Positions 1 through 64,000 of a stretch of 64,000 nucleotides of DNA are shown in pieces. The position numbers and the translations under genes are program-made. The DNA comes from Cellulophaga sp. BC115SP (GTDB lineage: Bacteria; Bacteroidota; Bacteroidia; Cytophagales; Spirosomataceae). The notes under the pieces were generated by a model. The model made no database searches, was not told the DNA's origin, and saw only the letters and a program-made list of their open reading frames with translations. The stretch is taken from the NCBI RefSeq assembly GCF_009905545.1, contig NZ_JAAALB010000033.1:1-64000 (forward strand), in the 5' to 3' direction. How positions within the stretch are numbered: position 1 is the stretch's first letter; each line of letters begins with the position of its first letter.

Positions 1-102
1 CAAATCAAACTATTTTACTATTTTGATTACTTTAACTTGGCTAAAACTCAGGGCAACCTATTTTAGGCAAGGACAACTTTATTCACAACTCATCATTCAA
101 AA

Positions 103-1026
103 CTAATACTTATTGCACCAATCAAATTTTTCCTGAATAATTCGATCTTTTTCTTGATGGATAAATTCTAAGAAAGCTTTTGCTACTGGTGAAAAATTCT
201 TGCCTTTCATCCAAATTAAGTGCCATATACTTTGAATAGGAAATCCTTTGACAGGGATAATTTGAACGTCGCCCATCGATAATTCATTTTTGAGACCAAT
301 CAGCGGCATTACCGAATACCCCAAACCTGCCAAAACAGCCTGCTTTACAGCCTCATTGGAAGTCAGTTCCATTTTTTTATGAATAGGAAGCATATTGGCT
401 TGCACAAATTTCTCCATCACATGTCTTGTTCCAGAACCTTGCTCGCGATAAATAAGCGGTAATGTCTCCAACACAGAAGTATCGTAGAGTTTTTTCGGGA
501 AAGTTTGAAGTGAATTACCTACCAAAAATAGTTTATTGGGCATCAGTTCCACCTTCTCAATTTGGAGATGGTCGGGTAATACTGATACTAGCGAAAAGTC
601 TACATCGTTTTGTTCGAGACTTTCTACAACTTTAACTTTATTAGTTACATCTAATTTCAATTCTATTCCATCATGTTGACTCATGAAGTCATTCAGGAAA
701 TAAGGAATCACATATTTACCTGTCGATACTACTGAAATTTTGAGTTGACCCACCAATTGCCCTTTAAAAGCGGCCGTCTTATGATTGATGGCGTATACTT
801 CAGATAAGATTCGTTCGGCGGCAATAGCAATTTCTTTTCCAAAATCTGTAATGAATAACTTACGTCCAACGACCTCGGTAAGAGGGATGGCGAATTGGTC
901 TTGCAAGTTTTTTAACTGTATAGAAACGGCAGGTTGACTCAAGTGCAATTCCTCAGCGGCTTTCGTAACACTTTTGGTTTTACTAATCATCAGGAATACC
1001 TGCAATTGATGTAATGTATAGTTCAT
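103..1026 (-). CDS. LysR-family transcriptional regulator
   Basis: A 307-residue LysR-type DNA-binding regulator. Residues 1-60 form the winged helix-turn-helix, with the typical pattern of an N-terminal LHQLQVFL stretch, a TKAAEELHLSQPAVS recognition helix and the following QLKNLQ segment. The rest is the periplasmic-binding-like effector domain, and the length is normal for the family. It is transcribed away from the xylan locus, leaving a 518-bp shared upstream region. That position would allow it to influence the first susC gene, but nothing shows this directly, because the locus has its own HTCS regulator. The effector is unknown. The family call is firm; the target is open. Confidence 0.9.
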   Translation of the reverse strand: MNYTLHQLQVFLMISKTKSVTKAAEELHLSQPAVSIQLKNLQDQFAIPLTEVVGRKLFITDFGKEIAIAAERILSEVYAINHKTAAFKGQLVGQLKISVVSTGKYVIPYFLNDFMSQHDGIELKLDVTNKVKVVESLEQNDVDFSLVSVLPDHLQIEKVELMPNKLFLVGNSLQTFPKKLYDTSVLETLPLIYREQGSGTRHVMEKFVQANMLPIHKKMELTSNEAVKQAVLAGLGYSVMPLIGLKNELSMGDVQIIPVKGFPIQSIWHLIWMKGKNFSPVAKAFLEFIHQEKDRIIQEKFDWCNKY

Positions 1027-1544
1027 AGAGATAGCTATAATGATTCAAAAAAATCCTAGATGAGTAAGGACATAAAATCAAATTTAGTAAAAGTAATAGT
1101 CAATCTAAAATCCTACCCATAATCTCCCATTGTTAAATATTGAACATAATTTTTGGGGAAGATAATCACAGAAGAATTACCCACCTATCCATGATCCAAT
1201 CAGTATATCAGCTGTCGATTTTCAAGCTGTAGATGTCACATTTTAGAGATTGTTTTAATCAATAAATAGGAATACAACAGGTGTAGAGATGTTGACAGTT
1301 TCTACATGAAAAACTATTTAGGTCTAAAATCACCCAACCCTAAACTTTGAATTCGAACCACTAATCGAATCTTCAATATTTCATAAATCTTCTCGATAAA
1401 GTGTCATAATGACACTTTTCTGGTTGTAGTAAACATAATGAATACATATTTGAAGATTTGTGCTAATGTATTCTACCTACATGACCTTATTTTGCATCGT
1501 AATTTTATATTAATTATTAAATGAATCATATTTTATTCTAATGT
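1027..1544. promoter_or_regulatory. Divergent intergenic region upstream of the xylan operon
   Basis: This 518-bp non-coding stretch separates the LysR gene from the first susC. A possible Bacteroidota -7 element, TTATTTTG (7 of 8 matches to TAnnTTTG), lies at 1487-1494, which would give a leader of about 45 nt. The nearest upstream TTTG (1457-1460) is 26 bp away, rather far for a -33 element, so the promoter call is weak. A perfect 21-bp palindrome sits at 1398-1418. No ORF of interest is present. Direct repeats for the HTCS regulator could not be picked out by eye. Confidence 0.45.
1398..1418. repeat. Perfect palindrome of the AAAGTGTCAT family
   Basis: AAAGTGTCAT and ATGACACTTT flank a single central A, giving 10-bp perfect arms. 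The same core recurs around the plasmid origin and beside the GH43 gene at 58.5 kb. Here it is not 3' of any gene. It lies about 130 bp upstream of the susC start, so it could be an operator rather than a terminator. Confidence 0.7.
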
Positions 1545-4500
1545 ATGAAACACTTTAACCTACCTATTTCAACTATTCGAAATAAACTTCACTTAGTAGC
1601 TTGGTTTGTCTCGCTTATGATTGGGGTTATGAGCTTCACCTCAAAAGCTCAAACAGTAAGAGGAACTGTAAAGTCTTCATCGGGCGAACCGATACCCGGA
1701 GCGACCATTGCAGTGAAGGGAACAACCAAAGGAACCAATGCCAATAAGGATGGTGCTTTTAGTATCAATTGTTCTCCTAAAGAGATATTACTGATTAGTT
1801 CAATCGGCTTTAAACCACAAGAGATTTTAGTCGGCAAAAAAACAACAATTGATGTCGTTTTGGAAGAGTTTCAAACTGCCCTAGACGAAGTCGTTGTTGT
1901 TGGCTATGGTAAGCAAAAGAAAGAAGGCGTAGTAGCTTCGGTAACCCAAACCACAGGAAAAGTTCTTGAGCGTGCTGGTGGTGTATCGAGTATTGGTGCT
2001 GCCCTCACAGGTAACGTGCCAGGTTTGATTACCAATGCCAGTACGGGTTTGCCAGGAGCTGAAGATCCACAAATTATTATTCGTGGACGTAGCACATGGA
2101 ACAACTCAGACCCTTTGATTTTGGTAGATGGTGTGGAGCGTCCCATGAATAGCGTCGACATCAGTTCTGTAGAAACCGTAACAGTATTGAAAGATGCTTC
2201 TGCTACAGCCGTATTTGGATCGAGAGGTGCCAATGGTGTAATCTTGATTACGACAAAAAGAGGTAAAACAGGGAAGGCATCTATCCGTGCCACGGTGAAT
2301 ACAATTTTGAAGTCACCTTCAAAACTACCAGGGAAGTATGACTCATTTGATGCCTTACGTATAAGAAACGACGTTATCGAATATGAGCTTGCTACGAAGC
2401 CAGATGGTTGGAGAGATTATTTGCCATTTGATATTCTGAACAAGTACCGCAATCCAGCGAACTTAGCAGAAGCTGAGCGTTATCCGAATGTCAACTGGGA
2501 AGAAACATTGTTTAAATCTCACGCTTGGTCAAACAACGCCAACTTGAACATTAGTGGTGGTACAAATACCGTTAAGTATTTTACCAGTGCCGACTTTTTG
2601 CATGAAGCCGATTTGTTTAAAACTTACCCTAACAATCGTGGATATGAGCAAGGTTTCGGTTTTGATCGCTTGAATGTAAGAAGTAATTTGGACTTTCAGT
2701 TAACGCCAACTACTTTATTCAAAACCAATTTATCGGGCTCGTATGGTGTACGCAAAAGCCCTTGGGGTTTTACAGGTTCTGAATATGGCGCTTGGATTGA
2801 CGCCTACAACGCAGCACCAGATTTGTTTTTGCCAGTGTACTCAGATGGCTCTTGGGGATATTATGCGCCCAACGAAGCTAGAGCTGAAAACTCAGCAAGA
2901 AGTTTAGCCATTGGTGGGGTTTCTTATCAAACAACAGCCAGAATCACGACCGACTTTACGCTTGACCAAGAGTTGGATATGATTACTAAAGGCTTGAGAT
3001 TTACGGGTACTATCTCACTTGATAATACTTTTGTGGAAAGTGATAGAGGTATTAATGACCTTTACAATGACACACAACGTAAATGGATTAACCCAGAAAC
3101 AGGAGCCGTTACGTATCGCCAAGCCATTGACGGTATCACAGGATTTGATTTTCAAGAGGGTATCAAATGGAATCCAGCGGCAGGTACAATTGGTGCTAGT
3201 CAAAGAAGGTTGTTTTATCAGTTACAGCTCAATTATGCCAAAAATATTGCTGGAAAGCATTATGTAACAGGAATGGGCTTGATGAACCGCAACGTCTATG
3301 CTAATGGTAGTATGATTCCATCGTATCGTGAAGACTGGGTATTTAGAACAACTTATACTTACAACAACAAGTATACGGTAGAATATAACGGAGCTTACAA
3401 CGGTTCAGAGCAATTTGCAGCAGCTTATCGTTTTGCATTTTTCCAATCGGGTGGTTTAAACTGGATTGTTTCGAATGAAAACTTTATGAAGTCTTTAAAA
3501 TTTGTAGACCAATTTAAAGTAAGAGCCTCTTATGGACAAACTGGTTTTGATAACCTTGGGGTAAGATGGCCGTATTTGGAACAATGGAATTATAATGGAA
3601 AATCAAGATTAGGAATCAGTGGTGAGGCCGCCGAACAAAGCCCTTACACATGGTATAGTCAAACGGTAGTTGGTAACCCAAATGTACAATGGGAACAATC
3701 TGAGAAGTACAATGTTGGGGTTGATTTCGAATTTTTGAAAGGTTTTGTCAAAGGGAAAGCAGACTTTTTTACAGATAATAGAAGTAAAATTTTGTTAGCA
3801 AACCGTTCTGACGTTCCTACTTATTTTGGTGCAACTCCTCCTGTAGCAAACTTAGGAGCCGTAAAATCAAGTGGTTATGAACTAGAGTTACATCTCAATA
3901 AATCCTTGAGAAACTTTAGATTATGGACAGACCTTAACATGACACATACGCAAAATAAGATTATTGAAGCTGCCAATCCTGAATTATTACCTGACTATCA
4001 GAAGTCAGAAGGCATGCAAATCAACCAAGCTTATTCGTATGTAAGTCGTGGTACCTATAGCACATGGGATCAATTATATGGAAGTGCTATTCAGAATGCC
4101 AATGATAACCAAAAACTCCCAGGCAACTACTATTTAGTAGATTACAATGGTGATGGTTTGATTGATTCTCGTGACAATATTCCTTACGGCTATACAGGCT
4201 GGCCAGCCAATACTTACAATGCCACTTTTGGTATAGACTGGAAAGGATTCTCGGCTTTTGTACAATTCTACGCAGTAAACAACGTAACACGTCAGGTAGA
4301 ATTTAGAAGCTTGAGTTCACAAAGTCATACCGTGTACCAAGAGGGTGATTATTGGTCGCCTAGTAACCCAAATGCTAATCCAATGCCACGCTGGTTGACA
4401 ACACCACAAGGCTATTATAGAGGCACACAATATATGTATGATGGTTCGTATGTACGCTTAAAGAATGCTGAAATTGCCTACAACTTTACCCCAGAATTTA

Positions 4501-4673
4501 GTAGAAAGTTGGGTGTTTCAGGACTCAGAATTTATCTCAACGGTAACAACCTTATTGCTTGGAGCAAGATGCCAGATGACCGCGAATCGAACTTTGCAGG
4601 TACAGGCTGGGCTTCACAAGGAGCATATCCTACCGTTAAACGATTCAATTTAGGTCTAAATCTTACCTTTTAA
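1545..4673 (+). CDS. susC: SusC/RagA-family TonB-dependent xylan-oligosaccharide transporter (XusA-like)
   Basis: A 1042-residue outer-membrane TonB-dependent transporter of the SusC family. In order: signal peptide ending near FTSKAQ, a carboxypeptidase-regulatory-like domain (about residues 37-115), a TonB-box-like segment around DEVVVVGYG, a plug domain including IRGRSTWNNSDPLILVDG and VLKDASATAVFGSRGANGVILITTKRG, and a C-terminal beta-barrel ending in LNLTF. A DYNGDGLIDSRD loop looks like a calcium-binding site. A susD gene follows after 13 bp. The order susC-susD-susC-susD-DUF1735-GH10 matches the conserved xylan utilisation core (xusA-E plus xyn10C) of Bacteroidetes, so xylo-oligosaccharides are the inferred cargo. 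Confidence 0.95.
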   Translation: MKHFNLPISTIRNKLHLVAWFVSLMIGVMSFTSKAQTVRGTVKSSSGEPIPGATIAVKGTTKGTNANKDGAFSINCSPKEILLISSIGFKPQEILVGKKTTIDVVLEEFQTALDEVVVVGYGKQKKEGVVASVTQTTGKVLERAGGVSSIGAALTGNVPGLITNASTGLPGAEDPQIIIRGRSTWNNSDPLILVDGVERPMNSVDISSVETVTVLKDASATAVFGSRGANGVILITTKRGKTGKASIRATVNTILKSPSKLPGKYDSFDALRIRNDVIEYELATKPDGWRDYLPFDILNKYRNPANLAEAERYPNVNWEETLFKSHAWSNNANLNISGGTNTVKYFTSADFLHEADLFKTYPNNRGYEQGFGFDRLNVRSNLDFQLTPTTLFKTNLSGSYGVRKSPWGFTGSEYGAWIDAYNAAPDLFLPVYSDGSWGYYAPNEARAENSARSLAIGGVSYQTTARITTDFTLDQELDMITKGLRFTGTISLDNTFVESDRGINDLYNDTQRKWINPETGAVTYRQAIDGITGFDFQEGIKWNPAAGTIGASQRRLFYQLQLNYAKNIAGKHYVTGMGLMNRNVYANGSMIPSYREDWVFRTTYTYNNKYTVEYNGAYNGSEQFAAAYRFAFFQSGGLNWIVSNENFMKSLKFVDQFKVRASYGQTGFDNLGVRWPYLEQWNYNGKSRLGISGEAAEQSPYTWYSQTVVGNPNVQWEQSEKYNVGVDFEFLKGFVKGKADFFTDNRSKILLANRSDVPTYFGATPPVANLGAVKSSGYELELHLNKSLRNFRLWTDLNMTHTQNKIIEAANPELLPDYQKSEGMQINQAYSYVSRGTYSTWDQLYGSAIQNANDNQKLPGNYYLVDYNGDGLIDSRDNIPYGYTGWPANTYNATFGIDWKGFSAFVQFYAVNNVTRQVEFRSLSSQSHTVYQEGDYWSPSNPNANPMPRWLTTPQGYYRGTQYMYDGSYVRLKNAEIAYNFTPEFSRKLGVSGLRIYLNGNNLIAWSKMPDDRESNFAGTGWASQGAYPTVKRFNLGLNLTF

Positions 4674-4686
4674 TTAAAACAAAAGC

Positions 4687-6576
4687 ATGATTAAGAAAAT
4701 TAAACTCTTGTTTGTGGCGGTGGGTCTTTCCATGACTTTTGGAATTACCTCCTGCAAGGATTTCCTCGACCGTGACCCTCAGTCATTGGTTTCAGACAAA
4801 GATGCCTTTAAAAATTTTGTTAACTTTCAAGGCTTTACTGAAGAGTTATATCATTGTGTACCAGACTTTTCAAATGCCTATTGGACAAACTCATGGAACT
4901 GGGGAGAGGATGAAATTCAATCTACAGCTCAAACTTTTCACTTTTGTGTAAAAATCGACAACGGTGATTTTTGGGGATGGCAACGTAACTTTGACGGCTG
5001 GCAAGCAGGTTGGATGGATCGTAATAATAACCAAACCAACGACGACCGCTTTGCAAAATCACTTTGGGGCTTAGGTTGGTATGCGATTCGTAAAGCTAAT
5101 ATGGGCTTGGCTAATATCGATAAATTAACCGATGCAACTCAGGAAGAAAAAAACCTTATCAAAGGACAACTATTATTCTTTAGAGGCTGGTACCACTTTA
5201 TGTTTATGCAATACTTTGGTGGGCTACCTTACATTGATAAAGTACTTCCGGGTGACCAAAAACTTACCTTGCCTCGACTCAAATACAGTGAATGTGCCGA
5301 CAAAGCTGCCGCTGATTTTAGAGAAGCTGCAAATCTTTTGCCATCAAACTGGGATAATACCACAGCAGGAAAGAGAACCCTAGGTAAAAACCAACTCCGT
5401 ATCAATAAGATTATGGCGTTGGGATATTTAGGTAAAAACTACCTTTGGGCAGGGAGTCCATTGATGAACTCAGTGTCTGGTGGTAGCCGTACTTATAATG
5501 CCGAATACTGTAAAAAAGCAGCAGACGCTTTTGCTGAATTATTATCCTTATGTGAAAGTGGCGAAGCACCATATAGCCTAGTTCCTTTTGCTCAATACTA
5601 CACTAATTTTTATACAACGGGTCAAAACTGGAACATTCCAGGGGGTACTGAAGCCATTTTTAGAGGTCCTTATTATGGTGCCAACAACTCTAACTGGGGT
5701 ACAAGTAAGCAGTATTCGCCATTAATTATTAGCGAAGGTGATGTGAAGTTTTTACCAACATCTAACTACGTTAATTACTACGGTATGGCCAATGGTTTGC
5801 CAATCAAAGATGTTACTCAAGCGGATAGCGAATCAGGTTATAACCCTGAGTATCCTTGGAAAGGTCGTGACCCTCGTTTTTATAATGACATTGTGTTTGA
5901 TGGGGTAAAAATGGTGGCAGGAAGTATTCCAAATGCCAGCGAAGCTAACAACCGCTATGCTAACCTTCATACGGGTGGTTCGTATCGTGATATTGCGACT
6001 GGAAGTCGTACAGGGTATCTATTGTTTAAGTTTGTACCAAGAACGGCTAACAAGTATGATCAAGGATATAGCTACGATAAAAGTTTAAATATCCACCTAC
6101 CTTATATGCGTTTGGCAGATGTTTATTTGATGTATGCCGAGGCTGCTGCGCAAGGTTATGGTTCGCCAACTGGTAAATCAGCTAGTTACAGTAAAACTGC
6201 GGTAGATGCTATCAATGTCATTCGCGATAGAGCAAGTGTTGGACGAGTGGCAACCAAATTCTTAGGGTCATTAGATTTGTTTATGGAAGAGGTGCGTCGT
6301 GAGAGAGCCGTTGAATTATCCTTTGAAGGGCACAGATTCAATGACTTACGTCGTTGGTTGTTGCTAGCACAAAGTCCTTATACCTTGAAAAAATCACTAG
6401 AGTTTGACCGTGCTAGCACGCTCGACCCTAACAAAGACCCTAAAGAAAACAGAGTGTTGAACATTCGTGAGACCACCATTTTGGAACGTAAGTTTACCGA
6501 CAAGCATTATTGGTTACCACTCAAAAACAACGATGCTAACCTCTATTTAGAATTTGCTCAAAACCCTGGTTGGTAA
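4687..6576 (+). CDS. susD: SusD/RagB-family surface glycan-binding lipoprotein (XusB-like)
   Basis: A 629-residue SusD-family lipoprotein that caps the neighbouring SusC channel. The N terminus is a lipoprotein signal: hydrophobic segment, then ITSC with cysteine as the lipidation site, then KDFLDRDPQS, a standard SusD opening. The C-terminal region carries the family landmarks YMRLADVYLMYAEAAAQ and EVRRERAVELSFEGHRFNDLRRW. It is tightly coupled to the preceding susC gene. By analogy with the xylan core locus it should bind xylan chains at the surface. Many tryptophans (for example near NSWNWGEDE and GWQAGWMDRN) suit sugar stacking. Confidence 0.95.
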   Translation: MIKKIKLLFVAVGLSMTFGITSCKDFLDRDPQSLVSDKDAFKNFVNFQGFTEELYHCVPDFSNAYWTNSWNWGEDEIQSTAQTFHFCVKIDNGDFWGWQRNFDGWQAGWMDRNNNQTNDDRFAKSLWGLGWYAIRKANMGLANIDKLTDATQEEKNLIKGQLLFFRGWYHFMFMQYFGGLPYIDKVLPGDQKLTLPRLKYSECADKAAADFREAANLLPSNWDNTTAGKRTLGKNQLRINKIMALGYLGKNYLWAGSPLMNSVSGGSRTYNAEYCKKAADAFAELLSLCESGEAPYSLVPFAQYYTNFYTTGQNWNIPGGTEAIFRGPYYGANNSNWGTSKQYSPLIISEGDVKFLPTSNYVNYYGMANGLPIKDVTQADSESGYNPEYPWKGRDPRFYNDIVFDGVKMVAGSIPNASEANNRYANLHTGGSYRDIATGSRTGYLLFKFVPRTANKYDQGYSYDKSLNIHLPYMRLADVYLMYAEAAAQGYGSPTGKSASYSKTAVDAINVIRDRASVGRVATKFLGSLDLFMEEVRRERAVELSFEGHRFNDLRRWLLLAQSPYTLKKSLEFDRASTLDPNKDPKENRVLNIRETTILERKFTDKHYWLPLKNNDANLYLEFAQNPGW

Positions 6577-6624
6577 TCAGAGCTAATACTATAATCATAC
6601 CTTGAAAAGATTAATGTAAAGCAA

Positions 6625-9600
6625 ATGAAGTTCATAAAAATACTCCTCTTCTTGTGTACGCTCATGATGTTACAGGCTGTAACATCGAGGGCACAAGACA
6701 CCCCAACCATACAGATAAAGGCTACTGTATTTGGGGTAAACAACCAGCCTTTGAAAGGGGCGGTTGTAACAAGCGCTGCCGAAAATAGCAAAGCTGTTAC
6801 AACAGATGCTTTCGGCACTTTTGAATATGAAGTAGCTAAAAATGATGTGTTGTCTATTTCGGCTAAAGGATTTGAAACAAAGTATATTACCATTACAAAA
6901 GCGATTTCTCAAATTAGTCTTACACCAGAAAAAACGCGTGATTTGATTCATGCTGCTTTTCGTGAGGTAGAGAAACAAGACTTATTGGGGGGAGTTGCTT
7001 CGGTAAATGTAAAAGAGCTTTTAAATAAAAACTATTTTACCAATACCCTCGATGGTATGGAGGCTTTCGCTTCTGGATTCAACGGAAATAGCAACTGGGG
7101 TATGGGAAACTATCTGTTTATGATTGATGGTGTACCTCGCGAAACTGGTAATGTGGCTCCTACCGAGATAGAAGAAATTGTTTTCTTGAAAGGTGCCAAC
7201 GCAGTAGCACTTTATGGTAGCCGTGCTGCCAAAGGTGTTGTCAATGTTATTACGAAGCGTGGCGAGGTAGGAAAACGTCGCTTTGATTTAAGAGTAAACA
7301 GTGGTATCAATATTCCTAAAAGCTATCCGAAATATTTGGGTTCGGCAGAATACATGACCATGTATAATGAAGCTCGTAGAAATGATGGTTTGACAGATTT
7401 ATATTCAGAATTAGATATCTATAATTATGGTTCAGGACGAAATAAATACCGATTCCCGAATGTAGATTTTTATTCTTCTGATTATCTCAAAAATGTGTTT
7501 ACTCGCTATGATGCTACAGCCGAGATTTCGGGAGGAAACGAGCGTGTAAGATATTATACCAACTTGGGATATTCAACAACTGGTTCATTATTGAACTTTG
7601 GCGAAGCAAAAAACAATAACAATTCGGACCGTCTTAATTTTAGAGGAAATCTTGATATTCAGCTCAACGAATATATCTCGATGAATGCTGATGCTACAGC
7701 GATTTTTTATACAGGAAGAGGCGTCAATACTGATTACTGGGGCAATGCCGCTACGGTACGTCCCAACCGTTTTGCACCTTTAATTCCGATAGATTTAATC
7801 GAAAAAGAAGATGCAGCTTCACAAATTTGGATTCAAAATAGTAACAACCTAATCGATGGAAAATATTTACTAGGCGGTACTCAGCTTGACCAAACCAACC
7901 CTATCGCAACGATTTATGCAGGTGGAAATAATCAGTATTCAAACCGTCAATTTCAGTTTAATACTGGTCTGAAGGCCGATTTACGTAATGTATTAAAAGG
8001 GTTGTCGTTCCGTACAGGTTTTGCGGTAGACTATGCTACGGCTTATTCGTTGTCATACAATTACTCGTATGCTACGTACTCGCCTACATGGAACAACTAT
8101 AGCGGAACAGATTTGATTAGTAGTTTGACGGTCTACAACCAAGATGCCAAATCTGGAACACAAAATGTTAGTGGTAACTGGTATCGTCAAACGATTGCAT
8201 TTTCAGGTCAATTGAACTATGACAGAACCTTTGGCACTAACCACAACTTCTCTGCGATTTTGTTGGCAAATGGATTTCAACAATCTGAATCAGCGGTTTA
8301 TCACCGAACTAGTAATGCAAACCTCGGCCTATTAGCGAGCTATAATTACAATCATAAGTATTACGTAGATTTGAGTACGGCGTATATTCATTCTGCTAAG
8401 TTGCCACCAAGTAACCGTCAGGCATTCTCGCCTTCAGTTTCTCTAGGTTGGAGATTGAGCCGTGAGGAGTTCTTGAAAAACTCACATATCGTGAATGACC
8501 TAAAACTTACTGCTTCGGCAAGTATCCTAAATACCGATTTGGATATCAATGATTATTATCTCTACCAAGGATTTTATACAGGTGCAGGTTCATGGTATGG
8601 TTGGAAAGATGGAACAGGTATTCAGGCGACAGAATCTAGAAGAGGTGATAACCCTAATATGAAATTTCCAAGAAGAGAAGAAATTAATATTGGTTTAGAA
8701 GGTACCTTCTTTAATCGTTTATTGAATGTGAATGGTACTTTCTTTATGAATAAAATTACAGGAAACATCATTCAAGCCTCTGTATTGTTCCCTTCATATT
8801 TCACAACAGGCTGGCCAGTATCGTCATTTATTCCTTATGTGAATTACAATGAAGATAAGCGTGTAGGGTTTGATTTCTCAGCCAATTTGAACAAGAAAAT
8901 TGGAGAAGTAAACTGGAATTTGGGTATCAATGGTACTTACTACCAAACTACAGCGGTAAAAAGAGCTGAGCTTTACGAAAATGCCTATCAGAATAGACAA
9001 GGTAAGCCTTTGGATGGCATCTGGGGATTACAAAATTTAGGCTTTTTCCAAGATGACAATGACATCAAAAACTCACCATCACAAACATTTGGTCAAGTAA
9101 AACCTGGCGATATTAAGTACAAAGACCAAAATGGTGATGGCATTATCGATTCACGTGATGAGGTGTTTTTAGGAAAAGGAGGTTGGTTTGGTGCGCCGTT
9201 TACGATGGGCGTAACACTTTCGGCACAATGGAAAAAGTTAACTTTCCTAGCTTTGGGCGTGGGTCGTTTCGGAGGAAATGCTATGCGTAATAACTCTTAT
9301 TTCTGGGTATATGGTGAAAATAAATATTCGGAAGTGGTACGAAATCGCTGGACAGAAGCTACAAAGTTGACGGCTACTTATCCTCGCTTAACTACCCTCA
9401 GCAGTGACAACAATTTCCGTTCATCTGATTTTTGGATGTACAGCACTAGCCGTTTTGACTTGTCGAAAGTTCAAATTACTTATGACTTAACGGATTTACT
9501 AAAAATGAAATCTTTTGTGCGTGAATTGGGCGTGTATGTTAATGGATTTAATCTTTGGACTTTCTCAGAAAATAGAGAAACCCTTGAGTTGAATGTCGGT

Positions 9601-9651
9601 AGCTCACCACAAACACGATTCTTTAACCTAGGCGTAAAAGCGTTGTTTTAG
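6625..9651 (+). CDS. susC: Second SusC/RagA-family TonB-dependent transporter (XusC-like)
   Basis: A 1008-residue SusC-family transporter, clearly diverged from the first copy rather than a recent duplicate. It has a signal peptide ending at SRAQ, a carboxypeptidase-regulatory-like domain (about residues 28-110), a plug with YLFMIDGVPRE and VFLKGANAVALYGSRAAKGVVNVITKRG, and a long barrel. The sequence before the plug lacks the textbook VVVVGYG segment of the first copy, so its TonB box is less obvious. It sits 48 bp after susD and lies in the same transcription direction, so it probably shares the transcript. Paired SusCD systems are the hallmark of the large xylan locus. Confidence 0.94.
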   Translation: MKFIKILLFLCTLMMLQAVTSRAQDTPTIQIKATVFGVNNQPLKGAVVTSAAENSKAVTTDAFGTFEYEVAKNDVLSISAKGFETKYITITKAISQISLTPEKTRDLIHAAFREVEKQDLLGGVASVNVKELLNKNYFTNTLDGMEAFASGFNGNSNWGMGNYLFMIDGVPRETGNVAPTEIEEIVFLKGANAVALYGSRAAKGVVNVITKRGEVGKRRFDLRVNSGINIPKSYPKYLGSAEYMTMYNEARRNDGLTDLYSELDIYNYGSGRNKYRFPNVDFYSSDYLKNVFTRYDATAEISGGNERVRYYTNLGYSTTGSLLNFGEAKNNNNSDRLNFRGNLDIQLNEYISMNADATAIFYTGRGVNTDYWGNAATVRPNRFAPLIPIDLIEKEDAASQIWIQNSNNLIDGKYLLGGTQLDQTNPIATIYAGGNNQYSNRQFQFNTGLKADLRNVLKGLSFRTGFAVDYATAYSLSYNYSYATYSPTWNNYSGTDLISSLTVYNQDAKSGTQNVSGNWYRQTIAFSGQLNYDRTFGTNHNFSAILLANGFQQSESAVYHRTSNANLGLLASYNYNHKYYVDLSTAYIHSAKLPPSNRQAFSPSVSLGWRLSREEFLKNSHIVNDLKLTASASILNTDLDINDYYLYQGFYTGAGSWYGWKDGTGIQATESRRGDNPNMKFPRREEINIGLEGTFFNRLLNVNGTFFMNKITGNIIQASVLFPSYFTTGWPVSSFIPYVNYNEDKRVGFDFSANLNKKIGEVNWNLGINGTYYQTTAVKRAELYENAYQNRQGKPLDGIWGLQNLGFFQDDNDIKNSPSQTFGQVKPGDIKYKDQNGDGIIDSRDEVFLGKGGWFGAPFTMGVTLSAQWKKLTFLALGVGRFGGNAMRNNSYFWVYGENKYSEVVRNRWTEATKLTATYPRLTTLSSDNNFRSSDFWMYSTSRFDLSKVQITYDLTDLLKMKSFVRELGVYVNGFNLWTFSENRETLELNVGSSPQTRFFNLGVKALF

Positions 9652-9681
9652 GTTTTTTACTAATACTTAGAAACTTATACT

Positions 9682-11478
9682 ATGATGAATATGAATAAGG
9701 GTATATTAAAATTTTTAGCCTGTATCCTCTTGCTCACAAGTTGCCAAGACTTGATAGAGCCTGCGCAGGAAAACAACAGGCAACTAGACCCAAATGCCTA
9801 TTTACCAAGCGATTCCAGATTTCCATTTGGTATTTTATTAAATGGATATAACCGAATTCCAAGTAACTCGTGGTCATTTAATGATGTAGCTACCGACGAT
9901 GCCGTGAGCAACGACCAAACAAATGGCTATTTGAAAATGGCAACAGGGCAGTGGACTGCCAATAACAATCCTGCCAACCAATGGACCAACTGTTACGCTG
10001 GGATTCAGTACATGAACATTATGCTTGGAGAGGTAGATAAGGTAAAATGGGTAGCAGATCCTATTGCTAGCAAGTTGTTTGCTATGCGTATCAAAGGGGA
10101 AGCATTTGGTATTAGAGCGTTGCTAATGTATAATTTGTTACAAGCTCATGCAGGCGTAGGTAAAGGGGGTAATATGTTAGGAGTTCCAATTTTGACAAAA
10201 ACTCAAACAACCTCTGACAATTATAATCTGCCAAGAGCGAGTTTTGACGATTGTATCAAGCAGATCTATACAGACTTAGATAGTGCAGATGTTCGTTTGC
10301 CGCTTGATTATCTGAACTTGGTTTCGGGACAAGAATCACAAATTCCTACTAAATATGGTACCGTTACGATAGAACAGTACAACCGTGCTTTTGGGGTAAC
10401 ATTTAGTGGTTTATTGAGTGGTCGTATTGCTAAAGCTATTCGTGCAAAAGTGGCATTATTGGCAGCAAGTCCAGCTTTTAACCCAAACAATGCTAACAAA
10501 TGGGTAGATGCGGCAAACTATTCTGCTCAAGTATTAAATCTGAATGGCGGAATCAATGCTATTACCAGCAATGTAGCTAGCGGACTTACATGGTATTCCA
10601 ACACTGCAGAAATTGCGGCTTTGAAAGATGGTGCTAATCCTCCAGAAATACTTTGGCGCAATAACTGGGGTGAAAACCGTGATTTGGAACAAGCTAATTT
10701 TCCACCAACACTTTTTGGAAATGGTAGAATCAATCCAACACAAAACTTGGTAGATGCTTTTCCGACAGTCAATGGATACCCTATTAACGACTCCAACAGC
10801 GGATTTAATCCCAATGACCCCTATTCAAATCGTGACCCTCGTTTGAAAATGTTCATTTTGGTCAATGGTGCTACGGCTGGTGTCAACAACACTGCTATCA
10901 ATACCGCAGCTGATGGTACAACTAACGATGGACTCAATAAGGTAGCTACCTCGACTAGAACGGGCTATTATATGCGTAAGCTATTACGTCAAGATGTGAA
11001 CCTAAATCCAACGTCTTCAACGAACCAGCGTCATTACAAGCCGCATATTCGTTATACAGAAATTGCTTTGAGTTATGCAGAAGCAGCCAACGAAGCGTGG
11101 GGTCCTACAGGTACAGGAACAAATGCTTATTCGGCATACGATATCCTAAGAGCGATTCGTCGTCGTGCAGGAATTGGCTTAGCCAACAATGATGCCTATC
11201 TCGAAAGTATCAAAAACAATAAAGAGCAAATGCGTCAATTGATTCGTAATGAGCGTCGTTTGGAACTATGTTTTGAAGGATTCAGATTTTGGGATTTACG
11301 CCGTTGGGATGCCAACCTCACCGAAACAGCCAAGGGAGTTAGTATTCGTAGTGGTGCGTACACCGTTCTTCCAAGCGTTGAATCAAGGGTATTCCAAAAC
11401 TATATGAAGTACGGCCCAATTCCATATTCGGAAGTGTTGAAATATTCAGCACTAGAGCAAAATCAGGGTTGGAACTAA
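9682..11478 (+). CDS. susD: Second SusD/RagB-family lipoprotein (XusD-like)
   Basis: A 598-residue SusD-family lipoprotein. The signal peptide is followed by LLTSC as the lipobox, then QDLIEPAQENN. Family landmarks near the C terminus include IRYTEIALSYAEAANEAWGP and IRNERRLELCFEGFRFWDLRRW, ending with the usual ALEQNQGWN. It partners the second SusC and lies 30 bp downstream of it. It is followed by a 119-bp gap containing a strong hairpin, the only sizeable gap in the operon, which may lower expression of the downstream genes. Confidence 0.95.
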   Translation: MMNMNKGILKFLACILLLTSCQDLIEPAQENNRQLDPNAYLPSDSRFPFGILLNGYNRIPSNSWSFNDVATDDAVSNDQTNGYLKMATGQWTANNNPANQWTNCYAGIQYMNIMLGEVDKVKWVADPIASKLFAMRIKGEAFGIRALLMYNLLQAHAGVGKGGNMLGVPILTKTQTTSDNYNLPRASFDDCIKQIYTDLDSADVRLPLDYLNLVSGQESQIPTKYGTVTIEQYNRAFGVTFSGLLSGRIAKAIRAKVALLAASPAFNPNNANKWVDAANYSAQVLNLNGGINAITSNVASGLTWYSNTAEIAALKDGANPPEILWRNNWGENRDLEQANFPPTLFGNGRINPTQNLVDAFPTVNGYPINDSNSGFNPNDPYSNRDPRLKMFILVNGATAGVNNTAINTAADGTTNDGLNKVATSTRTGYYMRKLLRQDVNLNPTSSTNQRHYKPHIRYTEIALSYAEAANEAWGPTGTGTNAYSAYDILRAIRRRAGIGLANNDAYLESIKNNKEQMRQLIRNERRLELCFEGFRFWDLRRWDANLTETAKGVSIRSGAYTVLPSVESRVFQNYMKYGPIPYSEVLKYSALEQNQGWN

Positions 11479-11530
11479 GAAGCTCTTGAAATTAGCGCAA
11501 CAATTAAGTATATAAAATTTTTCAAAAGTC

Positions 11531-11574
11531 GAATTTCAGCTTGGCTGAGCATATTTTAAGCTAGGCTGAAATTC
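11531..11574 (+). terminator. Intra-operon hairpin between susD and the DUF1735 gene
   Basis: Arms of 16 nt (11531-11546 and 11559-11574) start and end with the perfect pair GAATTTCAGC / GCTGAAATTC and contain two G-U-type mismatches inside. No T-tract follows, so it is more likely an attenuator or an RNA stability and processing element than a simple terminator. Confidence 0.5.
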
Positions 11575-11597
11575 TGACAAACAACATCTTTATTCTT

Positions 11598-12557
11598 ATG
11601 AAGAATTCGATTTTCATATTAGTAATATTCATGATGGGACTCATTTCGTGTAATACCGAAAAGGAGTTTCCAGACTACAAGTACCAAACTGTCTATTTTG
11701 CTTATCAATATCCTGTAAGAACCATCACTTTAGGAGAAGATTTGACGGTAAACAACGAACTCGATAATCAGTATAAATGTCAAATTTATGCAGCGTTGGG
11801 TGGTGCGTATTACAGCAAAAAAGATGTAGCAGTAACGGTGGCTGTAGATAACTCAATACTAGGAAGTGGGATGCGATTTGGCTCTGGTAAAGACGAAATT
11901 CTACCGATGCCAAGCAGCTATTTCAAGCTAGCCTCTGACAAAATCATTATCCCATCTGGGACTATTGCGGGGAGTGTTGATGTACAACTTACAGACGCTT
12001 TTTTTGCTGATCCTAAGGCAATTAAGAATACGTATGTTATTCCATTAACCATGACGAAGGTCACCGATGCGGATTCTATTCTTTATGGAAAGCATTTTGT
12101 GCTTTATGCTTTGAAATTTGTGAATTCTTGGCATGGTAACTATTTGAGAAGAGGAAAAGATGTCGTTTCAGGATCCTTCAATCAAACAATTGTAAGACAT
12201 GCTCAATATGTAGAAAAAGATGAAGTGAATATGCTTTCGACAAAATCTTTAACAGAGCTTACTTTTCCAGTTGTTTTTAAAGATAAAGACGGAAAAAATA
12301 TCAGTACCTCTTTACTACTGAAATTTGACAATAACGGAAAATGTACAATTTCATCGGCTACCTCGGGTATTACGGCTACGGGTACAGGTGCTTTTGTCAA
12401 GAAAGGTGAAAAAAATAGCTGGGGTAATAAGGACCGTGATGCGCTTTATCTCAACTACGAAGTAAACCTTACTGGTATGAAAGTAGTCACTTCGGATACT
12501 TTGGTCATGCGTGATCGTGCTGTAACAATGGAAACTTTTACTCCTGTAGCTAAGTAA
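11598..12557 (+). CDS. DUF1735-type surface lipoprotein (XusE-like)
   Basis: A 319-residue lipoprotein with signal peptide and lipobox LISC. The body resembles DUF1735-type glycan-binding lipoproteins: an N-terminal immunoglobulin-like part with VAVTVAVDN and a phrase of the type YVIPLTMTKVTDADS, then a C-terminal domain starting around NSWHGNYLRRGKD. Proteins of this kind occupy the fifth position of the conserved xylan core operon, between the second susD and the GH10 xylanase, and act as accessory xylan-binding proteins on the surface. It is 24 bp upstream of the xylanase. The specific ligand is inferred from context only. Confidence 0.8.
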   Translation: MKNSIFILVIFMMGLISCNTEKEFPDYKYQTVYFAYQYPVRTITLGEDLTVNNELDNQYKCQIYAALGGAYYSKKDVAVTVAVDNSILGSGMRFGSGKDEILPMPSSYFKLASDKIIIPSGTIAGSVDVQLTDAFFADPKAIKNTYVIPLTMTKVTDADSILYGKHFVLYALKFVNSWHGNYLRRGKDVVSGSFNQTIVRHAQYVEKDEVNMLSTKSLTELTFPVVFKDKDGKNISTSLLLKFDNNGKCTISSATSGITATGTGAFVKKGEKNSWGNKDRDALYLNYEVNLTGMKVVTSDTLVMRDRAVTMETFTPVAK

Positions 12558-12581
12558 ACTCATCTTTAGAACTGTTTTACT

Positions 12582-14741
12582 ATGAATAAATTATATCAAA
12601 TAGCTTTAGGGTTCACGAGTATTGTATTGGCTTCGTGTACCAAATATGAGCCATTGGAGTTTGCCACAACCAAACCCGAAAGTGTTGCTTTACAAGAAAA
12701 TATTGACGCCTATCCCGCGCTCAAATCCTATATCAACCGCACCTCTAATCCTAATTTTAAATTTGGCGTAGCGCTTTCTCTCAACGACTACGTCAACAAA
12801 GGGGTAATGTATCGCCTAGCCAATAAAAACTTCGATGAAATTGCCCTAGGATATGAAATGAAGCATGGCGCTGTGGTACAGTCTAATGGCTCTTTGGCTT
12901 TAGACAACGTATCCAAACTACTGGCTGCCGCCAAAGAAGCAGGTACTACCGTATACGGACATACCCTTTGCTGGCATGCTAATCAAAATGCGAGCTATCT
13001 CAATAGCCTTATTGCACCTATGCTCGTAACAGCGCCATCTTTTCCTAATGACCTAAACACTAATCCTTTAAACAACAATCTTTTTACAGGTTGGAATCAA
13101 GCCAATAGCGGGGCAGGTATTTCGATTGCCAATAACGCAGGTATGGGAGCAGGTACAAAAGCGATAAAACTGAGTGCATCAGCTACTTCATCCTCGGCGA
13201 CTTCGTTACAACTGACAAGCCCTTCGATTACTGTTGTGCCAGGACATAAATATGAAGTGGTATGTTATATCAAATCGGACGTAGCAGGTGAAGGACGTAT
13301 CTCTTTTGAAGGACTTAGCAATAATACCCCTTCAATTGATTGGACCAAATCTGGAAAGGCTTCTACTACTTTTACAACAGGTATTTCTTGGAAAGAAATT
13401 AGATTCCAGATTAGTGATTTTACTGGATCTAGTATTAAGCTTAACTTTGATTTGGGCTATAAACCTAATGTGAATTATTACATCGACATCAACAATCTAT
13501 ACGTGTACGATACCCAAGGAACTCCAGTGGTAACCAACCTTGTAGCCAATGGCGATTTTGAGTCAGGCTCAGGTTGGGGAGGCTGGGGCGGTAGCTCGTC
13601 GAGAGGTGTAACGGCTGATGGTCAAGGGTATAACAATAAAGGAAAAGCCTTTTTTGTCACAAATCCCACAAAATCAGCCAATTATTGGGATGTTCAAACA
13701 CTATATGATTTAGGAAAAAACCTTAACAATGGCGAATCGTATGTACTTTCATTTTGGGTAAAAGGTACTGCTGAAGGAATCATTAGACCAGAATTACAAA
13801 GTCCTTCTTACACATCAAATGGCTATGGTCAAGTTCCAGTTACCAAAGAATGGAAACTAATAGAGTTAACAACTACCGTTTCGGGCACTGATAAATCCAG
13901 ATTGGTATTCAGCTATGGAGAGTTTGGTGGAACAGTATATATAGATAATGTAGTTCTCAAAAGTACCAAAGCTTCAGGTGGTGCAGTTACGTTGGCAGAA
14001 AAAACAGCAACCGAGAAGACTAGTTTGATAGGTAGTGCTTTAGACACATGGATGTCAGGTATTATGGGCGTTAGTAAATCGTATGTAAAAGCTTGGGACG
14101 TTGTGAATGAGCCTATGGACGATGGAAAACCTTACGAGCTAAAAACTGCGGTAGGTCGCACAACAATTGCTTCAGATGAGTTTTTCTGGCAAGATTATCT
14201 TGGTAAAGACTACGCAGTAACAGCATTCCAATTGGCCAGAAAATACGGTAATCCAGACGATAAGCTATTCATTAATGACTATAATCTTGAATATAGTCTT
14301 GACAAATGCAAAGGAATCATTTCTTACGTAAATTATATCGAGAGTAAAGGTGCAAAAGTAGATGGTATTGGCACACAAATGCATATTAGTATCACTTCGG
14401 ACAAAACCAAAATTGCTGAGATGTTCAAACTATTAGCAGCTAGTGGTAAGTTAATTAAAATCTCTGAATTGGATATAGGCTTGGGTGGTGTCAAAACTGC
14501 TAAAGCTACCAAAGAACAATATCAAGCACAAGCCGAAATGTATAAGTATGTGATTGATAAATACTTTGAACTAATTCCAGCAGCTCAAAGATATGGTATT
14601 ACTATTTGGAGCCCGCTTGATAGTCCTGCCAATTCGAGTTGGAGAGCTGATGAGCCAATCGGTCTTTGGAATGGGCAATATGTTCGTAAACTAGCTTACT
14701 CGTATGTAGCTGATGCAATTAAAGCTAATACAAGTAAATAG
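12582..14741 (+). CDS. GH10 endo-1,4-beta-xylanase with two CBMs inserted in the catalytic domain
   Basis: A 719-residue lipoprotein xylanase (lipobox LASC) that hydrolyses internal beta-1,4-xylosyl bonds at the cell surface. The GH10 barrel is split. The first part (about residues 50-155) includes the LCWHANQN active-site strand. Two family 4/22-like carbohydrate-binding modules follow (about 160-310 and 312-465; the second starts LVANGDFESG). The barrel then resumes with the acid/base Glu510 in WDVVNEPM and the nucleophile Glu629 in ISELDIGL. This interrupted architecture is the signature of the Xyn10C/Xyn10A enzymes of Bacteroidetes xylan loci. It ends the susCD operon. Confidence 0.95.
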   Translation: MNKLYQIALGFTSIVLASCTKYEPLEFATTKPESVALQENIDAYPALKSYINRTSNPNFKFGVALSLNDYVNKGVMYRLANKNFDEIALGYEMKHGAVVQSNGSLALDNVSKLLAAAKEAGTTVYGHTLCWHANQNASYLNSLIAPMLVTAPSFPNDLNTNPLNNNLFTGWNQANSGAGISIANNAGMGAGTKAIKLSASATSSSATSLQLTSPSITVVPGHKYEVVCYIKSDVAGEGRISFEGLSNNTPSIDWTKSGKASTTFTTGISWKEIRFQISDFTGSSIKLNFDLGYKPNVNYYIDINNLYVYDTQGTPVVTNLVANGDFESGSGWGGWGGSSSRGVTADGQGYNNKGKAFFVTNPTKSANYWDVQTLYDLGKNLNNGESYVLSFWVKGTAEGIIRPELQSPSYTSNGYGQVPVTKEWKLIELTTTVSGTDKSRLVFSYGEFGGTVYIDNVVLKSTKASGGAVTLAEKTATEKTSLIGSALDTWMSGIMGVSKSYVKAWDVVNEPMDDGKPYELKTAVGRTTIASDEFFWQDYLGKDYAVTAFQLARKYGNPDDKLFINDYNLEYSLDKCKGIISYVNYIESKGAKVDGIGTQMHISITSDKTKIAEMFKLLAASGKLIKISELDIGLGGVKTAKATKEQYQAQAEMYKYVIDKYFELIPAAQRYGITIWSPLDSPANSSWRADEPIGLWNGQYVRKLAYSYVADAIKANTSK

Positions 14742-15156
14742 AGATTACACTGTGGGTCATGGATTTCAAACTATTTCAGATTTGGGATTGCTGATTTCGG
14801 ATATGTAACAAGATGTCTTTATTTTTTACAAAAAAGAAACTTAAACTTCCGATATCCAACATCCGATATCCGAAATTGTTTAAGAGTCCTCGTACTCTCC
14901 AAAGATATCACATAACCTTATACCTATAGCTTTTGGACATTGGGTTGCTTTGGGATTTAGCAATCCAATGCTTCAAGGCTTTTATGAACCATGCGTTTTA
15001 GCTTACAGCATAAAGCCTAGAGCTTAATGCGGGTAAAATACTTTTAATTTTGCCCACTAACTTATTCAAGGTAGAATATAGGTATTTTTACTTTTAGAAA
15101 TAACTATTGGTAATTTCCAGTTGTTGATTTAGTCCAAAATCCTGTGAAGAAATTTT
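14742..15156. other. Intergenic region with repeats upstream of the HTCS gene
   Basis: This 415-bp non-coding stretch holds two repeat structures. ATTTCGGATAT at 14794-14804 is inverted as ATATCCGAAAT at 14866-14876, with extra GATATCC copies inside. A part copy of the 160-bp dispersed repeat lies at about 14975-15062. The first could terminate the xylanase transcript. No gene was seen, and no convincing TAnnTTTG promoter for the regulator was identified. Confidence 0.5.
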
Positions 15157-18100
15157 ATGATTACTATGAGGAAAAGCATTATTTTTTTATTCTTAATTCT
15201 ATTTCATTTCTGTGGTTTCACACAACAGAAGGAGTATAAATTTATCAATTTTAGTAGTAAAAATGGGCTTTCCTCCAATTCTATCAATGCTATTATCAAG
15301 GACAAAAACGGATTTATGTGGTTTGGAACCGAAGATGGTCTGAACAAGTTTGATGGACAAAATTTTAAAGTATATCGTCATAAAGAAACCGACAAAACCA
15401 GTATTGGTAGAGGCCCTGTCAATGACTTGATACAAGATAAAAACGGGCAAATCTGGCTTGCAACGAATTTTACCTTATCTGTTTATAATCTAAATCTTGA
15501 TTCTTTTATTAATTATGATTTTACTAATTATGGTTGGATTACTTCTTTGTATGCCGACCATAATGGTAAAATTTGGGTGGGAACTTACTCTGGCTTATTC
15601 CTTTTTGACCCAAAAACGCAAAAAACAATTGCTTTTAGAGCCAATCCTAAGGATGCCACTCAACTAAACTCAAATATCATCAACTGTATTTATGAAGATG
15701 CTCAAAACTACATTTGGGTAGGTACTGCCGATGGACTTCATCAGTATAATCCTCAAAACAAGCAGTTTAACAGATACCTTCACAGCAACGAAAATCCTCA
15801 AAGTATCAGCCGAAACTATATTAATTGTATTGTTGAAAGTAAGAATGGGGAGTTATGGATTGGAACAGACCAAGGGGGAATCAATGTTTTAGATAAAAAT
15901 CGACGCTCCATCCGCCATTATCTTCAGTTTCCAACCAACCTAAAAACAAGAACTGGTAATACCATCAATACACTGGTATTTGATAAAACTGGACTGCTCT
16001 GGGTTGGCACAGATACCGATATTAATATTATGAATCCTACTACGGGTGTAATTACACTTGTAAAAAGCTCTCCCGTTGAACCTAGTAGCTTTTTTATCTA
16101 TAATGGAGGACGCTCTATCCGTAATATCTACATAGATGATGCAGGTATTTATTGGGTAGCGATTCATCAAGGTGGCGTAAACAAGTACGATTCTAACCTA
16201 ACTTTTTTCAATCATAAACACTATAATGTATTTGATCCCAACGGACTTACAGGAAGTTCAGTTGTATCCTTTGCTGAAAGTCCTACAGGGGAGATTTATA
16301 TCGGTACCGAAGGTAATGGACTTAATATTTTTAACCGTAAAACTGGGCAAATTCGACTGCTTAAACTTAAAGAAGAAAGAGCTAATACAGCTTCGATTAT
16401 TGCTTTGGGAGTTTCAGGAAAAATGCTTTTGGTAGGTACCTATCAGCGAGGTTTCTATAGTGTTGATATGATTACAGGTACTTCAAAATACTACTATTTA
16501 CCCTATGGTGCTACAGACTCTAGAGATATGCCTATCAATTGTATCAAAACAGATAACCAAGGAAATTCTTGGCTTGGCACAAATGGAATAGGCGTCTATT
16601 TATTTGACCCAATTACCCAGTCTATAAAAACTTTCGAGAATGCTTTTGCTTTGAAGCCTTCTCAGAAAATACCATTAAATGGATTTATTACCACCATCGA
16701 AGAAGACCATCAAGGGAACTTATGGTTTGGCTCGAATGGTACAGGTATTGCAGTATTTAATCCCAAAAGAAAGCAATTTACGGTGTTAAATTCTGGCAAT
16801 AGTAAATTACCAATCGATAAAGTTCAGAGTATTTATTGTGACCATGCAGGTCGAATTTGGGTAGGTGCACAAGGAGGCGGTCTGTGTTTGTACAAGCCCC
16901 AAACTAATAGCTTCGAGATATTTGACGAATCCTACTCACTAGCCAATGACTTTATTTACAAAATACTTGAGGACTCAAGAGGTAAACTTTGGTTAAGTAC
17001 CAACAAGGGTATTAGCTCTTTTGATTATGATAAAAAAGTATTTCGAAATTTCACCTTCTATAATGGTGTTATTCAAAGTACCTTCAATATTGGAGCAGGT
17101 CTAAAAACATCTAATGGACAGCTATTCTTTGGAGGGTTAGACGGGCTAAACTACTTTAATCCATCTGAAATATTACAAAAGAAAAGTGTACCTCCATTAG
17201 TTATAACAAGCCTGAAAATCAACAACAAACAAGTAAATCCAATAGAGAATTCAGAAATACAAGAGCACATATCTGTTGCCAAAGAAATTATTTTGAGTTA
17301 CAAACAGAACTTTTCGCTCGATTTTATGGCGCTCAATTATACCGTACCTCACGAAAGTAGATATACTTATAAACTCGAAGGATTTGATAAGGAATGGAAT
17401 CAAGTGGGGACTTCCACCACAGCGGTTTATACCAATCTCGACCCTGGCAGTTATACCTTTCATTTAAAGGCATATAGTGAAGATGGCTCATGGGAAACCC
17501 CCGAAAAGGTGATTAAAATTGTCGTTGAACCGCCTTTTTGGATGACCTATTACGCCTATTTGTTTTATGCTATTGCTATTGCGCTCACTGTGTGGGGAAT
17601 TCGAAGAAGTTCAATTCAAAAACTCAAACGTGAATTTGTTCTTGAACAAGAGCGACTTGAAATGAAACATTTGATTGAAAAAGAACGCCACGATGCAGAG
17701 CAAAAAACAGAACTTGAAAAGGTGAAAGTTAAGTTTTTGACCAATTTGAGTCACGAACTAAAAACGCCTCTTACCTTGGTGCTCAACCCGATTGAGAATT
17801 TGATGTTTCAAGAAAATAGTACTGAAAAACTAGAAATGCTCAATTTGATTAGTCGAAATGCCAAACGATTACTCAATCTTGTCAATCAATTATTAGATTT
17901 TAGAAAAATTGAAGCCAATGAGTTAAACTTGAATGCCACCGAGGGAGATTTGGTATCTTTTTGCCAAGAAATCGTGGATTCATTTAAGTACATCGCTGTT
18001 CGCAAAAGCATTCATTTGCACTTTGTGAGTGTTTATAGCCATTATCACACGTCTTTTGACAAGGATAAAATGGAGAGAATCCTCATCAATTTACTCTCAA

Positions 18101-19254
18101 ATGCGATAAAATTTACCAACGAGGGCGGCAATGTCAGCTTTCAAATAGCTCAGGAAGGGGTATCAGGCATTCGATTGATTGTCAGAGATACAGGAATTGG
18201 CTTGTCAAAAGATAGTACTGATAAAGTTTTTGAAAGGTTTTTTCAGATAAATAACAATGTCGATATTCTTAACCAAGGTAGCGGAATTGGCTTGTCTATT
18301 GCCCAAGAGTTTGTCAAACTTCATGGAGGAACCATCAAAGTTGAAAGCGAAGAAGGCGTTGGAAGTGCCTTTATTATCTCTTTACCCCTGCCTAGTTTAG
18401 ACGCAACTCAGTCGCCTCTAATAGCCACAGAACCTGAGGTAACACCGATTTCGGATTTTGCCAAATCAGAACCACCCAAAATAGAGCTTCCTATTATTTT
18501 GATTGTGGACGACGACGACGATTTGAGAGCTTATTTGGTAGAAAGCTTAAAATCAAAATACAAAGTCATTGAAGCATCTGACGGTCGACAAGGCTGGCAA
18601 AAAGCGCTATCTTATCACCCGCAACTCATTGTGAGCGATGTCAATATGCCTGTGGTGGACGGAATAGAAATGGTTCGAAAAATTAAAAATGATACCCGTA
18701 CCAAGCATATTCCTGTGATTATGCTTACGGTATTATCGGAAGAAGTAGACCAACTCAAAGGCTTAGAATCTGGAGCCAGTGATTACTTGAGTAAGCCTTT
18801 TAGTTTTCATTTGCTAAGTATCAAAATAGAAAACTTGCTCAGCTTAAATAGCTTATTAAAAAGCACTTACAGTAAACATATTCAGCTCGAAACCCCTGAA
18901 ATAGAAATAGAGTCAGAAGATGAGAAGTTCTTGTTGAAGCTGTCAAAATATGTAGAAGAAAATATCGAAGATCCTGATTTGACCGTAGAAGAACTCAGTA
19001 AAGTAATGTTTGTGAGCCGTGGTACACTTTATAATCGTGTATTGAGTCTGACAGGTGAAACCCCTGTGGAATATGTGCGCTCGGTAAAATTGAAAAAATC
19101 AATTGCACTTTTACAAAAGAATGATATGAAAATTTCGCAAATCGCTTATGCCGTCGGATTTTCTAATCCTAACTACTTTGCAAGAGCATTCAAAGCAAAA
19201 TACAATGTTTCACCAACAGAATATATCACACAAACGCGCAAAACACCCGTATAA
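15157..19254 (+). CDS. Hybrid two-component system (HTCS) regulator of the xylan locus
   Basis: A 1365-residue one-protein two-component system. The signal peptide is followed by a periplasmic two-bladed-propeller sensor rich in repeats like IWVGT..GL (about residues 25-700), a Y_Y_Y domain (about 720-790), a transmembrane helix (about 797-815), a coiled-coil linker and HisKA with phospho-acceptor His866 in LSHELKTPL. Then come the ATPase (NAIKFT, GIGLS), a receiver with Asp1161 in VSDVNMP, and a C-terminal AraC-type DNA-binding domain (about 1265-1365). Such proteins bind a linear oligosaccharide in the periplasm and switch on the adjacent locus. The gene sits between the two GH10 genes, so xylo-oligosaccharide is the likely signal. 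A start 9 bp downstream (MRKS) is equally possible. Confidence 0.95.
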   Translation: MITMRKSIIFLFLILFHFCGFTQQKEYKFINFSSKNGLSSNSINAIIKDKNGFMWFGTEDGLNKFDGQNFKVYRHKETDKTSIGRGPVNDLIQDKNGQIWLATNFTLSVYNLNLDSFINYDFTNYGWITSLYADHNGKIWVGTYSGLFLFDPKTQKTIAFRANPKDATQLNSNIINCIYEDAQNYIWVGTADGLHQYNPQNKQFNRYLHSNENPQSISRNYINCIVESKNGELWIGTDQGGINVLDKNRRSIRHYLQFPTNLKTRTGNTINTLVFDKTGLLWVGTDTDINIMNPTTGVITLVKSSPVEPSSFFIYNGGRSIRNIYIDDAGIYWVAIHQGGVNKYDSNLTFFNHKHYNVFDPNGLTGSSVVSFAESPTGEIYIGTEGNGLNIFNRKTGQIRLLKLKEERANTASIIALGVSGKMLLVGTYQRGFYSVDMITGTSKYYYLPYGATDSRDMPINCIKTDNQGNSWLGTNGIGVYLFDPITQSIKTFENAFALKPSQKIPLNGFITTIEEDHQGNLWFGSNGTGIAVFNPKRKQFTVLNSGNSKLPIDKVQSIYCDHAGRIWVGAQGGGLCLYKPQTNSFEIFDESYSLANDFIYKILEDSRGKLWLSTNKGISSFDYDKKVFRNFTFYNGVIQSTFNIGAGLKTSNGQLFFGGLDGLNYFNPSEILQKKSVPPLVITSLKINNKQVNPIENSEIQEHISVAKEIILSYKQNFSLDFMALNYTVPHESRYTYKLEGFDKEWNQVGTSTTAVYTNLDPGSYTFHLKAYSEDGSWETPEKVIKIVVEPPFWMTYYAYLFYAIAIALTVWGIRRSSIQKLKREFVLEQERLEMKHLIEKERHDAEQKTELEKVKVKFLTNLSHELKTPLTLVLNPIENLMFQENSTEKLEMLNLISRNAKRLLNLVNQLLDFRKIEANELNLNATEGDLVSFCQEIVDSFKYIAVRKSIHLHFVSVYSHYHTSFDKDKMERILINLLSNAIKFTNEGGNVSFQIAQEGVSGIRLIVRDTGIGLSKDSTDKVFERFFQINNNVDILNQGSGIGLSIAQEFVKLHGGTIKVESEEGVGSAFIISLPLPSLDATQSPLIATEPEVTPISDFAKSEPPKIELPIILIVDDDDDLRAYLVESLKSKYKVIEASDGRQGWQKALSYHPQLIVSDVNMPVVDGIEMVRKIKNDTRTKHIPVIMLTVLSEEVDQLKGLESGASDYLSKPFSFHLLSIKIENLLSLNSLLKSTYSKHIQLETPEIEIESEDEKFLLKLSKYVEENIEDPDLTVEELSKVMFVSRGTLYNRVLSLTGETPVEYVRSVKLKKSIALLQKNDMKISQIAYAVGFSNPNYFARAFKAKYNVSPTEYITQTRKTPV

Positions 19255-19259
19255 ATTTC

Positions 19260-19296
19260 ACGCTAATTAGCACTCATTTAAGGTGCTAATTAGTGT
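19260..19296 (+). terminator. Terminator after the HTCS gene
   Basis: Arms ACGCTAATTAGCAC and GTGCTAATTAGTGT (one mismatch pair besides a G-U) surround a 9-nt loop, immediately after the stop codon. The T-run that follows is short. Confidence 0.65.
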
Positions 19297-19406
19297 ATTT
19301 ATAAACAAATTTCTGTCGAAAGATATGGCAAAGAAAAATTCTTTGCTAGGTCTATCCTTTTACCTATCCCTTACAAAAATGTACTTGTAGTACACAACAA
19401 ACACGT

Positions 19407-20522
19407 ATGATGAACACGAAAATCAAAACACTTTTAACGCTTGGGGCTTCGATAGCCTGTCTACAAAACTTGCAAGCACAAGCACAGGTTAGCTCTCTAA
19501 AATCTGCTTATCAAGAAGATTTCCTGATAGGAACAGCCCTTGGTACAGATCATATTTTGGAAAGAAACGAAAAAGCTAATCAACTGATAAAGAAAGAGTT
19601 TAATGCCATTACTCCAGAAAATATCATGAAGTCTCAGTTGATTCACCCAGAAGTCAACAGATATAACTTCAACTTGTCTGACAAGTTTGTAGATTATGGA
19701 CTCAAAAACCAAATGTATATTGTTGGACACACTTTGGTATGGCATTCACAATTACCAAGTTTTGTTCATAAAATAAGTAGTGCTGACTCGCTACGTATAT
19801 TTATGAAAGAGCACATCAAAACCGTAATGGGGCGCTATGCAGGCAAGATTAATAGCTGGGACGTAGTGAACGAAGCGCTCAACGAAGATGGAACCTACCG
19901 CAAATCTATTTTCTTTAATAAACTAGGAGATTCCTATATCAAAGAAGCTTTTGAATTAGCCGCTCAAGTAGACCCCAAAGCGGAGTTATACTACAACGAT
20001 TACAATATCGAACAGCCAGCCAAACGAAAAGGAGCGATTGCACTAATTAAAAAATTGCAAGAAAGCGGTGTAAAAATAAATGGTGTTGGGATTCAAGGTC
20101 ATTGGAGTATCAATTCAAATAACCTAAAAGACATCGAAGATTCAATTTTGGAGTTTTCACAAATGGGATTAAAGGTAGCTTTTACCGAATTGGACTTGAC
20201 CGTACTGCCTAATCCTTGGGATTTGCGTGGTGCCGACGTCAATCAGCGTTTTCAAGAAGATCCAAAAATGAATCCTTACAAAGACTCACTTCCAGATTCT
20301 GTACAGACTGCCTTGGCAAATCGCTATTCTGAGCTTTTCAAATTATTCTTGAAACATAAAGACAAAATTAGCAGAGTCACTTTCTGGGGTGTAGATGACC
20401 GCCACTCTTGGCTCAACGGTTTCCCTATCCCTAATCGTACAAATTATCCTCTCCTATTCGACAGAGCTTTAGAACCAAAAAGAGCCTATCAAAGTCTAAT
20501 GAGCCTCAAAGAGAGTAAGTAA
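19407..20522 (+). CDS. GH10 endo-1,4-beta-xylanase
   Basis: A 371-residue, single-domain GH10 enzyme with a signal peptide (cut near LQAQAQ) and no lipobox, so probably periplasmic. The complete barrel is present: acid/base Glu156 in WDVVNEAL, nucleophile Glu261 in TELDLTVL, and the conserved HTLVWHSQLP and FWGVDDRHSWL strands. Unlike the surface xylanase it has no binding module. It would cut imported xylo-oligosaccharides or glucuronoxylan fragments further. It lies 152 bp after the HTCS gene in the same direction and faces the acetyl esterase gene. Confidence 0.95.
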   Translation: MMNTKIKTLLTLGASIACLQNLQAQAQVSSLKSAYQEDFLIGTALGTDHILERNEKANQLIKKEFNAITPENIMKSQLIHPEVNRYNFNLSDKFVDYGLKNQMYIVGHTLVWHSQLPSFVHKISSADSLRIFMKEHIKTVMGRYAGKINSWDVVNEALNEDGTYRKSIFFNKLGDSYIKEAFELAAQVDPKAELYYNDYNIEQPAKRKGAIALIKKLQESGVKINGVGIQGHWSINSNNLKDIEDSILEFSQMGLKVAFTELDLTVLPNPWDLRGADVNQRFQEDPKMNPYKDSLPDSVQTALANRYSELFKLFLKHKDKISRVTFWGVDDRHSWLNGFPIPNRTNYPLLFDRALEPKRAYQSLMSLKESK

Positions 20523-20891
20523 TAATGAATTAGTGCTGAATTATGCGTTGTGAATTGTGAATGTAAAATTTTAATTATCAACATGTTACATCTTCAATTG
20601 ATAAGCCTGTTTATTAGGATTTTTTGCAGAACCCAATCTTTTTAACAGCTCCTACGGAGCTTGTACAAAGGAGAACAAGAAAATCTTCGTTTATTCAAGC
20701 TTATTTTGCCCACTAACTTAAGTTAGTGGGCAAAATTAAAATAATTTTACCCGCCTTAAGCTCTAGGCTTTATGCGGTAGGCTAAAAGTTAAATAGTATT
20801 TCTCATGAAATAATTGAGGCTTTTTTGCCTAATGCCTACGGCTTACAGCCTAGAGCGTAATAATGCAATCTTATTTTGCATTATTACCTAA
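20523..20891. repeat. Convergent intergenic region with a full copy of the 160-bp dispersed repeat
   Basis: No gene is present. A perfect 34-bp palindrome at 20703-20736 (centre ACTTAAGT, ends ATTTTGCC and GGCAAAAT) is followed by the body of a dispersed repeat running to about 20888. That repeat has its own terminal hairpin of the type TAATGCA...TGCATTA. The element also occurs inverted at 46409-46570 with high similarity. The palindrome looks like the element end (GCCCACTAAC) placed next to an inverted copy of itself. A small AGCTCC-TAC-GGAGCT hairpin lies near 20646. The region may also terminate the two converging transcripts. Confidence 0.7.
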
Positions 20892-21746
20892 CTATTTAGA
20901 CACAGCTGTTTTATATCCCAGTACGTCGAGCATCGTAAGAGCATATCTTTTGCCTAACTCGCGATAACCTGCTGCATCAAAATGTAAATTATCTGCGGCG
21001 TCAGTACAGCCTTTGGACGAGATAATACGAGCAGTCGGTATCGTTTTAGGAAGCGTAGCAATAATCGTATTCATGCTAGCACAAATACCTCCTTGCTCTG
21101 CATGAACCGTTTCACCAGCCAGCAATGGGACAGAATTTGGAGGTAAATTCAAATCTTGTAGAAGGTTGTCATACACTACTTTAACCTTCTTTGTCCAAGT
21201 AGTATCATTCGTATTCGATTCCCCTTGATGGAGTAAAATCCCTTTGATAACACCTTCCTTTTGCGCCAATTTTGCCATTTCTACTAGTCGTTTGTAAGGA
21301 TTCCCGTCATACTCTTTTATCATATTTTTCATCCAATTTGGCGCAACAGTTGCTACGTAAGAATCGGTTTTTTCTTTATCAAAAAGCTCTATTCTACAGC
21401 CTCCAATAGATACATTTATTACCCCAACATTGACTGATGATGGTAAGTATTCTAACATGGTTCTTCCAAAATAGTCCACGGGAGTCAGACCTGTATTGCA
21501 ACGACAAAGTGGTGGCACAGCAGTGTACCATTGTCCCATTTTTCTATTCAAATTTGGACAATTCAAAGCTTCCAATACCTTAAATCTTGGATTGACACCA
21601 ACGGTATCTTGAGGCTCAAACTTGGCATTTCCTTCCATATTTGATTGTCCTAAGCTTAGGTAAATATGAAAATTAGGATTTTGGGCAAAGGTTTTACCCC
21701 AAAAACAAGTCAAACACAGTAAGACAATGGCAATTTTCTTTTTCAT
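20892..21746 (-). CDS. SGNH/CE6-type acetylxylan esterase (SASA domain)
   Basis: A 284-residue secreted esterase of the sialate-O-acetylesterase-like (SASA, CE6) type. A signal peptide ends at TFAQ. The nucleophile Ser35 is in the GQSNMEG block, a GESNTNDTTW block follows, and the DxxH dyad is Asp252 and His255 in ADNLHFDAAG. In a xylan locus it would remove acetyl groups from xylose units so that the xylanases can reach the chain. It is downstream of the GH43 gene on the same strand, 150 bp away, and the space holds a hairpin and a repeat unit. Confidence 0.88.
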   Translation of the reverse strand: MKKKIAIVLLCLTCFWGKTFAQNPNFHIYLSLGQSNMEGNAKFEPQDTVGVNPRFKVLEALNCPNLNRKMGQWYTAVPPLCRCNTGLTPVDYFGRTMLEYLPSSVNVGVINVSIGGCRIELFDKEKTDSYVATVAPNWMKNMIKEYDGNPYKRLVEMAKLAQKEGVIKGILLHQGESNTNDTTWTKKVKVVYDNLLQDLNLPPNSVPLLAGETVHAEQGGICASMNTIIATLPKTIPTARIISSKGCTDAADNLHFDAAGYRELGKRYALTMLDVLGYKTAVSK

Positions 21747-21765
21747 AGTGATAAGTCGTTAATTG

Positions 21766-21880
21766 TTAATGCTTCAGTTGCTAAACTGTTTAAAAAATAA
21801 GTTCAAGACAAAGTCCTGAACTAGTAAGATAATTGACCAATCACTAGTCCGAGACATTGCCCTAGACTAGTGATTTCAAG
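21766..21880. repeat. Diverged single copy of the 138-bp tandem repeat unit, with terminator-like hairpin
   Basis: The stretch GCTTCAGTTGCTAAACTGTT, followed by a GTTCAAGAC-type inverted repeat, matches the reverse complement of the array unit at 57.9-58.4 kb. A perfect 11-bp inverted repeat (AATCACTAGTC at 21839-21849, GACTAGTGATT at 21865-21875) could reduce read-through from the GH43 gene into the esterase gene. Confidence 0.65.
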
Positions 21881-21896
21881 TTTGTTTAGTAAAACG

Positions 21897-23828
21897 CTAT
21901 GGTAAAAACTGAAGCGAATTTATCTGCAAGTCGTTGGATTTTCCTACAGGAAATTTGACAAAAATATCATGGTGTCCCTCTATCGATTTAAGGCTTTTAC
22001 GTACACTATTTTTGCTCGCTGAATATGGAATTTTTGCTACTAATTTACCATTTTTCAAATCATCTACCCAAAGTTCTAATACGCCATCTGTTTTTGCTTT
22101 GTATTGGATTTCTATGCCTTTTGCGTATTTTTTCTGGATACCTAAATCCACTCCTGAAATCATTAGCCAGCCTCCATTTTCAGAGGTATTAGTCACAGAT
22201 TCTGGATTGATTTTTTCGACTCCATAAAAATTACTCATACCTACCACAGGTAATTTTGAAAAACCATCTTTACAGATAAACCAATCAAAATCAGCACTTT
22301 TACGCTCGGTAAACAAGCCAATACTAGTTCCAACCCATGAATTATAATTAGGTTGTACTTTATCCAAATTCTGTACCTGAATGACATTTCCAACAGCTGT
22401 CCAACTGTTTCCATCACCACTGGCATAAGCCTTTAATTCATGAAGGTTCCTCTCAATTTTTAGCCAGACTATCTCTCCGAAATTGTTTGGAATACTTTGT
22501 ATATTATTTTCAAAACTAAAGATAATCTTCTTGCCGTTCTCATATCCACTGTATAATCTAACCACAACTGTTTGTGCACCATTGCTCAGGTATAATCCTG
22601 CTTTTTCATTTTCGTTTTGTGCTTTAAAATCGAGTTTTGTGACCGCTGAGTAATAATGATCTGTTTCTTTTTGCACAATACTTGTACGCAAGGAATCAGG
22701 TGAAAGTCTCAACCAGCCTTTTCTAGCAGATAAATCATACAAATCTGCATGCTTCTTTTTCAAAAAGTGCCAATTCAGCGAAAGCTCCTTTGACTCAAAA
22801 TCATCAGAAGCCACACTACGCCATGCAATACCCGATTTTGGTAAATTGGGCTTAACCACAGGTTGGGTAGTAGGCGCCATACCCCACGGACGGTCACCCT
22901 CCCAAATCACAGGATATAGTGCGGTTTGGCGCCCCGTACCAGACCAATCATCTTGGTTATATTTTTCATAGCTCTGCCCAATAGTCCACCAAGTCCCATC
23001 GGCCAGTTGTACTGGTGCGGCAATATGGTTAGGTCTTCTAAAGCCTACTTTATCGTCGGTGATAGGCTTAAAAAATTCGCCAAGACGCTCCCACTGCGTC
23101 GAATCACTTGTTAGCGACTTCCCTCTAAGCACATATTGCCCTCCTGAAACATCGCCAGCAGGAAAATAATAGTAATAACCATTGCGCTTACACATTACTG
23201 GACCCTCGGCCCAACTATATTGTAGTTTGGCATTGACCCAATCAAGGTCAATCACCGAAGAGGTGAGTTGTCCATCTTTTCCTAACTCCTGCAAACGGTT
23301 CGTTTTTTGTCCGTTTTTAATAACCATGTAGGGCTTTCCATCATCGTCCACAAAAATAGAATTATCATAACCCAATGGTCCAGTTTTGGGATTTGACTTT
23401 ACCTGAACAGGCTCTGACCAAGGACCCAAAGGCGAATCTGCCTTGCTAAACCACTGACCATTAGCAGAGAAATAAATCCAGTAAGAACCGTAAAAATACG
23501 TAATCGCACCTTGCCAAGTACCTGCCGAAGGGCGGTCGGTTACCCAATGTGCTTTTTGTGGGGGCAAAACCCTACTAATAATGCTCCAATGTACCAAGTC
23601 TTTAGAATGATAAATGGGCATATAGGGCGTAAAATGAAAGCTTGAACCGCAGTGATAAAAGTCATCCCCTACTTTCAATAGTGTTGGATCGGGGTGATCG
23701 CCAGGCAAAACGGGGTTGACGTAGGTTTTTACTTCATGATAAAAGGTGTTGTCTTTTTGTGAAAAAGTAGGTGTAATACCTCCAAGAATTAATCCGATGA
23801 GTAATGTAACAAAGCTTAATTTTTTCAT
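21897..23828 (-). CDS. GH43 beta-xylosidase / alpha-arabinofuranosidase with C-terminal accessory domains
   Basis: A 643-residue secreted enzyme with signal peptide (ends near TPTFSQ). The five-bladed GH43 propeller covers about residues 30-330, with catalytic base Asp47 in GDHPDPT, the pKa-modulating Asp in YDNSIFVDDDGKPYMV, and the acid Glu in AEGPVMCKRNGYYYYF. A concanavalin-like domain (about 340-520) follows. The last part is a CBM6-like beta-sandwich, including GIEIQYKAKTDGVLELWVDD and HDIFVKF. It would release xylose or arabinose from xylan oligosaccharides. Which sugar cannot be decided by reading. It probably forms a two-gene unit with the acetyl esterase. Confidence 0.9.
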   Translation of the reverse strand: MKKLSFVTLLIGLILGGITPTFSQKDNTFYHEVKTYVNPVLPGDHPDPTLLKVGDDFYHCGSSFHFTPYMPIYHSKDLVHWSIISRVLPPQKAHWVTDRPSAGTWQGAITYFYGSYWIYFSANGQWFSKADSPLGPWSEPVQVKSNPKTGPLGYDNSIFVDDDGKPYMVIKNGQKTNRLQELGKDGQLTSSVIDLDWVNAKLQYSWAEGPVMCKRNGYYYYFPAGDVSGGQYVLRGKSLTSDSTQWERLGEFFKPITDDKVGFRRPNHIAAPVQLADGTWWTIGQSYEKYNQDDWSGTGRQTALYPVIWEGDRPWGMAPTTQPVVKPNLPKSGIAWRSVASDDFESKELSLNWHFLKKKHADLYDLSARKGWLRLSPDSLRTSIVQKETDHYYSAVTKLDFKAQNENEKAGLYLSNGAQTVVVRLYSGYENGKKIIFSFENNIQSIPNNFGEIVWLKIERNLHELKAYASGDGNSWTAVGNVIQVQNLDKVQPNYNSWVGTSIGLFTERKSADFDWFICKDGFSKLPVVGMSNFYGVEKINPESVTNTSENGGWLMISGVDLGIQKKYAKGIEIQYKAKTDGVLELWVDDLKNGKLVAKIPYSASKNSVRKSLKSIEGHHDIFVKFPVGKSNDLQINSLQFLP

Positions 23829-24147
23829 CTGTTGTTTTTATTAAATACGTTATAGCAAGCGAGCTTCATCAACATTTTTCACAACTGACAAAGTTTTGCC
23901 ATAACCTCGTAAGGATGCTTAGTCAAAAGGCTTTGTCTCTATTCATTTTCATAGAAATAGGTATGTAATTTTCAGTTAAAAGTTCATCGCTTGAAAATGT
24001 AAAATAAGTTGATGACTAAAAATTTGATTAGCACATTTTACTCGTTTTGTGTACTTAATGTTTAACACCTAAAAAAAATACCCAAATTCTACCATAAGAC
24101 ATACAAAAGGGCAGAATTTGGGTATTGAGCTTTATAACAAAAGAATC
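23829..24147. other. Intergenic region between the GH43 and RIC genes
   Basis: No gene is seen in these 319 bp. The left part must hold the GH43 promoter, but no clear TAnnTTTG element is visible on the minus strand. The right part holds the RIC gene terminator, described separately. Confidence 0.5.
24078..24125 (-). terminator. Terminator of the RIC gene
   Basis: Perfect 13-bp arms (24078-24090 and 24113-24125, ATACCCAAATTCT and its complement). Read on the minus strand, a run of T follows the stem, so it has all parts of an intrinsic terminator. Confidence 0.8.
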
Positions 24148-24879
24148 CTAATGGGTCATTATTTCCATTTCGAGCGCTGCTAACTTGGGAAATAAAATGT
24201 TGTTTTCCAAATGCACATGTTGTGTCAAATCAGTATCTAATTCCTCTAATTTAGATAACATTACAATGTGGGAATTACAGGCGTCCACAGGAGGAGTATA
24301 ATTATTAGTAATTTCTCGAAGTCTAAACAGTAACTCTCCAGCCTCTTCGTGCTCGCTATTCATCATACTGATTGGATTTTTGACTGTCCGAAAAAATGGA
24401 GGTGCTACTTGTGCATGTTCCTCAGATGCTGTTACAAGAGACTTTCCATAAGGAAATATTACATTTTCCTCTTTAGGCAGGTGCCCTAACAAGTCTTCTT
24501 CAAGAATCGTATAAACGGTAGCTAATTCCGTTAGATAAGCATATTTATCCTTGTGCTTGGTACAAACCTTCTCTACAAAATATCTGATTTCGGGTAAGTT
24601 TTTATACAAAAATTGATGATGTACTTGATAGATATAGTCAATCAAGAAGTCGAGCTTTAGGCTATTAAAATCCAAAGACTTGTCGCCCGTTTTTGACAGC
24701 AACTCTATTTCTTCCCAAATTTCTGCTGGATCTTGTTTCTTCTTCTTACATTCTTCAGTAAAGCTCTTATTGCCCCCACAGCAAAAATCAATATTCAACT
24801 TTCTAAACACACTTGCTGCTTTGGGATTATGTGCGACTATTTCGCCTACGGTCTTAGTATCAAAGTTTATCGTTTCCAT
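24148..24879 (-). CDS. ric: Iron-sulfur cluster repair di-iron protein (RIC/YtfE/ScdA)
   Basis: A 243-residue cytoplasmic di-iron protein that repairs iron-sulfur clusters damaged by nitric oxide or oxidants. The N-terminal DUF542-type domain (residues 1-60) shows TVGEIVAHNPKAASVFRKL and the paired cysteines in IDFCCGG. A hemerythrin-like four-helix domain with metal ligands follows: YQVHHQFL, LGHLPKEENVIFP, MNSEHEEAGELL and QHVHLENNILFPKL. The length is normal. It is the first gene after the xylan locus and has no functional link to it. Low-oxygen or nitrosative stress control would be expected, but no operator was recognised. Confidence 0.93.
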   Translation of the reverse strand: METINFDTKTVGEIVAHNPKAASVFRKLNIDFCCGGNKSFTEECKKKKQDPAEIWEEIELLSKTGDKSLDFNSLKLDFLIDYIYQVHHQFLYKNLPEIRYFVEKVCTKHKDKYAYLTELATVYTILEEDLLGHLPKEENVIFPYGKSLVTASEEHAQVAPPFFRTVKNPISMMNSEHEEAGELLFRLREITNNYTPPVDACNSHIVMLSKLEELDTDLTQHVHLENNILFPKLAALEMEIMTH

Positions 24880-24985
24880 AAAATATTTGAGTTAAATTTT
24901 TGAACAAAAATAAAAGACTTTTTTGTCTTTTATTATGACTAATATCAAAACTAGAACTCGTAAAAATCAGGAAGATAAATGAAAG

Positions 24986-25723
24986 TCATTTCAGAAAAAT
25001 ACTCCAAATGACAAAAGGGAGGCATGAGCAGGTTTCGACACCGAACGAAAAGTAAAGATCTGAATTATCTTTTTCGGTAAAAAACACAAAAATCATCGAT
25101 ATAAAACAGGTTAGCACAAATGCAATGGCGTATTGTTCTTTTAGATAAATCATGCTCAATCCAGCCGCCAACACAAGCATACCATAAGCCAAATATTTAG
25201 ACTTTTGGATACCTATTAATTGCGGAAAAGTAATAATTGAATCAGTATCAACATCTCGAATATCAAACGGAAGAATCAAGGCTGTGATAAACAATAAGGT
25301 CATCAAAAAAATAGAAAAACTAAAATAGTGAAAAGAAAGCCATCCGTTGACCAGTCCCCACACAATACCAACATACAGCCCTTTCAGCAGTGGAATTTTA
25401 CGAATAGTAGTACTCAAAAACTGGCTATTGTACAGAAGCCCTAAAAACGAGATAGTAACCCATTTATAAAATCGATGGGCATTATGATTGTGAAAAATCA
25501 GTGAAATACTAATTAAGGCTATTATACTATTGATAATCAATATTTTATTAAAAAAAGATACGCCTTGATATTTGGTATAAATATACCCGTTGAAGTACGT
25601 TACAAAAATGAGGAAGAAAGTAGGAAATCGAAAACTACCTTCTTCTAACATAAAAAATGTAGCAAGTAAAGTTCCCATCAAAGCCACATAAAGCTGGCTA
25701 TCTATTATGATTTTTTTCAGCAC
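24986..25723 (-). CDS. UbiA-like integral membrane protein
   Basis: A 245-residue polytopic membrane protein with about seven to eight hydrophobic helices, resembling the UbiA prenyltransferase superfamily. The second Asp-rich motif is visible as PFDIRDVDTD in a loop. The first one (NDxxDxxxD) is not: the matching place reads VTYFNGYIYTKYQG, without the aspartates. It may therefore be a non-catalytic or divergent member. It is short for the family (usually 280-300 residues). It lies 106 bp upstream of the RIC gene on the same strand, and the pair might be co-transcribed. The substrate is unknown. Confidence 0.65.
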   Translation of the reverse strand: MLKKIIIDSQLYVALMGTLLATFFMLEEGSFRFPTFFLIFVTYFNGYIYTKYQGVSFFNKILIINSIIALISISLIFHNHNAHRFYKWVTISFLGLLYNSQFLSTTIRKIPLLKGLYVGIVWGLVNGWLSFHYFSFSIFLMTLLFITALILPFDIRDVDTDSIITFPQLIGIQKSKYLAYGMLVLAAGLSMIYLKEQYAIAFVLTCFISMIFVFFTEKDNSDLYFSFGVETCSCLPFVIWSIFLK

Positions 25724-25981
25724 TGGTAATCAAAATTTAAAATTGTTCTATCGATTAGAATAGAGAAACTGCCATTTGTTTAAAGGGTTTTAACAAACCA
25801 AAACACAAATAGAACAAATAACCTTGAACTTTATACCTAAAAAATTCATAAATCTTACATTTAATTTATTTCTACAGATTTTCTCCAAAATTGAGCTATA
25901 ATATTGTGGTATTCTATTTCCAACAAACAGATAAATATATCTATACAATTGATAATCATGCATTTAACAAATTTTATAAGA

Positions 25982-28435
25982 ATGAATTATTTCATCAAAA
26001 GTCCCATATTAACCCTACTTTTATTACTTACCTCACTATCAGCTGTTTTGGGACAGAAAGTATCTCCAAAAAATACTTCCGAATTAACGGGACAGGTTTT
26101 AGATATTTCCAACAATAAAGGTTTGAGCTTTGCTTCGGTCACTCTTTTGAAAAAAGAAGGCGAAAAAACGCAACTTACAGCTGGTGCTACTGCCGATGAA
26201 AATGGCAATTTCAAACTTTCAAATGTCCCATTGGGAGAGTTTGTGTTAAGAGTGTCTTTTATCTCTTATAAAACTTTTGAAAAGGCAATCAAAGTAGAGC
26301 AGAGCCATCAAAATATTGAAACGATTCTCCTTTCACCAGACGCTAATGTACTGCAAGAAGTACAGGTGAAGGGCGAAAAAGATGCCGCTTCATTCAACAT
26401 GGATAAACGTGTGTTTAGTGTTGGGAAAAACCTAACAAGCATCGGCGGAACGGCTGAAGCCCTACTAAAAAGCGTACCTTCGGTAAGCATTGACGAAACA
26501 GGAAGCGCTAGTATTCGCAACCTCGCTACCACTATTTATATCAATGGTAAACCAACTCAACTAACTTTAGCACAAATTCCAGCCAATCAAATAGAGTCGG
26601 TTGAGGTAGTTTCAAACCCTTCGGCACGATACGATGCGTCAACTTCGGGAGGTATTATCAATTTGGTTTTGAAAAAAAATCGAGAAGCAGGATATAATGG
26701 TATGGCAAGTGTTGGTATTGGTAACAACGGTAGATATGATGCGTCATTGAACTTAGATTATCATCAAAATAAGTGGACTTTTAATGTACTATACAACCTC
26801 AACGCTACCAAAAATCCGCTCACTGGATATGTGGACAGAACTACAACTAATCGTGGTATCATGAGTTATTTTCAGCAAAACACTGATATTAACCAAGATA
26901 ATACTTTCCAGAATGGGCGTATTTCCACTGAATTTTCACCCAATAAATATAACACCTTCACGCTTGCAGGTAATCTTGTAGGTGGCTCCTATAATACTTT
27001 CACCAATCAGTCTTATGCCTATAAAGATGCTCAAAACAAGGTTTTGAGTTCGGGAACTCGAACAACCGTACCTGCCAATAATTACACCAATTTTGGTATT
27101 GAATTCGACTGGAAAAAAAGCTTTGCTCAAAAAGGAAAAGAGTTGAGTTTGATGACTTCTTTTACGAAAAATACCATTTCTAATGCTGCTGACTGGCTTA
27201 CAACAAGCTTAAATGCTGATAATACTAGCATGGATGGGTATCCAGAAATAGATAAAATCACAGGAAGTCAGGCTGGTTCGCAATATCTTTTTCAGTTAGA
27301 TTATACCAAACCAATTAATGATTCTACCAAAATAGAAATGGGTATTCGCTCATTTAATTACACCCGCGACATTCAGTATTTGTTCAACAAGAAAAACAAC
27401 GATACTTATACTTTATTGGAAGGATATTCGCAAGATGGCGTAATCAAAGAATCTGTTAATGCTGCCTATTTTATGTATAGCACCAAGCTCAAACGTAATT
27501 ATAGTATTCAAGGTGGCTTACGATTTGAAGAATCATTTTTGCATGGTAATTCAAGATTTGATGGCGCAACCTTTGGGTATGATTACCCAAGTGCACAAAA
27601 TGGAGACTGGATAAAAGCATTTTTCCCTTCTTTCTCTATTTCTAAAAAACTTGGTAATGATTCAGAATTAGGTTTAAGTCTAGGAAGAAAAGTTGGTAGA
27701 CCCAATTTCCGCCATCTTTTTGTAGGTATTCAAGCCAACGATAAGCAAAATATTACTGTTGGAAACCCAAAAGTACAACCTGAATTTGTCAATTCTGCGG
27801 AACTTTCTTACAATACCTCTTGGGGACATTTGTCGTGGTTAGCCACTGGCTATTACATTTATGAAGACCATACCATTAAGCCATTTACGCAGGCTTCGAG
27901 CACAGATTCTACCATTTTGGTAACAACATTTATCAATACAAAAGCCGATATTCAGTACGGAATTGATAATACCTTAAAACTAAATCTTGGAAATTTATCG
28001 GTGTTAGGCAACATCAATGCTTATCATTTTTTGATACAATCTGTGACGCAGCAAAACGAAATGTTTACGTATCGTGCCAAATTGAATATTTCGTACAAGT
28101 TTCCAAAAGATATTGTCGCTCAAATTAACTTGAATAGAGACGCCAAATCGCCCACTTTGCAAGGATATCGCAAGCCAATAGAAGCAGCAGATTTTGCCAT
28201 CAAGAAGATGTTTATGAACAATCGAGCAAGCATCGCTTTTGCGGTTAATGATATTTTTAATTCTCGCCAATATATTACGGTGTATGATCAAGGCAATATT
28301 ATGCAAAGTACGATGAACCGTAGAGAGGTAAGATTTTACAAACTCACCATTCAATTACCTATCGGACAAGCTAATTCATTTTTCAAGAAGAAATCTCAGA
28401 ATGTAAACAAACCTGATATTGATTTTAGTAATTAA
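25982..28435 (+). CDS. TonB-dependent receptor, outer-membrane beta-barrel family
   Basis: About 817 residues. The reading frame is open further upstream (to 25904), but the ATG at 25982 begins a good signal peptide (MNYFIKSPILTLLLLLTSLSAVLGQ), so this start is preferred. A carboxypeptidase-regulatory-like domain (residues 35-115 of this start) precedes a plug with SVPSVSIDETGSASIRN and YINGKPTQL, then a large beta-barrel of the OMP_b-brl_3 type. It lacks the SusC features and has no SusD partner. Cargo is unknown. It ends directly against a copy of the dispersed repeat. Confidence 0.88.
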   Translation: MNYFIKSPILTLLLLLTSLSAVLGQKVSPKNTSELTGQVLDISNNKGLSFASVTLLKKEGEKTQLTAGATADENGNFKLSNVPLGEFVLRVSFISYKTFEKAIKVEQSHQNIETILLSPDANVLQEVQVKGEKDAASFNMDKRVFSVGKNLTSIGGTAEALLKSVPSVSIDETGSASIRNLATTIYINGKPTQLTLAQIPANQIESVEVVSNPSARYDASTSGGIINLVLKKNREAGYNGMASVGIGNNGRYDASLNLDYHQNKWTFNVLYNLNATKNPLTGYVDRTTTNRGIMSYFQQNTDINQDNTFQNGRISTEFSPNKYNTFTLAGNLVGGSYNTFTNQSYAYKDAQNKVLSSGTRTTVPANNYTNFGIEFDWKKSFAQKGKELSLMTSFTKNTISNAADWLTTSLNADNTSMDGYPEIDKITGSQAGSQYLFQLDYTKPINDSTKIEMGIRSFNYTRDIQYLFNKKNNDTYTLLEGYSQDGVIKESVNAAYFMYSTKLKRNYSIQGGLRFEESFLHGNSRFDGATFGYDYPSAQNGDWIKAFFPSFSISKKLGNDSELGLSLGRKVGRPNFRHLFVGIQANDKQNITVGNPKVQPEFVNSAELSYNTSWGHLSWLATGYYIYEDHTIKPFTQASSTDSTILVTTFINTKADIQYGIDNTLKLNLGNLSVLGNINAYHFLIQSVTQQNEMFTYRAKLNISYKFPKDIVAQINLNRDAKSPTLQGYRKPIEAADFAIKKMFMNNRASIAFAVNDIFNSRQYITVYDQGNIMQSTMNRREVRFYKLTIQLPIGQANSFFKKKSQNVNKPDIDFSN

Positions 28436-28550
28436 AGTAATTTTACCTGCTTTAGGCATTAAGCTTTAGGTCATAATTTTATGTGGTTTTCTAATCTTTT
28501 TTGTCTAATGCCTACGACGTAATAAGGTAATATTATTTTGCGTTATTACG
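28436..28550 (+). repeat. Dispersed 160-bp repeat, diverged copy
   Basis: Begins two bases or so after the TonB receptor stop. Shared landmarks with the copy at 20.7 kb are AATTTTACC near the start, a GGCATTAAGC-like block, TTTTTTGTCTAATGCCTACG and the final TATTTTGCGTTATTAC. The middle has deletions. Position and end hairpin suggest it also acts as a transcript end. Confidence 0.6.
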
Positions 28551-28752
28551 CTGTATACTATTGGAAAAGTACAAACTATATCATAACAGTTTATCCCTTT
28601 TTAATTAGGATTAAAACCTCGCCAAATACTACACACCTCGCTGACCATGTTTCTATCATGCACCAACCGCCAATTTTTCATTTTGTAGAATTCCTAGAAT
28701 ATAAAATCATAAGAAAAACAAAATTGTGTAGTTTTTGCGAATAAAAATCCCC

Positions 28753-28778
28753 TATATTTGTCTATTAAAACTATAGAC
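28753..28778 (+). promoter_or_regulatory. Promoter and GTCTAT-N7-ATAGAC operator of the peroxiredoxin-like gene
   Basis: TATATTTG (28753-28760) matches TAnnTTTG exactly. The perfect inverted repeat GTCTAT-N7-ATAGAC (28760-28778) begins on its last base and covers the expected transcription start, 11 bp before the ATG. A repressor bound there would block transcription. The same palindrome (one mismatch) precedes the next gene, tauE. Confidence 0.65.
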
Positions 28779-28789
28779 TAAATATTATC

Positions 28790-29380
28790 ATGATTTATTT
28801 CATCAAAACACGGAAAACACAACTCAACAAACTACTATCAAAAATATTAGGGGCAGGAAAACAGTTTCCATCAATCAATTTTGCAAAAGAAAATGGAGAG
28901 TGGAATTTCGATTTTCCTGAAGACAAACAACAATTAAGTCTAGAAGAAATCGCTCAAGGCAAGCCTGTCTTGATTACTTATTATGTACCAGAGTGGAAAG
29001 AATATGCAGATCAACAACTTTGGTTATTACAAAAATCTATCCGACGATTGTCAGAGCTTGGCGTTCAAATACTTACAATTACTAACTTGAGTCTCCCTAA
29101 AATAAAGGAACTAAAACAGAACGAAAAGCTTACATTTTCTATCTATCATGATGATAATCAAGATATTGCAAAAAGTATCGGGCTATTATCAGAGCATACT
29201 CCCTGTACACAGTTTTATGTAGGAATTCCTGAAAATATTCCGCTATCGGCAAGTTTCTTGGTATTAGCCAATGGTTTAATTATCCACCATTTTATTGATA
29301 CAGAATTACAATCCTACTTATCATATAAAGAAATCGAGGTTTTTGTAAACAATTATAAGAATTCGAAAATTTTTTCATAA
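28790..29380 (+). CDS. Peroxiredoxin-like (AhpC/TSA fold) protein lacking the active-site cysteines
   Basis: A 196-residue protein that lines up with the peroxiredoxin-like family. KPVLITYYVPEWKEYADQQLWLLQ occupies the place of the usual LxFYRGGWCPYCNxQL active-site strand and helix, and LSELGVQILTIT follows as expected. Both cysteines of WCPYC are replaced (K and A). The only cysteine is in SEHTPCTQF, far from that site. There is no signal peptide, so it is cytoplasmic. It should not have normal peroxidase activity. A shared operator with the TauE exporter gene suggests a role in sulfur or thiol stress, perhaps as a sensor or binding protein. That role is inference. Confidence 0.65.
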   Translation: MIYFIKTRKTQLNKLLSKILGAGKQFPSINFAKENGEWNFDFPEDKQQLSLEEIAQGKPVLITYYVPEWKEYADQQLWLLQKSIRRLSELGVQILTITNLSLPKIKELKQNEKLTFSIYHDDNQDIAKSIGLLSEHTPCTQFYVGIPENIPLSASFLVLANGLIIHHFIDTELQSYLSYKEIEVFVNNYKNSKIFS

Positions 29381-29386
29381 ATATTA

Positions 29387-29427
29387 GTCTATAAAGTATA
29401 TAGATTTAATATTTATTATTACTTTTG
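29387..29427 (+). promoter_or_regulatory. Promoter and operator of the TauE-like exporter gene
   Basis: TACTTTTG at 29420-29427 matches the TAnnTTTG -7 element. GTCTAT-N7-ATAGAT at 29387-29405 is a one-mismatch copy of the palindrome before the peroxiredoxin-like gene. Here it lies over the -33 region rather than over the start. Confidence 0.6.
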
Positions 29428-29433
29428 CAAAAC

Positions 29434-29634
29434 CAAACAGATTTTTCAATCGGCTCTAACATGGAGTCTGTTGTTTGAACTAATGGTAGTCTATTTAATC
29501 AATCTAATGCAGCTAAGGGTGAAAGCGTTGCTTTCACTCTTTCTTTAAAGCTCATAAATGCTTAAATGACTCTCGACATATAAAATTGAATTCTTTGGAG
29601 TTTATTATTCTGACACTTTACCCCAAAAACAATC
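29434..29634 (+). ncRNA. Structured 5' leader of the TauE-like gene, possible cis-regulatory RNA
   Basis: The leader expected from the -7 element is about 200 nt, long for this genome. CAAACAGA (29435-29442) can pair with TCTGTTGTTTG some 25 nt later (3-nt bulge), and inside it GGCTC pairs with GAGTC. A 12-bp hairpin at about 29515-29541 has the uninterrupted core GTGAAAGC-GTT-GCTTTCAC and is followed by a T-rich run, as in a terminator about 95 nt before the start codon. Aptamer plus terminator would be the layout of an attenuator. No known riboswitch class was recognised with confidence. Confidence 0.4.
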
Positions 29635-30510
29635 GTGCAAAAAATTCTTTCAAATCGCGCCGTTTGGTATATCGCACCTACAGTATTACTATTCAGTAGT
29701 TTTATTGTATTGATATATAGTGGAAATGTCCATTTTTCATGGTCTGCCATTCAAGATGGTTTTAACAGTGATTTCGGGTTCTATGTATTGGTGGGATTAG
29801 GGGCACAACTAGTAGATGGAACTCTAGGAATGGCTTATGGCGTAACTTCCACCTCATTTTTATTGAGTTTGGGCGTGCCACCTGCGGTAAGTAGTACAAG
29901 TGTACACGTAGCCGAAATGTTTACGACAGGCGCTTCTGCCATTTCGCATTTTAAGTTTGGTAACATCAATAAAAAATTGTTTCGCAATCTATTAATCCCT
30001 GGGGTATTAGGCTCTATTACAGGCGCTTACCTGCTTGCGGATTTCATTGATGGAAATGTCATAAAACCTTACATTTCTATTTACATGATTATTTTGGGAA
30101 TAATCATTATCAGAAAAGCGCTTCAAAAAAATATTGTTAAACAACGCACCAAGCGTTTGGGATTATTGGCTGTCTTCGGAGGCTTTATGGATTCAATCGG
30201 TGGTGGTGGTTGGGGACCAATCGTAACGTCGTCGTTGTTAGGCAGAGGTCGTGACCCACGCTATACCATTGGTTCGGTCAACGCAGCGGAGTTTGCCGTC
30301 TCATTTGCCAGTGGTATTACATTTTTACTTTTTGAAGGCGTCAATTCTTGGCAAGTGGTGTTGGGCTTGATTGTTGGCGGTACGGTAGCTTCACCTTTGG
30401 GGGCTATTTTTGTCAACAAAGTAAAACGTAAACCTATGATGATTTTAGTCGGAACGCTAGTTATCATCATTAGTTTAAGAACGATTATTAAAAGCTTTCA
30501 TTTAATTTAA
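29635..30510 (+). CDS. TauE/SafE-family sulfite exporter
   Basis: A 291-residue inner-membrane permease with about eight helices, of the TauE/SafE family (sulfite, sulfoacetate or thiosulfate transport). The first repeat has the typical GAQLVDGTLGMAYGVTSTSFLL and SSTSVHVAEMFTTGASAISH stretches. The second repeat has FGGFMDSIGGGGWGPIVTSSLLGRGRDPRY and SVNAAEFAVSFAS. The start codon is GTG. It lies downstream of the cysteine-less peroxiredoxin gene and shares its palindromic operator. Transport direction and substrate are not determined by sequence. Confidence 0.9.
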   Translation: MQKILSNRAVWYIAPTVLLFSSFIVLIYSGNVHFSWSAIQDGFNSDFGFYVLVGLGAQLVDGTLGMAYGVTSTSFLLSLGVPPAVSSTSVHVAEMFTTGASAISHFKFGNINKKLFRNLLIPGVLGSITGAYLLADFIDGNVIKPYISIYMIILGIIIIRKALQKNIVKQRTKRLGLLAVFGGFMDSIGGGGWGPIVTSSLLGRGRDPRYTIGSVNAAEFAVSFASGITFLLFEGVNSWQVVLGLIVGGTVASPLGAIFVNKVKRKPMMILVGTLVIIISLRTIIKSFHLI

Positions 30511-30835
30511 TTTTACTCGGTGTAGGCTTAGGAGTAGTTCACTAGAATACTCCTTTTATTTTACCATAAAAGTATATAAAAATCATATACTAAATAGACT
30601 TATAAAATCTAAATTATCTATGTATTCTAAACCAAATGTATCACATTCAAATACTTGTTTATCAATCCATTTGAATCAAGTAGAAAGGCAGTATTTATTC
30701 TGTTGAAGCATAAAAAAGACCAAGAGGTAACAACCTCATTGGTCTAGTTCAACTAAAGTAATATCTATCGTTAGATTTTGACAGCGAGCTTGGAACCGAG
30801 CTGTCGAGATATTTTCAATTAAACAATTAAAATTA
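30511..30835. other. Intergenic region upstream of the second TonB receptor
   Basis: No gene in 325 bp. AGGAGTA / TACTCCT around 30529-30555, followed by a T-rich stretch, is the likely terminator of the exporter gene. A weak copy of the palindromic operator lies at 30581-30599: the right half ATAGAC is perfect, the left half is poor. A hairpin at 30717-30745 has its T-run on the minus strand. A short GC-richer hairpin (GACAG / CTGTC, near 30780-30806) lies just before the receptor start. TAGATTTTG near 30770 is one base too long for a -7 element. Confidence 0.45.
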
Positions 30836-33400
30836 ATGAAAAAACTTTTATTTGTCATTATCGCCGTGATGGCGGTCAGCATTTCAAATATCGCCACAGC
30901 ACAAAACAAACCTATTATCAATGCTACAGTATCTGGTAAAATCGTAGATTCAAAAACGAATGAACCACTGATTGGTGCTGCTGTTCAAATTAAAGGAACT
31001 ACCAACGGTTCGACAACTGATGTAAACGGTGATTTCTCATTGATTACAGGTCAAAAACTTCCGTTTTCAGTGATTATTTCCTTTGTAGGTTACTTGAAAA
31101 AAGAAGTAGTTATTACAGCAGATAAAGCTGAAATCAAATTAGATGAAGACGTAAGTCAATTAGCCGATGTTGTAGTATCGTCTCGTCGTCGCCAAGAGGC
31201 TGTTCAAGATATTCCAATTCCTATTGCAGTAATTCGTGGAGCAGCGGCTGAAGATGCAGGTGCATTCAACGTAAACCGTTTGAAAGAATTAGTACCAACA
31301 GTACAGTTATATGCTTCGAATGCTCGTAACACAACCTTGAATATCAGAGGGTTAGGCTCTACTTTTGGTCTAACAAACGATGGTATCGACCCAGGTGTTG
31401 GTTTTTATGTAGACGGGGTATATTATGCACGTCCAGCAGCTACAGCATTAGACTTCGTTGATATTGAGCGTGTTGAAGTTTTACGTGGACCACAAGGAAC
31501 ACTATTTGGTAAAAACACCACTGCTGGTGCATTCAATATCACTACTCGTGAAGCGAGTTTTACACCAAGTGCAAGTTTTGAATTGAGCTATGGTAACTAC
31601 GGTTACATCCAAGCTAAAGGCTCGATTTCTGGCCCTATCAATAAACAATTGGCTGCAAGAATCTCTTTTTCAGGTACACAAAGAGATGGTCTTCTTTACA
31701 ATACGAAGACACAACAAAATATGAACGATATTAACAACTTGGGTACGAGAGGCCAGTTGTTATATACGCCTTCAGAAAAAGTAAAAATTACGTTTATTGG
31801 TGATTATACAGCTCAAAAGCCTAACGGATATGGTTGGCCTGTGGCTGGTGTAGTTACGACAAAACGTGCTGCCTATCGTCAATTCAACGCAATTATTGCT
31901 GATTTGAACTACAAATTACCTTATTCAAGTGCATTTGAAAGAGTGGTAGATTTGGATACGCCTTCCAAAGCAGATAATAGTTTGGGTGGTGTATCTGCCA
32001 ATGCAGATATTAAAATTGGTAATGGTACTTTGACTTCGACAACTGCTTGGCGTTTCTGGAAATGGACTCCTTTGAATGACCGTGATTATACAGGTTTGCC
32101 AATTTTCACCATTTCTTCAGGTAATTCAGTACACGATCAATGGTCACAAGAATTGCGTTATTCAGGAAAAGTTGCTGACAATTTGAGTGGTGTAATTGGT
32201 GTATTTGGTTTGTGGCAAGATTTGAAATCAGACCCTGTACAAACAGAGGAAGCGGGTTCGGCACAATGGCGTTTTGCGCAAAGTTCGACAAGTGCGCTTT
32301 GGAAAACACCAGGTTTGTTTGATAACTTCGGTATCCGTACAACTAACCGTATCCAAAGCACAAGTTTAGCGGCATTTGCTCAAGTAGACTGGGCTGTAAA
32401 CGATAAAATTCACGTATTACCAGGTTTGCGTTATAACTATGACAAAAAAGTAGCCAACTACAAAAGAGAAACGTATGGTGGTTTGCAAACGACAGATGCT
32501 GCTTTATTAGCCTTAAAAAATGCTGTATATACCAACCAAGCATTTGACACAGATGTAAGCGAAAGTAATGTTTCAGGTCAGTTGACTTTACAATATAAAG
32601 CTTCGAAAAATGTAAATGCCTATGGTACTTATGCCATCAGTTACAAACCTGTAGGTATCAATATTGGCGGTTTGCCAACAGCTAATGGTCAAGTATTAAT
32701 CGATTTAGCAAAAGTAAAACCAGAAGGTGTAACTCACTATGAATTAGGGGTTAAGACTCGTCCTACAGCCAACTCATTCTTGAACGTTGTTGTATTTAAT
32801 GACGATATTAAGGATTACCAAACTCAAGTGCAAACACCAGAACCAGGTGTAAACAGAGGTTATTTGGCTAATGCTGAAAAAGTTCAAGTGAGAGGTGTTG
32901 AAGTAGAAGGAAACGTGAGATTAACACACTTTACTTTCAATGGATCGATTGCTTATACTGATGGTAAATATGTGTCATTCACTAACGCTCCTGTACCTTT
33001 GGAAGAGGTAGGCGGTGCTCAGGCATTTAAAGATGTATCGGGTGGAGAGCTTCCAGGTATTTCAAAATGGACAGGTTCATTCGGTGCTGAAGCTACAACT
33101 AAAGGTGTATTCTTTGGATTGAAAGGTAACTATTTCGTAGCCGCAGATATTTATTTCCGTTCGAAATTCTCTTCAAGCCCATCTCCTTCTCAGTATTTGA
33201 ATATTGATGGTTATTCATTATTGAATGGTCGTTTTGGATTTAGAGCATCAAATGGTATCTCTATCTATGTTTGGGGAAGAAACATTGCAAACACTGACTA
33301 TTACGAGCAATTGTTAGCGGCACCAGGAAGTGCAGGTCAATACGCAGGTATCCTTGGTGACCCTCGTACGTATGGCGTAACAATGAGATACTCATTTTAG
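30836..33400 (+). CDS. TonB-dependent receptor with N-terminal carboxypeptidase-regulatory-like domain
   Basis: An 854-residue outer-membrane receptor. It has a signal peptide (ends at IATAQ), a carboxypeptidase-regulatory-like domain (about residues 30-115), a TonB-box-like VVVSSRRRQEAVQDIPIPI, and a plug of the FyuA/FepA-like kind with VEVLRGPQGTLFGKNTTAGAFNI. The barrel ends in YGVTMRYSF, a proper terminal aromatic. The plug type is that of siderophore or small-molecule receptors, not SusC, and there is no SusD. A possible operator half-site links it to the sulfur-related genes upstream, so a sulfur compound is conceivable as cargo; this is speculation. Codons look strongly biased (CGT, GGT, AAC), suggesting high expression. 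Confidence 0.88.
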   Translation: MKKLLFVIIAVMAVSISNIATAQNKPIINATVSGKIVDSKTNEPLIGAAVQIKGTTNGSTTDVNGDFSLITGQKLPFSVIISFVGYLKKEVVITADKAEIKLDEDVSQLADVVVSSRRRQEAVQDIPIPIAVIRGAAAEDAGAFNVNRLKELVPTVQLYASNARNTTLNIRGLGSTFGLTNDGIDPGVGFYVDGVYYARPAATALDFVDIERVEVLRGPQGTLFGKNTTAGAFNITTREASFTPSASFELSYGNYGYIQAKGSISGPINKQLAARISFSGTQRDGLLYNTKTQQNMNDINNLGTRGQLLYTPSEKVKITFIGDYTAQKPNGYGWPVAGVVTTKRAAYRQFNAIIADLNYKLPYSSAFERVVDLDTPSKADNSLGGVSANADIKIGNGTLTSTTAWRFWKWTPLNDRDYTGLPIFTISSGNSVHDQWSQELRYSGKVADNLSGVIGVFGLWQDLKSDPVQTEEAGSAQWRFAQSSTSALWKTPGLFDNFGIRTTNRIQSTSLAAFAQVDWAVNDKIHVLPGLRYNYDKKVANYKRETYGGLQTTDAALLALKNAVYTNQAFDTDVSESNVSGQLTLQYKASKNVNAYGTYAISYKPVGINIGGLPTANGQVLIDLAKVKPEGVTHYELGVKTRPTANSFLNVVVFNDDIKDYQTQVQTPEPGVNRGYLANAEKVQVRGVEVEGNVRLTHFTFNGSIAYTDGKYVSFTNAPVPLEEVGGAQAFKDVSGGELPGISKWTGSFGAEATTKGVFFGLKGNYFVAADIYFRSKFSSSPSPSQYLNIDGYSLLNGRFGFRASNGISIYVWGRNIANTDYYEQLLAAPGSAGQYAGILGDPRTYGVTMRYSF

Positions 33401-33404
33401 GTAT

Positions 33405-33546
33405 TTAGTGAGTTAGTGAATTGTGAATCATTGATTGATGGAGACGCAAAGCATTGTGTCTCTACAGATAATGGAAAATCATCATTCACTAACTCACAAT
33501 TCACTCATTCACAACTCACTAAATCACTCATTCACAACTCACAAAA
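33405..33546. repeat. Short-period repeat tract and hairpin between convergent genes
   Basis: GAGACGCAA-AGCA-TTGTGTCTC (33441-33462) is a hairpin and probably ends the receptor transcript. To its right is a degenerate run of units like TTCACAACTCACTAAATCAC between about 33483 and 33550. GTGAGTTAGTGAATTGTGAA to its left is roughly the inverted form of the same units, so the whole tract can fold on itself. Confidence 0.6.
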
Positions 33547-34824
33547 TCACTCAATACTAAAACACGTCCAGCCGTCTTCTTGGGTTTTTAAGGAGAACTG
33601 AAAATTATGATTCATTAATATTTCACGACACAACATGAGTCCAATCCCTTGACCATCAGGCTTATTACTAAAAAAAGGCGTAAATAACAAATGGGCTTGT
33701 TCTTCAGGAATCGGTCTACCATTATTTTTGATTTGAATTCCTTTTTCTGATAATATTACGACAATTTGGTTTCCTATATCACAAGATTCTATGGCATTTT
33801 TTAGCACATTGATTAATACTTGCTCTATCTGCCCTCGGTCAATCATCGCAAATTTTTGCTGAACTTGCTCCTCCCAAATTAATGCTATTCCTTTTTCTGT
33901 AGCACGACCTCTCCAAAGTTCTACCATATTGGCTAAGACTTCATTCAAAGATTGTTTTTCAAGATGGGGTTCTGGCAAACGAACTACATCTGCAAATCTT
34001 CGCATAAATACACACAGTCGCTCGTTACGGTCAGAAGCTACTTCTAAGGCATGTAGCAAATGTGGCTCTTCAACCATCTGTTGCGCTACATTCAAAATCG
34101 AGTTTACTGCTCCTATCGAATTATTTACCTCATGTGCCATCATTCTAATTACTTTCCCATAGGCTTTCTTTTCTGTCGCCAAAATTTCTGAAGTAAGTTC
34201 TTCTATCATCAGAAAAGGTCTTGCAAAACCTTTATCCATAAAAAAAGAACGCTGAATTTTGAAAGTAGATAGGCCATTAATCTGAACAGTTTTTGATTCA
34301 CCATCTTGTAATTTTTGTAATGCATTCACAATCGGATGACCAAGTACCGAAAGTGGTTGATGGAGAAATTGACCTTCTACGATACCAAATAAATCTTGTG
34401 CTTTAGGATTGATTTTCAATAAGTTTTCATCAAAATCCAATACTAATATGGCAATCGGTGACGCCTGAATAAGCTTTTCCAGAAAGAAATGCTGTTCTGT
34501 CAACTGTATTCGCTCCGTACGAAGCTGTTCTATCATTTGATTATAAACCTCTATCAGTTGGTCAAGCTCGGTTGTTCCAACTGGACGAAGTTTAATGGAA
34601 AAATCTTGGTCACGCATAGCTTCGGCTCCCATCAAAAGTAGTTTAAACGGGCGGTCGATAGCTTGGTAAAGTACTACAGAAATTATCAATGAAAGTAACA
34701 CAAGCACTTCCGAAATGATAAAGTACAATTTGTTGGCAGATAAAACCTTAAAGGCTAACAACATGATAATGGCATGAAGAAAGCCCAAGTAAAGCAAATA
34801 TCTTACTCGTAAAGAAATACGCAT
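33547..34824 (-). CDS. NtrB/NtrY-like sensor histidine kinase of the efflux operon
   Basis: A 425-residue membrane kinase. Two transmembrane helices close together (residues 8-55) leave almost no periplasmic loop, so the signal is probably sensed within the membrane or cytoplasm. A HAMP-like stretch and a PAS domain (about residues 105-190) follow. The phospho-acceptor His231 is in MMAHEVNNSIGAV, a variant box seen in NtrY-like kinases. The ATPase has NVLKNAIES and GQGIGLMLCREI. It is the last gene of the operon, 40 bp after the activator gene, which is its obvious partner. Confidence 0.9.
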   Translation of the reverse strand: MRISLRVRYLLYLGFLHAIIMLLAFKVLSANKLYFIISEVLVLLSLIISVVLYQAIDRPFKLLLMGAEAMRDQDFSIKLRPVGTTELDQLIEVYNQMIEQLRTERIQLTEQHFFLEKLIQASPIAILVLDFDENLLKINPKAQDLFGIVEGQFLHQPLSVLGHPIVNALQKLQDGESKTVQINGLSTFKIQRSFFMDKGFARPFLMIEELTSEILATEKKAYGKVIRMMAHEVNNSIGAVNSILNVAQQMVEEPHLLHALEVASDRNERLCVFMRRFADVVRLPEPHLEKQSLNEVLANMVELWRGRATEKGIALIWEEQVQQKFAMIDRGQIEQVLINVLKNAIESCDIGNQIVVILSEKGIQIKNNGRPIPEEQAHLLFTPFFSNKPDGQGIGLMLCREILMNHNFQFSLKTQEDGWTCFSIE

Positions 34825-34864
34825 CAGCTAAAGAAGTTGAAAAGGCTGTAATAGATTTTTTAAA

Positions 34865-36235
34865 TTACTCTTCCGAATAAGGAATACCAAATTTTTCTAA
34901 CCTACGATATAACGCAAACCGTGTAATACCCAACGACCGAGCAACTCGACTAATGTTATTTTGATGAAAAGACATCGCTTTTCGAATCATCAAAAGTTCC
35001 ATTTCTTCAAGGGTAAGCGTTCCTACTTCTGGAAATGCACTTTTGGGTGCTGTACTAACCTGTGAAATATTTTTCTGAAAATCAGTTATTTCCAATTGGT
35101 CGTTGGGACTCAAAAGAATTGTTTTCTCAACCAAGTTCTTCAACTGACGAATATTGCCAGGCAAAACCAAAGTTTGCAACCATTGTAAGGCTTTGGATGA
35201 AATTTTTAGCTGTGGTCTTTCGTAAATAACCTTCAGATTATCAACAAAGTATGTAGCTAATGAAGCAATATCAATAGGACGCTCTCGCAGGGCTGGAAGT
35301 TTGACTGAGATTAAATTAATCCGATAAAATAAATCTTCTCGGAAAGTACCCTGAGATACCATTTCCTCCAAATTGCGATTGGTTGCGCAAATCACACGCA
35401 CATCTACGGTTTTGGATTTGCTACTTCCCAAAGGTTCGAAGGTTCTATCTTGTAATACTCGGAGTAGCTTTACCTGACTTGATAAATCTAAATCTCCAAT
35501 TTCATCCAAAAATAAAGTACCACGATTGGCTAGTTCAAAACGTCCAATTCTATCTGATTTGGCATCGGTAAATGCGCCACGAACATGCCCAAATAATTCG
35601 CTTTCGAATAAGGTCGCAGAAATTCCCCCCAAATTTACTTTGACAAATGGACGAATTCTTCTTTTACTATTTTGGTGAATAGCCTCAGCAATCAACTCTT
35701 TTCCTGTACCACTTTCACCCGTTATCAGTACAGGAGCGTCGGTTGGCGCTACTCTTCCGATGGTTTCGAGAATAGATAGAAGTTTGGAGTCTTCGCCCAC
35801 TATATGTTCAAAATCAAACTTTTGATCTAGTTTTTTTCTAGTAGAAACGCTTTCTGTCTTTTCTTCTAAATCCAAAATGGTTCGGATAGATTGCAGTAAA
35901 TGATCGTTTTTCCAAGGCTTGGTCAAAAAGTCTTTTGCCCCTAATTTCATCCCCTCTACCGCCAAATTAATTGTCCCCCAGCCAGTTAATAAAATAATCA
36001 AAACTTCTGGGAATTCAGAACGAAGCATTTTTAAAGCCTTCATCCCTTCCTCGCCAGAAGTTTCAATAGAAAAATTAAGATCAAGAATAATTAATGTAGG
36101 TTTATAGGCAGGGATAAGCTCCCTTGCCGCAGCAGGAGAATCACAGGTTTTTACCTGAAATCCTGCCTGCTGTAGAAGAAGTTGTAAAGAGGTTTGAACA
36201 GCAAAGTCGTCGTCGATGATGAGTATTTTGTTCAT
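34865..36235 (-). CDS. Sigma-54-dependent NtrC-family response regulator
   Basis: A 456-residue bacterial enhancer-binding protein. It has a receiver (residues 1-120, Asp52 in LIILDLNFS), an AAA+ domain (about 140-375) with Walker A GESGTGKE, Walker B TLFLDEIGDL and the sigma-54 contact loop reading GAFTDA instead of the textbook GAFTGA, and a Fis-type C-terminal helix-turn-helix (NNISRVARSLGITRFALYRRLEKFGI). It would hydrolyse ATP to open sigma-54 promoters after phosphorylation by the adjacent kinase. Candidate enhancer sites and a sigma-54-like promoter lie upstream of the operon, which points to autoregulation of the efflux system. Confidence 0.95.
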   Translation of the reverse strand: MNKILIIDDDFAVQTSLQLLLQQAGFQVKTCDSPAAARELIPAYKPTLIILDLNFSIETSGEEGMKALKMLRSEFPEVLIILLTGWGTINLAVEGMKLGAKDFLTKPWKNDHLLQSIRTILDLEEKTESVSTRKKLDQKFDFEHIVGEDSKLLSILETIGRVAPTDAPVLITGESGTGKELIAEAIHQNSKRRIRPFVKVNLGGISATLFESELFGHVRGAFTDAKSDRIGRFELANRGTLFLDEIGDLDLSSQVKLLRVLQDRTFEPLGSSKSKTVDVRVICATNRNLEEMVSQGTFREDLFYRINLISVKLPALRERPIDIASLATYFVDNLKVIYERPQLKISSKALQWLQTLVLPGNIRQLKNLVEKTILLSPNDQLEITDFQKNISQVSTAPKSAFPEVGTLTLEEMELLMIRKAMSFHQNNISRVARSLGITRFALYRRLEKFGIPYSEE

Positions 36236-36340
36236 TGAAAAGGTAAAAAATTAGTATTTAAGTTGTTAGGCACTAGGTAAATAGTATTAAATTGTTTTAA
36301 TATATTTTGCTTAAAGCCCACAGCTGATAGCCTATTGCTA

Positions 36341-37492
36341 TTACGATTCGTGCAATACGATGGCTGGTTGGATTTTGGCAGCCTGTCGACTTGGATAAAA
36401 AGCACAAATCGTGACTAATCCGTAGATAATTAAAATCGCCAAAACAATCGCCACCCAATATACTCCTGAAGCCAAATCAAATACTTTCAAAATTGGGAAT
36501 TGTACCGCAAAAAGTAATCCTATAAGTACAGCAAAGGTAGCAATAACCCACATCTCAGCAACAAACTGCTTTTGAATATCTGCTTCGGTAGCGCCCATAG
36601 CACGACGCACACCAATTTCTTCACGACGTTTGGCAATATTTACTTTTAATATTCCAAAAAGCCCCATGGCAACATTGAGCAACAAAAAGCCTGCAATAAT
36701 GGCAAAGACTATCATTGGAACCAATGCCATATTATGTTGATTTTGTCGTTGGTCGGTCAAATAGCTCACTTCAACAGTCCAGCCTACCAGCATATTACCG
36801 AGGTCTTTTACCAATTTTGCCTCAAAATTGGCATCTGTTCCTGACTTAAGTTTAATTATTATTTTTCCTTCTTCAGAGCGTGGCCACATCAGTTGAAAGA
36901 AGGCAGGCTCATTTTTGGTAAACTCACCTTTTGCTTTGAAATTATCAATTACCCCAACGACAATTTTATTATCATCCAGTGTTTTTCCAATTGGATTTTC
37001 AGTGCCAAAAAGTGCATCAGCTGTCTTTTGGTTAATCACAACGGGCTTATTTTTTGCTACAGAATCAGAGGATTGATACCAGCGTCCTGACTTCATTTTT
37101 ATGTCAAAAACCTCATCGAAATTTTCATCAGCATAATATATATCCGACAGTGTACTCGTTTTTTTACGACTAATCGAACTATTCATTTGACTGAAAGAAA
37201 AAGGAGAATTTGAAGACATTTGACTTACTTTTTCTACCTCAGGATAAGATTTAATTCTTTGCAAAACTTTAGCAATTTTATCGGCAGTTTGTACTGTATC
37301 CTGATTGCGAGACAAATCTATTGCCCACACTTGCTCATATTCAAATCCTAGAGATTCTCTATAATTATCAAGATTGAAGGTTACCAAAGACATTACCCCG
37401 AATAGCACCATAAAAGATGCCCATATTTCTATGATCAAAAGGAGGTGACTTCCTTTTCGATTCCATATTAGTTTAATTAAATGCTGTAACAT
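36341..37492 (-). CDS. MacB/FtsX-like ABC transporter permease (second)
   Basis: A 383-residue permease of the MacB type. The N-terminal helix is followed by a periplasmic domain (about residues 45-235) and three C-terminal helices of the FtsX domain. The conserved RREEIGVRRAMGATEADIQ motif lies in the cytoplasmic loop. It ends in PAIVLHES, the usual end of these permeases. It differs clearly from the neighbouring permease, so the two probably form a heterodimer with a shared ATPase. It drives export by a mechanotransmission mechanism together with the adaptor and TolC. Substrate is unknown. Confidence 0.9.
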   Translation of the reverse strand: MLQHLIKLIWNRKGSHLLLIIEIWASFMVLFGVMSLVTFNLDNYRESLGFEYEQVWAIDLSRNQDTVQTADKIAKVLQRIKSYPEVEKVSQMSSNSPFSFSQMNSSISRKKTSTLSDIYYADENFDEVFDIKMKSGRWYQSSDSVAKNKPVVINQKTADALFGTENPIGKTLDDNKIVVGVIDNFKAKGEFTKNEPAFFQLMWPRSEEGKIIIKLKSGTDANFEAKLVKDLGNMLVGWTVEVSYLTDQRQNQHNMALVPMIVFAIIAGFLLLNVAMGLFGILKVNIAKRREEIGVRRAMGATEADIQKQFVAEMWVIATFAVLIGLLFAVQFPILKVFDLASGVYWVAIVLAILIIYGLVTICAFYPSRQAAKIQPAIVLHES

Positions 37493-37534
37493 GATTGTTG
37501 GGTTTTGAGGATGATTTTGTTTTTCCTGAAAATT

Positions 37535-38779
37535 CTACTGTCTTTTGAGTGCATCAATGACTTTCATTTTGGCCATTCTGAAAGCAGGAGCTACGCCAGA
37601 AAGTAAACCAAACACCAAACACACTAATAGACTTACGCCAAAAACAGGCAAATTGATGGTCAAATCTGAGTAGAGAATCAGGCCACTTCTATTAAATATG
37701 TAAATGCCTACACTCGTCAGAATCAAAGCAATAGCCCCCCCAATAAAAGTAATGAAGATATTTTCGACGATAAACTGAAACGCTAACGTACGAGTTGGTG
37801 CACCAAAAGCCTTACGCACACCTATTTCGGAAGCTCTTTCCAAAATTCTACTTACATTGAGATTAACCAAATTGATAGCAGGTAACCCCATGAGCATCAA
37901 TAACACCAAACCCACTACTAGATAAAATTTACTACCGATTTCCTTATGAAAAACACCATACAACATCGTATCCGTATAGGTTTGTGCGTGTGTATCAATA
38001 ATGGAATACTTCGTACCACCCATTTTTATGGGTACGGGAATTTTGGATACATTATTCTCAAACTCAGATTTTATTTCTGGAAAATCAGAAGAGCTATTTG
38101 CCTCTATAATTGCCACAAAAGTGCCTTGCAAGCCTGTTCTTTGATAATTGCTTTTGGGTAAATTATAAGGGAAAAACATATCCGAAAACGTCAGAATACG
38201 AGTTACTGGACCAGCTTTCACCACGCCAATAACCTTATATTTTTCATTATCAACTTCAACCATTTTTCCAATAACCGACTCAGATGAGCTATCAAAAAAT
38301 TGTTCTCTCATTGCATCCGTAATAACAACCACATGGTCGCCATTGGCAATATTGGTTTGATTGAAGGGCTTTCCTTCCAAAAATTCATAATTCGTTATTT
38401 CCCAAAAATTAGTATCGCAATATTTTGTACTAACCTTTATCCGCTTGCCATTGATGTAGGAATTGGCAGAGGTAATCATGGAAGAAACACTTGTTCGCTT
38501 AGGGGTTTTGAGTGTTTCTATGTATTTTTTGTAAAAATCATAAGAGATAGGCCCTCCCATCTGAGAAGTTCGCGCAGAATCTTCCAAAAACAAGTTCATG
38601 ACATATAAAGATTTGTCTCTGTTTTGCTCTGGATAGTGACTTCCTACCAAGTGATCAAGAAATGAAGTAATCATCATCAATACGGTAAGGGTAATGCTTA
38701 TCCCAAACAAGGTAATGAAAGTATAGAAAGGATGCCTTAACAACACTTTCCATGCAATTTTGATATAGTTGAGTAACAT
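37535..38779 (-). CDS. MacB/FtsX-like ABC transporter permease (first)
   Basis: A 414-residue permease with the same layout: N-terminal helix (about residues 18-42), MacB periplasmic domain, three C-terminal FtsX helices. The ILERASEIGVRKAFGAPTRTLA motif is the cytoplasmic coupling segment, and it ends with VIDALKRQ. It lies between the ATPase and the second permease on the same strand, with 42 bp to the latter. A 123-bp gap to the ATPase gene contains part of a TCCGACATCCGATAT-type repeat seen also near 14.85 kb. Confidence 0.9.
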   Translation of the reverse strand: MLLNYIKIAWKVLLRHPFYTFITLFGISITLTVLMMITSFLDHLVGSHYPEQNRDKSLYVMNLFLEDSARTSQMGGPISYDFYKKYIETLKTPKRTSVSSMITSANSYINGKRIKVSTKYCDTNFWEITNYEFLEGKPFNQTNIANGDHVVVITDAMREQFFDSSSESVIGKMVEVDNEKYKVIGVVKAGPVTRILTFSDMFFPYNLPKSNYQRTGLQGTFVAIIEANSSSDFPEIKSEFENNVSKIPVPIKMGGTKYSIIDTHAQTYTDTMLYGVFHKEIGSKFYLVVGLVLLMLMGLPAINLVNLNVSRILERASEIGVRKAFGAPTRTLAFQFIVENIFITFIGGAIALILTSVGIYIFNRSGLILYSDLTINLPVFGVSLLVCLVFGLLSGVAPAFRMAKMKVIDALKRQ

Positions 38780-38902
38780 ATTTTTTGCGTTTTAAAAAGT
38801 ATAACTTAAGTATTAGTACCGAGTTTTCGAAAAGTGGTTTTTGACAATACTATTGATGATTTATACAAATCTGAAATCAAAAATCCGACATCCGATATTG
38901 GT

Positions 38903-39565
38903 CTAATAGACTTGTGTTCCATCAAACAAACGAATCAGGCGGTGGGTCTTCTTTGCCATACTTTCATCATGCGTTACCATTACAATAGTGCAACCTTCGG
39001 CATTGAGTTGGAGTAGAATATTCAAAATTTCGTTACCCATCGCACTATCCAAATTACCTGTAGGTTCATCGGCCAAGATAATATCTGGCTTGCCTACAAT
39101 GGCACGTGCAATGGCAACACGCTGTTTTTGTCCCCCCGAAAGTTGATTGGGAAAATGCTTCATACGATTGCTCAAACCCACTTTTTCTAATGCTTCACGA
39201 GCGGCATCTCTACGAGATTGTGCCGAAGAATTACGATATAAAAGCGGAATTTCAACATTATCCAACACCGACAAATCATTAATCAAATGGAAGCTTTGGA
39301 AAATAAAACCAATTTTTTGATTTCGAAGCAACGCCAAAGCTTTGTCTGTATATTGTTCAACATGCTTTTGATCGATAAGAATTTCTCCTTTGGTAGGCTC
39401 GTCCAGTAGTCCCATGATATTGAGCAAAGTACTTTTCCCACATCCAGAGGGTCCCATGATGGACACAAATTCGCCCTTCTTAATGTCTATGTTGATATTA
39501 TTTAATGCCAATGTTTCGATAGTGCTAGTCTGGTACACTTTCTCGATGTTATTTAATGTAATCAT
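38903..39565 (-). CDS. ABC transporter ATP-binding protein (MacB/LolD type)
   Basis: A 220-residue ATPase with Walker A GPSGCGKST, Q-loop, signature LSGGQKQRVAIARAI, Walker B IILADEPTG and the switch histidine in VTHDE. The length is that of a free-standing LolD/MacB-type subunit without a fused membrane domain. It energises the two downstream permeases. It is the third gene of the operon, 47 bp after tolC. Confidence 0.95.
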   Translation of the reverse strand: MITLNNIEKVYQTSTIETLALNNINIDIKKGEFVSIMGPSGCGKSTLLNIMGLLDEPTKGEILIDQKHVEQYTDKALALLRNQKIGFIFQSFHLINDLSVLDNVEIPLLYRNSSAQSRRDAAREALEKVGLSNRMKHFPNQLSGGQKQRVAIARAIVGKPDIILADEPTGNLDSAMGNEILNILLQLNAEGCTIVMVTHDESMAKKTHRLIRLFDGTQVY

Positions 39566-39612
39566 AGAGGATTTGTTGTTTAATGTCCTAAGAGTAAATA
39601 GGCTTAGGTCGG

Positions 39613-41052
39613 TTATTTGATTAATAATTTTTGATTGAGTTCAAAGTCATACAATGTGTAAAGTCTTAGCTTGAAATAGGCTTGCCAATAGTCTCTCAAA
39701 GCCTGAATATAGTCTCTTTTAGCACGGTCTTTTTCTTGCAAAGCAATTCCCAAATCTGTGATACTGAGGTCACTAAGGATAAATCGATCTTGAGCAATCT
39801 GGTAACGATTTGTTGCAATATCATCGGTTTCCTTCGTCAGATTTACTTGCTTTTGGAGCATTTCAAACAAGGTTACTTGGGTATAAATTTCTTGTTGAAA
39901 AGTAAGCTTATCTTGTTCTACACTTTGTTGGGCATATTGCAAATTAGCCTTTGCGGTTTCTACTCTTGCTTTGGAGCGTCCCCAATCCATAATCGGAAGA
40001 GTAAACTGTATTTCCACGAATTGTCTATCTTGTGGTTTTTTGTAAACATCCAAAGGCGTATCTCCACGATTTGACAAACCCAAAGCCAAATTCAAATTGG
40101 CATTTAGACCGTTTTCTTTTTTAGCTTTTTCCATATCCCGTTCAGCTTCTAGCATTCGTCGTCTAAAGGCAATAGCATCCGAACGATTTCCCAAAGCCTC
40201 CGACAATGCCTTTTTTTCATCCACTTCAAACAAGCGAATCTGAGCAGGAATCAACAAATCAAACGATGCTTCGTCGCGGTAGCCGATAAAAGTTTTAAGT
40301 TTCAATCGAGCTACTTCAGCTTGTTGTTTGGCTGAAGCCAAATCCTTTTGAGCATTCAATACGGAGAGTTTGATTTGTAATAAATCGTTTTCAGATATTT
40401 TTCCTAGGCTCAATCTTTGTTCAGCTATTTTCAAAAGAACTTCGTTATTCTCAAGGTTTTTATGGGCAATCTGCAAATTTACTTGCGCCAATAACAAGTC
40501 AAAATAATACTCTGCTGTAGCCAAGGAGATTTTCTCCATGTTTTCAATCAACTGTTGTTCGCTTTCGGCATATTTGAGAGGTTCTATCAACTTATCCCAT
40601 TTCATCAGATTGAACCTAAAAAGTGGCTGATTCAATCCAAACGCCAAAGGAACGCCATTGTAAAGTGTCAATTTATTTTGAAAATCATCAAATCGCTGTA
40701 ATTGATTCTGAACATAAATTACCCCTCCCGTTTTGGCAATACTTTGGCTCAACGATAAAGTCAGCGTTGAGTTATTGTTAGAAACAGACTGAAAAGCAAT
40801 TGCTCCATCGGGCTGCTGTACCTGAATAAACGAGCGAGTAAAACTAGGCAAAGTTCCTCCCAGACTTAACTGTGGCTTATAATCTGCCAAAAAGGTTTTG
40901 TATTGCCAGTAATTCGTGGCTTTTTGCGTATGAGCTTGAGTGGCGGAAATGGATTTTTCTCTTGCTAATAAAATTGCGCCATCCAAACTCAAGGCTGGTT
41001 GTTGAGCCCAACTATGCCAACTAATCAGCCATAAAAAAAGTATCTTTCTCAT
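39613..41052 (-). CDS. TolC-family outer-membrane efflux protein
   Basis: A 479-residue outer-membrane channel with signal peptide (WLISWHSWAQ). Two repeats of long coiled-coil helices are visible, for example AEYYFDLLLAQVNLQIAHKNLENNEVLL in the first and IYTQVTLFEMLQKQVNLTKETDDIA in the second. Its ATG overlaps the stop of the adaptor gene by 4 bp (ATGA), a sign of translational coupling. It supplies the exit duct for the MacB-type exporter. Confidence 0.92.
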   Translation of the reverse strand: MRKILFLWLISWHSWAQQPALSLDGAILLAREKSISATQAHTQKATNYWQYKTFLADYKPQLSLGGTLPSFTRSFIQVQQPDGAIAFQSVSNNNSTLTLSLSQSIAKTGGVIYVQNQLQRFDDFQNKLTLYNGVPLAFGLNQPLFRFNLMKWDKLIEPLKYAESEQQLIENMEKISLATAEYYFDLLLAQVNLQIAHKNLENNEVLLKIAEQRLSLGKISENDLLQIKLSVLNAQKDLASAKQQAEVARLKLKTFIGYRDEASFDLLIPAQIRLFEVDEKKALSEALGNRSDAIAFRRRMLEAERDMEKAKKENGLNANLNLALGLSNRGDTPLDVYKKPQDRQFVEIQFTLPIMDWGRSKARVETAKANLQYAQQSVEQDKLTFQQEIYTQVTLFEMLQKQVNLTKETDDIATNRYQIAQDRFILSDLSITDLGIALQEKDRAKRDYIQALRDYWQAYFKLRLYTLYDFELNQKLLIK

Positions 41053-42299
41053 GGTTCAATCTGAATTTGGTCTAGGTGTTTGTATTGACTCATATCGGTT
41101 ATAATCACTTTCTCGCCAGGTTTCAGCCCTTGCTTGATTTCTACAAAATCAAAATTGCTTAGTCCAGTTTCTATTTCTCTACGTCTGGCTGTTTTACCAT
41201 TTTCTAGAACAAAAACAGGTAATTTTCTTTTTCCGTTAAAAGCAGGACCATTCGCTATTCTGACAACATTATCAACTTTTTGCGTAATGACATATACTTC
41301 CACTTTCATATTGGGTCTGAGTAAGGTACTACGATTGTCATCCAAACTTATCGCAAACTGTATTACGCCATTTGAGACTGCTGGTTTAATCTGAACAACC
41401 ATTCCTCTCAAAGCTTGGTCATTAATCCTAACAATTACGGGCAAGCCTACTTTCAATTGTTCTGCATAAACATCCGAGCATGAGCCTTCGACTCTGAAGC
41501 TTCCCAAATCAGCCAATTTTGCTAGCATTTCACCCTCATTCACGGCAGTACCAATTTTATCATTTACCCAAGTCAATACCCCTGCACGGTCGGCAACGAT
41601 GTCTGCCATTTTAATTTTATGACTCAACTCTTTCAAATTCTTTTCTTCAATGGAAGCTTGTAACGTATAATCTTTCAAATTTGCTCCAACAGATTTTTTG
41701 TTATAGCTCAACTCATTTTCTAATTGAGATTTTTCAAGTTCAGCAATTCTCAATGCATTTTCGGCTTTAGTTATGTCTTCTTGAGTTCTTCCGCCTACCT
41801 TCTGAAGTCGTTTGGTATCTTCAAGTTCAGCTTTTAGTCGATTAATATTTAGCTGCTTTACTTTGTCGTTGATATCTGAATCAAAAATTTTTTTATTCAA
41901 ATCCATTTTCAGTTTCTCAATACTATTCTGTTTGAGAGCCAACTGGTCTTTGAGTTTTTCTAGCTCTATCATCGTCAACGACTTGTCTAGCTCTACAATG
42001 GGTTGTCCTTTCTGAATTTTGGCACCAACCGTAAAATAGACTTGCTTGACGCTAGCTTTAATAGGCGTTGTAATGATTTGCTCAAAAGCAGGAATTACTT
42101 CACCTGTGGCAGTCAGTGTATTTTCAACGGAGCCTATTTCGGTTGTTGCCACCCGAATTTTATTGGTATTGATAGATGATTGTAAAGTGTTGTTTAAAAA
42201 GTAAACAGCAATACCCAAACCACCAGCGATAAGCGCTACGGTAGTCCAGCGTTTGTATTGCTTTTGCTTGACTAGGTTTTTAGAGATTTCTTTGTCCAT
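41049..42299 (-). CDS. HlyD/MFP-family periplasmic adaptor subunit
   Basis: About 416 residues from the ATG at 42299 (MDKEISKNLVKQKQYKRW). The frame is open 57 bp further upstream, but that extension would overlap the putative sigma-54 promoter, so the shorter form is preferred. A single N-terminal membrane helix (about residues 23-42) precedes a lipoyl/barrel-sandwich domain, a long coiled-coil hairpin (about residues 100-215) and beta-barrel domains with VNEGEMLAKLADLG. It bridges the MacB-like permeases and TolC. First gene of the seven-gene operon. Confidence 0.92.
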   Translation of the reverse strand: MDKEISKNLVKQKQYKRWTTVALIAGGLGIAVYFLNNTLQSSINTNKIRVATTEIGSVENTLTATGEVIPAFEQIITTPIKASVKQVYFTVGAKIQKGQPIVELDKSLTMIELEKLKDQLALKQNSIEKLKMDLNKKIFDSDINDKVKQLNINRLKAELEDTKRLQKVGGRTQEDITKAENALRIAELEKSQLENELSYNKKSVGANLKDYTLQASIEEKNLKELSHKIKMADIVADRAGVLTWVNDKIGTAVNEGEMLAKLADLGSFRVEGSCSDVYAEQLKVGLPVIVRINDQALRGMVVQIKPAVSNGVIQFAISLDDNRSTLLRPNMKVEVYVITQKVDNVVRIANGPAFNGKRKLPVFVLENGKTARRREIETGLSNFDFVEIKQGLKPGEKVIITDMSQYKHLDQIQIEP

Positions 42300-42328
42300 A
42301 ATTGTAATGATTATTTGTATATAGTAAT

Positions 42329-42344
42329 TCCAAACACAATGCCA
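42329..42344 (-). promoter_or_regulatory. Sigma-54-like promoter of the efflux operon
   Basis: On the minus strand the bases read TGGCATTGTGTTTGGA. Against the -24/-12 consensus TGGCACG-N4-TTGCW the -24 half is good and the spacing is right, but -12 has TTGG instead of TTGC. It lies 29 bp before the adaptor ATG. The operon encodes a sigma-54 activator, which raises the odds. Confidence 0.45.
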
Positions 42345-42397
42345 AAAGATAACCAAATGATTTACAGGGTTTTACAAAATATAGTATCCTAAAAAAC

Positions 42398-42433
42398 TGT
42401 GCGATTTCGAACACCTTGTGCGGATATGAACGT
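42398..42433. promoter_or_regulatory. Candidate upstream activator sites for the NtrC-type regulator
   Basis: TGTGCGATTTCGAACA (42398-42413) is a palindrome of the form TGTnCG-N4-CGnACA. TGTGCGGATATGAACG (42417-42432) is a weaker second copy, 19 bp along (two helical turns). They lie roughly 85-105 bp upstream of the expected start from the sigma-54-like promoter, the usual distance for enhancer sites. A third, poorer repeat follows at about 42436. Confidence 0.5.
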
Positions 42434-42634
42434 AGGTGAGTATATGTTCAGGACAAAAAAAGGAAAGCTGAGTATTCAGAACAGAAATTGACTATATTTA
42501 CCAAAATGATTTACCTGATTTAGGTAGAAAAATCTGACTTCAGATAACTTTAGCAAACAAAAACTCATTGGATAAATTTTTGTTGAAAGATTACCCTCTT
42601 TCAATCAGAGCTTTATCGACATACTTGATACAAT

Positions 42635-43255
42635 ATGAAAATCGGTTATGCACGTGTAAGTACACAAGAACAAACGCTCGACCTACAAATTGATGCATTA
42701 AAAAAATATGGCTGTGAAAATATTTTTACAGACAAAGTTTCTGGCTTGAAAGCTCACAAACCAGAATTTGAAGAAATGATGAAATTTGTTAGAGAGGGTG
42801 ATACTGTTGTTATCTGGAAACTCGACCGCTTGGGTCGCTCAACAAAGCATTTGATTGATTTGGTTGCAGAATTAGAAAGGCGTAAAATCAACCTTGTTTC
42901 TCTTAACGACCCTATTGATACTACCTCACCAAGTGGAATTCTGGTCTTTCAAATTTTTTGTGCGTTGGCCGAACATGAAAGAAATATCATTGTGCAAAGA
43001 ACTAAGGCAGGTTTGGCTTCGGCTCGTGCCCGTGGACGCATGGGTGGTCGTCCTAAAGGTTTATTACCTAAATACCAAGATATTGCTCCAGCTGTAAAAG
43101 AACTTTACGATGCTCAAAAACTCTCGACAACGCAAATTATGAAGTTCTTCAAAATTGGAAGTCGTCGCACTTTTTACAAAATCTTAGCGCATGCAGGTGT
43201 TAAGGTTCAAGGATTTACCAAAAAACGAACACGACGCAAAGATGATACCCAATAA
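42635..43255 (+). CDS. Serine recombinase (resolvase/invertase family)
   Basis: A 206-residue small serine recombinase. The catalytic Ser9 is in YARVSTQEQ, and the catalytic arginines are in WKLDRLGRS. The long E-helix has AEHERNIIVQRTKAGLASARARGRMGGRPKG. The C terminus carries a helix-turn-helix (LSTTQIMKFFKIGSRRTFYKIL). Length and order fit plasmid resolvases and DNA invertases. With a plasmid-type replicon 7 kb away, resolution of multimers is a sensible role, but no clear res site was recognised next to it. It is transcribed divergently from the efflux operon. Confidence 0.92.
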   Translation: MKIGYARVSTQEQTLDLQIDALKKYGCENIFTDKVSGLKAHKPEFEEMMKFVREGDTVVIWKLDRLGRSTKHLIDLVAELERRKINLVSLNDPIDTTSPSGILVFQIFCALAEHERNIIVQRTKAGLASARARGRMGGRPKGLLPKYQDIAPAVKELYDAQKLSTTQIMKFFKIGSRRTFYKILAHAGVKVQGFTKKRTRRKDDTQ

Positions 43256-43313
43256 TCTAATCTCGTTCTAATGCACTTTATACCAATGTATTAATACCTC
43301 TGTCTTACTTTTG
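43254..43313 (+). promoter_or_regulatory. Promoter and 18-bp regulator box of the OmpR-type system
   Basis: AATCTAATCTCGTTCTAA (43254-43271) holds two TCTAA halves 11 bp apart, the layout of OmpR-type tandem sites. TACTTTTG (43306-43313) is a perfect TAnnTTTG -7 element 34 bp downstream. The same box, 17 of 18 identical, precedes the small secreted protein gene with the same spacing to its -7 element. Confidence 0.7.
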
Positions 43314-43342
43314 TATTCAAGTAATTAGGGTTGGGATTAAGA

Positions 43343-43415
43343 TTTAGGAAATTAAGCCATTAGTACATTTTCATGCATCAGTTATAGTCTCAAAACTCAT
43401 GGCTTAATTCCTAAA
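43343..43415 (+). other. Long hairpin in the leader of the response-regulator gene
   Basis: An 18-nt arm at 43343-43360 (TTTAGGAAATTAAGCCAT) pairs with 43399-43415 with one base missing. The loop is 38 nt. No T-run follows, so it is not a standard terminator. It lies inside the roughly 220-nt leader implied by the -7 element and could control translation or processing. Confidence 0.45.
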
Positions 43416-43541
43416 CTTCTTTGACAATTCAGGTTTAAGTCTTTTACTCATTAAAAATTTGACGGGTTTAATCTTTATTGCTAAACCCTCAAACCAAAAC
43501 AGACAGACGAAACAAAACCAATTACTTATTAAAATTATATC

Positions 43542-44231
43542 ATGGAGAAACAGCACATTTTGATTGTAGAGGATGAGCAGAAGGTAGCTAATTTCATCAA
43601 AAAAGGACTTGAAACCCAATCCTTTGAAGCATTAATCGCCGAAGATGGTCAAACAGCCATCGACGTATTTTCGAAGCATACATTTGATTTAATAATTCTA
43701 GACATTGGTTTGCCCGATATGAGTGGTTTGGACGTTTGTGCCAAAATACGTGAAAGTAATACCCAAGTGCCCATTTTAATGCTTACAGCACTGGGAAGTA
43801 TGGCCGACAAATTGAGTGGATTCGAAGTGGGCACTGACGATTATCTCGTAAAACCTTTCGACTTCATGGAATTATTAGTGAGAGTCAAAGCACTTCTCAA
43901 ACGCAGCACCCCTTCTTCTACATCACCCAATGAAATTTTGAAAGTAGCAGACTTAGAGTTAGATCTTGCACAAAAACTAGCCTTTAGAGGTGGAAGACAG
44001 ATTGAACTCACTGCCAAGGAATATAGTCTACTTGAATACCTAATGCGTAATCGTGGTCGTGTAATCTCGAAAGTTGATATTGCCGAAAACGTATGGGACA
44101 TCAATTTTGATACAGGTACCAACTTTATTGAGGTATATATTAATTACCTCAGAAATAAAGTGGACAAAGGCTTCGAAAACAAGCTCATTCACACAGTTGT
44201 AGGTATGGGATATGTTCTAAAAGCAAAATAA
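43542..44231 (+). CDS. OmpR/PhoB-family response regulator
   Basis: A 229-residue regulator with a receiver domain (residues 1-120, phospho-acceptor Asp54 in LIILDIGLPDMSG, Lys in YLVKPFDF) and a winged-helix output domain (about 130-229, with LTAKEYSLLEYLMRNRGRVISK and VYINYLRNKVD). It is followed after 2 bp by its kinase gene, so the two are translationally linked. The 18-bp direct-repeat box upstream suggests that it controls its own transcription and that of the secreted protein downstream. Confidence 0.95.
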   Translation: MEKQHILIVEDEQKVANFIKKGLETQSFEALIAEDGQTAIDVFSKHTFDLIILDIGLPDMSGLDVCAKIRESNTQVPILMLTALGSMADKLSGFEVGTDDYLVKPFDFMELLVRVKALLKRSTPSSTSPNEILKVADLELDLAQKLAFRGGRQIELTAKEYSLLEYLMRNRGRVISKVDIAENVWDINFDTGTNFIEVYINYLRNKVDKGFENKLIHTVVGMGYVLKAK

Positions 44232-44233
44232 CT

Positions 44234-45607
44234 ATGACGATTCGCACTCGACTCATCTTGATGTTTAGTAGCATCGTGGTGGCCTTGTTGGTTCTTTTTA
44301 GCACTTTTTTGTATTGGGAAGAAGAACTACACCGACAAACAGTATTCAGCAATCGTCTAAAGCATGAAGGACTTACCTCTGCTGAAGCGCTTTTTGGTAA
44401 CGAAAAACTAAGTCCTCAGTTATTAAAACTTTTAGATAAAAACCAAATGACTGTACTCGATAAAGAAGAGGTAGTCATTTTTGATAAAAATAAAAAAATC
44501 CTTTATGAAAGTGGTACTGACTACTTCGATATTCCTACCAAACGCTTAGATGAAGTTATTCAAAATGGTGAAATCTATTGGCAAGTAGGTCAAGGTGAAA
44601 TATTTGGATTTAGATACCATGTAGGAACAAAAGAGTTACTAATTTTTTCATCGGCAGTAGATGTCTATGGTCTGAGTAAACAACGAAATTTAGCCATTAT
44701 GCTCATTACGGGCTGTCTATTGACAACTTTAGTGGTGTTTTTTGCAGGGTGGTTTTTTGCTGGACGTGCACTACAGCCTATCAATCGTATTATCAAACAA
44801 CTCGATACCATTACGGCATCAAACATGGATTTGCGATTGGATGAAGGAAATAGAACTGATGAAATTGCCCAATTGTCACTACGTTTTAATCAGATGTTAG
44901 AGCGTTTACAAAAAGCATTTCGTCTACAAAAATCATTCGTGGCACACGCCTCACATGAATTAAGAACGCCTTTGACTGCTATTACAGGACAAATTCAGGT
45001 ATCCTTATTAGCAGATGATTCTCCAGAAGAATTAAAGGCAATGATACAGTCAGTTTTGGAGGATGTTCAACAGCTCAACAAACTGGCAAACGGTCTTTTA
45101 GATATTGCTAGCATGGATTCTAATCAGATTCCGCTCAAGTACAACTTAGTTAATCTAACTGAGTTGCTCTGGAGTGTGCGTCAAGAACTAACCGAAAAAA
45201 AGCCCGAATATGAGGTTTTATTATTTCTTGAACAGGAAAAAGATATGATGCCCGAGCTATATGCTCACGAAGCATTGCTTTACACGGCTTTGATTAATTT
45301 GATAGAAAATGGGGCAAAATTTTCAGATAATAAGACCGTTTCAGTCAAAATTGAATGTGTAGACGATGGTGCAAAAGTTTCTGTTCAGAATACAGGTAAA
45401 GTAATTCCTGAAAAAGAAATTCAAGAAATTTTTGAGCCTTTCAAGCGTGGTTCCAACGCTCGAAATACACCAGGGCATGGTGTAGGGTTATCTCTGGTAA
45501 AGAAAATTGTAGAACTGCATCAGGGTCAGATTCAGGTAGAATCGTCTGAAAGTCAGGGCACAACATTCACTGTGTCTTTACCTTATAGATTAAAAAGTAA
45601 AATCTAA
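44234..45607 (+). CDS. Sensor histidine kinase, partner of the OmpR-type regulator
   Basis: A 457-residue membrane kinase. First helix at about residues 7-28, a periplasmic domain of about 120 residues, second helix at about 153-178, HAMP domain, HisKA with His241 in AHASHELRTPLTAI, then an ATPase with NLIENGAKFSD and GHGVGLSLVKKIVE. The layout is that of metal, phosphate or envelope stress kinases, and the signal cannot be deduced. The stop codon lies inside the box that precedes the next gene. Confidence 0.94.
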   Translation: MTIRTRLILMFSSIVVALLVLFSTFLYWEEELHRQTVFSNRLKHEGLTSAEALFGNEKLSPQLLKLLDKNQMTVLDKEEVVIFDKNKKILYESGTDYFDIPTKRLDEVIQNGEIYWQVGQGEIFGFRYHVGTKELLIFSSAVDVYGLSKQRNLAIMLITGCLLTTLVVFFAGWFFAGRALQPINRIIKQLDTITASNMDLRLDEGNRTDEIAQLSLRFNQMLERLQKAFRLQKSFVAHASHELRTPLTAITGQIQVSLLADDSPEELKAMIQSVLEDVQQLNKLANGLLDIASMDSNQIPLKYNLVNLTELLWSVRQELTEKKPEYEVLLFLEQEKDMMPELYAHEALLYTALINLIENGAKFSDNKTVSVKIECVDDGAKVSVQNTGKVIPEKEIQEIFEPFKRGSNARNTPGHGVGLSLVKKIVELHQGQIQVESSESQGTTFTVSLPYRLKSKI

Positions 45608-45659
45608 TTTCGTTCTAAGCTGAGTCTGAAGTTGTCCTAATGTCGAGGTTGCATCTTTG
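45601..45659 (+). promoter_or_regulatory. Promoter and 18-bp regulator box of the small secreted protein gene
   Basis: AATCTAATTTCGTTCTAA (45601-45618) differs at one position from the box before the response-regulator gene. CATCTTTG (45652-45659) is a 7-of-8 match to TAnnTTTG, 33 bp after the box, nearly the same distance as in the other promoter. Confidence 0.65.
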
Positions 45660-45699
45660 TAACAGAAACAAAAACAAAGAACCATAAAACAATCTCGTC

Positions 45700-46068
45700 A
45701 TGAAAACTTGGATATATGCACTCGCTTTAGTTTTGACTGCCAACTTAGCAGCAGAAGCACAAAATAATTGGACCAGCGACCCTGGTTACAGTACACACAA
45801 CTACAAACATCCCAACAAAGCTGCGGCTGCAAAAAAACAAGCCGAAAAGAATCACAATACAGCTTTTGTGGTAGTTGGAAAAACAAACAGAGATTACAAA
45901 AAAATTGCTAATGAAGCTACTGAGAAAAAACTTTTGCTTGATTATGGTAAAAGTCCAGAAGAATTAGCCAATGTAAAAAACTATAAAATGCCACATACAA
46001 ACACTACCAACTCTGCTTCGGTTGAGAAAGAGATTGCAGTAAAAGCAGAGGGGGTAGATAAAAACTAA
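45700..46068 (+). CDS. Small secreted protein of unknown function, likely target of the two-component system
   Basis: A 122-residue protein not recognised as a known family. A clear signal peptide (MKTWIYALALVLTANLAAEAQ) is followed by a hydrophilic, lysine- and asparagine-rich mature part of about 100 residues without cysteine. Phrases like YSTHNYKHPNKAAAAKKQAEKNHN suggest a loosely structured or metal/anion-binding periplasmic protein. It stands directly after the kinase gene, has its own promoter with the regulator box and its own terminator. This resembles the arrangement of a stress two-component system with a periplasmic accessory protein. The function is unknown. Confidence 0.7.
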   Translation: MKTWIYALALVLTANLAAEAQNNWTSDPGYSTHNYKHPNKAAAAKKQAEKNHNTAFVVVGKTNRDYKKIANEATEKKLLLDYGKSPEELANVKNYKMPHTNTTNSASVEKEIAVKAEGVDKN

Positions 46069-46094
46069 AATCATTGTATAGAGTTAGTTGATTT

Positions 46095-46136
46095 AAAGGC
46101 TTGTTGGTGCTGAAAAGTATTTCGACAAGCCTTTTT
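46095..46136 (+). terminator. Terminator of the small secreted protein gene
   Basis: AAAGGCTTGT (46095-46104) pairs perfectly with ACAAGCCTTT (46125-46134), followed by T residues, 26 bp after the stop codon. Confidence 0.85.
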
Positions 46137-46934
46137 CCTAAATATTACCTGTACAAATCCGCTAGCAATATTGAATTTTTATCTCATTAAAAATGCTAAT
46201 TAACCTGTTCAGTGTAGTTCTGCTCCTATTTTAAATAAGATGACTTTATTGAAAAAACATAATGCCGATGATCAGCTACATTGGTGACATGATACGAATT
46301 GAGCAGCTAAAAATATTCATATTAAATTGTTGGTAAAAAGCACTGTTAGACCACTTGGCTCGAAACAGTGCATCTTTTTTTACGGCAATTGATATGAGGA
46401 AGATTAGTATTAATGCAAAATAAAATTGCATTAATATGCTTTAGGCAGTAAGCCGTATGCATTAGGCAAAAAAGCTTCAATTATTTCATGAGAAGTTCTT
46501 TTCAACTTTTATCTTACAGCTTAAAGCCTAGAGCTTAATGCGAGTAAAATTATTTTAATTTTGCCCACTATTTTATTACCTTCTATTATATTGGAGCTTC
46601 TGGAATGGAGTTAGAATAGCTTTCTGGCAAACGGAAAACTCTCATATCATTACTCATTGAAACACAGCTAATTATTTTTCAAGATAAAAAAATAAGGTGA
46701 CCTAATTGCTTAAGTCACCTTTTTCTCCAACTTCATCTGAAGTCTGGAATTACTAACCCGATATTAACGAATTACTCTGAGGCATTTGTTCTCATTGAGA
46801 ACTTCATGTTCCTAATAAACCTATCTTTGACATTACAAAGATGTACAATGCTTTTTATATATTTTTATTTATATTTTATAAGCTAATCATAAATAATATT
46901 TATACATTAATTCAAGTATCTGCATGCTAAAGCT
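46137..46934. other. Long non-coding stretch with two orphan terminators and a repeat copy
   Basis: No convincing protein gene in about 800 bp. GCACTGTT / AACAGTGC (46340-46371) with a following T-run is a full intrinsic terminator, but no gene precedes it. AGGTGAC / GTCACCT (46695-46720) with Ts on both strands is another. They hint at small transcripts. An inverted copy of the dispersed repeat lies between them. A tiny frame at about 46263 (24 codons) is too short to defend. No TAnnTTTG element was found before 46340. Confidence 0.5.
46409..46570 (-). repeat. Dispersed 160-bp repeat, full copy in inverse orientation
   Basis: Its reverse complement aligns along the whole length with the copy ending at 20888: GTGGGCAAAATTAAAATAA at one end, AAGCTCTAGGCTTTA, CTCATGAAATAATTGA, TTTTTTGCCTAATGC and a TAATGCA-type hairpin at the other end. 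Two near-full copies 25 kb apart define the element ends. Confidence 0.75.
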
Positions 46935-47666
46935 TTAAATATCTTTCTTGAAACTATAAAGAAATGGTGCTTTGTGGGATTTTCCTGTAAATTGTTTTTC
47001 ATGCCTGTTCAAAATTCCTTTTGCCAACATAGAACGCTGAAAAGTCGTTCGTCGAATATTTTGACCTAATATCAACTCATATACTGTCTGCAACTCTTTC
47101 ATGGTAAATCTTTCTGGTAAAAGATTCATACCCACTAACTTTTTATCTAAGTTGTCTCTCAATGTCTCAAGTGCCTTTGCGACGATCATGTTATGATCCT
47201 GCATAAGTGTAGGAAGTTGGTCAATATTATACCAACAACAACTGTCAGATAATTCATCTGGCTGTGGATTTACACCTTCGTAATTGATCAAGGCATAATA
47301 TCCCACCGAAATAAACCGATCTAATAACCAGCAATCCTCTACAGGGCTATTTCCACCCCCATTCATAATCATTTCCATCGCCTCAGGAATATATCTTTCG
47401 AGGCTTCCAAAAACATGAAACTGCTCCAAATAGATATTGTCTAGGCCTGTACGCTCTCGAAGTCCACGACGAACGGCATCGTCGAGACTCTCATTAATTT
47501 TGACAAAACCACCTGGTAAGGCAAACAATTTAGTATTATGATACTCCGAAATAAGAATCTTTAATTGCTTGCCATCGAAGCCAAAAATTACCGAATCATA
47601 AGCTATATGTGCTAAATATCCCGCTTCCTTCGCCGAAACCACCTGTGTAATATTTACTTTATCCAT
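46935..47666 (-). CDS. Nudix-type (NrtR/AraR-like) transcriptional regulator with degenerate Nudix box
   Basis: A 243-residue protein with an N-terminal Nudix fold (residues 18-150) and a C-terminal winged helix (about 170-240, including FTMKELQTVYELILGQ and RRTTFQRSMLAKGIL). The Nudix box reads GGFVKINESLDDAVRRGLRERTGL. The RE and EE positions of the catalytic helix are RG and ER, so hydrolase activity is probably lost and the domain serves as a ligand sensor. Regulators of this build in Bacteroidetes respond to sugars (AraR-like) or ADP-ribose compounds. It diverges from a carboxylesterase gene, and a perfect palindrome lies between them. Confidence 0.85.
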   Translation of the reverse strand: MDKVNITQVVSAKEAGYLAHIAYDSVIFGFDGKQLKILISEYHNTKLFALPGGFVKINESLDDAVRRGLRERTGLDNIYLEQFHVFGSLERYIPEAMEMIMNGGGNSPVEDCWLLDRFISVGYYALINYEGVNPQPDELSDSCCWYNIDQLPTLMQDHNMIVAKALETLRDNLDKKLVGMNLLPERFTMKELQTVYELILGQNIRRTTFQRSMLAKGILNRHEKQFTGKSHKAPFLYSFKKDI

Positions 47667-47719
47667 TGTCGAATATAAAAAAAATCTATGAAATAATTGT
47701 ATTATTTAGTTTTTCAAAC

Positions 47720-47748
47720 TACTATTGTCAGCGAATGAGACAATAGTA
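47720..47748. promoter_or_regulatory. Candidate operator between the Nudix regulator and the esterase
   Basis: TACTATTGTC (47720-47729) and GACAATAGTA (47739-47748) are perfect 10-bp inverted arms with a 9-bp spacer. They end 21 bp before the esterase ATG and lie 53 bp from the regulator start. No T-run follows. This is the natural site for the Nudix-type regulator. Confidence 0.6.
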
Positions 47749-47769
47749 AAACATTCAGAACAATATCCA

Positions 47770-49398
47770 ATGAAAATCCTCAAATCTAGTATTGCTGTGA
47801 TTGCTTTGTGCGCATCCAGCATCTCTATGGCACAACATGCCGAAAATGCTTACGCTTTCCCTGTTCAAGTGAATGTTGAACAAGGAATCATTGAAGGCGA
47901 ATTTGACGTTCGCAACAATATTCAGAGCTACAAAGGTATTCCTTTTGCCAAACCACCTGTTGGCGACCTTCGCTGGAAAGCTCCACAAGCACCTGATAAA
48001 TGGTCGGGCGTTCGCCAAACTAAGAAATTTGGTCCAAGAGCAGTACAACCTGCTTTGTTTGGTGACATGGGTTTCCGCAGCGACGGCATGAGCGAAGACT
48101 GCCTTTACCTAAATGTATGGTCACCTGCCAAGTCAAATGACGAAAAATTACCTGTTTTGGTATATTTCTATGGCGGTGGTTTCGCTGCTGGCGATGGTTC
48201 AGAGTATCGTTATGATGGCGAAAATATGGCAAAAAAAGGAATTGTAACAGTAACTGTCAATTATCGTCTGAATATTTTCGGATTTTTCTCACACCCTGAA
48301 TTAAGTAAAGAAACGTCATATAAAGGTTCAGGTAATTATGGCTTGCTTGACCAAAACGCAGCCTTAAAATGGGTACAAGCTAATATTGCCAAATTTGGAG
48401 GCGATCCCAAAAGAGTAACTATTGCAGGCGAATCAGCTGGTTCGGCATCGGTAAGTGCTCAAATGGCTTCTCCCCTATCCAAAAACCTTATTGCAGGAGC
48501 TATTGGCGAAAGTGGCTCGTTATTAACCGCAACTCCTTTGGCTGATGCCGAAAAACTCGGAGTTGATTTTGCGACAAAAGCAGGCGCTAAATCGTTAAAA
48601 GATTTGCGTGCGCTATCTACTTTTGAGCTATACCAAAAATATAGAGCACAAAATGCTGGTTTCAGAACAACGCTAGATGGGTATTTTTTCCCAAAAACTT
48701 TTACCGAAATTTTTGAGTCAAAACAACAAGCAATGGTTCCATTGATGCTAGGCTGGAATTCGGAGGAAATGAACTACCGTGCTCTTATGGCTGGCAAAGA
48801 GTTGAACAATGAAAATTATGCCCAGCGTGTAAAAGAATTATACGGTGCTAAAGCTGAAGAAGTTTTAAGACTTTACCCAGCGGGAGCTCCAGAAGTAACT
48901 GAACAATCTGCAACAGATTTGGCTGGTGACCGTTTTATTGGTTTTAGTACTTGGAAATGGTTTGATTTACATAGAAAAAATAGCGAACAGCCTGTGTATC
49001 GTTATTTCTACGCACAACCTCGTCCAGATATGCGTGAAAGCGATTTGGAAGCGGGTTTAGCAGGTGGCGTAATCAAAAAAGACAAAAATGCCCCAAAAGC
49101 TCCGAAGCCTAAAGGCGCTGTTCACTCTGCCGAAATTGAATATGCTATGGGAAACTTAGCGACCAACAAGGTATATGCTTGGACAGAAGACGATTATAAA
49201 GTATCGGAAACGATGATGAACTATTTTGCAAATTTCATCAAAACAGGTAATCCAAACGGTGAAAAATTGCCGAATTGGCCAGCAGCCAAGAATGAAGAAA
49301 AGCCAGAAGTGTTAATCATTAATGCCAATACCAAGGCAGTTCGTTCAGAAAATGAAGCGAGATATTTCTTTTTAGATAGAGATTTTCTGAAAAAATAA
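47770..49398 (+). CDS. Secreted type-B carboxylesterase
   Basis: About 542 residues from the ATG at 47770 (MKILKSSIAVIALCASSISMAQ, a good signal peptide). The frame is open 45 bp upstream, but that stretch contains the candidate operator. The alpha/beta-hydrolase has the oxyanion motif VYFYGGGFAAG, nucleophile serine in IAGESAGSASV, an acidic residue in GWNSEEMN and histidine in AVHSAEIEYAMGN, all in family order. Substrates of this family vary widely. Proximity to a sugar-type Nudix regulator and to xylan loci makes a feruloyl or glycan ester possible, without proof. Confidence 0.9.
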   Translation: MKILKSSIAVIALCASSISMAQHAENAYAFPVQVNVEQGIIEGEFDVRNNIQSYKGIPFAKPPVGDLRWKAPQAPDKWSGVRQTKKFGPRAVQPALFGDMGFRSDGMSEDCLYLNVWSPAKSNDEKLPVLVYFYGGGFAAGDGSEYRYDGENMAKKGIVTVTVNYRLNIFGFFSHPELSKETSYKGSGNYGLLDQNAALKWVQANIAKFGGDPKRVTIAGESAGSASVSAQMASPLSKNLIAGAIGESGSLLTATPLADAEKLGVDFATKAGAKSLKDLRALSTFELYQKYRAQNAGFRTTLDGYFFPKTFTEIFESKQQAMVPLMLGWNSEEMNYRALMAGKELNNENYAQRVKELYGAKAEEVLRLYPAGAPEVTEQSATDLAGDRFIGFSTWKWFDLHRKNSEQPVYRYFYAQPRPDMRESDLEAGLAGGVIKKDKNAPKAPKPKGAVHSAEIEYAMGNLATNKVYAWTEDDYKVSETMMNYFANFIKTGNPNGEKLPNWPAAKNEEKPEVLIINANTKAVRSENEARYFFLDRDFLKK

Positions 49399-49403
49399 TA
49401 TCT

Positions 49404-49513
49404 TAATTATTTGGCTTTAGGCCGTAGGCATTATGCAGAAAAGCTTCCATACTCCACAAGTTTTTAGCATACGGTACAAAGCCTAGAGCTTAAAGCTGGA
49501 ATTTTACCCAGTA
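49404..49513 (-). repeat. Dispersed 160-bp repeat, diverged copy
   Basis: Contains TTTAGGCCGTAGGCATTATGC, AAAGCTTCCAT, AAGCCTAGAGCTTAAAGC and AATTTTACCC in the same order and orientation as the copy at 46.4 kb, with a shortened end. It lies 5 bp after the esterase stop codon. Confidence 0.6.
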
Positions 49514-49520
49514 ACCCCAA

Positions 49521-49577
49521 AAAGTGCTAGCGGCACAAAGTGAGTGAATAAAACTCACTTTGTGCCGCTAGCACTTT
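49521..49577. repeat. Perfect 25-bp inverted repeat between esterase and parB
   Basis: Arms at 49521-49545 and 49553-49577 are exact complements over 25 bp, with a 7-nt loop (GAATAAA). The arms begin AAAGTGCTAGCGGCACAAAG. The two genes converge on it, so a bidirectional terminator is one reading. It is far longer than needed and has only short T-runs. Position at the end of the partition operon also permits a centromere (parS-like) role. Confidence 0.8.
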
Positions 49578-49593
49578 GTCCCTGTTCACTCTA

Positions 49594-50565
49594 TTACAAT
49601 TTTATCAAACCCAATGCTATTGCTTCAGGAAAAGAGATTTCATCTTGAAAATCTGGCTCAATAATAACACCTTCGCCTAGTTCTCGTAAATGTCTCCACT
49701 CCGCTTCTAGTCCATTTTCTAGTATAAAACTACCTCTTACAATCAAACTCAAGTGTGCTACATTTGCTTTTTTCATGCTAGCACTTACTTTTTTCAATGC
49801 TTCTGTTTGCTTAATAGAATTGGTTTGAGCTATTTCTTGAGATTTATTTGAGACTACCGCCTGAAGCTCTTCTAGTGATTCTACGGGTTTTTCTACGGTA
49901 GCCTTGGCTAATTGTTGAATCAGTTTTTTCTCAATTTTTTTGCTTCCTTCTAAAACTTGCTGTTTTAAGGCACCTTGCATTTTGTCAATTCCTTGCGCAA
50001 AAACGGCATCACGTTTAATGGTGGCAGGACTTACTTTAAATTCCTCAGCCAACACAGATGCTGTATCTACAATATCGGTGTAAGTGCCACGCAAACCACC
50101 TTGGCGGTTTTTCATACGTTGATACTTTAGACCTCTAAAATACGAAAGCTGCTCGACAGTCATATTTCGGCGTCCTACCTGAAAGTCAATCATAAAATCT
50201 TTTACTTCGTCTATCGAAGGAAAAGTCATCAAGTCAATTTGAAAATCGACTCTATTTTTCTGACAAATTTCATAACGGTGATGGCCATCAAACAACACGA
50301 AAGCAGGCTCACTAGGCGTAGGATGGCTTGGATTTATTAATCCTTGCGTTGTATCCCAAACCAACAATGGTGTACGACAGCCATTGGCAATAATGCTATC
50401 TTCTAAAGATTTATATTCTTCGGCGCTCAAACTCGGAATAAATTCTTTGAGCTCTGGTAAAACCAAAAGGTTCTTCTTTACATTTTCAGATGAAATTAAC
50501 TTATTGTTTTTGAGCGTATTAGCAGTATTAATAGCTACCTGTTTTTTAAAATCTATCCCTTTCAT
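49594..50565 (-). CDS. parB: ParB-family partition protein
   Basis: A 323-residue ParB/Srx-fold DNA-binding protein. The N-terminal half holds the nucleotide-binding region with VLFDGHHRYEI (in place of GERR) and FQVGRRNMT. A helix-turn-helix part follows around SVLAEEFKVSPATIKRDAVFAQG, then a lysine-rich coiled region. The last 50 residues (from LSLIVRG to IALGLIKL) form a small domain not recognised. It lies 8 bp after parA, so they are one operon. It should load at a centromere-like site on the replicon and guide its segregation. Confidence 0.85.
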   Translation of the reverse strand: MKGIDFKKQVAINTANTLKNNKLISSENVKKNLLVLPELKEFIPSLSAEEYKSLEDSIIANGCRTPLLVWDTTQGLINPSHPTPSEPAFVLFDGHHRYEICQKNRVDFQIDLMTFPSIDEVKDFMIDFQVGRRNMTVEQLSYFRGLKYQRMKNRQGGLRGTYTDIVDTASVLAEEFKVSPATIKRDAVFAQGIDKMQGALKQQVLEGSKKIEKKLIQQLAKATVEKPVESLEELQAVVSNKSQEIAQTNSIKQTEALKKVSASMKKANVAHLSLIVRGSFILENGLEAEWRHLRELGEGVIIEPDFQDEISFPEAIALGLIKL

Positions 50566-50573
50566 ACCCCTTG

Positions 50574-51551
50574 TTAGTTATTAATCACTTGCAAATATTC
50601 AACGTATTCATCACAAAAATCTTTGTAACATTTATAGGCTTCCGACGACGCATTCAATGTTCCTAAGGTAGCTTGTAAAGCCTGAGATTTTTGAAAATCA
50701 ATCAAGTGTCTAATTTCGGTATTGAACACCCTAAAATCACTTCCCATGTTAGCTCTCAACGCTTCTTTGAAGCCATCGTGAACGGTATTCTTTTTGACCA
50801 TCGTAAAAACAATTCCATCCAAGGTCAAGTCACGATTGGTATGTGTTTTTACTTCGCTGATACGGTTTAACAAAGAGTTTAGTCCCTTCAAAGATGATGA
50901 CTCAGGAAGCATTGCAATGAGGGTAGAGTTGGATGCATTCAATGCTGATACGGTCAACTTACTCAAACTTGGAGGGCAATCGATGAGAATATAGTCGTAT
51001 TCCTCCAAAAGCGGCTCAATTTTATGCTTTAATCGAACGTCACCACCTACTTTTGATAACAAATCAACCTCGATTTCTGCTAAAGTAATATCGGATGGTG
51101 CCAACCAAAGGTTTTCTAAAATCTGAACTGTAGGTAATTGGATATCGGTAAATAGGCAATCTGCAATTTGCAATTCAGGATTTTCTATGCCCAAAATTTG
51201 AGATAAATTACCTTGTGGGTCAAAATCAATAAGTAATACTTTAAAGCCTTTTCTGACTAATGTTTCACCCAAACAGGCTGTCGTGGTAGTTTTTCCAACT
51301 CCACCTTTGTGATTTACAATCGAGATTACGCGAGCACTTTGATAGAGGTATTCGTTATAGCCATACTTGCGTAAAATAGGTTCTAATTTGGCCAAATCAT
51401 CTTCGCTGAGTTTTCGAGAACCATTCGAATTGAAAACTAAATCTAATTTGCGTTTGGGTAATCCTGCTTCGTCATTAACTCCATTGACACTAAGGGATGG
51501 GTTATGGCGAAAAAAAGAGACTATTTTCTCTAAAGTCAGGTTGCTTCTCAT
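50574..51551 (-). CDS. parA: ParA-family partition ATPase
   Basis: A 325-residue partition ATPase. About 65 N-terminal residues (with NGVNDEAGLPKRKLDLVF) look like a helix-turn-helix domain, as in type Ia plasmid ParA proteins that repress their own operon. The deviant Walker A is NHKGGVGKTTTT, Walker A' is LLIDFDPQGNLS, and Walker B is YDYILIDCPPSLS. It lies between the initiator gene and parB on the same strand. It moves the replicon along the nucleoid together with ParB. Confidence 0.93.
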   Translation of the reverse strand: MRSNLTLEKIVSFFRHNPSLSVNGVNDEAGLPKRKLDLVFNSNGSRKLSEDDLAKLEPILRKYGYNEYLYQSARVISIVNHKGGVGKTTTTACLGETLVRKGFKVLLIDFDPQGNLSQILGIENPELQIADCLFTDIQLPTVQILENLWLAPSDITLAEIEVDLLSKVGGDVRLKHKIEPLLEEYDYILIDCPPSLSKLTVSALNASNSTLIAMLPESSSLKGLNSLLNRISEVKTHTNRDLTLDGIVFTMVKKNTVHDGFKEALRANMGSDFRVFNTEIRHLIDFQKSQALQATLGTLNASSEAYKCYKDFCDEYVEYLQVINN

Positions 51552-51601
51552 AAATATTGTTTCGTAAACTTGATACTATGATCAAATAATGTGTTGATTT
51601 T

Positions 51602-53062
51602 CTAGAAATAATTTAACCCTAATGCTTTGGCTTGGGCGCCGTAATGTTTCACTAAACCTTCAAACAGATTCAAATCGTGATAGTGTTCGAGCGTTGTAAT
51701 GACTATTGCTTCAAATCCCGTGTTTTCATTAAAATAGGCCAAAAAGCTATCAAGGCTAATTTCTGTACCTACTTTGGATACGTAGCTGTCATAATAAATC
51801 GCAGAAAAAGCAGAAGTATTGAGCGAATTCAAAACCCTTTGATACAATTGATGATTCTGTTGAAGTGACTCTAACACCAATTTTTTCTTTTGCTTGTACA
51901 CTTCATGTAAAAAATCATCTTGCTGTTGCTTAAGTTGCTCAAGTTGAAGTTTTTCATTTTCCGACTTCTTCAATACCGCCTTCAGTACTCGCTTTTCTTC
52001 TTCTACAGCCTTTTGGCGCTCTACCAGTTGCGATGAGCTAACAATGGTTTTGAGATATGCAGGAATATTCTTGATTTTCTTGGGCTCTTTCTCCAGTTCT
52101 GTTTGTACATATTCCACACCCAAAATCACCTGTTCGATAGGATATTGCTCAAGCCAATTCTGCAACGTCGACGAGTCTATCCCCCAAACTTGTACAATTC
52201 CAGAAAGTCTCTGCAAAGTACTTGACTCAAAATTGGGTTGGGTATTTGACTCGACCACTTCATAATTTGAATCTTCTGCTTCTTGACTCGTTGGATTAGT
52301 CTCTACTTCCAACTGAGCTTGCGTTTTGTTAGGGTTTTTCCGAATCACAAATTGCAGAGCTACTACTTTTTTGCCTTCTTTGATTTCATTAAAATCAAAA
52401 ATCAAATCAGAGTTTTTAATCAGCTCGTCTTGCGCTTTGACAACTACTTTTTGCTTAAACAAACCGTATAACTCATATTTGTTTTCGAGATTAAACATCC
52501 GACGCATTTCTTCTACGGTAAATTGAAACTTGCCGAAACGCTCAAACTCTTTACAAAAACCATAAAACCGAATAGCATACACACTATCCATCGACACGAT
52601 GTTGCGCACATCGATGTAAGTAAAATTCTTTTTGAGTTGCAACAAATAAGCATCCAACATAGGCGGAAACAAAAAACTAAACGCGCCCTCTTTTTTGTGA
52701 TATTCGATTTGTGCTAAAATGTTGGCCACTTTCCACCCTCGCTCATCTTCCAAGAAGATTTCTTTCTTCATCAACTTCCGTGACTCCTTTTCCAACAGGT
52801 TGTAGAGATAATCACTAGTTTTTGTTTTTAGAAACTGAGATACTTCCGAAACCTTCACTTTGGTCACCTTAAAACCAGAAGAAGTCTGGTCTGTATTTAA
52901 AACCAAAAAGTGAAAAATCTTCATTTGAAAGGCTGTTAAGTCAAACCTTGCATTGAGCAATGGATTTCCCAACACCACCATGTAAGAACTACTGGAGATT
53001 CGCTCCAATGCTTCTATTTCTTTGTTTTCTTGGGTAGTTCTCTTTTTAATACCTTGCTTCAT
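51602..53062 (-). CDS. repB: Rep_3-type plasmid replication initiator (RepB family)
   Basis: About 486 residues from the ATG at 53062 (MKQGIKKRTTQE). An upstream TTG (53089) is a less likely start. Two winged-helix domains typical of Rep_3 initiators (RepE, RepA, Pi) cover residues 30-260: MVVLGNPLLNARFDLTAFQMKIFHFLV, NIVSMDSVYAIRFYGFCKEFERFGKF, and FTVEEMRRMFNLENKYELYGLFKQKVV. The extra 220 C-terminal residues are charged and include a coiled coil (about 345-400). It binds the iterons directly upstream of its own gene and starts replication. Rep_3 initiators mark plasmids and chromids rather than main chromosomes. Confidence 0.92.
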   Translation of the reverse strand: MKQGIKKRTTQENKEIEALERISSSSYMVVLGNPLLNARFDLTAFQMKIFHFLVLNTDQTSSGFKVTKVKVSEVSQFLKTKTSDYLYNLLEKESRKLMKKEIFLEDERGWKVANILAQIEYHKKEGAFSFLFPPMLDAYLLQLKKNFTYIDVRNIVSMDSVYAIRFYGFCKEFERFGKFQFTVEEMRRMFNLENKYELYGLFKQKVVVKAQDELIKNSDLIFDFNEIKEGKKVVALQFVIRKNPNKTQAQLEVETNPTSQEAEDSNYEVVESNTQPNFESSTLQRLSGIVQVWGIDSSTLQNWLEQYPIEQVILGVEYVQTELEKEPKKIKNIPAYLKTIVSSSQLVERQKAVEEEKRVLKAVLKKSENEKLQLEQLKQQQDDFLHEVYKQKKKLVLESLQQNHQLYQRVLNSLNTSAFSAIYYDSYVSKVGTEISLDSFLAYFNENTGFEAIVITTLEHYHDLNLFEGLVKHYGAQAKALGLNYF

Positions 53063-53111
53063 AGTTAATCTCTCATCATATTCTTTCAAAATTTATATAT
53101 ATCAAAAATAG

Positions 53112-53182
53112 TGATTCAATTTTGTATCAAAATTACAAGAATATTTTATTAATGCAAGTAAAATAGATTCAAAATTGTATCA
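53112..53182 (-). promoter_or_regulatory. repB promoter with two operator sites
   Basis: On the minus strand TAATTTTG (53128-53135) matches TAnnTTTG. It is overlapped by the near-palindrome TGATTCAATTTTGTATCA (53112-53129). A second copy, AGATTCAAAATTGTATCA, lies at 53165-53182. Their half-sites share TTCAAAA and TTxTAT elements with the iterons, as expected when initiator dimers repress the rep gene. Confidence 0.6.
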
Positions 53183-53236
53183 TTGTAAGATTTATAAATG
53201 CTCCTAGAAATTGTATTTTTCCGATATTACAAATAA

Positions 53237-53361
53237 CACTCTAAAAGTTATACTTGGCACTTCAAAAGTTATATTAACACACTCCAAAAGTTATATTAAC
53301 ACACTCTAAAAGTTATACTTGACACTTCAAAAGTTATATTAAGCACTCTAAAAGTTATATT
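53237..53361 (+). other. Replication origin: six tandem iterons
   Basis: Six directly repeated copies of CACTYYAAAAGTTATAYT start at 53237, 53258, 53280, 53302, 53323 and 53344, so they recur every 21-22 bp, two helical turns. This is the standard Rep_3 iteron array. It lies between the repB promoter and an extremely AT-rich tract (about 53430-53580) that could be the unwinding element. Confidence 0.9.
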
Positions 53362-54468
53362 AACACTATGTAAAAAACTGAAAATCAATTAGTTACGCAG
53401 GAGGAAATATTAGGAAATACTTAAGGAAATAAAAAAGAAATACTCTCAAATGTAAAAAGTGAGATTTTTTTGATTGTTTTTTGAAGAAAAAAAATTGGAT
53501 AAAAATAAAGGATACTTTTAAAGTCAAAATCCACTTTTTTTTGTAAAACTCCTACTTTGTGTGAAATAAGAATTTTTGCGCCAACACTTCAAAAGTTATA
53601 TTTAAAATGTTTTGGCGAAATTTAATCCTTTATGGCAACACTCTAAAAGTTATGGTTAAAAAGTACTCTATTTTGTTTAGTCTGTAGAGTCACTAGATAA
53701 TTAGTGCTTTTTTGCCTTGAAATCTTCGATTTAAGACACTTTTATAGTTCTTGTGTGTAAATACTTCACTTAAACTTAAAATGTTGCTAAAAAACGTGGT
53801 TTATGGAGGTTTTACTCAAATGACTTGAATAAAAATCTTAGAAAGCAAGTTGAATCAAAATTTTCTGAGGATTTTAATCTTCATATCAATATCCTCATTC
53901 CTTAGAGCAAAGTATCACGATGATACTTTGCTCTAACGTAACGAACCTGATGAATGTGAAAAGATGAGTGTTGGTGAAGGATTCAAGGTTGAGTTCTTGG
54001 TCAATGCACAAACGAGTAAACTTATTGTGTCGGTTTTAGGTGGTTGTTTGTGTATGCTTTGAAAATTTAGGAAAGAATACTGAATTTATGAGCGAGTTGA
54101 AAGGTAAGAGTTTCAGCTGTTGATGTTCTAGTCTTGAACGGATTACATTTAACAAATAGGTTCTCAAACAATTATGCTTTGAAGCGCATAAGAAAACTTG
54201 GTAAGATGAAGTATAATTAATAATAAATTATTTTGAAATTTTCAAAAGTAGCAAAATTGGATACTTCATAAAAAGTGCGTTTTCAAGAAAATTAAGCAGA
54301 AAAGCAAAGTGTCACAGTGATACTTTGCCCCTCTTTCACACTTCAAAAGTTATATTTAGAAGCCTCAATAATATAACTTTTGAAGTGTGATTTTAGAAAA
54401 TTTGATTGATTTTTGTGGAACAAAATGGCTAAATTATCTAAGGTTTTGGTACTGACATTAGTCAAAAA
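53362..54468. other. Remainder of the origin region, with four outlying iterons and palindromes
   Basis: No gene in about 1.1 kb. Further iterons lie at 53585-53602, 53639-53656, 54339-54356 and, inverted, 54370-54387. The last two face each other. AT-rich sequence with long A and T runs fills 53430-53580. Two palindromes of the AAAGTRTCA family are present: TTAGAGCAAAGTATCA with its exact complement (53902-53936) and GCAAAGTGTCAC near 54304-54328. A DnaA box of good quality was not found. Confidence 0.7.
53902..53936. repeat. Palindrome with 16-bp perfect arms in the origin region
   Basis: Arms at 53902-53917 and 53921-53936 around CGA. Core AAAGTATCA...TGATACTTT, the same family as 1398-1418, 54304-54328 and 58496-58530. 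Confidence 0.8.
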
Positions 54469-54502
54469 AAATCCCATCAAAGGTCTATTTTTGATGGGAT
54501 TT
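54469..54502 (-). terminator. Terminator of the EEP-family gene
   Basis: Perfect 13-bp arms, AAATCCCATCAAA and its complement. On the minus strand it is followed by a run of seven or more T, 5 bp beyond the stop codon. Confidence 0.88.
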
Positions 54503-54506
54503 GAAA

Positions 54507-55337
54507 TTATTTGAACACTGTTTTTATCACCACAGGTTGATGATCAGAGGGATATTTGTTGTCGTAAGCATCTGTTAATACAGCATATTTTAATACTTCA
54601 AAATGCTTATCTACGAAAATATAATCGATTCTATCTTTGAGCGGAGCATCATGTTTGAAACCATTAAACGTACCCACAGGACCATAAGGAGGCATTTTTG
54701 CCACTAAGTATGAATCGCCCAATGAAGCTTGCATGATTTTGATTTGCTCTGTATCAGGAGTAGAGTTGAAGTCCCCCACACAAATTGCAGGCGTGTTTTT
54801 AGCAATCTCCTTAATTTTCTGAACCATCAAGAAACCTGATTGACGGCGAGCCTCAACGCCTTGGTGGTCAAAATGCACGCTGAAGAAATAAAATGTTTTG
54901 CCTGACTTAATTTCTTTAAATTTTCCCCAAGAACAAATACGATTGCAACAGGTAGCATCCCAGCCTTTTGAGGGTTTATCTGGTGTTTGGCTCAACCAAA
55001 AATCCCCATGTTCTAATAGCTTAAATTTATCTTTTCTATACACGATGGCAGAATGCTCTCCCGCTTCTTTACCATCATCACGTCCTACGCCTGTGTAAGT
55101 ATATTCAGGCATTTCGACCAAGTCTTTTAATTGACCTGCAAAGCCTTCTTGCGTTCCGAAAATATCGAATTCATGATAACGAATTAGTTTTTTTACTTCC
55201 TCTTTTCGGTTTGGCCAAGCATTGATACCATCACCAGCCGTGTTGAGTCTTAAATTATAAGTGGCAACATTGAGTGTTTGAGATGAAGCCTCTTGCATTA
55301 AAAGCAAGCCCGCGATAAGTCCGAGGATTTTTTTCAT
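54507..55337 (-). CDS. Secreted endonuclease/exonuclease/phosphatase-family protein
   Basis: A 276-residue protein with signal peptide (ends near QEASSQ). The metal-dependent EEP fold is clear: NVATYNLRL at the N terminus, FGTQEG with the metal-binding Glu, a central WDATCCNRICSWGKF, VGDFNSTPD, and the C-terminal SDHQPVVIKTV with the catalytic Asp-His. Members hydrolyse phosphodiesters or phosphate esters (DNA, lipids, inositol phosphates), and the substrate cannot be told. It is 69 bp downstream of a TonB receptor gene on the same strand, and probably co-transcribed. An outer-membrane receptor with a periplasmic phosphatase would suit scavenging of an organophosphate. Confidence 0.88.
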   Translation of the reverse strand: MKKILGLIAGLLLMQEASSQTLNVATYNLRLNTAGDGINAWPNRKEEVKKLIRYHEFDIFGTQEGFAGQLKDLVEMPEYTYTGVGRDDGKEAGEHSAIVYRKDKFKLLEHGDFWLSQTPDKPSKGWDATCCNRICSWGKFKEIKSGKTFYFFSVHFDHQGVEARRQSGFLMVQKIKEIAKNTPAICVGDFNSTPDTEQIKIMQASLGDSYLVAKMPPYGPVGTFNGFKHDAPLKDRIDYIFVDKHFEVLKYAVLTDAYDNKYPSDHQPVVIKTVFK

Positions 55338-55406
55338 AAGATGAGATTTGTTTTAGTTGATATAAAAATTGAGTGTTTGGGGCAAAGTATCACAATGAGC
55401 TTTTGC

Positions 55407-57824
55407 CTAGTTGGTTTCGTCACTGATGATACTTTTTACTTTTTTCGCATTTTTGATTCTATAATTGAGAGTAAGATTAATTTGTCGTCTTCTAAATTGA
55501 GAGCTTCCGTCGGTGATAAAATTGGCTCCTTCCGTCACAAAGCGAGAAACTCTTGTGTTGAAAATGTCCATAATATTCAAATTAAGCGTTCCTTTTCCTT
55601 GAAAGACCTCCTTACTTACTGAAAAATCGATATAATACATGGAGAGTCGTCGGCCTTGTACCGTTTTTTGCGGCGCTTCATAATTGGCTCTTACCTGAAT
55701 ATCTAGGCGGTTGGGCAAGCTAAATTTTGAGGTATGTCTTGCAAACCAGCTTTGCGTATTTCGTTTATAATTTTCGTCGATATTACTTCCATCCATGTCG
55801 GCATTGAAAATACTAAAACTAAAATCGCTTTTCCACCATTGGTAAAAATTGACTTGTGAAGCGATGTCTAAGCCAAATGATTTTTCTCCTGTTAAGTTTT
55901 CAGGTCTTGTTGTAGCAAACCCCAAATCATTCACGCTTCTAATCGTTTGAATTTTGTCTTTGGTATCTCTGTAGAACAAAGATGAACTTAAAGACCCAAA
56001 TTTAAAGTATTTGATATGACCAATTTCAAAAGCATTTGTAAACTCTGGATTAAGATTTGGATTACCTCCAAAAAAGTTGCGACTATCCGAGAACGTAGCA
56101 AAAGGACTTAAATCATTATAAAAAGGTCTTCTTACCCTACGACTAAAGCTAAGTTGTAGAGAGTTTTCGTTGGGCATCTCCCAAGCAATATGGGCACTTG
56201 GGAATAGATTTGAGTAATTTCTAGGATTTACTTCATTGGTTTCTCGTAGAGTAGTTTTTACATTCGTCCATTCAGCTCTCAAACCAATCTGGTAAGATAG
56301 TTTTTTGTATTTGTCACCTACGATTCCATACACTGCATTGATGTTCTCGGTATAAATAAAATAGTTTTTCAACCCTGGTAATGGTACAAAGACACCATTC
56401 TCATTTTGTTGATTTACCACATAATCATTGACCATATCTCTAAAATTGGCTCTTGCTCCTACTTCAACTTTTCCATCCTTGTGGATTGGTTTTGAGTAAT
56501 CCGTTTGAAATAGCCATTGCTTTTCATATTCATCATTCAAGGAGTTTTGTAGCAAAGTCTGGGCTTTATCAATTGAACCATTTGGCATAAACGCATTTTG
56601 AGTAAATAATTGGTCAGAGCGCTCCCAATTATCGATATAGCGTACTTCAGCAGAAAAGCTATGGTTTTTCTTATCAAAATCTCGACGATAGGTTAATGCG
56701 TATTCCGAGTTTGGTTCGGTTTCTTTTTCGTCTTGTTGACGATATGTTGTTCTGATGAGATTACTTAATGAATTATAATAATCTCTGTAAGTTAAATCTG
56801 TAATTCTACGAGCATCTGAGCGACGAAATAAATAGGATGCAGTCAAATAGCTTTTTTCAGAAAAGAAATAATCCAAACCTCCCTGAATGTTGTTGTTAAA
56901 GCCCTTAAGGTTACCATTCCTATCTTGATCCGAAATAACGGTTGTGTCACCATTAAATACTTGTTGAAAATTATGGGCAATATTGGGCGTAATACGATAA
57001 GCAATGCCATAATTGAGAAAAAAGTTTAGCTTTTGATGACGGTAGTTCATATTTATACCTAAGCCTTCATTGACAGGATAACCCGTAATCACATCAAAAG
57101 AACCATTGAAACCCTGTTTTTTATCTTTTTTCAAAACAATATTAATAATGCCAGCCATACCTTCTGCTTCATATCGTGCCGAAGGATTCGTGATTACTTC
57201 TACCCGCTCAATCATGCTTGCTTGTAATGATTGTAGTCCCGCACCACCTTTGAAACTTACCAATCCTGATGGTTTACCATCAATCAAGATACGGACATTA
57301 TCGCTTCCACGAAGTTTGATACCGCCATCTGGCTCAACAGATACCGAAGGAATATTAGTAAGAATGTCACTGGCTGTACCACCTGCATTAGCTAAATCTT
57401 TTCCGACGTTGAATACACGTTTATCTAGCGCCATTTCCATCGTACTTTTTTCTGCACGGACTTCGACTTCCGTAAGTTGTTGACTTTGTGTTTGGAGAAG
57501 AATAGTACCAAGATTAATCGCTGCATTTGATTTATCAAGGGATAGTATATCGGATTTCCAGATTTTGTAGCCCATAAATTCAGTAGCTACAACATAAATT
57601 CCATAGGGAACTTGGAGTGAGAATGTGCCTTTTTCGGTGGTAATTCCTCCTGTAATTAGTTTATCAGTTTTTGCATCAAGTACACGAATACTTGCATAAG
57701 ACATGATTTCAGAAGTCTTTGAATCAATAACTTTCCCGCTAATGGTGGCTTTATTTTGAGAATAAAGCGGAATACTTACAAGAATAGAAATGAAAGCAAA
57801 AAGAAAGGTAAAAGTAAATTTCAT
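55407..57824 (-). CDS. TonB-dependent receptor, outer-membrane beta-barrel family
   Basis: An 805-residue receptor with signal peptide (SIPLYSQ), carboxypeptidase-regulatory-like domain (about residues 25-110), plug with VEVRAEKSTMEMALDKRVFNVGKDL and GIKLRGSDNVRILIDGKPSGL, and a barrel of the OMP_b-brl_3 type. It is related in build to the receptor at 26-28 kb (both have the DKRVFxVGK phrase in the plug). No SusD partner is present. Between it and the EEP gene lies a hairpin of the GCAAAGTATCA family. Upstream is the 138-bp repeat array, so its promoter must be within about 70 bp or inside the array. Confidence 0.9.
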   Translation of the reverse strand: MKFTFTFLFAFISILVSIPLYSQNKATISGKVIDSKTSEIMSYASIRVLDAKTDKLITGGITTEKGTFSLQVPYGIYVVATEFMGYKIWKSDILSLDKSNAAINLGTILLQTQSQQLTEVEVRAEKSTMEMALDKRVFNVGKDLANAGGTASDILTNIPSVSVEPDGGIKLRGSDNVRILIDGKPSGLVSFKGGAGLQSLQASMIERVEVITNPSARYEAEGMAGIINIVLKKDKKQGFNGSFDVITGYPVNEGLGINMNYRHQKLNFFLNYGIAYRITPNIAHNFQQVFNGDTTVISDQDRNGNLKGFNNNIQGGLDYFFSEKSYLTASYLFRRSDARRITDLTYRDYYNSLSNLIRTTYRQQDEKETEPNSEYALTYRRDFDKKNHSFSAEVRYIDNWERSDQLFTQNAFMPNGSIDKAQTLLQNSLNDEYEKQWLFQTDYSKPIHKDGKVEVGARANFRDMVNDYVVNQQNENGVFVPLPGLKNYFIYTENINAVYGIVGDKYKKLSYQIGLRAEWTNVKTTLRETNEVNPRNYSNLFPSAHIAWEMPNENSLQLSFSRRVRRPFYNDLSPFATFSDSRNFFGGNPNLNPEFTNAFEIGHIKYFKFGSLSSSLFYRDTKDKIQTIRSVNDLGFATTRPENLTGEKSFGLDIASQVNFYQWWKSDFSFSIFNADMDGSNIDENYKRNTQSWFARHTSKFSLPNRLDIQVRANYEAPQKTVQGRRLSMYYIDFSVSKEVFQGKGTLNLNIMDIFNTRVSRFVTEGANFITDGSSQFRRRQINLTLNYRIKNAKKVKSIISDETN

Positions 57825-57896
57825 AAGTTAAATAGTATTTTAATTGGATACATAAAAGTACAAAGTAAAATGCTAGACTCTATCCTTGCATAAAGG

Positions 57897-58474
57897 GCAA
57901 AGTATCACAATGATCTTTTGCTTAGCATAGCAAAAACCTTCTTGCTAGTTCAAGCCTTATTCTTGGACTAATTTTTTCAAACAGTTTAAAAACTGAAGCA
58001 ATATTGAGTCCGAGACAGAGTCTCGAACTATTGAGCAAAGTATCATAATGAGCTTTTGCTTGGTTTTGGAAAAATACTCTTACTAGTTCAAGATTTATTC
58101 TTGGACTAATTTTTTCAAACAGTTTAAAAACTGGAGCAATAGTGAGTCCGAGACAAAGCCTCGAACTAGAGAGCAAAGTATCACGATGAGCTTTTGGTTA
58201 GTTTTGGAAAAATACTCTTGCTAGTTCAAGAGTTGTTCTTGGACTCTTTGTTTTAATCAGTTTTAAAACTGAAGCAATAATTAGTCCGAGACAAAGTCTC
58301 GAACTAGAGAGCAAAGTATCACGATGAGCTTTTGCTTAGCATAGCAAAAATCTTCTTGCTAGTTCAAGCCTTATTCTTGAGCTTATTTTTTCAAACAGTT
58401 TATAAACTGAAGCAATAGTGAGTCCGAGACAAAGTATCGAACTAGATAGCAAAGTGTCACAATGAGCTTTTGCA
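57897..58474. repeat. Tandem array of a 138-bp unit (four copies plus a fifth partial)
   Basis: Units begin GCAAAGTATCA at 57897, 58035, 58173, 58311 and 58449, exactly 138 bp apart. Each holds a GCAAAG...CTTTTGC hairpin, a TAGTTCAAG...TTCTTGGACT arm, AAACAGTTTAAAAACTG, and a GTCCGAGACAAAGTCTCGAACTA palindrome. Because 138 is divisible by 3, an open frame of 84 codons runs through it on the minus strand, but it is only a by-product. A diverged single unit lies at 21766-21880. Both places are just 3' of a GH43 gene. Confidence 0.9.
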
Positions 58475-58495
58475 CCTTGATTATGGGAGAAAAAT

Positions 58496-58530
58496 AAAGG
58501 GCAAAGTATCAGAATGACACTTTGCCCTTT
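58496..58530 (-). terminator. Palindromic terminator of the second GH43 gene
   Basis: AAAGGGCAAAGTATCA pairs with TGACACTTTGCCCTTT (one G-U type mismatch) around a 3-nt loop. It lies 22 bp beyond the GH43 stop codon on its strand. It has the same 16-3-16 design as the palindrome in the origin. Confidence 0.7.
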
Positions 58531-58552
58531 AAACTAAAAACGGTGTACGCAA

Positions 58553-59596
58553 TTATTTATATGCTGAAATAGTTTGAATTGTCCCATCTGGATTATGGTG
58601 TAATTCAGTCACTTTTACATTTCTTAAATGTGTTTGTCCTGATAGCTGAACATCGTGATAAAACAAATACCATTTCCCTTTTACTTCAACTATAGAATGG
58701 TGGTTTGTCCAGCCTTCAACGGGGTTTAGTACAACTCCTTTGTAAGTAAATGGTCCATAGGGAGAATCTCCTGTGGCATAACTGATAAAATGAGTATCAC
58801 CAGTAGAGTAGGAGAAATAGTATTTTCCTTTGTATTTATGCATCCAAGCAGCCTCAAAAAATCTCTTATCATTGTTTCCCTCCAATAATACATTTCCTTG
58901 CTCATCTAAGATTTGAATGTCTTTTGGACTTTCTGAAAAACTTTTTAAATCAGGGGATAGTTTGGCAATCTTGGGTAGTAGCGCTTTTTCGTTCGCTTTT
59001 TGCAGAGCGCCATTAGCATCATATTTACCTGTTTTCCAACGTTGCAATTGTCCACCCCAAATACCGCCAAAATACATATAATAGCTACCATCAGAGTCTT
59101 TAAAAACTGCTGGGTCTATACTAAAACTGCCTTCGATGGGTTTTGGCTCAGCTTTAAATGGACCGTAAGGTTTTTTACTGGTGGCTACTCCAATTCTAAA
59201 AATACCTTCTTGGTCTTTGGCTGGGAAAAATAGATAATACGTACCGTTTTTGTAGGCCGCATCTGGTGCCCATAATTGCTTGCTAGCCCAAGGTACATCC
59301 TTCAAATCTAATGCAACACCATGATCAGTAACTTTTCTACCGATTTTGTCCATTGAAAGAATATGAAAATCTTTCATGTCAAACTTGGCTCCATCTGCAT
59401 CTCTACTAACATTCGTTTCAATATCATGCGAAGGATAGATATAAATTTTTCCTTCAAAAACATGCGCAGAAGGATCCGCCGTATAGATATGCTTTACGAG
59501 TGGTTGAGAAATAGGCTGTTTTTTCTGCTGAGCAATGGAGATTTGCGATAGCAAAAAAAATGCTGATGTATATATACCTAAACTTCTTATTTTCAT
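58553..59596 (-). CDS. GH43 family glycoside hydrolase (arabinofuranosidase/xylosidase)
   Basis: A 347-residue, single-domain GH43 enzyme with signal peptide (SQISIAQQ). Catalytic base Asp41 is in TADPSAHVFEGKIYIYPSHD, the second Asp is in SIDPAVFKDSDGSYYMYFGG, and the acid Glu is in RFFEAAWMHKYKGKYYFSYS. It lacks the accessory domains of the 643-residue GH43 in the first locus. It is downstream of the GH67, dehydrogenase and uxuA genes, in the same direction, so it likely removes arabinose or xylose from glucuronoarabinoxylan oligosaccharides in the periplasm. Confidence 0.9.
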   Translation of the reverse strand: MKIRSLGIYTSAFFLLSQISIAQQKKQPISQPLVKHIYTADPSAHVFEGKIYIYPSHDIETNVSRDADGAKFDMKDFHILSMDKIGRKVTDHGVALDLKDVPWASKQLWAPDAAYKNGTYYLFFPAKDQEGIFRIGVATSKKPYGPFKAEPKPIEGSFSIDPAVFKDSDGSYYMYFGGIWGGQLQRWKTGKYDANGALQKANEKALLPKIAKLSPDLKSFSESPKDIQILDEQGNVLLEGNNDKRFFEAAWMHKYKGKYYFSYSTGDTHFISYATGDSPYGPFTYKGVVLNPVEGWTNHHSIVEVKGKWYLFYHDVQLSGQTHLRNVKVTELHHNPDGTIQTISAYK

Positions 59597-59679
59597 TTTA
59601 ATAATACAAAATAATTATATTTAAAATTTACTTAAATATTTGTTTATAAGTTTTTTATATAAAATCAAAGCAATATTAT

Positions 59680-60432
59680 TTAGAAACCAATAGAGTTGCC
59701 TCCATCTACAGGTAATGATGCACCAGTAATATATTTTGCAGCGTCTGAAGCTAAAAATACTACTGCCGTACCAATATCTTCTGGTTTTCCAAAAAAGCCC
59801 ATAGGCGTTCGGTCAAGTGCTTTATTCATACGTGCAGGGTCACTATTCATAGCTGTTTGCATCATGGCTGTTTCGATAAAGCCAGGTGCTACTGCATTGA
59901 CCCTAACTTGGCTAGGAGATAAATCCATCGCTAACGATTTTACAAGTCCTTCGACGCCGTGTTTTGAGGCAGAGTAAGCAGGTACTCGGTCGATACCATA
60001 ATAGGCAGCCATAGACGAAATCATGATAATATTTCCCGATTTACGACCCACCATTCGTTGAGCGACAGCTCTTGTTAAAGAAAATACAGAGTTAAGATTC
60101 GTATGAATAATTCGTTGAAATTCTTCATCAGTTACTTCTAAGGCTGGTTTTTTCATGTTTATTCCAGCATTGTTAACGAGAATGTCAATAGTCCCGATTT
60201 GTGTTTCGATATGCTCAACTAGGTTTTCTAATTGGTCAAGCACTGTTACATCGTTTACCACATATTTGGCTTTATCTCCTAATTGCTGAACGGCTTCTTG
60301 AAGTGCATGTTCACGACGTCCTGTAATGACAACCGTCGCACCAGCGTTAATCATACATTGAGCTATGGCAAAGCCAATACCACTTCCGCCGCCAGTAATA
60401 AGGGCAATTTTATTATCAAGTCTAAAATTCAT
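59680..60432 (-). CDS. Short-chain dehydrogenase, probable D-fructuronate/D-mannonate oxidoreductase
   Basis: About 250 residues from the ATG at 60432 (MNFRLDNKIALITGGGSGIG). The frame is open 126 bp upstream but without SDR features. Rossmann motif TGGGSGIG, NNAG, catalytic Ser in MISSMAAYY and YSASK are all present, and the end SLPVDGGNSIGF is normal. SDR enzymes of this kind replace UxuB in many Bacteroidetes. Placement between the GH67 alpha-glucuronidase and GH43 genes with uxuA upstream argues for fructuronate reduction to mannonate, the step before UxuA. The substrate assignment is from context. Confidence 0.85.
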   Translation of the reverse strand: MNFRLDNKIALITGGGSGIGFAIAQCMINAGATVVITGRREHALQEAVQQLGDKAKYVVNDVTVLDQLENLVEHIETQIGTIDILVNNAGINMKKPALEVTDEEFQRIIHTNLNSVFSLTRAVAQRMVGRKSGNIIMISSMAAYYGIDRVPAYSASKHGVEGLVKSLAMDLSPSQVRVNAVAPGFIETAMMQTAMNSDPARMNKALDRTPMGFFGKPEDIGTAVVFLASDAAKYITGASLPVDGGNSIGF

Positions 60433-60600
60433 AAGGTAATTAAGTTTGGGTGTCGAGCTAAGACTCTGATTTAAAATGTTTACTGACAGATTATTAGCTC
60501 GAAGTTTTAATTGAATGTTATGCTGTAAGCGTATTACCATTAATGGAGCTATTTCCACAAAGGCAAAATGAATGTCTATTTACTCAAGGCTTAATGCCTA

Positions 60601-62715
60601 TTACTTAAGTTGATAAATTCGAACAATTTCTTTCATTTCGTCGAGCGTTCTGGATGGCGCTTGATATGGGGCAGGAATGGCTTGTTTTGAGTATTGTTGA
60701 AAGTACAACACGCAAGCATCTCGCCAATTCAGTGCCTCACGATGCTGAGCGGCTAATCGACCAGATACATCAGCAAATATTTGTGGGTCGATAGAAGACT
60801 GAACAGAATTCCATTGTTTTTGCATCCACTCTACTGATTTAACGCCCTCGTAGTAGCGACTAGCAAATTCATTCCAGAGCGTTTTGCCAGAACTAAGTTT
60901 TTTATTCCAAGAAACATGGTGAAACCACAGTAAATAGGGGAGAGGACAAGTATCTGGATTTCCCCACTGAGTTTGAACTTCTTTGGCATATAACCCAAGA
61001 GCATTACTTCCTTGGGCAGTTCTGTCAAAACCAAGACCTACAGAGTCGGCGCGATGGTAATAAATGGCTGTCCAGTCGGGGCGTGCACTTTTTTCGAGCC
61101 AAGGTTCGGGACCAAAGTGAATATTTTGTCCCATTACATGATGCAGGCCAAGAGGGGTTGTAAAATCCACATAAATTTCACGGGATTTCATCATCAAATC
61201 TTGAATCGTCGCAACTGCTTTAGGCTCTTGAGTTAGACTCATTTTTATCCATTCTGAAGCAATTTGTTCAGAGCTAAGACTATGATTCCACGCCAATCTA
61301 CCAAAGGCATACCAATTGGCTTGAGACATTAAATGCCCCGTCCAGTTACGATCTGAACCTGTATTAGCTACACCAGCTATAGCCGTAAGTGAATGATTAT
61401 CAACACTTCCATCAACGATTTTTGCAACTGTTGAACCCTTGCCATTAGAATAAGTATCACTTTCTAGACACTCTTTGAAAAGTGGTGCTTCGTACACAAG
61501 ATTGGTACTAAAGCCCAAATATTCTTGTGTAAGTTGGAATTCCATAGCAAGTGGCGTTTTTGGCATAGCACCAAAAAGCGGATGGAATGGCTCACGAGAT
61601 TGGAAATCTATCGGTCCATTTTTTACCTGTACTAACACATTAGAAGCAAACGTGCCATCAAGAGGCTTAAAATCCTTATAAGCTTCTTTGAAACGGTCGC
61701 CTTTGGGATCGGCAGCGTAAACAAAAGCACGCCAAATGACAATTCCTTTGTAAGGTGCTACTGCTTCGGCAAGCATATTGGCGCCATCGGCATGAGTTCT
61801 GCCAAAGTCTTGAGGACCAGGCTCACCTTCAGAATTAGCTTTTACCAAGTATCCTCCAAAATCAGGAATAGCAGCATAAATTTCCTTAGTGACATTTTTC
61901 CACCAATTTCTCACTTCTGGAGCCATTGGGTCAGAATTTTTTGCACCAACCAAAAGTTTTGGCGCTGCAAAATTTAAGGAAAGAAATACCTTTATCCCGT
62001 AAGGACGAAAAACATCTGCTAGGGCTTTTACTTTTCCGATATATTCTTTGGTCAAAAATCTAGCACTGGCATTGACGTTATTCAAAACAACCGCATTGAT
62101 ACCGATTGAGGCATTAGCACGAGCATAATCGATGTATCGTTGGTCTATTACTTCTGGTAATTCATACCATTTCCACAGAGAAGAACCCGCATAACCACGT
62201 TCGATAGTACCAAGGGGATTATCCCAGTGGTTGAGCATTCGGTACTTGATTTTTGGTGAATCCGTGATATTGATTTGTGCGATTGAACTTCCACTTTGTA
62301 GTTGTCTCAAAAAAGCAAAAGAACCATATAATACGCCAGAAGCTGTACGAGAACGAATTACGATATTCTGATTTTCTTCTCGAATCGTAAAACTATCTTC
62401 CGCAAGTTGATTCGTTTGTTCATTTTGAATAACTTGAAGAATGATAACTCCCTTTTTTCCTGCTGGAGTAGTTAAAATCGAAATCTTTTTCCCTAATAAT
62501 CCAGACAAACCAGCTTGAAGTTCTTTTTTGGCTGTTTTTGTAATAGCATCCTGATTATCAGAGTAAATGAACTGACATTTTTGAGCATAGCTATTTCTTT
62601 GTTGAATATTAGCAACAAGGTCAAATTTTAACCAAAGCCTATACCCATCATCCGCATGAGCCAATTGAGTGATGCTCAAAAGTAGAATGATAATTAATTT
62701 TTGAAAATATCTCAT
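60601..62715 (-). CDS. aguA: GH67 alpha-glucuronidase
   Basis: About 704 residues from the ATG at 62715 (MRYFQKLIIILLLSITQLAHA, signal peptide). An upstream TTG is less likely. The N-terminal GH67 domain (about 25-135) precedes the catalytic barrel with NHWDNPLGTIERGYAGSSLWKW, DFGGYLVKANSEGEPGPQDFGRTHADGANML, and MPKTPLAMEFQLTQEYLG. The C-terminal helical domain includes HHVMGQNIHFGPEPW. The length fits family members near 700. It removes 4-O-methyl-D-glucuronic acid from the non-reducing end of xylo-oligosaccharides, complementing the xylanases and esterase of the first locus. Confidence 0.95.
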   Translation of the reverse strand: MRYFQKLIIILLLSITQLAHADDGYRLWLKFDLVANIQQRNSYAQKCQFIYSDNQDAITKTAKKELQAGLSGLLGKKISILTTPAGKKGVIILQVIQNEQTNQLAEDSFTIREENQNIVIRSRTASGVLYGSFAFLRQLQSGSSIAQINITDSPKIKYRMLNHWDNPLGTIERGYAGSSLWKWYELPEVIDQRYIDYARANASIGINAVVLNNVNASARFLTKEYIGKVKALADVFRPYGIKVFLSLNFAAPKLLVGAKNSDPMAPEVRNWWKNVTKEIYAAIPDFGGYLVKANSEGEPGPQDFGRTHADGANMLAEAVAPYKGIVIWRAFVYAADPKGDRFKEAYKDFKPLDGTFASNVLVQVKNGPIDFQSREPFHPLFGAMPKTPLAMEFQLTQEYLGFSTNLVYEAPLFKECLESDTYSNGKGSTVAKIVDGSVDNHSLTAIAGVANTGSDRNWTGHLMSQANWYAFGRLAWNHSLSSEQIASEWIKMSLTQEPKAVATIQDLMMKSREIYVDFTTPLGLHHVMGQNIHFGPEPWLEKSARPDWTAIYYHRADSVGLGFDRTAQGSNALGLYAKEVQTQWGNPDTCPLPYLLWFHHVSWNKKLSSGKTLWNEFASRYYEGVKSVEWMQKQWNSVQSSIDPQIFADVSGRLAAQHREALNWRDACVLYFQQYSKQAIPAPYQAPSRTLDEMKEIVRIYQLK

Positions 62716-62869
62716 ACGTGGTAAGTTAGTAGGCAAAATAAAATTTAAGATTGTGCTTTGTGCTTTCAGGTAAGGGCTTTCGGCGGTGGGCTTTGGAAAA
62801 AAGCATGGCTGTGGTTATTAAAAACATTTTAAAACTCTTTGCCTTGTTCCTGTTGCCTAGTGCCTTTTA

Positions 62870-64000
62870 CTACAATATGCTCCTCTTGATTCCTAATTCC
62901 AGTCCTCTAAGTTCTGCAAGCCCTTTTAATCGACCAATGGCAGAATAGCCCGGGTAGGTTTTTTTCCCATTCGTCAAATCATCCAGCATCAAATGACCAT
63001 GATCGGGACGCATTGGGATTTGACGTTCGGCTCCTTTTTTGTTTTCTTCCAAAACTACCGCTTTCACTACCTCATACATATCGACATCGCCAGTGAGATG
63101 TGCAGCTTCGTGAAAATTCAATGGGTTTTCTTCTCTTTTGGTAGTTCGTAAATGCAAAAAATGAATACGATGTCCCCAACGAGTTATCATTCCTGCTAAA
63201 TCATTATCTTCTCTAACTCCCAGAGAACCAGTGCAAAATGTAATGCCATTGGCTGTGACGTCGCATGCTTGCATGAGTTGTACCAAATCAGACTCGGTAC
63301 TCACAACACGTGGTAAGCCCAAAAGAGACTTTGGAGGATCATCAGGGTGGATACATAGATTGACGCCCAGTTCTTGGGCTAGCGGTGCAATCTGCTGAAT
63401 AAAGTAATACAGATTGGCACGAAGTTCGGCATCACCTATATGAGCGTAATTATTTAATAAACCTTGAAAAGTAGTAAGACTAAATGCTTCTTCTGAGCCG
63501 GGCAAACCTAGCAAAACAGTATTGGTTAACTCCTTAAGTTCATCCTCTGTCATTTGCTCGAATTTAGCTTTTGCAGCCTCCTGAACCTCTTGCGTATAAT
63601 CATTTTTAGCATTGGGACGTTGAAGGATATATAAATCGAACAAGGCGAAATCTTGCCAAACAAAGCGTAGGGCTTGAGAGCCATCTGGCATGCTATAATT
63701 GAGCTTGGTGCGCGACCAATCTAACACAGGCATAAAATTGTAGCAAACAATAGTAACCCCACACGCCGCCAAATTGCGTAGAGAAGCTTTGTAGTTCTCA
63801 ATATATAAATCACGAGAAGGAAGTCCTTTTTTGATATCCTCGTGCACAGGGAGACTTTCTACAACGAGCCATTTTAAGGATGAATACTGTTGATTATCAG
63901 CTTCAATGATTTGAATTCTTTCTTGAATGGCCTCTTTAGACCATATTTCACCGACAGGAATTTGATGGAGAGCGGAAACAACCCCCGTACACCCTGCCTG
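62870..64000 (-). CDS. uxuA: Mannonate dehydratase UxuA (5' end beyond the window)
   Basis: 377 codons are visible and the frame runs open to the last base. The first visible residues are QAGCTGVVSALHQIPVGEIW, so only about 15-20 N-terminal residues are missing compared with the usual 390-395. Conserved blocks include VCYNFMPVLDWSRT, VNLCIHPDDPP, GITFCTGSLGVR, HFLHLRTTKREENP and MRPDHGHLMLDD, with metal-binding Cys, His and Asp residues in place. It converts D-mannonate to 2-keto-3-deoxygluconate. With GH67 and the dehydrogenase downstream it forms the uronate branch of glucuronoxylan catabolism. An internal GTG at 63847 is not the start. Confidence 0.95.
   Translation of the reverse strand, partial: QAGCTGVVSALHQIPVGEIWSKEAIQERIQIIEADNQQYSSLKWLVVESLPVHEDIKKGLPSRDLYIENYKASLRNLAACGVTIVCYNFMPVLDWSRTKLNYSMPDGSQALRFVWQDFALFDLYILQRPNAKNDYTQEVQEAAKAKFEQMTEDELKELTNTVLLGLPGSEEAFSLTTFQGLLNNYAHIGDAELRANLYYFIQQIAPLAQELGVNLCIHPDDPPKSLLGLPRVVSTESDLVQLMQACDVTANGITFCTGSLGVREDNDLAGMITRWGHRIHFLHLRTTKREENPLNFHEAAHLTGDVDMYEVVKAVVLEENKKGAERQIPMRPDHGHLMLDDLTNGKKTYPGYSAIGRLKGLAELRGLELGIKRSIL

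Follow-up and report, generated by a model that had tools for sequence, protein, structure and literature searches.

Does the block of replication and partition genes at positions 49594..54390 of the window, i.e., the whole stretch of 64,000 nucleotides analysed here, belong to a free plasmid, and are the xylan genes on either side of it part of the same unit? Most likely, the rep and par genes belong to a large, separate plasmid with xylan and aromatic-acid utilization genes, hosted by a Flectobacillus-type bacterium; plasmids of such kind are already known from related bacteria. We are confident that the block serves to maintain a circular secondary replicon, with the mechanism and cargo history proposed below.

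The Replication Initiator and Its Origin

The three genes follow each other in the order rep-parA-parB, all on the minus strand. The rep gene (51602..53062) encodes a Rep_3-type replication initiator of 486 aa with a tandem winged-helix architecture, PF01051 and PF21205 being both above cut-off (Rep3_N, 3.2e-25; Rep3_C, 1.4e-13). The F. longus and BAB-3569 copies of this protein are 97% identical to it; identity falls to 66% for Arcicella rosea and to 56% for a MAG. Upstream of rep, at the presumed origin, six plus-strand copies of the iteron CACTYYAAAAGTTATA are spaced by 21-22 bp (53237..53359); two outlying copies follow at 53585 and 53639 (53585..53654, plus strand), and an inverted pair (54339/54372) with perfect arms of 21 bp occupies 54336..54390. 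The ten sites, counted with at most two mismatches, compare with 0.49 ± 0.72 expected, and none of 100 shuffles reached this number. The iteron spacing was identical in four related loci (L004-L007), and no copy occurred in 21 further rep loci, representing 20 distinct places, or in three 20-kb chromosomal stretches. The operon with an iteron origin that a preliminary description had read at this place was thus confirmed by the Pfam matches for rep and parA and by the ten iterons.

With both the initiator domains and phased iterons adjoining rep, the replicon would belong to the Rep_3 plasmids. A DnaA box is frequent in the origins of such plasmids, without being obligatory; the exact box TTWTNCACA was not found in 4.5 kb of locus L002, where 0.9 are expected by chance. 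We propose that replication is of the theta type and starts once Rep, bound to the six phased iterons that precede its gene, has opened the neighbouring AT-rich DNA. The remaining iterons, outlying or inverted, probably keep both initiation and rep expression in check, by extension from the Rep_3 family, in which handcuffing sites do so. The copy number is presumably low.

The Partition Genes

The parA gene (50574..51551, minus strand) encodes a Walker-type partition ATPase of 325 aa that matches AAA_31 (1.4e-48) from residue 74 onward, as well as phrog_164 ParA (8e-58); its N-terminal extension is, we assume, like that of type Ia ParA. The adjacent parB-like gene (49594..50565, minus strand) encodes a presumed centromere-binding protein of 323 aa with a DGHHRY box, a GRRN box and an ATIKRD segment. 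This protein had no Pfam match at 0.001 and matched two PHROG families of unknown function (1e-8 and 3e-7) and, weakly, four ParB-like PHROGs (E 0.0013-0.033). The family is conserved in 15 replicon loci, window included, and matches 63 plasmid records, the gene being annotated as "hypothetical" in 21 of the 30 records listed. Two distant relatives (28-29%) were also read as ORFs in viral contigs.

The chromosomal ParA/ParB pair of the same genome (Soj/Spo0J type) likewise consists of a ParA-like ATPase adjoining ParB, but the chromosomal ParB has GERR where the window protein has DGHHRY. The window protein also differs in having no Pfam match, and the hhalign comparison of the two was not significant (probability 1.2%, E 0.043) though the boxes align in order. 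The AlphaFold model of the ParB-like protein was poor (mean pLDDT 51.9), and a PDB profile search returned two matches only, of an unrelated-looking kind (E 0.085 and 0.81). Judged from its sequence, the protein can be placed only weakly among the ParB proteins.

Candidate parS Sites

In five genomes, all 35 distinct sites of the palindrome CAAAGTRTCANNNTGABMYTTTG are located on this rep-par replicon type, at most 5.5 kb from rep, and a control with the reversed pattern gave 0 sites in the same genomes. The pattern was derived from sites in these same replicons, so that its presence there is by construction and only its absence elsewhere is informative. In the window, the candidate sites span 53.9-58.5 kb, on the side of the operon that holds the origin. 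They comprise a palindrome with 16-bp arms (53902..53936), a second one (54305..54327), an asymmetric variant (55383..55405, plus strand), a tandem array of 4.2 units of 138 bp (57897..58473, plus strand) with sites at 57898, 58036, 58174, 58312 and 58450, and a last palindrome (58502..58524). The Arcicella locus lacks the symmetric form and has the asymmetric variant. Because of the genome-wide exclusivity, we consider the palindrome a strong candidate for the parS of the ParB-like family, and this likely segregation site appears not to have been described before. ParA and the ParB-like protein would segregate the replicon copies via CAAAGTRTCANNNTGA-type sites.

Perfect palindromes located between genes can form hairpins, and those observed here could be terminators, or operators of another regulator encoded by the replicon, rather than parS. 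We consider this unlikely, since the palindromes are restricted to one replicon type and clustered near rep-par, since they occur in arrays of 76 bp and 138 bp with asymmetric variants kept, and since a distinct palindrome with a TCANNNTGA core lies next to or within the parB-like gene of another replicon type. Taking the palindromes as parS, we tentatively suggest, at slightly less than even confidence, that the ParB-like family and the TCANNNTGA-cored palindromes form an undescribed class of plasmid centromere that is common in the Cytophagales, with its own palindrome in each replicon type and an arrayed centromere in the present one. If so, replicon-specific palindromes would let many large plasmids coexist in one cell, and the arrayed centromere would here extend to the edge of the catabolic cargo.

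Circularity of the Replicon

The earlier suggestion of a free replicon was borne out in the relative BAB-3569 (G003). The homologous contig of this genome (C16; 161,267 bp) has an exact end overlap of 401 bp and forms a circle of 160,866 bp once its ends are joined. Within BAB-3569, the overlap sequence occurs only at those two ends; it is also present once in F. longus (G001:C17) and once in our own contig C111 (G000). The join is spanned by an ORF of 505 aa, and both contig ends adjoin each other inside F. longus C17. Its xylan locus, rep-par genes and GH67/uxuA locus all lie on this closed circle and are collinear with those of the window. With the circle closed, the possibility of a chromosomal island was rejected for BAB-3569.

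In the BC115SP genome, where the circle is not closed, C111 and the contig of the window (C134) tile the BAB-3569 circle in order. C134, at its right end, and C111, at its left end, both break off in one GATTTGAA repeat, which BAB-3569 reads through. The other junction, which would link C111 (right end) to C134 (left end), is putative, being indicated by synteny with no exact overlap. If the two contigs close, the replicon would measure about 186.5 kb.

Exact end overlaps were found in 2 of the 18 contigs tested, BAB-3569 C16 and F. longus C22, and were absent from the 16 others (C111 was tested minus its last 698 bases). The overlap of F. longus C22 (119 bp, with an ORF across the join) leaves its closure ambiguous because the same 119 bp also begin contig C56, and the ends of F. 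longus C17 do not close. The near-complete congener G002 has a contig of 5,432,081 bp, with ends bridged by dnaA-region matches, and six contigs of 12-279 kb, four of them with a Rep match; its plasmid-sized contigs that were tested had no exact end overlap. The 16S rRNA model RF00177 of Rfam matched one of the five genomes and was therefore uninformative as a chromosome marker. A megablast of positions 40000-64000 against a plasmid collection gave no match, indicating that a near copy is absent from that collection.

The replicon is 91% identical to that of F. longus and 88-89% to that of BAB-3569, and chromosomal blocks are 83-93% and 84-96% identical to these two genomes, respectively (about 90% each, length-weighted by hand). 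The divergence of the replicon thus seems to resemble that of the chromosome. Near dnaA, the BC115SP genome is nearer to BAB-3569 than to F. longus, whereas the replicon shows the reverse.

This resemblance could point to a chromid, i.e., a plasmid-derived second chromosome that is indispensable and bears core genes. The GC content of the Flectobacillus replicon copies (37.3-38.1%, versus 37.1% in a 60-kb chromosomal sample; 40.1% in the MAG copy) and the presence of related replicons in three Flectobacillus genomes, one congeneric MAG and Arcicella go in the same direction. Moreover, genes for isocitrate dehydrogenase and a threonylcarbamoyl-AMP synthase (Sua5/TsaC type) are located in the last 4.2 kb of C111, a segment that the closed circle lacks and that may be joined chromosomal DNA or indicate a chromid. 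However, neither of these core-type genes is present on the BAB-3569 circle, F. longus C17 or C22, no tRNA was found in the BAB-3569 contig, the window or positions 1-120000 of C111 (scanned in pieces), and the Pfam families listed for the circle look accessory. Furthermore, G002 has no candidate parS site and its Rep is only 37% identical, so that this replicon type is dispensable within the genus. We thus regard a chromid as improbable. Integration of the plasmid replicon into the BC115SP chromosome, to which the unclosed contigs and the core-type genes past the synteny break at the right end of C111 might be attributed, seems very improbable in view of the closed circle of BAB-3569 and of the C134-C111 repeat junction, which agrees with that circle.

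Cargo and Mobility

The Pfam annotation of the window placed the maintenance module of this secondary replicon between a xylan locus and a glucuronate locus, as described previously. The first part of the xylan locus (1545..14741, plus strand) encodes a SusC-SusD pair, a SusC-like-SusD pair, a DUF5627 protein and a GH10 with CBM4_9, the second SusC being assigned by position with a Pfam match below cut-off only. The second part (15157..23828) includes a hybrid two-component regulator and a GH10 on the plus strand, and a SASA esterase and a GH43 on the minus strand. The glucuronate locus (58553..64000, minus strand) encodes GH43, SDR, GH67 and UxuA, the latter running beyond the window end. Both loci are on the replicon in BAB-3569 and, by tiling, in the BC115SP genome. 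The cargo would serve largely to break down plant cell walls, with genes for capturing and hydrolysing xylan, releasing glucuronate and dehydrating mannonate, and with GH28 and GH115. Gene matches also cover each reaction of the route that leads from 4-hydroxybenzoate via protocatechuate to the cleavage of 3-oxoadipyl-CoA. The complete use of glucuronoarabinoxylan suggested previously found no support: no uronate isomerase family was seen among the ORFs scanned, which in the window were 38 of the 46 with 100 aa or more (none of the remaining 8 exceeds 130 aa) and in C111 were 32 of the 47 with 330 aa or more.

The idea that these functions are portable in one unit also lost ground. Of the two mobility families searched, the PF03432 relaxase and PF19044 VirB4/TraG, neither had a match on the replicon, matches being confined to other contigs, and the F. 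longus xylan locus is on a different contig with its own Rep. A serine recombinase of the resolvase/invertase type (42635..43255, plus strand; PF00239, 4e-47; phrog_125 DNA invertase) possibly acts in multimer resolution. It seems that the replicon is passed on chiefly along with the chromosome, while blocks of its cargo, the xylan locus among them, would move between replicons.

Comparison With Known Plasmids

The search of plasmid databases with Rep, recommended at the outset, recovered two Emticicia oligotrophica plasmids, pEMTOL02 (NC_018749; 35.5% identity) and pEMTOL03 (NC_018743; 32.4%), over 97-98% of the query. Both likewise have ParA and a ParB-like neighbour, but their gene order or orientation is unlike that of the window, and the window iteron is absent from the stretches examined. 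The circular Cytophagales plasmid pRUNSL01 of Runella slithyformis (NC_015693) resembles the window in its replication initiator, ParA and ParB-like ORF, and in a GH10/GH43/esterase cluster beside rep-parA, whereas GH67, UxuA and SusC/D were not among the genes listed in the 47 kb viewed. Xylan loci are also present on two complete circular plasmids, Hymenobacter tibetensis unnamed4 (NZ_CP094673) and H. volaticus unnamed2 (NZ_CP095063). Their GH10 and GH67 proteins are 45-48% identical to those of the window, but regulator, SusC, SusD, GH10, GH43 and GH67 form a single contiguous locus in both plasmids instead of two loci split by rep-par. The rarity previously supposed for Bacteroidota thus finds no support in the Hymenobacter and Runella records. 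Polysaccharide utilization is at least named among plasmid-encoded traits in general (PMC8294855). The titles and abstract openings listed in literature searches contained no description of a plasmid-borne xylan locus in Bacteroidota, which is no proof of absence.

Our results suggest that these bacteria keep their plant-polymer catabolism on secondary replicons, between which it is reassorted. They also offer concrete candidate parS and origin sequences for a group whose partition gene is mostly annotated as "hypothetical," which would allow studies of plasmid stability and incompatibility in Cytophagales and the building of stable vectors.

Structure of the Replicon

The window corresponds to bases 1-64000 of contig C134 (65,787 bp), one of the 206 contigs of our 7.08-Mb genome. 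Read along the minus strand, positions 53062 to 49594 hold rep, then parA, then a parB-like gene. We detected both Rep_3 winged-helix domains in Rep and AAA_31 in ParA, together with ten iterons (0.49 expected), six of which are phased, 21-22 bp apart. The preliminary description of a rep-parA-parB operon with an iteron origin was thus confirmed, the product of the third, parB-like gene having no match in Pfam. In Rep_3 plasmids, Rep plus iterons is established as the standard theta origin under iteron control, and replication would probably proceed from such an origin here.

The closest named relatives by Rep were Flectobacillus longus LYT7W and Flectobacillus sp. BAB-3569 (97% identity each). 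The six-iteron spacing was identical in the loci of these two, of Arcicella rosea (66% Rep) and of a congeneric metagenome-assembled genome (MAG; 56% Rep), and the iteron was not found in 21 other rep loci at 20 distinct places or in three 20-kb chromosomal stretches. Hence these iterons are the hallmark of a single replicon lineage.

The BAB-3569 replicon is circular and 160,866 bp long. The ends of its matching contig (161,267 bp) share a 401-bp exact direct overlap, which occurs nowhere else within that genome and of which F. longus contig C17 and our contig C111 hold one copy each; a 505-aa ORF spans the join, and both ends are neighbours within F. longus C17. The window aligned to 95.6-155.2 kb of this circle, except for window positions 1-1397 and about 24.1-28.7 kb. 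C111 corresponds to the remainder, C134 and C111 tiling the circle in order. C134 breaks off on its right, and C111 on its left, in one GATTTGAA tandem repeat (1720-1787 of stretch L008 and the start of L102), where the BAB-3569 sequence is continuous. The proposal of a free replicon thus held for BAB-3569, whose closed circle our contigs tile, but in our own genome the second C134/C111 junction would be drawn from synteny alone.

The unaligned segment of about 4.5 kb (24121-28677) encodes a ScdA_N/hemerythrin protein and a TonB-dependent receptor; its left part matched the start of F. longus C17, in opposite orientation and with a 6.6-kb insert, and its right part the end of C17.

Cargo and Mobility of the Xylan Locus

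The xylan locus of the window comprises two SusC/SusD pairs, two GH10, a hybrid regulator, an esterase and a GH43, and the glucuronate locus GH43, SDR, GH67 and UxuA. On the BAB-3569 circle, the same molecule as its xylan locus, we also found pobA, pcaH, pcaG, pcaDC, a fused pcaIJ, pcaF and pcaB (L053:852-8679, contig positions 40.9-48.7 kb, aligning to about 58-66 kb of C111), a match for every step of the 4-hydroxybenzoate/protocatechuate pathway, each gene scoring above at least one curated NCBIfam cut-off, with pobA and pcaB below another of theirs. GH28 and efflux pumps are also present on this circle, and GH115 and GH28 on C111. The cargo includes at least these genes, as read from Pfam families (the first 25 of 37, 29 and 29 per batch) and 72 of the 84 BAB-3569 ORFs listed. 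No tRNA was found in the BAB-3569 contig, the window or C111 1-120000, scanned in pieces. Complete glucuronoarabinoxylan use, as initially proposed, was not supported, since no uronate isomerase was present among 38 of the 46 window ORFs of at least 100 aa and 32 of the 47 C111 ORFs of at least 330 aa.

Portability of this capacity in one unit was likewise not supported, in two respects. Matches to the relaxase family PF03432 were confined to our contigs C110 and C206 (the latter below cut-off) and contig C1 of the near-complete congener G002, and the only VirB4/TraG (PF19044) match was on our contig C122, so that the replicon lacks transfer genes of these two families. Moreover, the F. longus xylan locus (SusC 98% identical) is located on the 152-kb contig C22, which encodes a different Rep (28% identity), along with a 14-kb block that our replicon carries elsewhere, in opposite orientation relative to the xylan locus; in the MAG, the contig with SusC (88% identical) is 46 kb long and separate from the rep contig. 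Across the genus, the xylan locus therefore appears to change replicons, and it is not always linked to the glucuronate locus. The best SusC match in G002 was only 33%. Beside the C22 rep, a protein (L096:3169-4254) partly matched a xylanase/feruloyl esterase model, far below cut-off.

G002 has a 5.43-Mb contig with a dnaA-region match at its start and matches carrying on at the opposite end; of its six smaller contigs, four match Rep. Rep matches lie on seven contigs of our genome, and such replicons thus seem plentiful in these genomes. One of the seven, C206 (5,291 bp), combines this with the sub-threshold relaxase match and is possibly a small mobilisable plasmid.

Plasmid or Chromid

The GC content of the Flectobacillus replicon copies was 37.3-38.1%, versus 37.1% for a 60-kb chromosomal sample. 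Replicon identity was 91% to F. longus and 88-89% to BAB-3569, chromosome identity being about 90% to both (40 kb, length-weighted by hand); in the dnaA vicinity alone the order was reversed, BAB-3569 being closer to our genome. Such chromosome-like divergence and GC are compatible with vertical inheritance of the replicon.

The last 4.2 kb of C111 (116463-120698; L107, L133) carry genes for isocitrate dehydrogenase and threonylcarbamoyl-AMP synthase. The presence of these core-type genes points towards a chromid, or towards an assembly or chromosomal join at the C111 end; the segment had no counterpart on the closed BAB-3569 circle, F. longus C17 or C22, and the two genes may be additional copies, may have been captured from the chromosome, or may reflect a false join in the assembly.

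Candidate Centromere

The pattern CAAAGTRTCANNNTGABMYTTTG had 35 distinct sites in the five whole genomes compared (nine in ours, nine in F. longus, seven in BAB-3569, ten in G004 and none in G002), all 35 on a contig with this rep type and at most 5.5 kb from rep, and the reversed-pattern control gave zero sites in the same genomes. Sites first noticed in the window, in the MAG locus and in Arcicella served to define the pattern, so that its occurrence there is guaranteed and the informative part is its absence from all other contigs. In the window, candidate parS sites lie on the origin side of the operon (53908, 54305, 55383 and 58502), as does a 138-bp tandem array with such sites (57897-58473); in the MAG they are arrayed in about 11 units of 76 bp. 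The symmetric form was not found in the Arcicella locus, where three sites of an asymmetric variant lie among the iterons.

In a second replicon type, CATAATGCTCANNNTGAGCATTATG had four sites in 3 of 157 loci, adjoining or within parB-like genes; the TCANNNTGA-cored palindrome of this type differs from that of the window and lies beside or inside the parB-like gene (L009:13732, L136:238, L075:8785 and 8851). This suggests one class of candidate site, with replicon-specific arms on a common plan, the TCANNNTGA core. The ParB-like family is conserved in 15 replicon loci and matched 63 plasmid records. Persicobacter-, Runella-, Aureibacter-, Spirosoma-, Emticicia- and Flammeovirga-type genera, which we take to be Cytophagales, account for 56 of them. 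Among 30 of these 63 records, 21 were annotated as hypothetical protein and three as ParB N-terminal domain-containing. Weak scores hint at a kinship with canonical ParB.

Emticicia and Runella have Rep_3 plasmids with ParA and a similar ParB-like neighbour, as in the window, and Hymenobacter tibetensis and H. volaticus have circular plasmids with xylan loci including GH67. The replicon therefore belongs to a kind already known, and the supposed rarity of such a unit in Bacteroidota was not supported; the newest part of the finding would be the candidate centromere.
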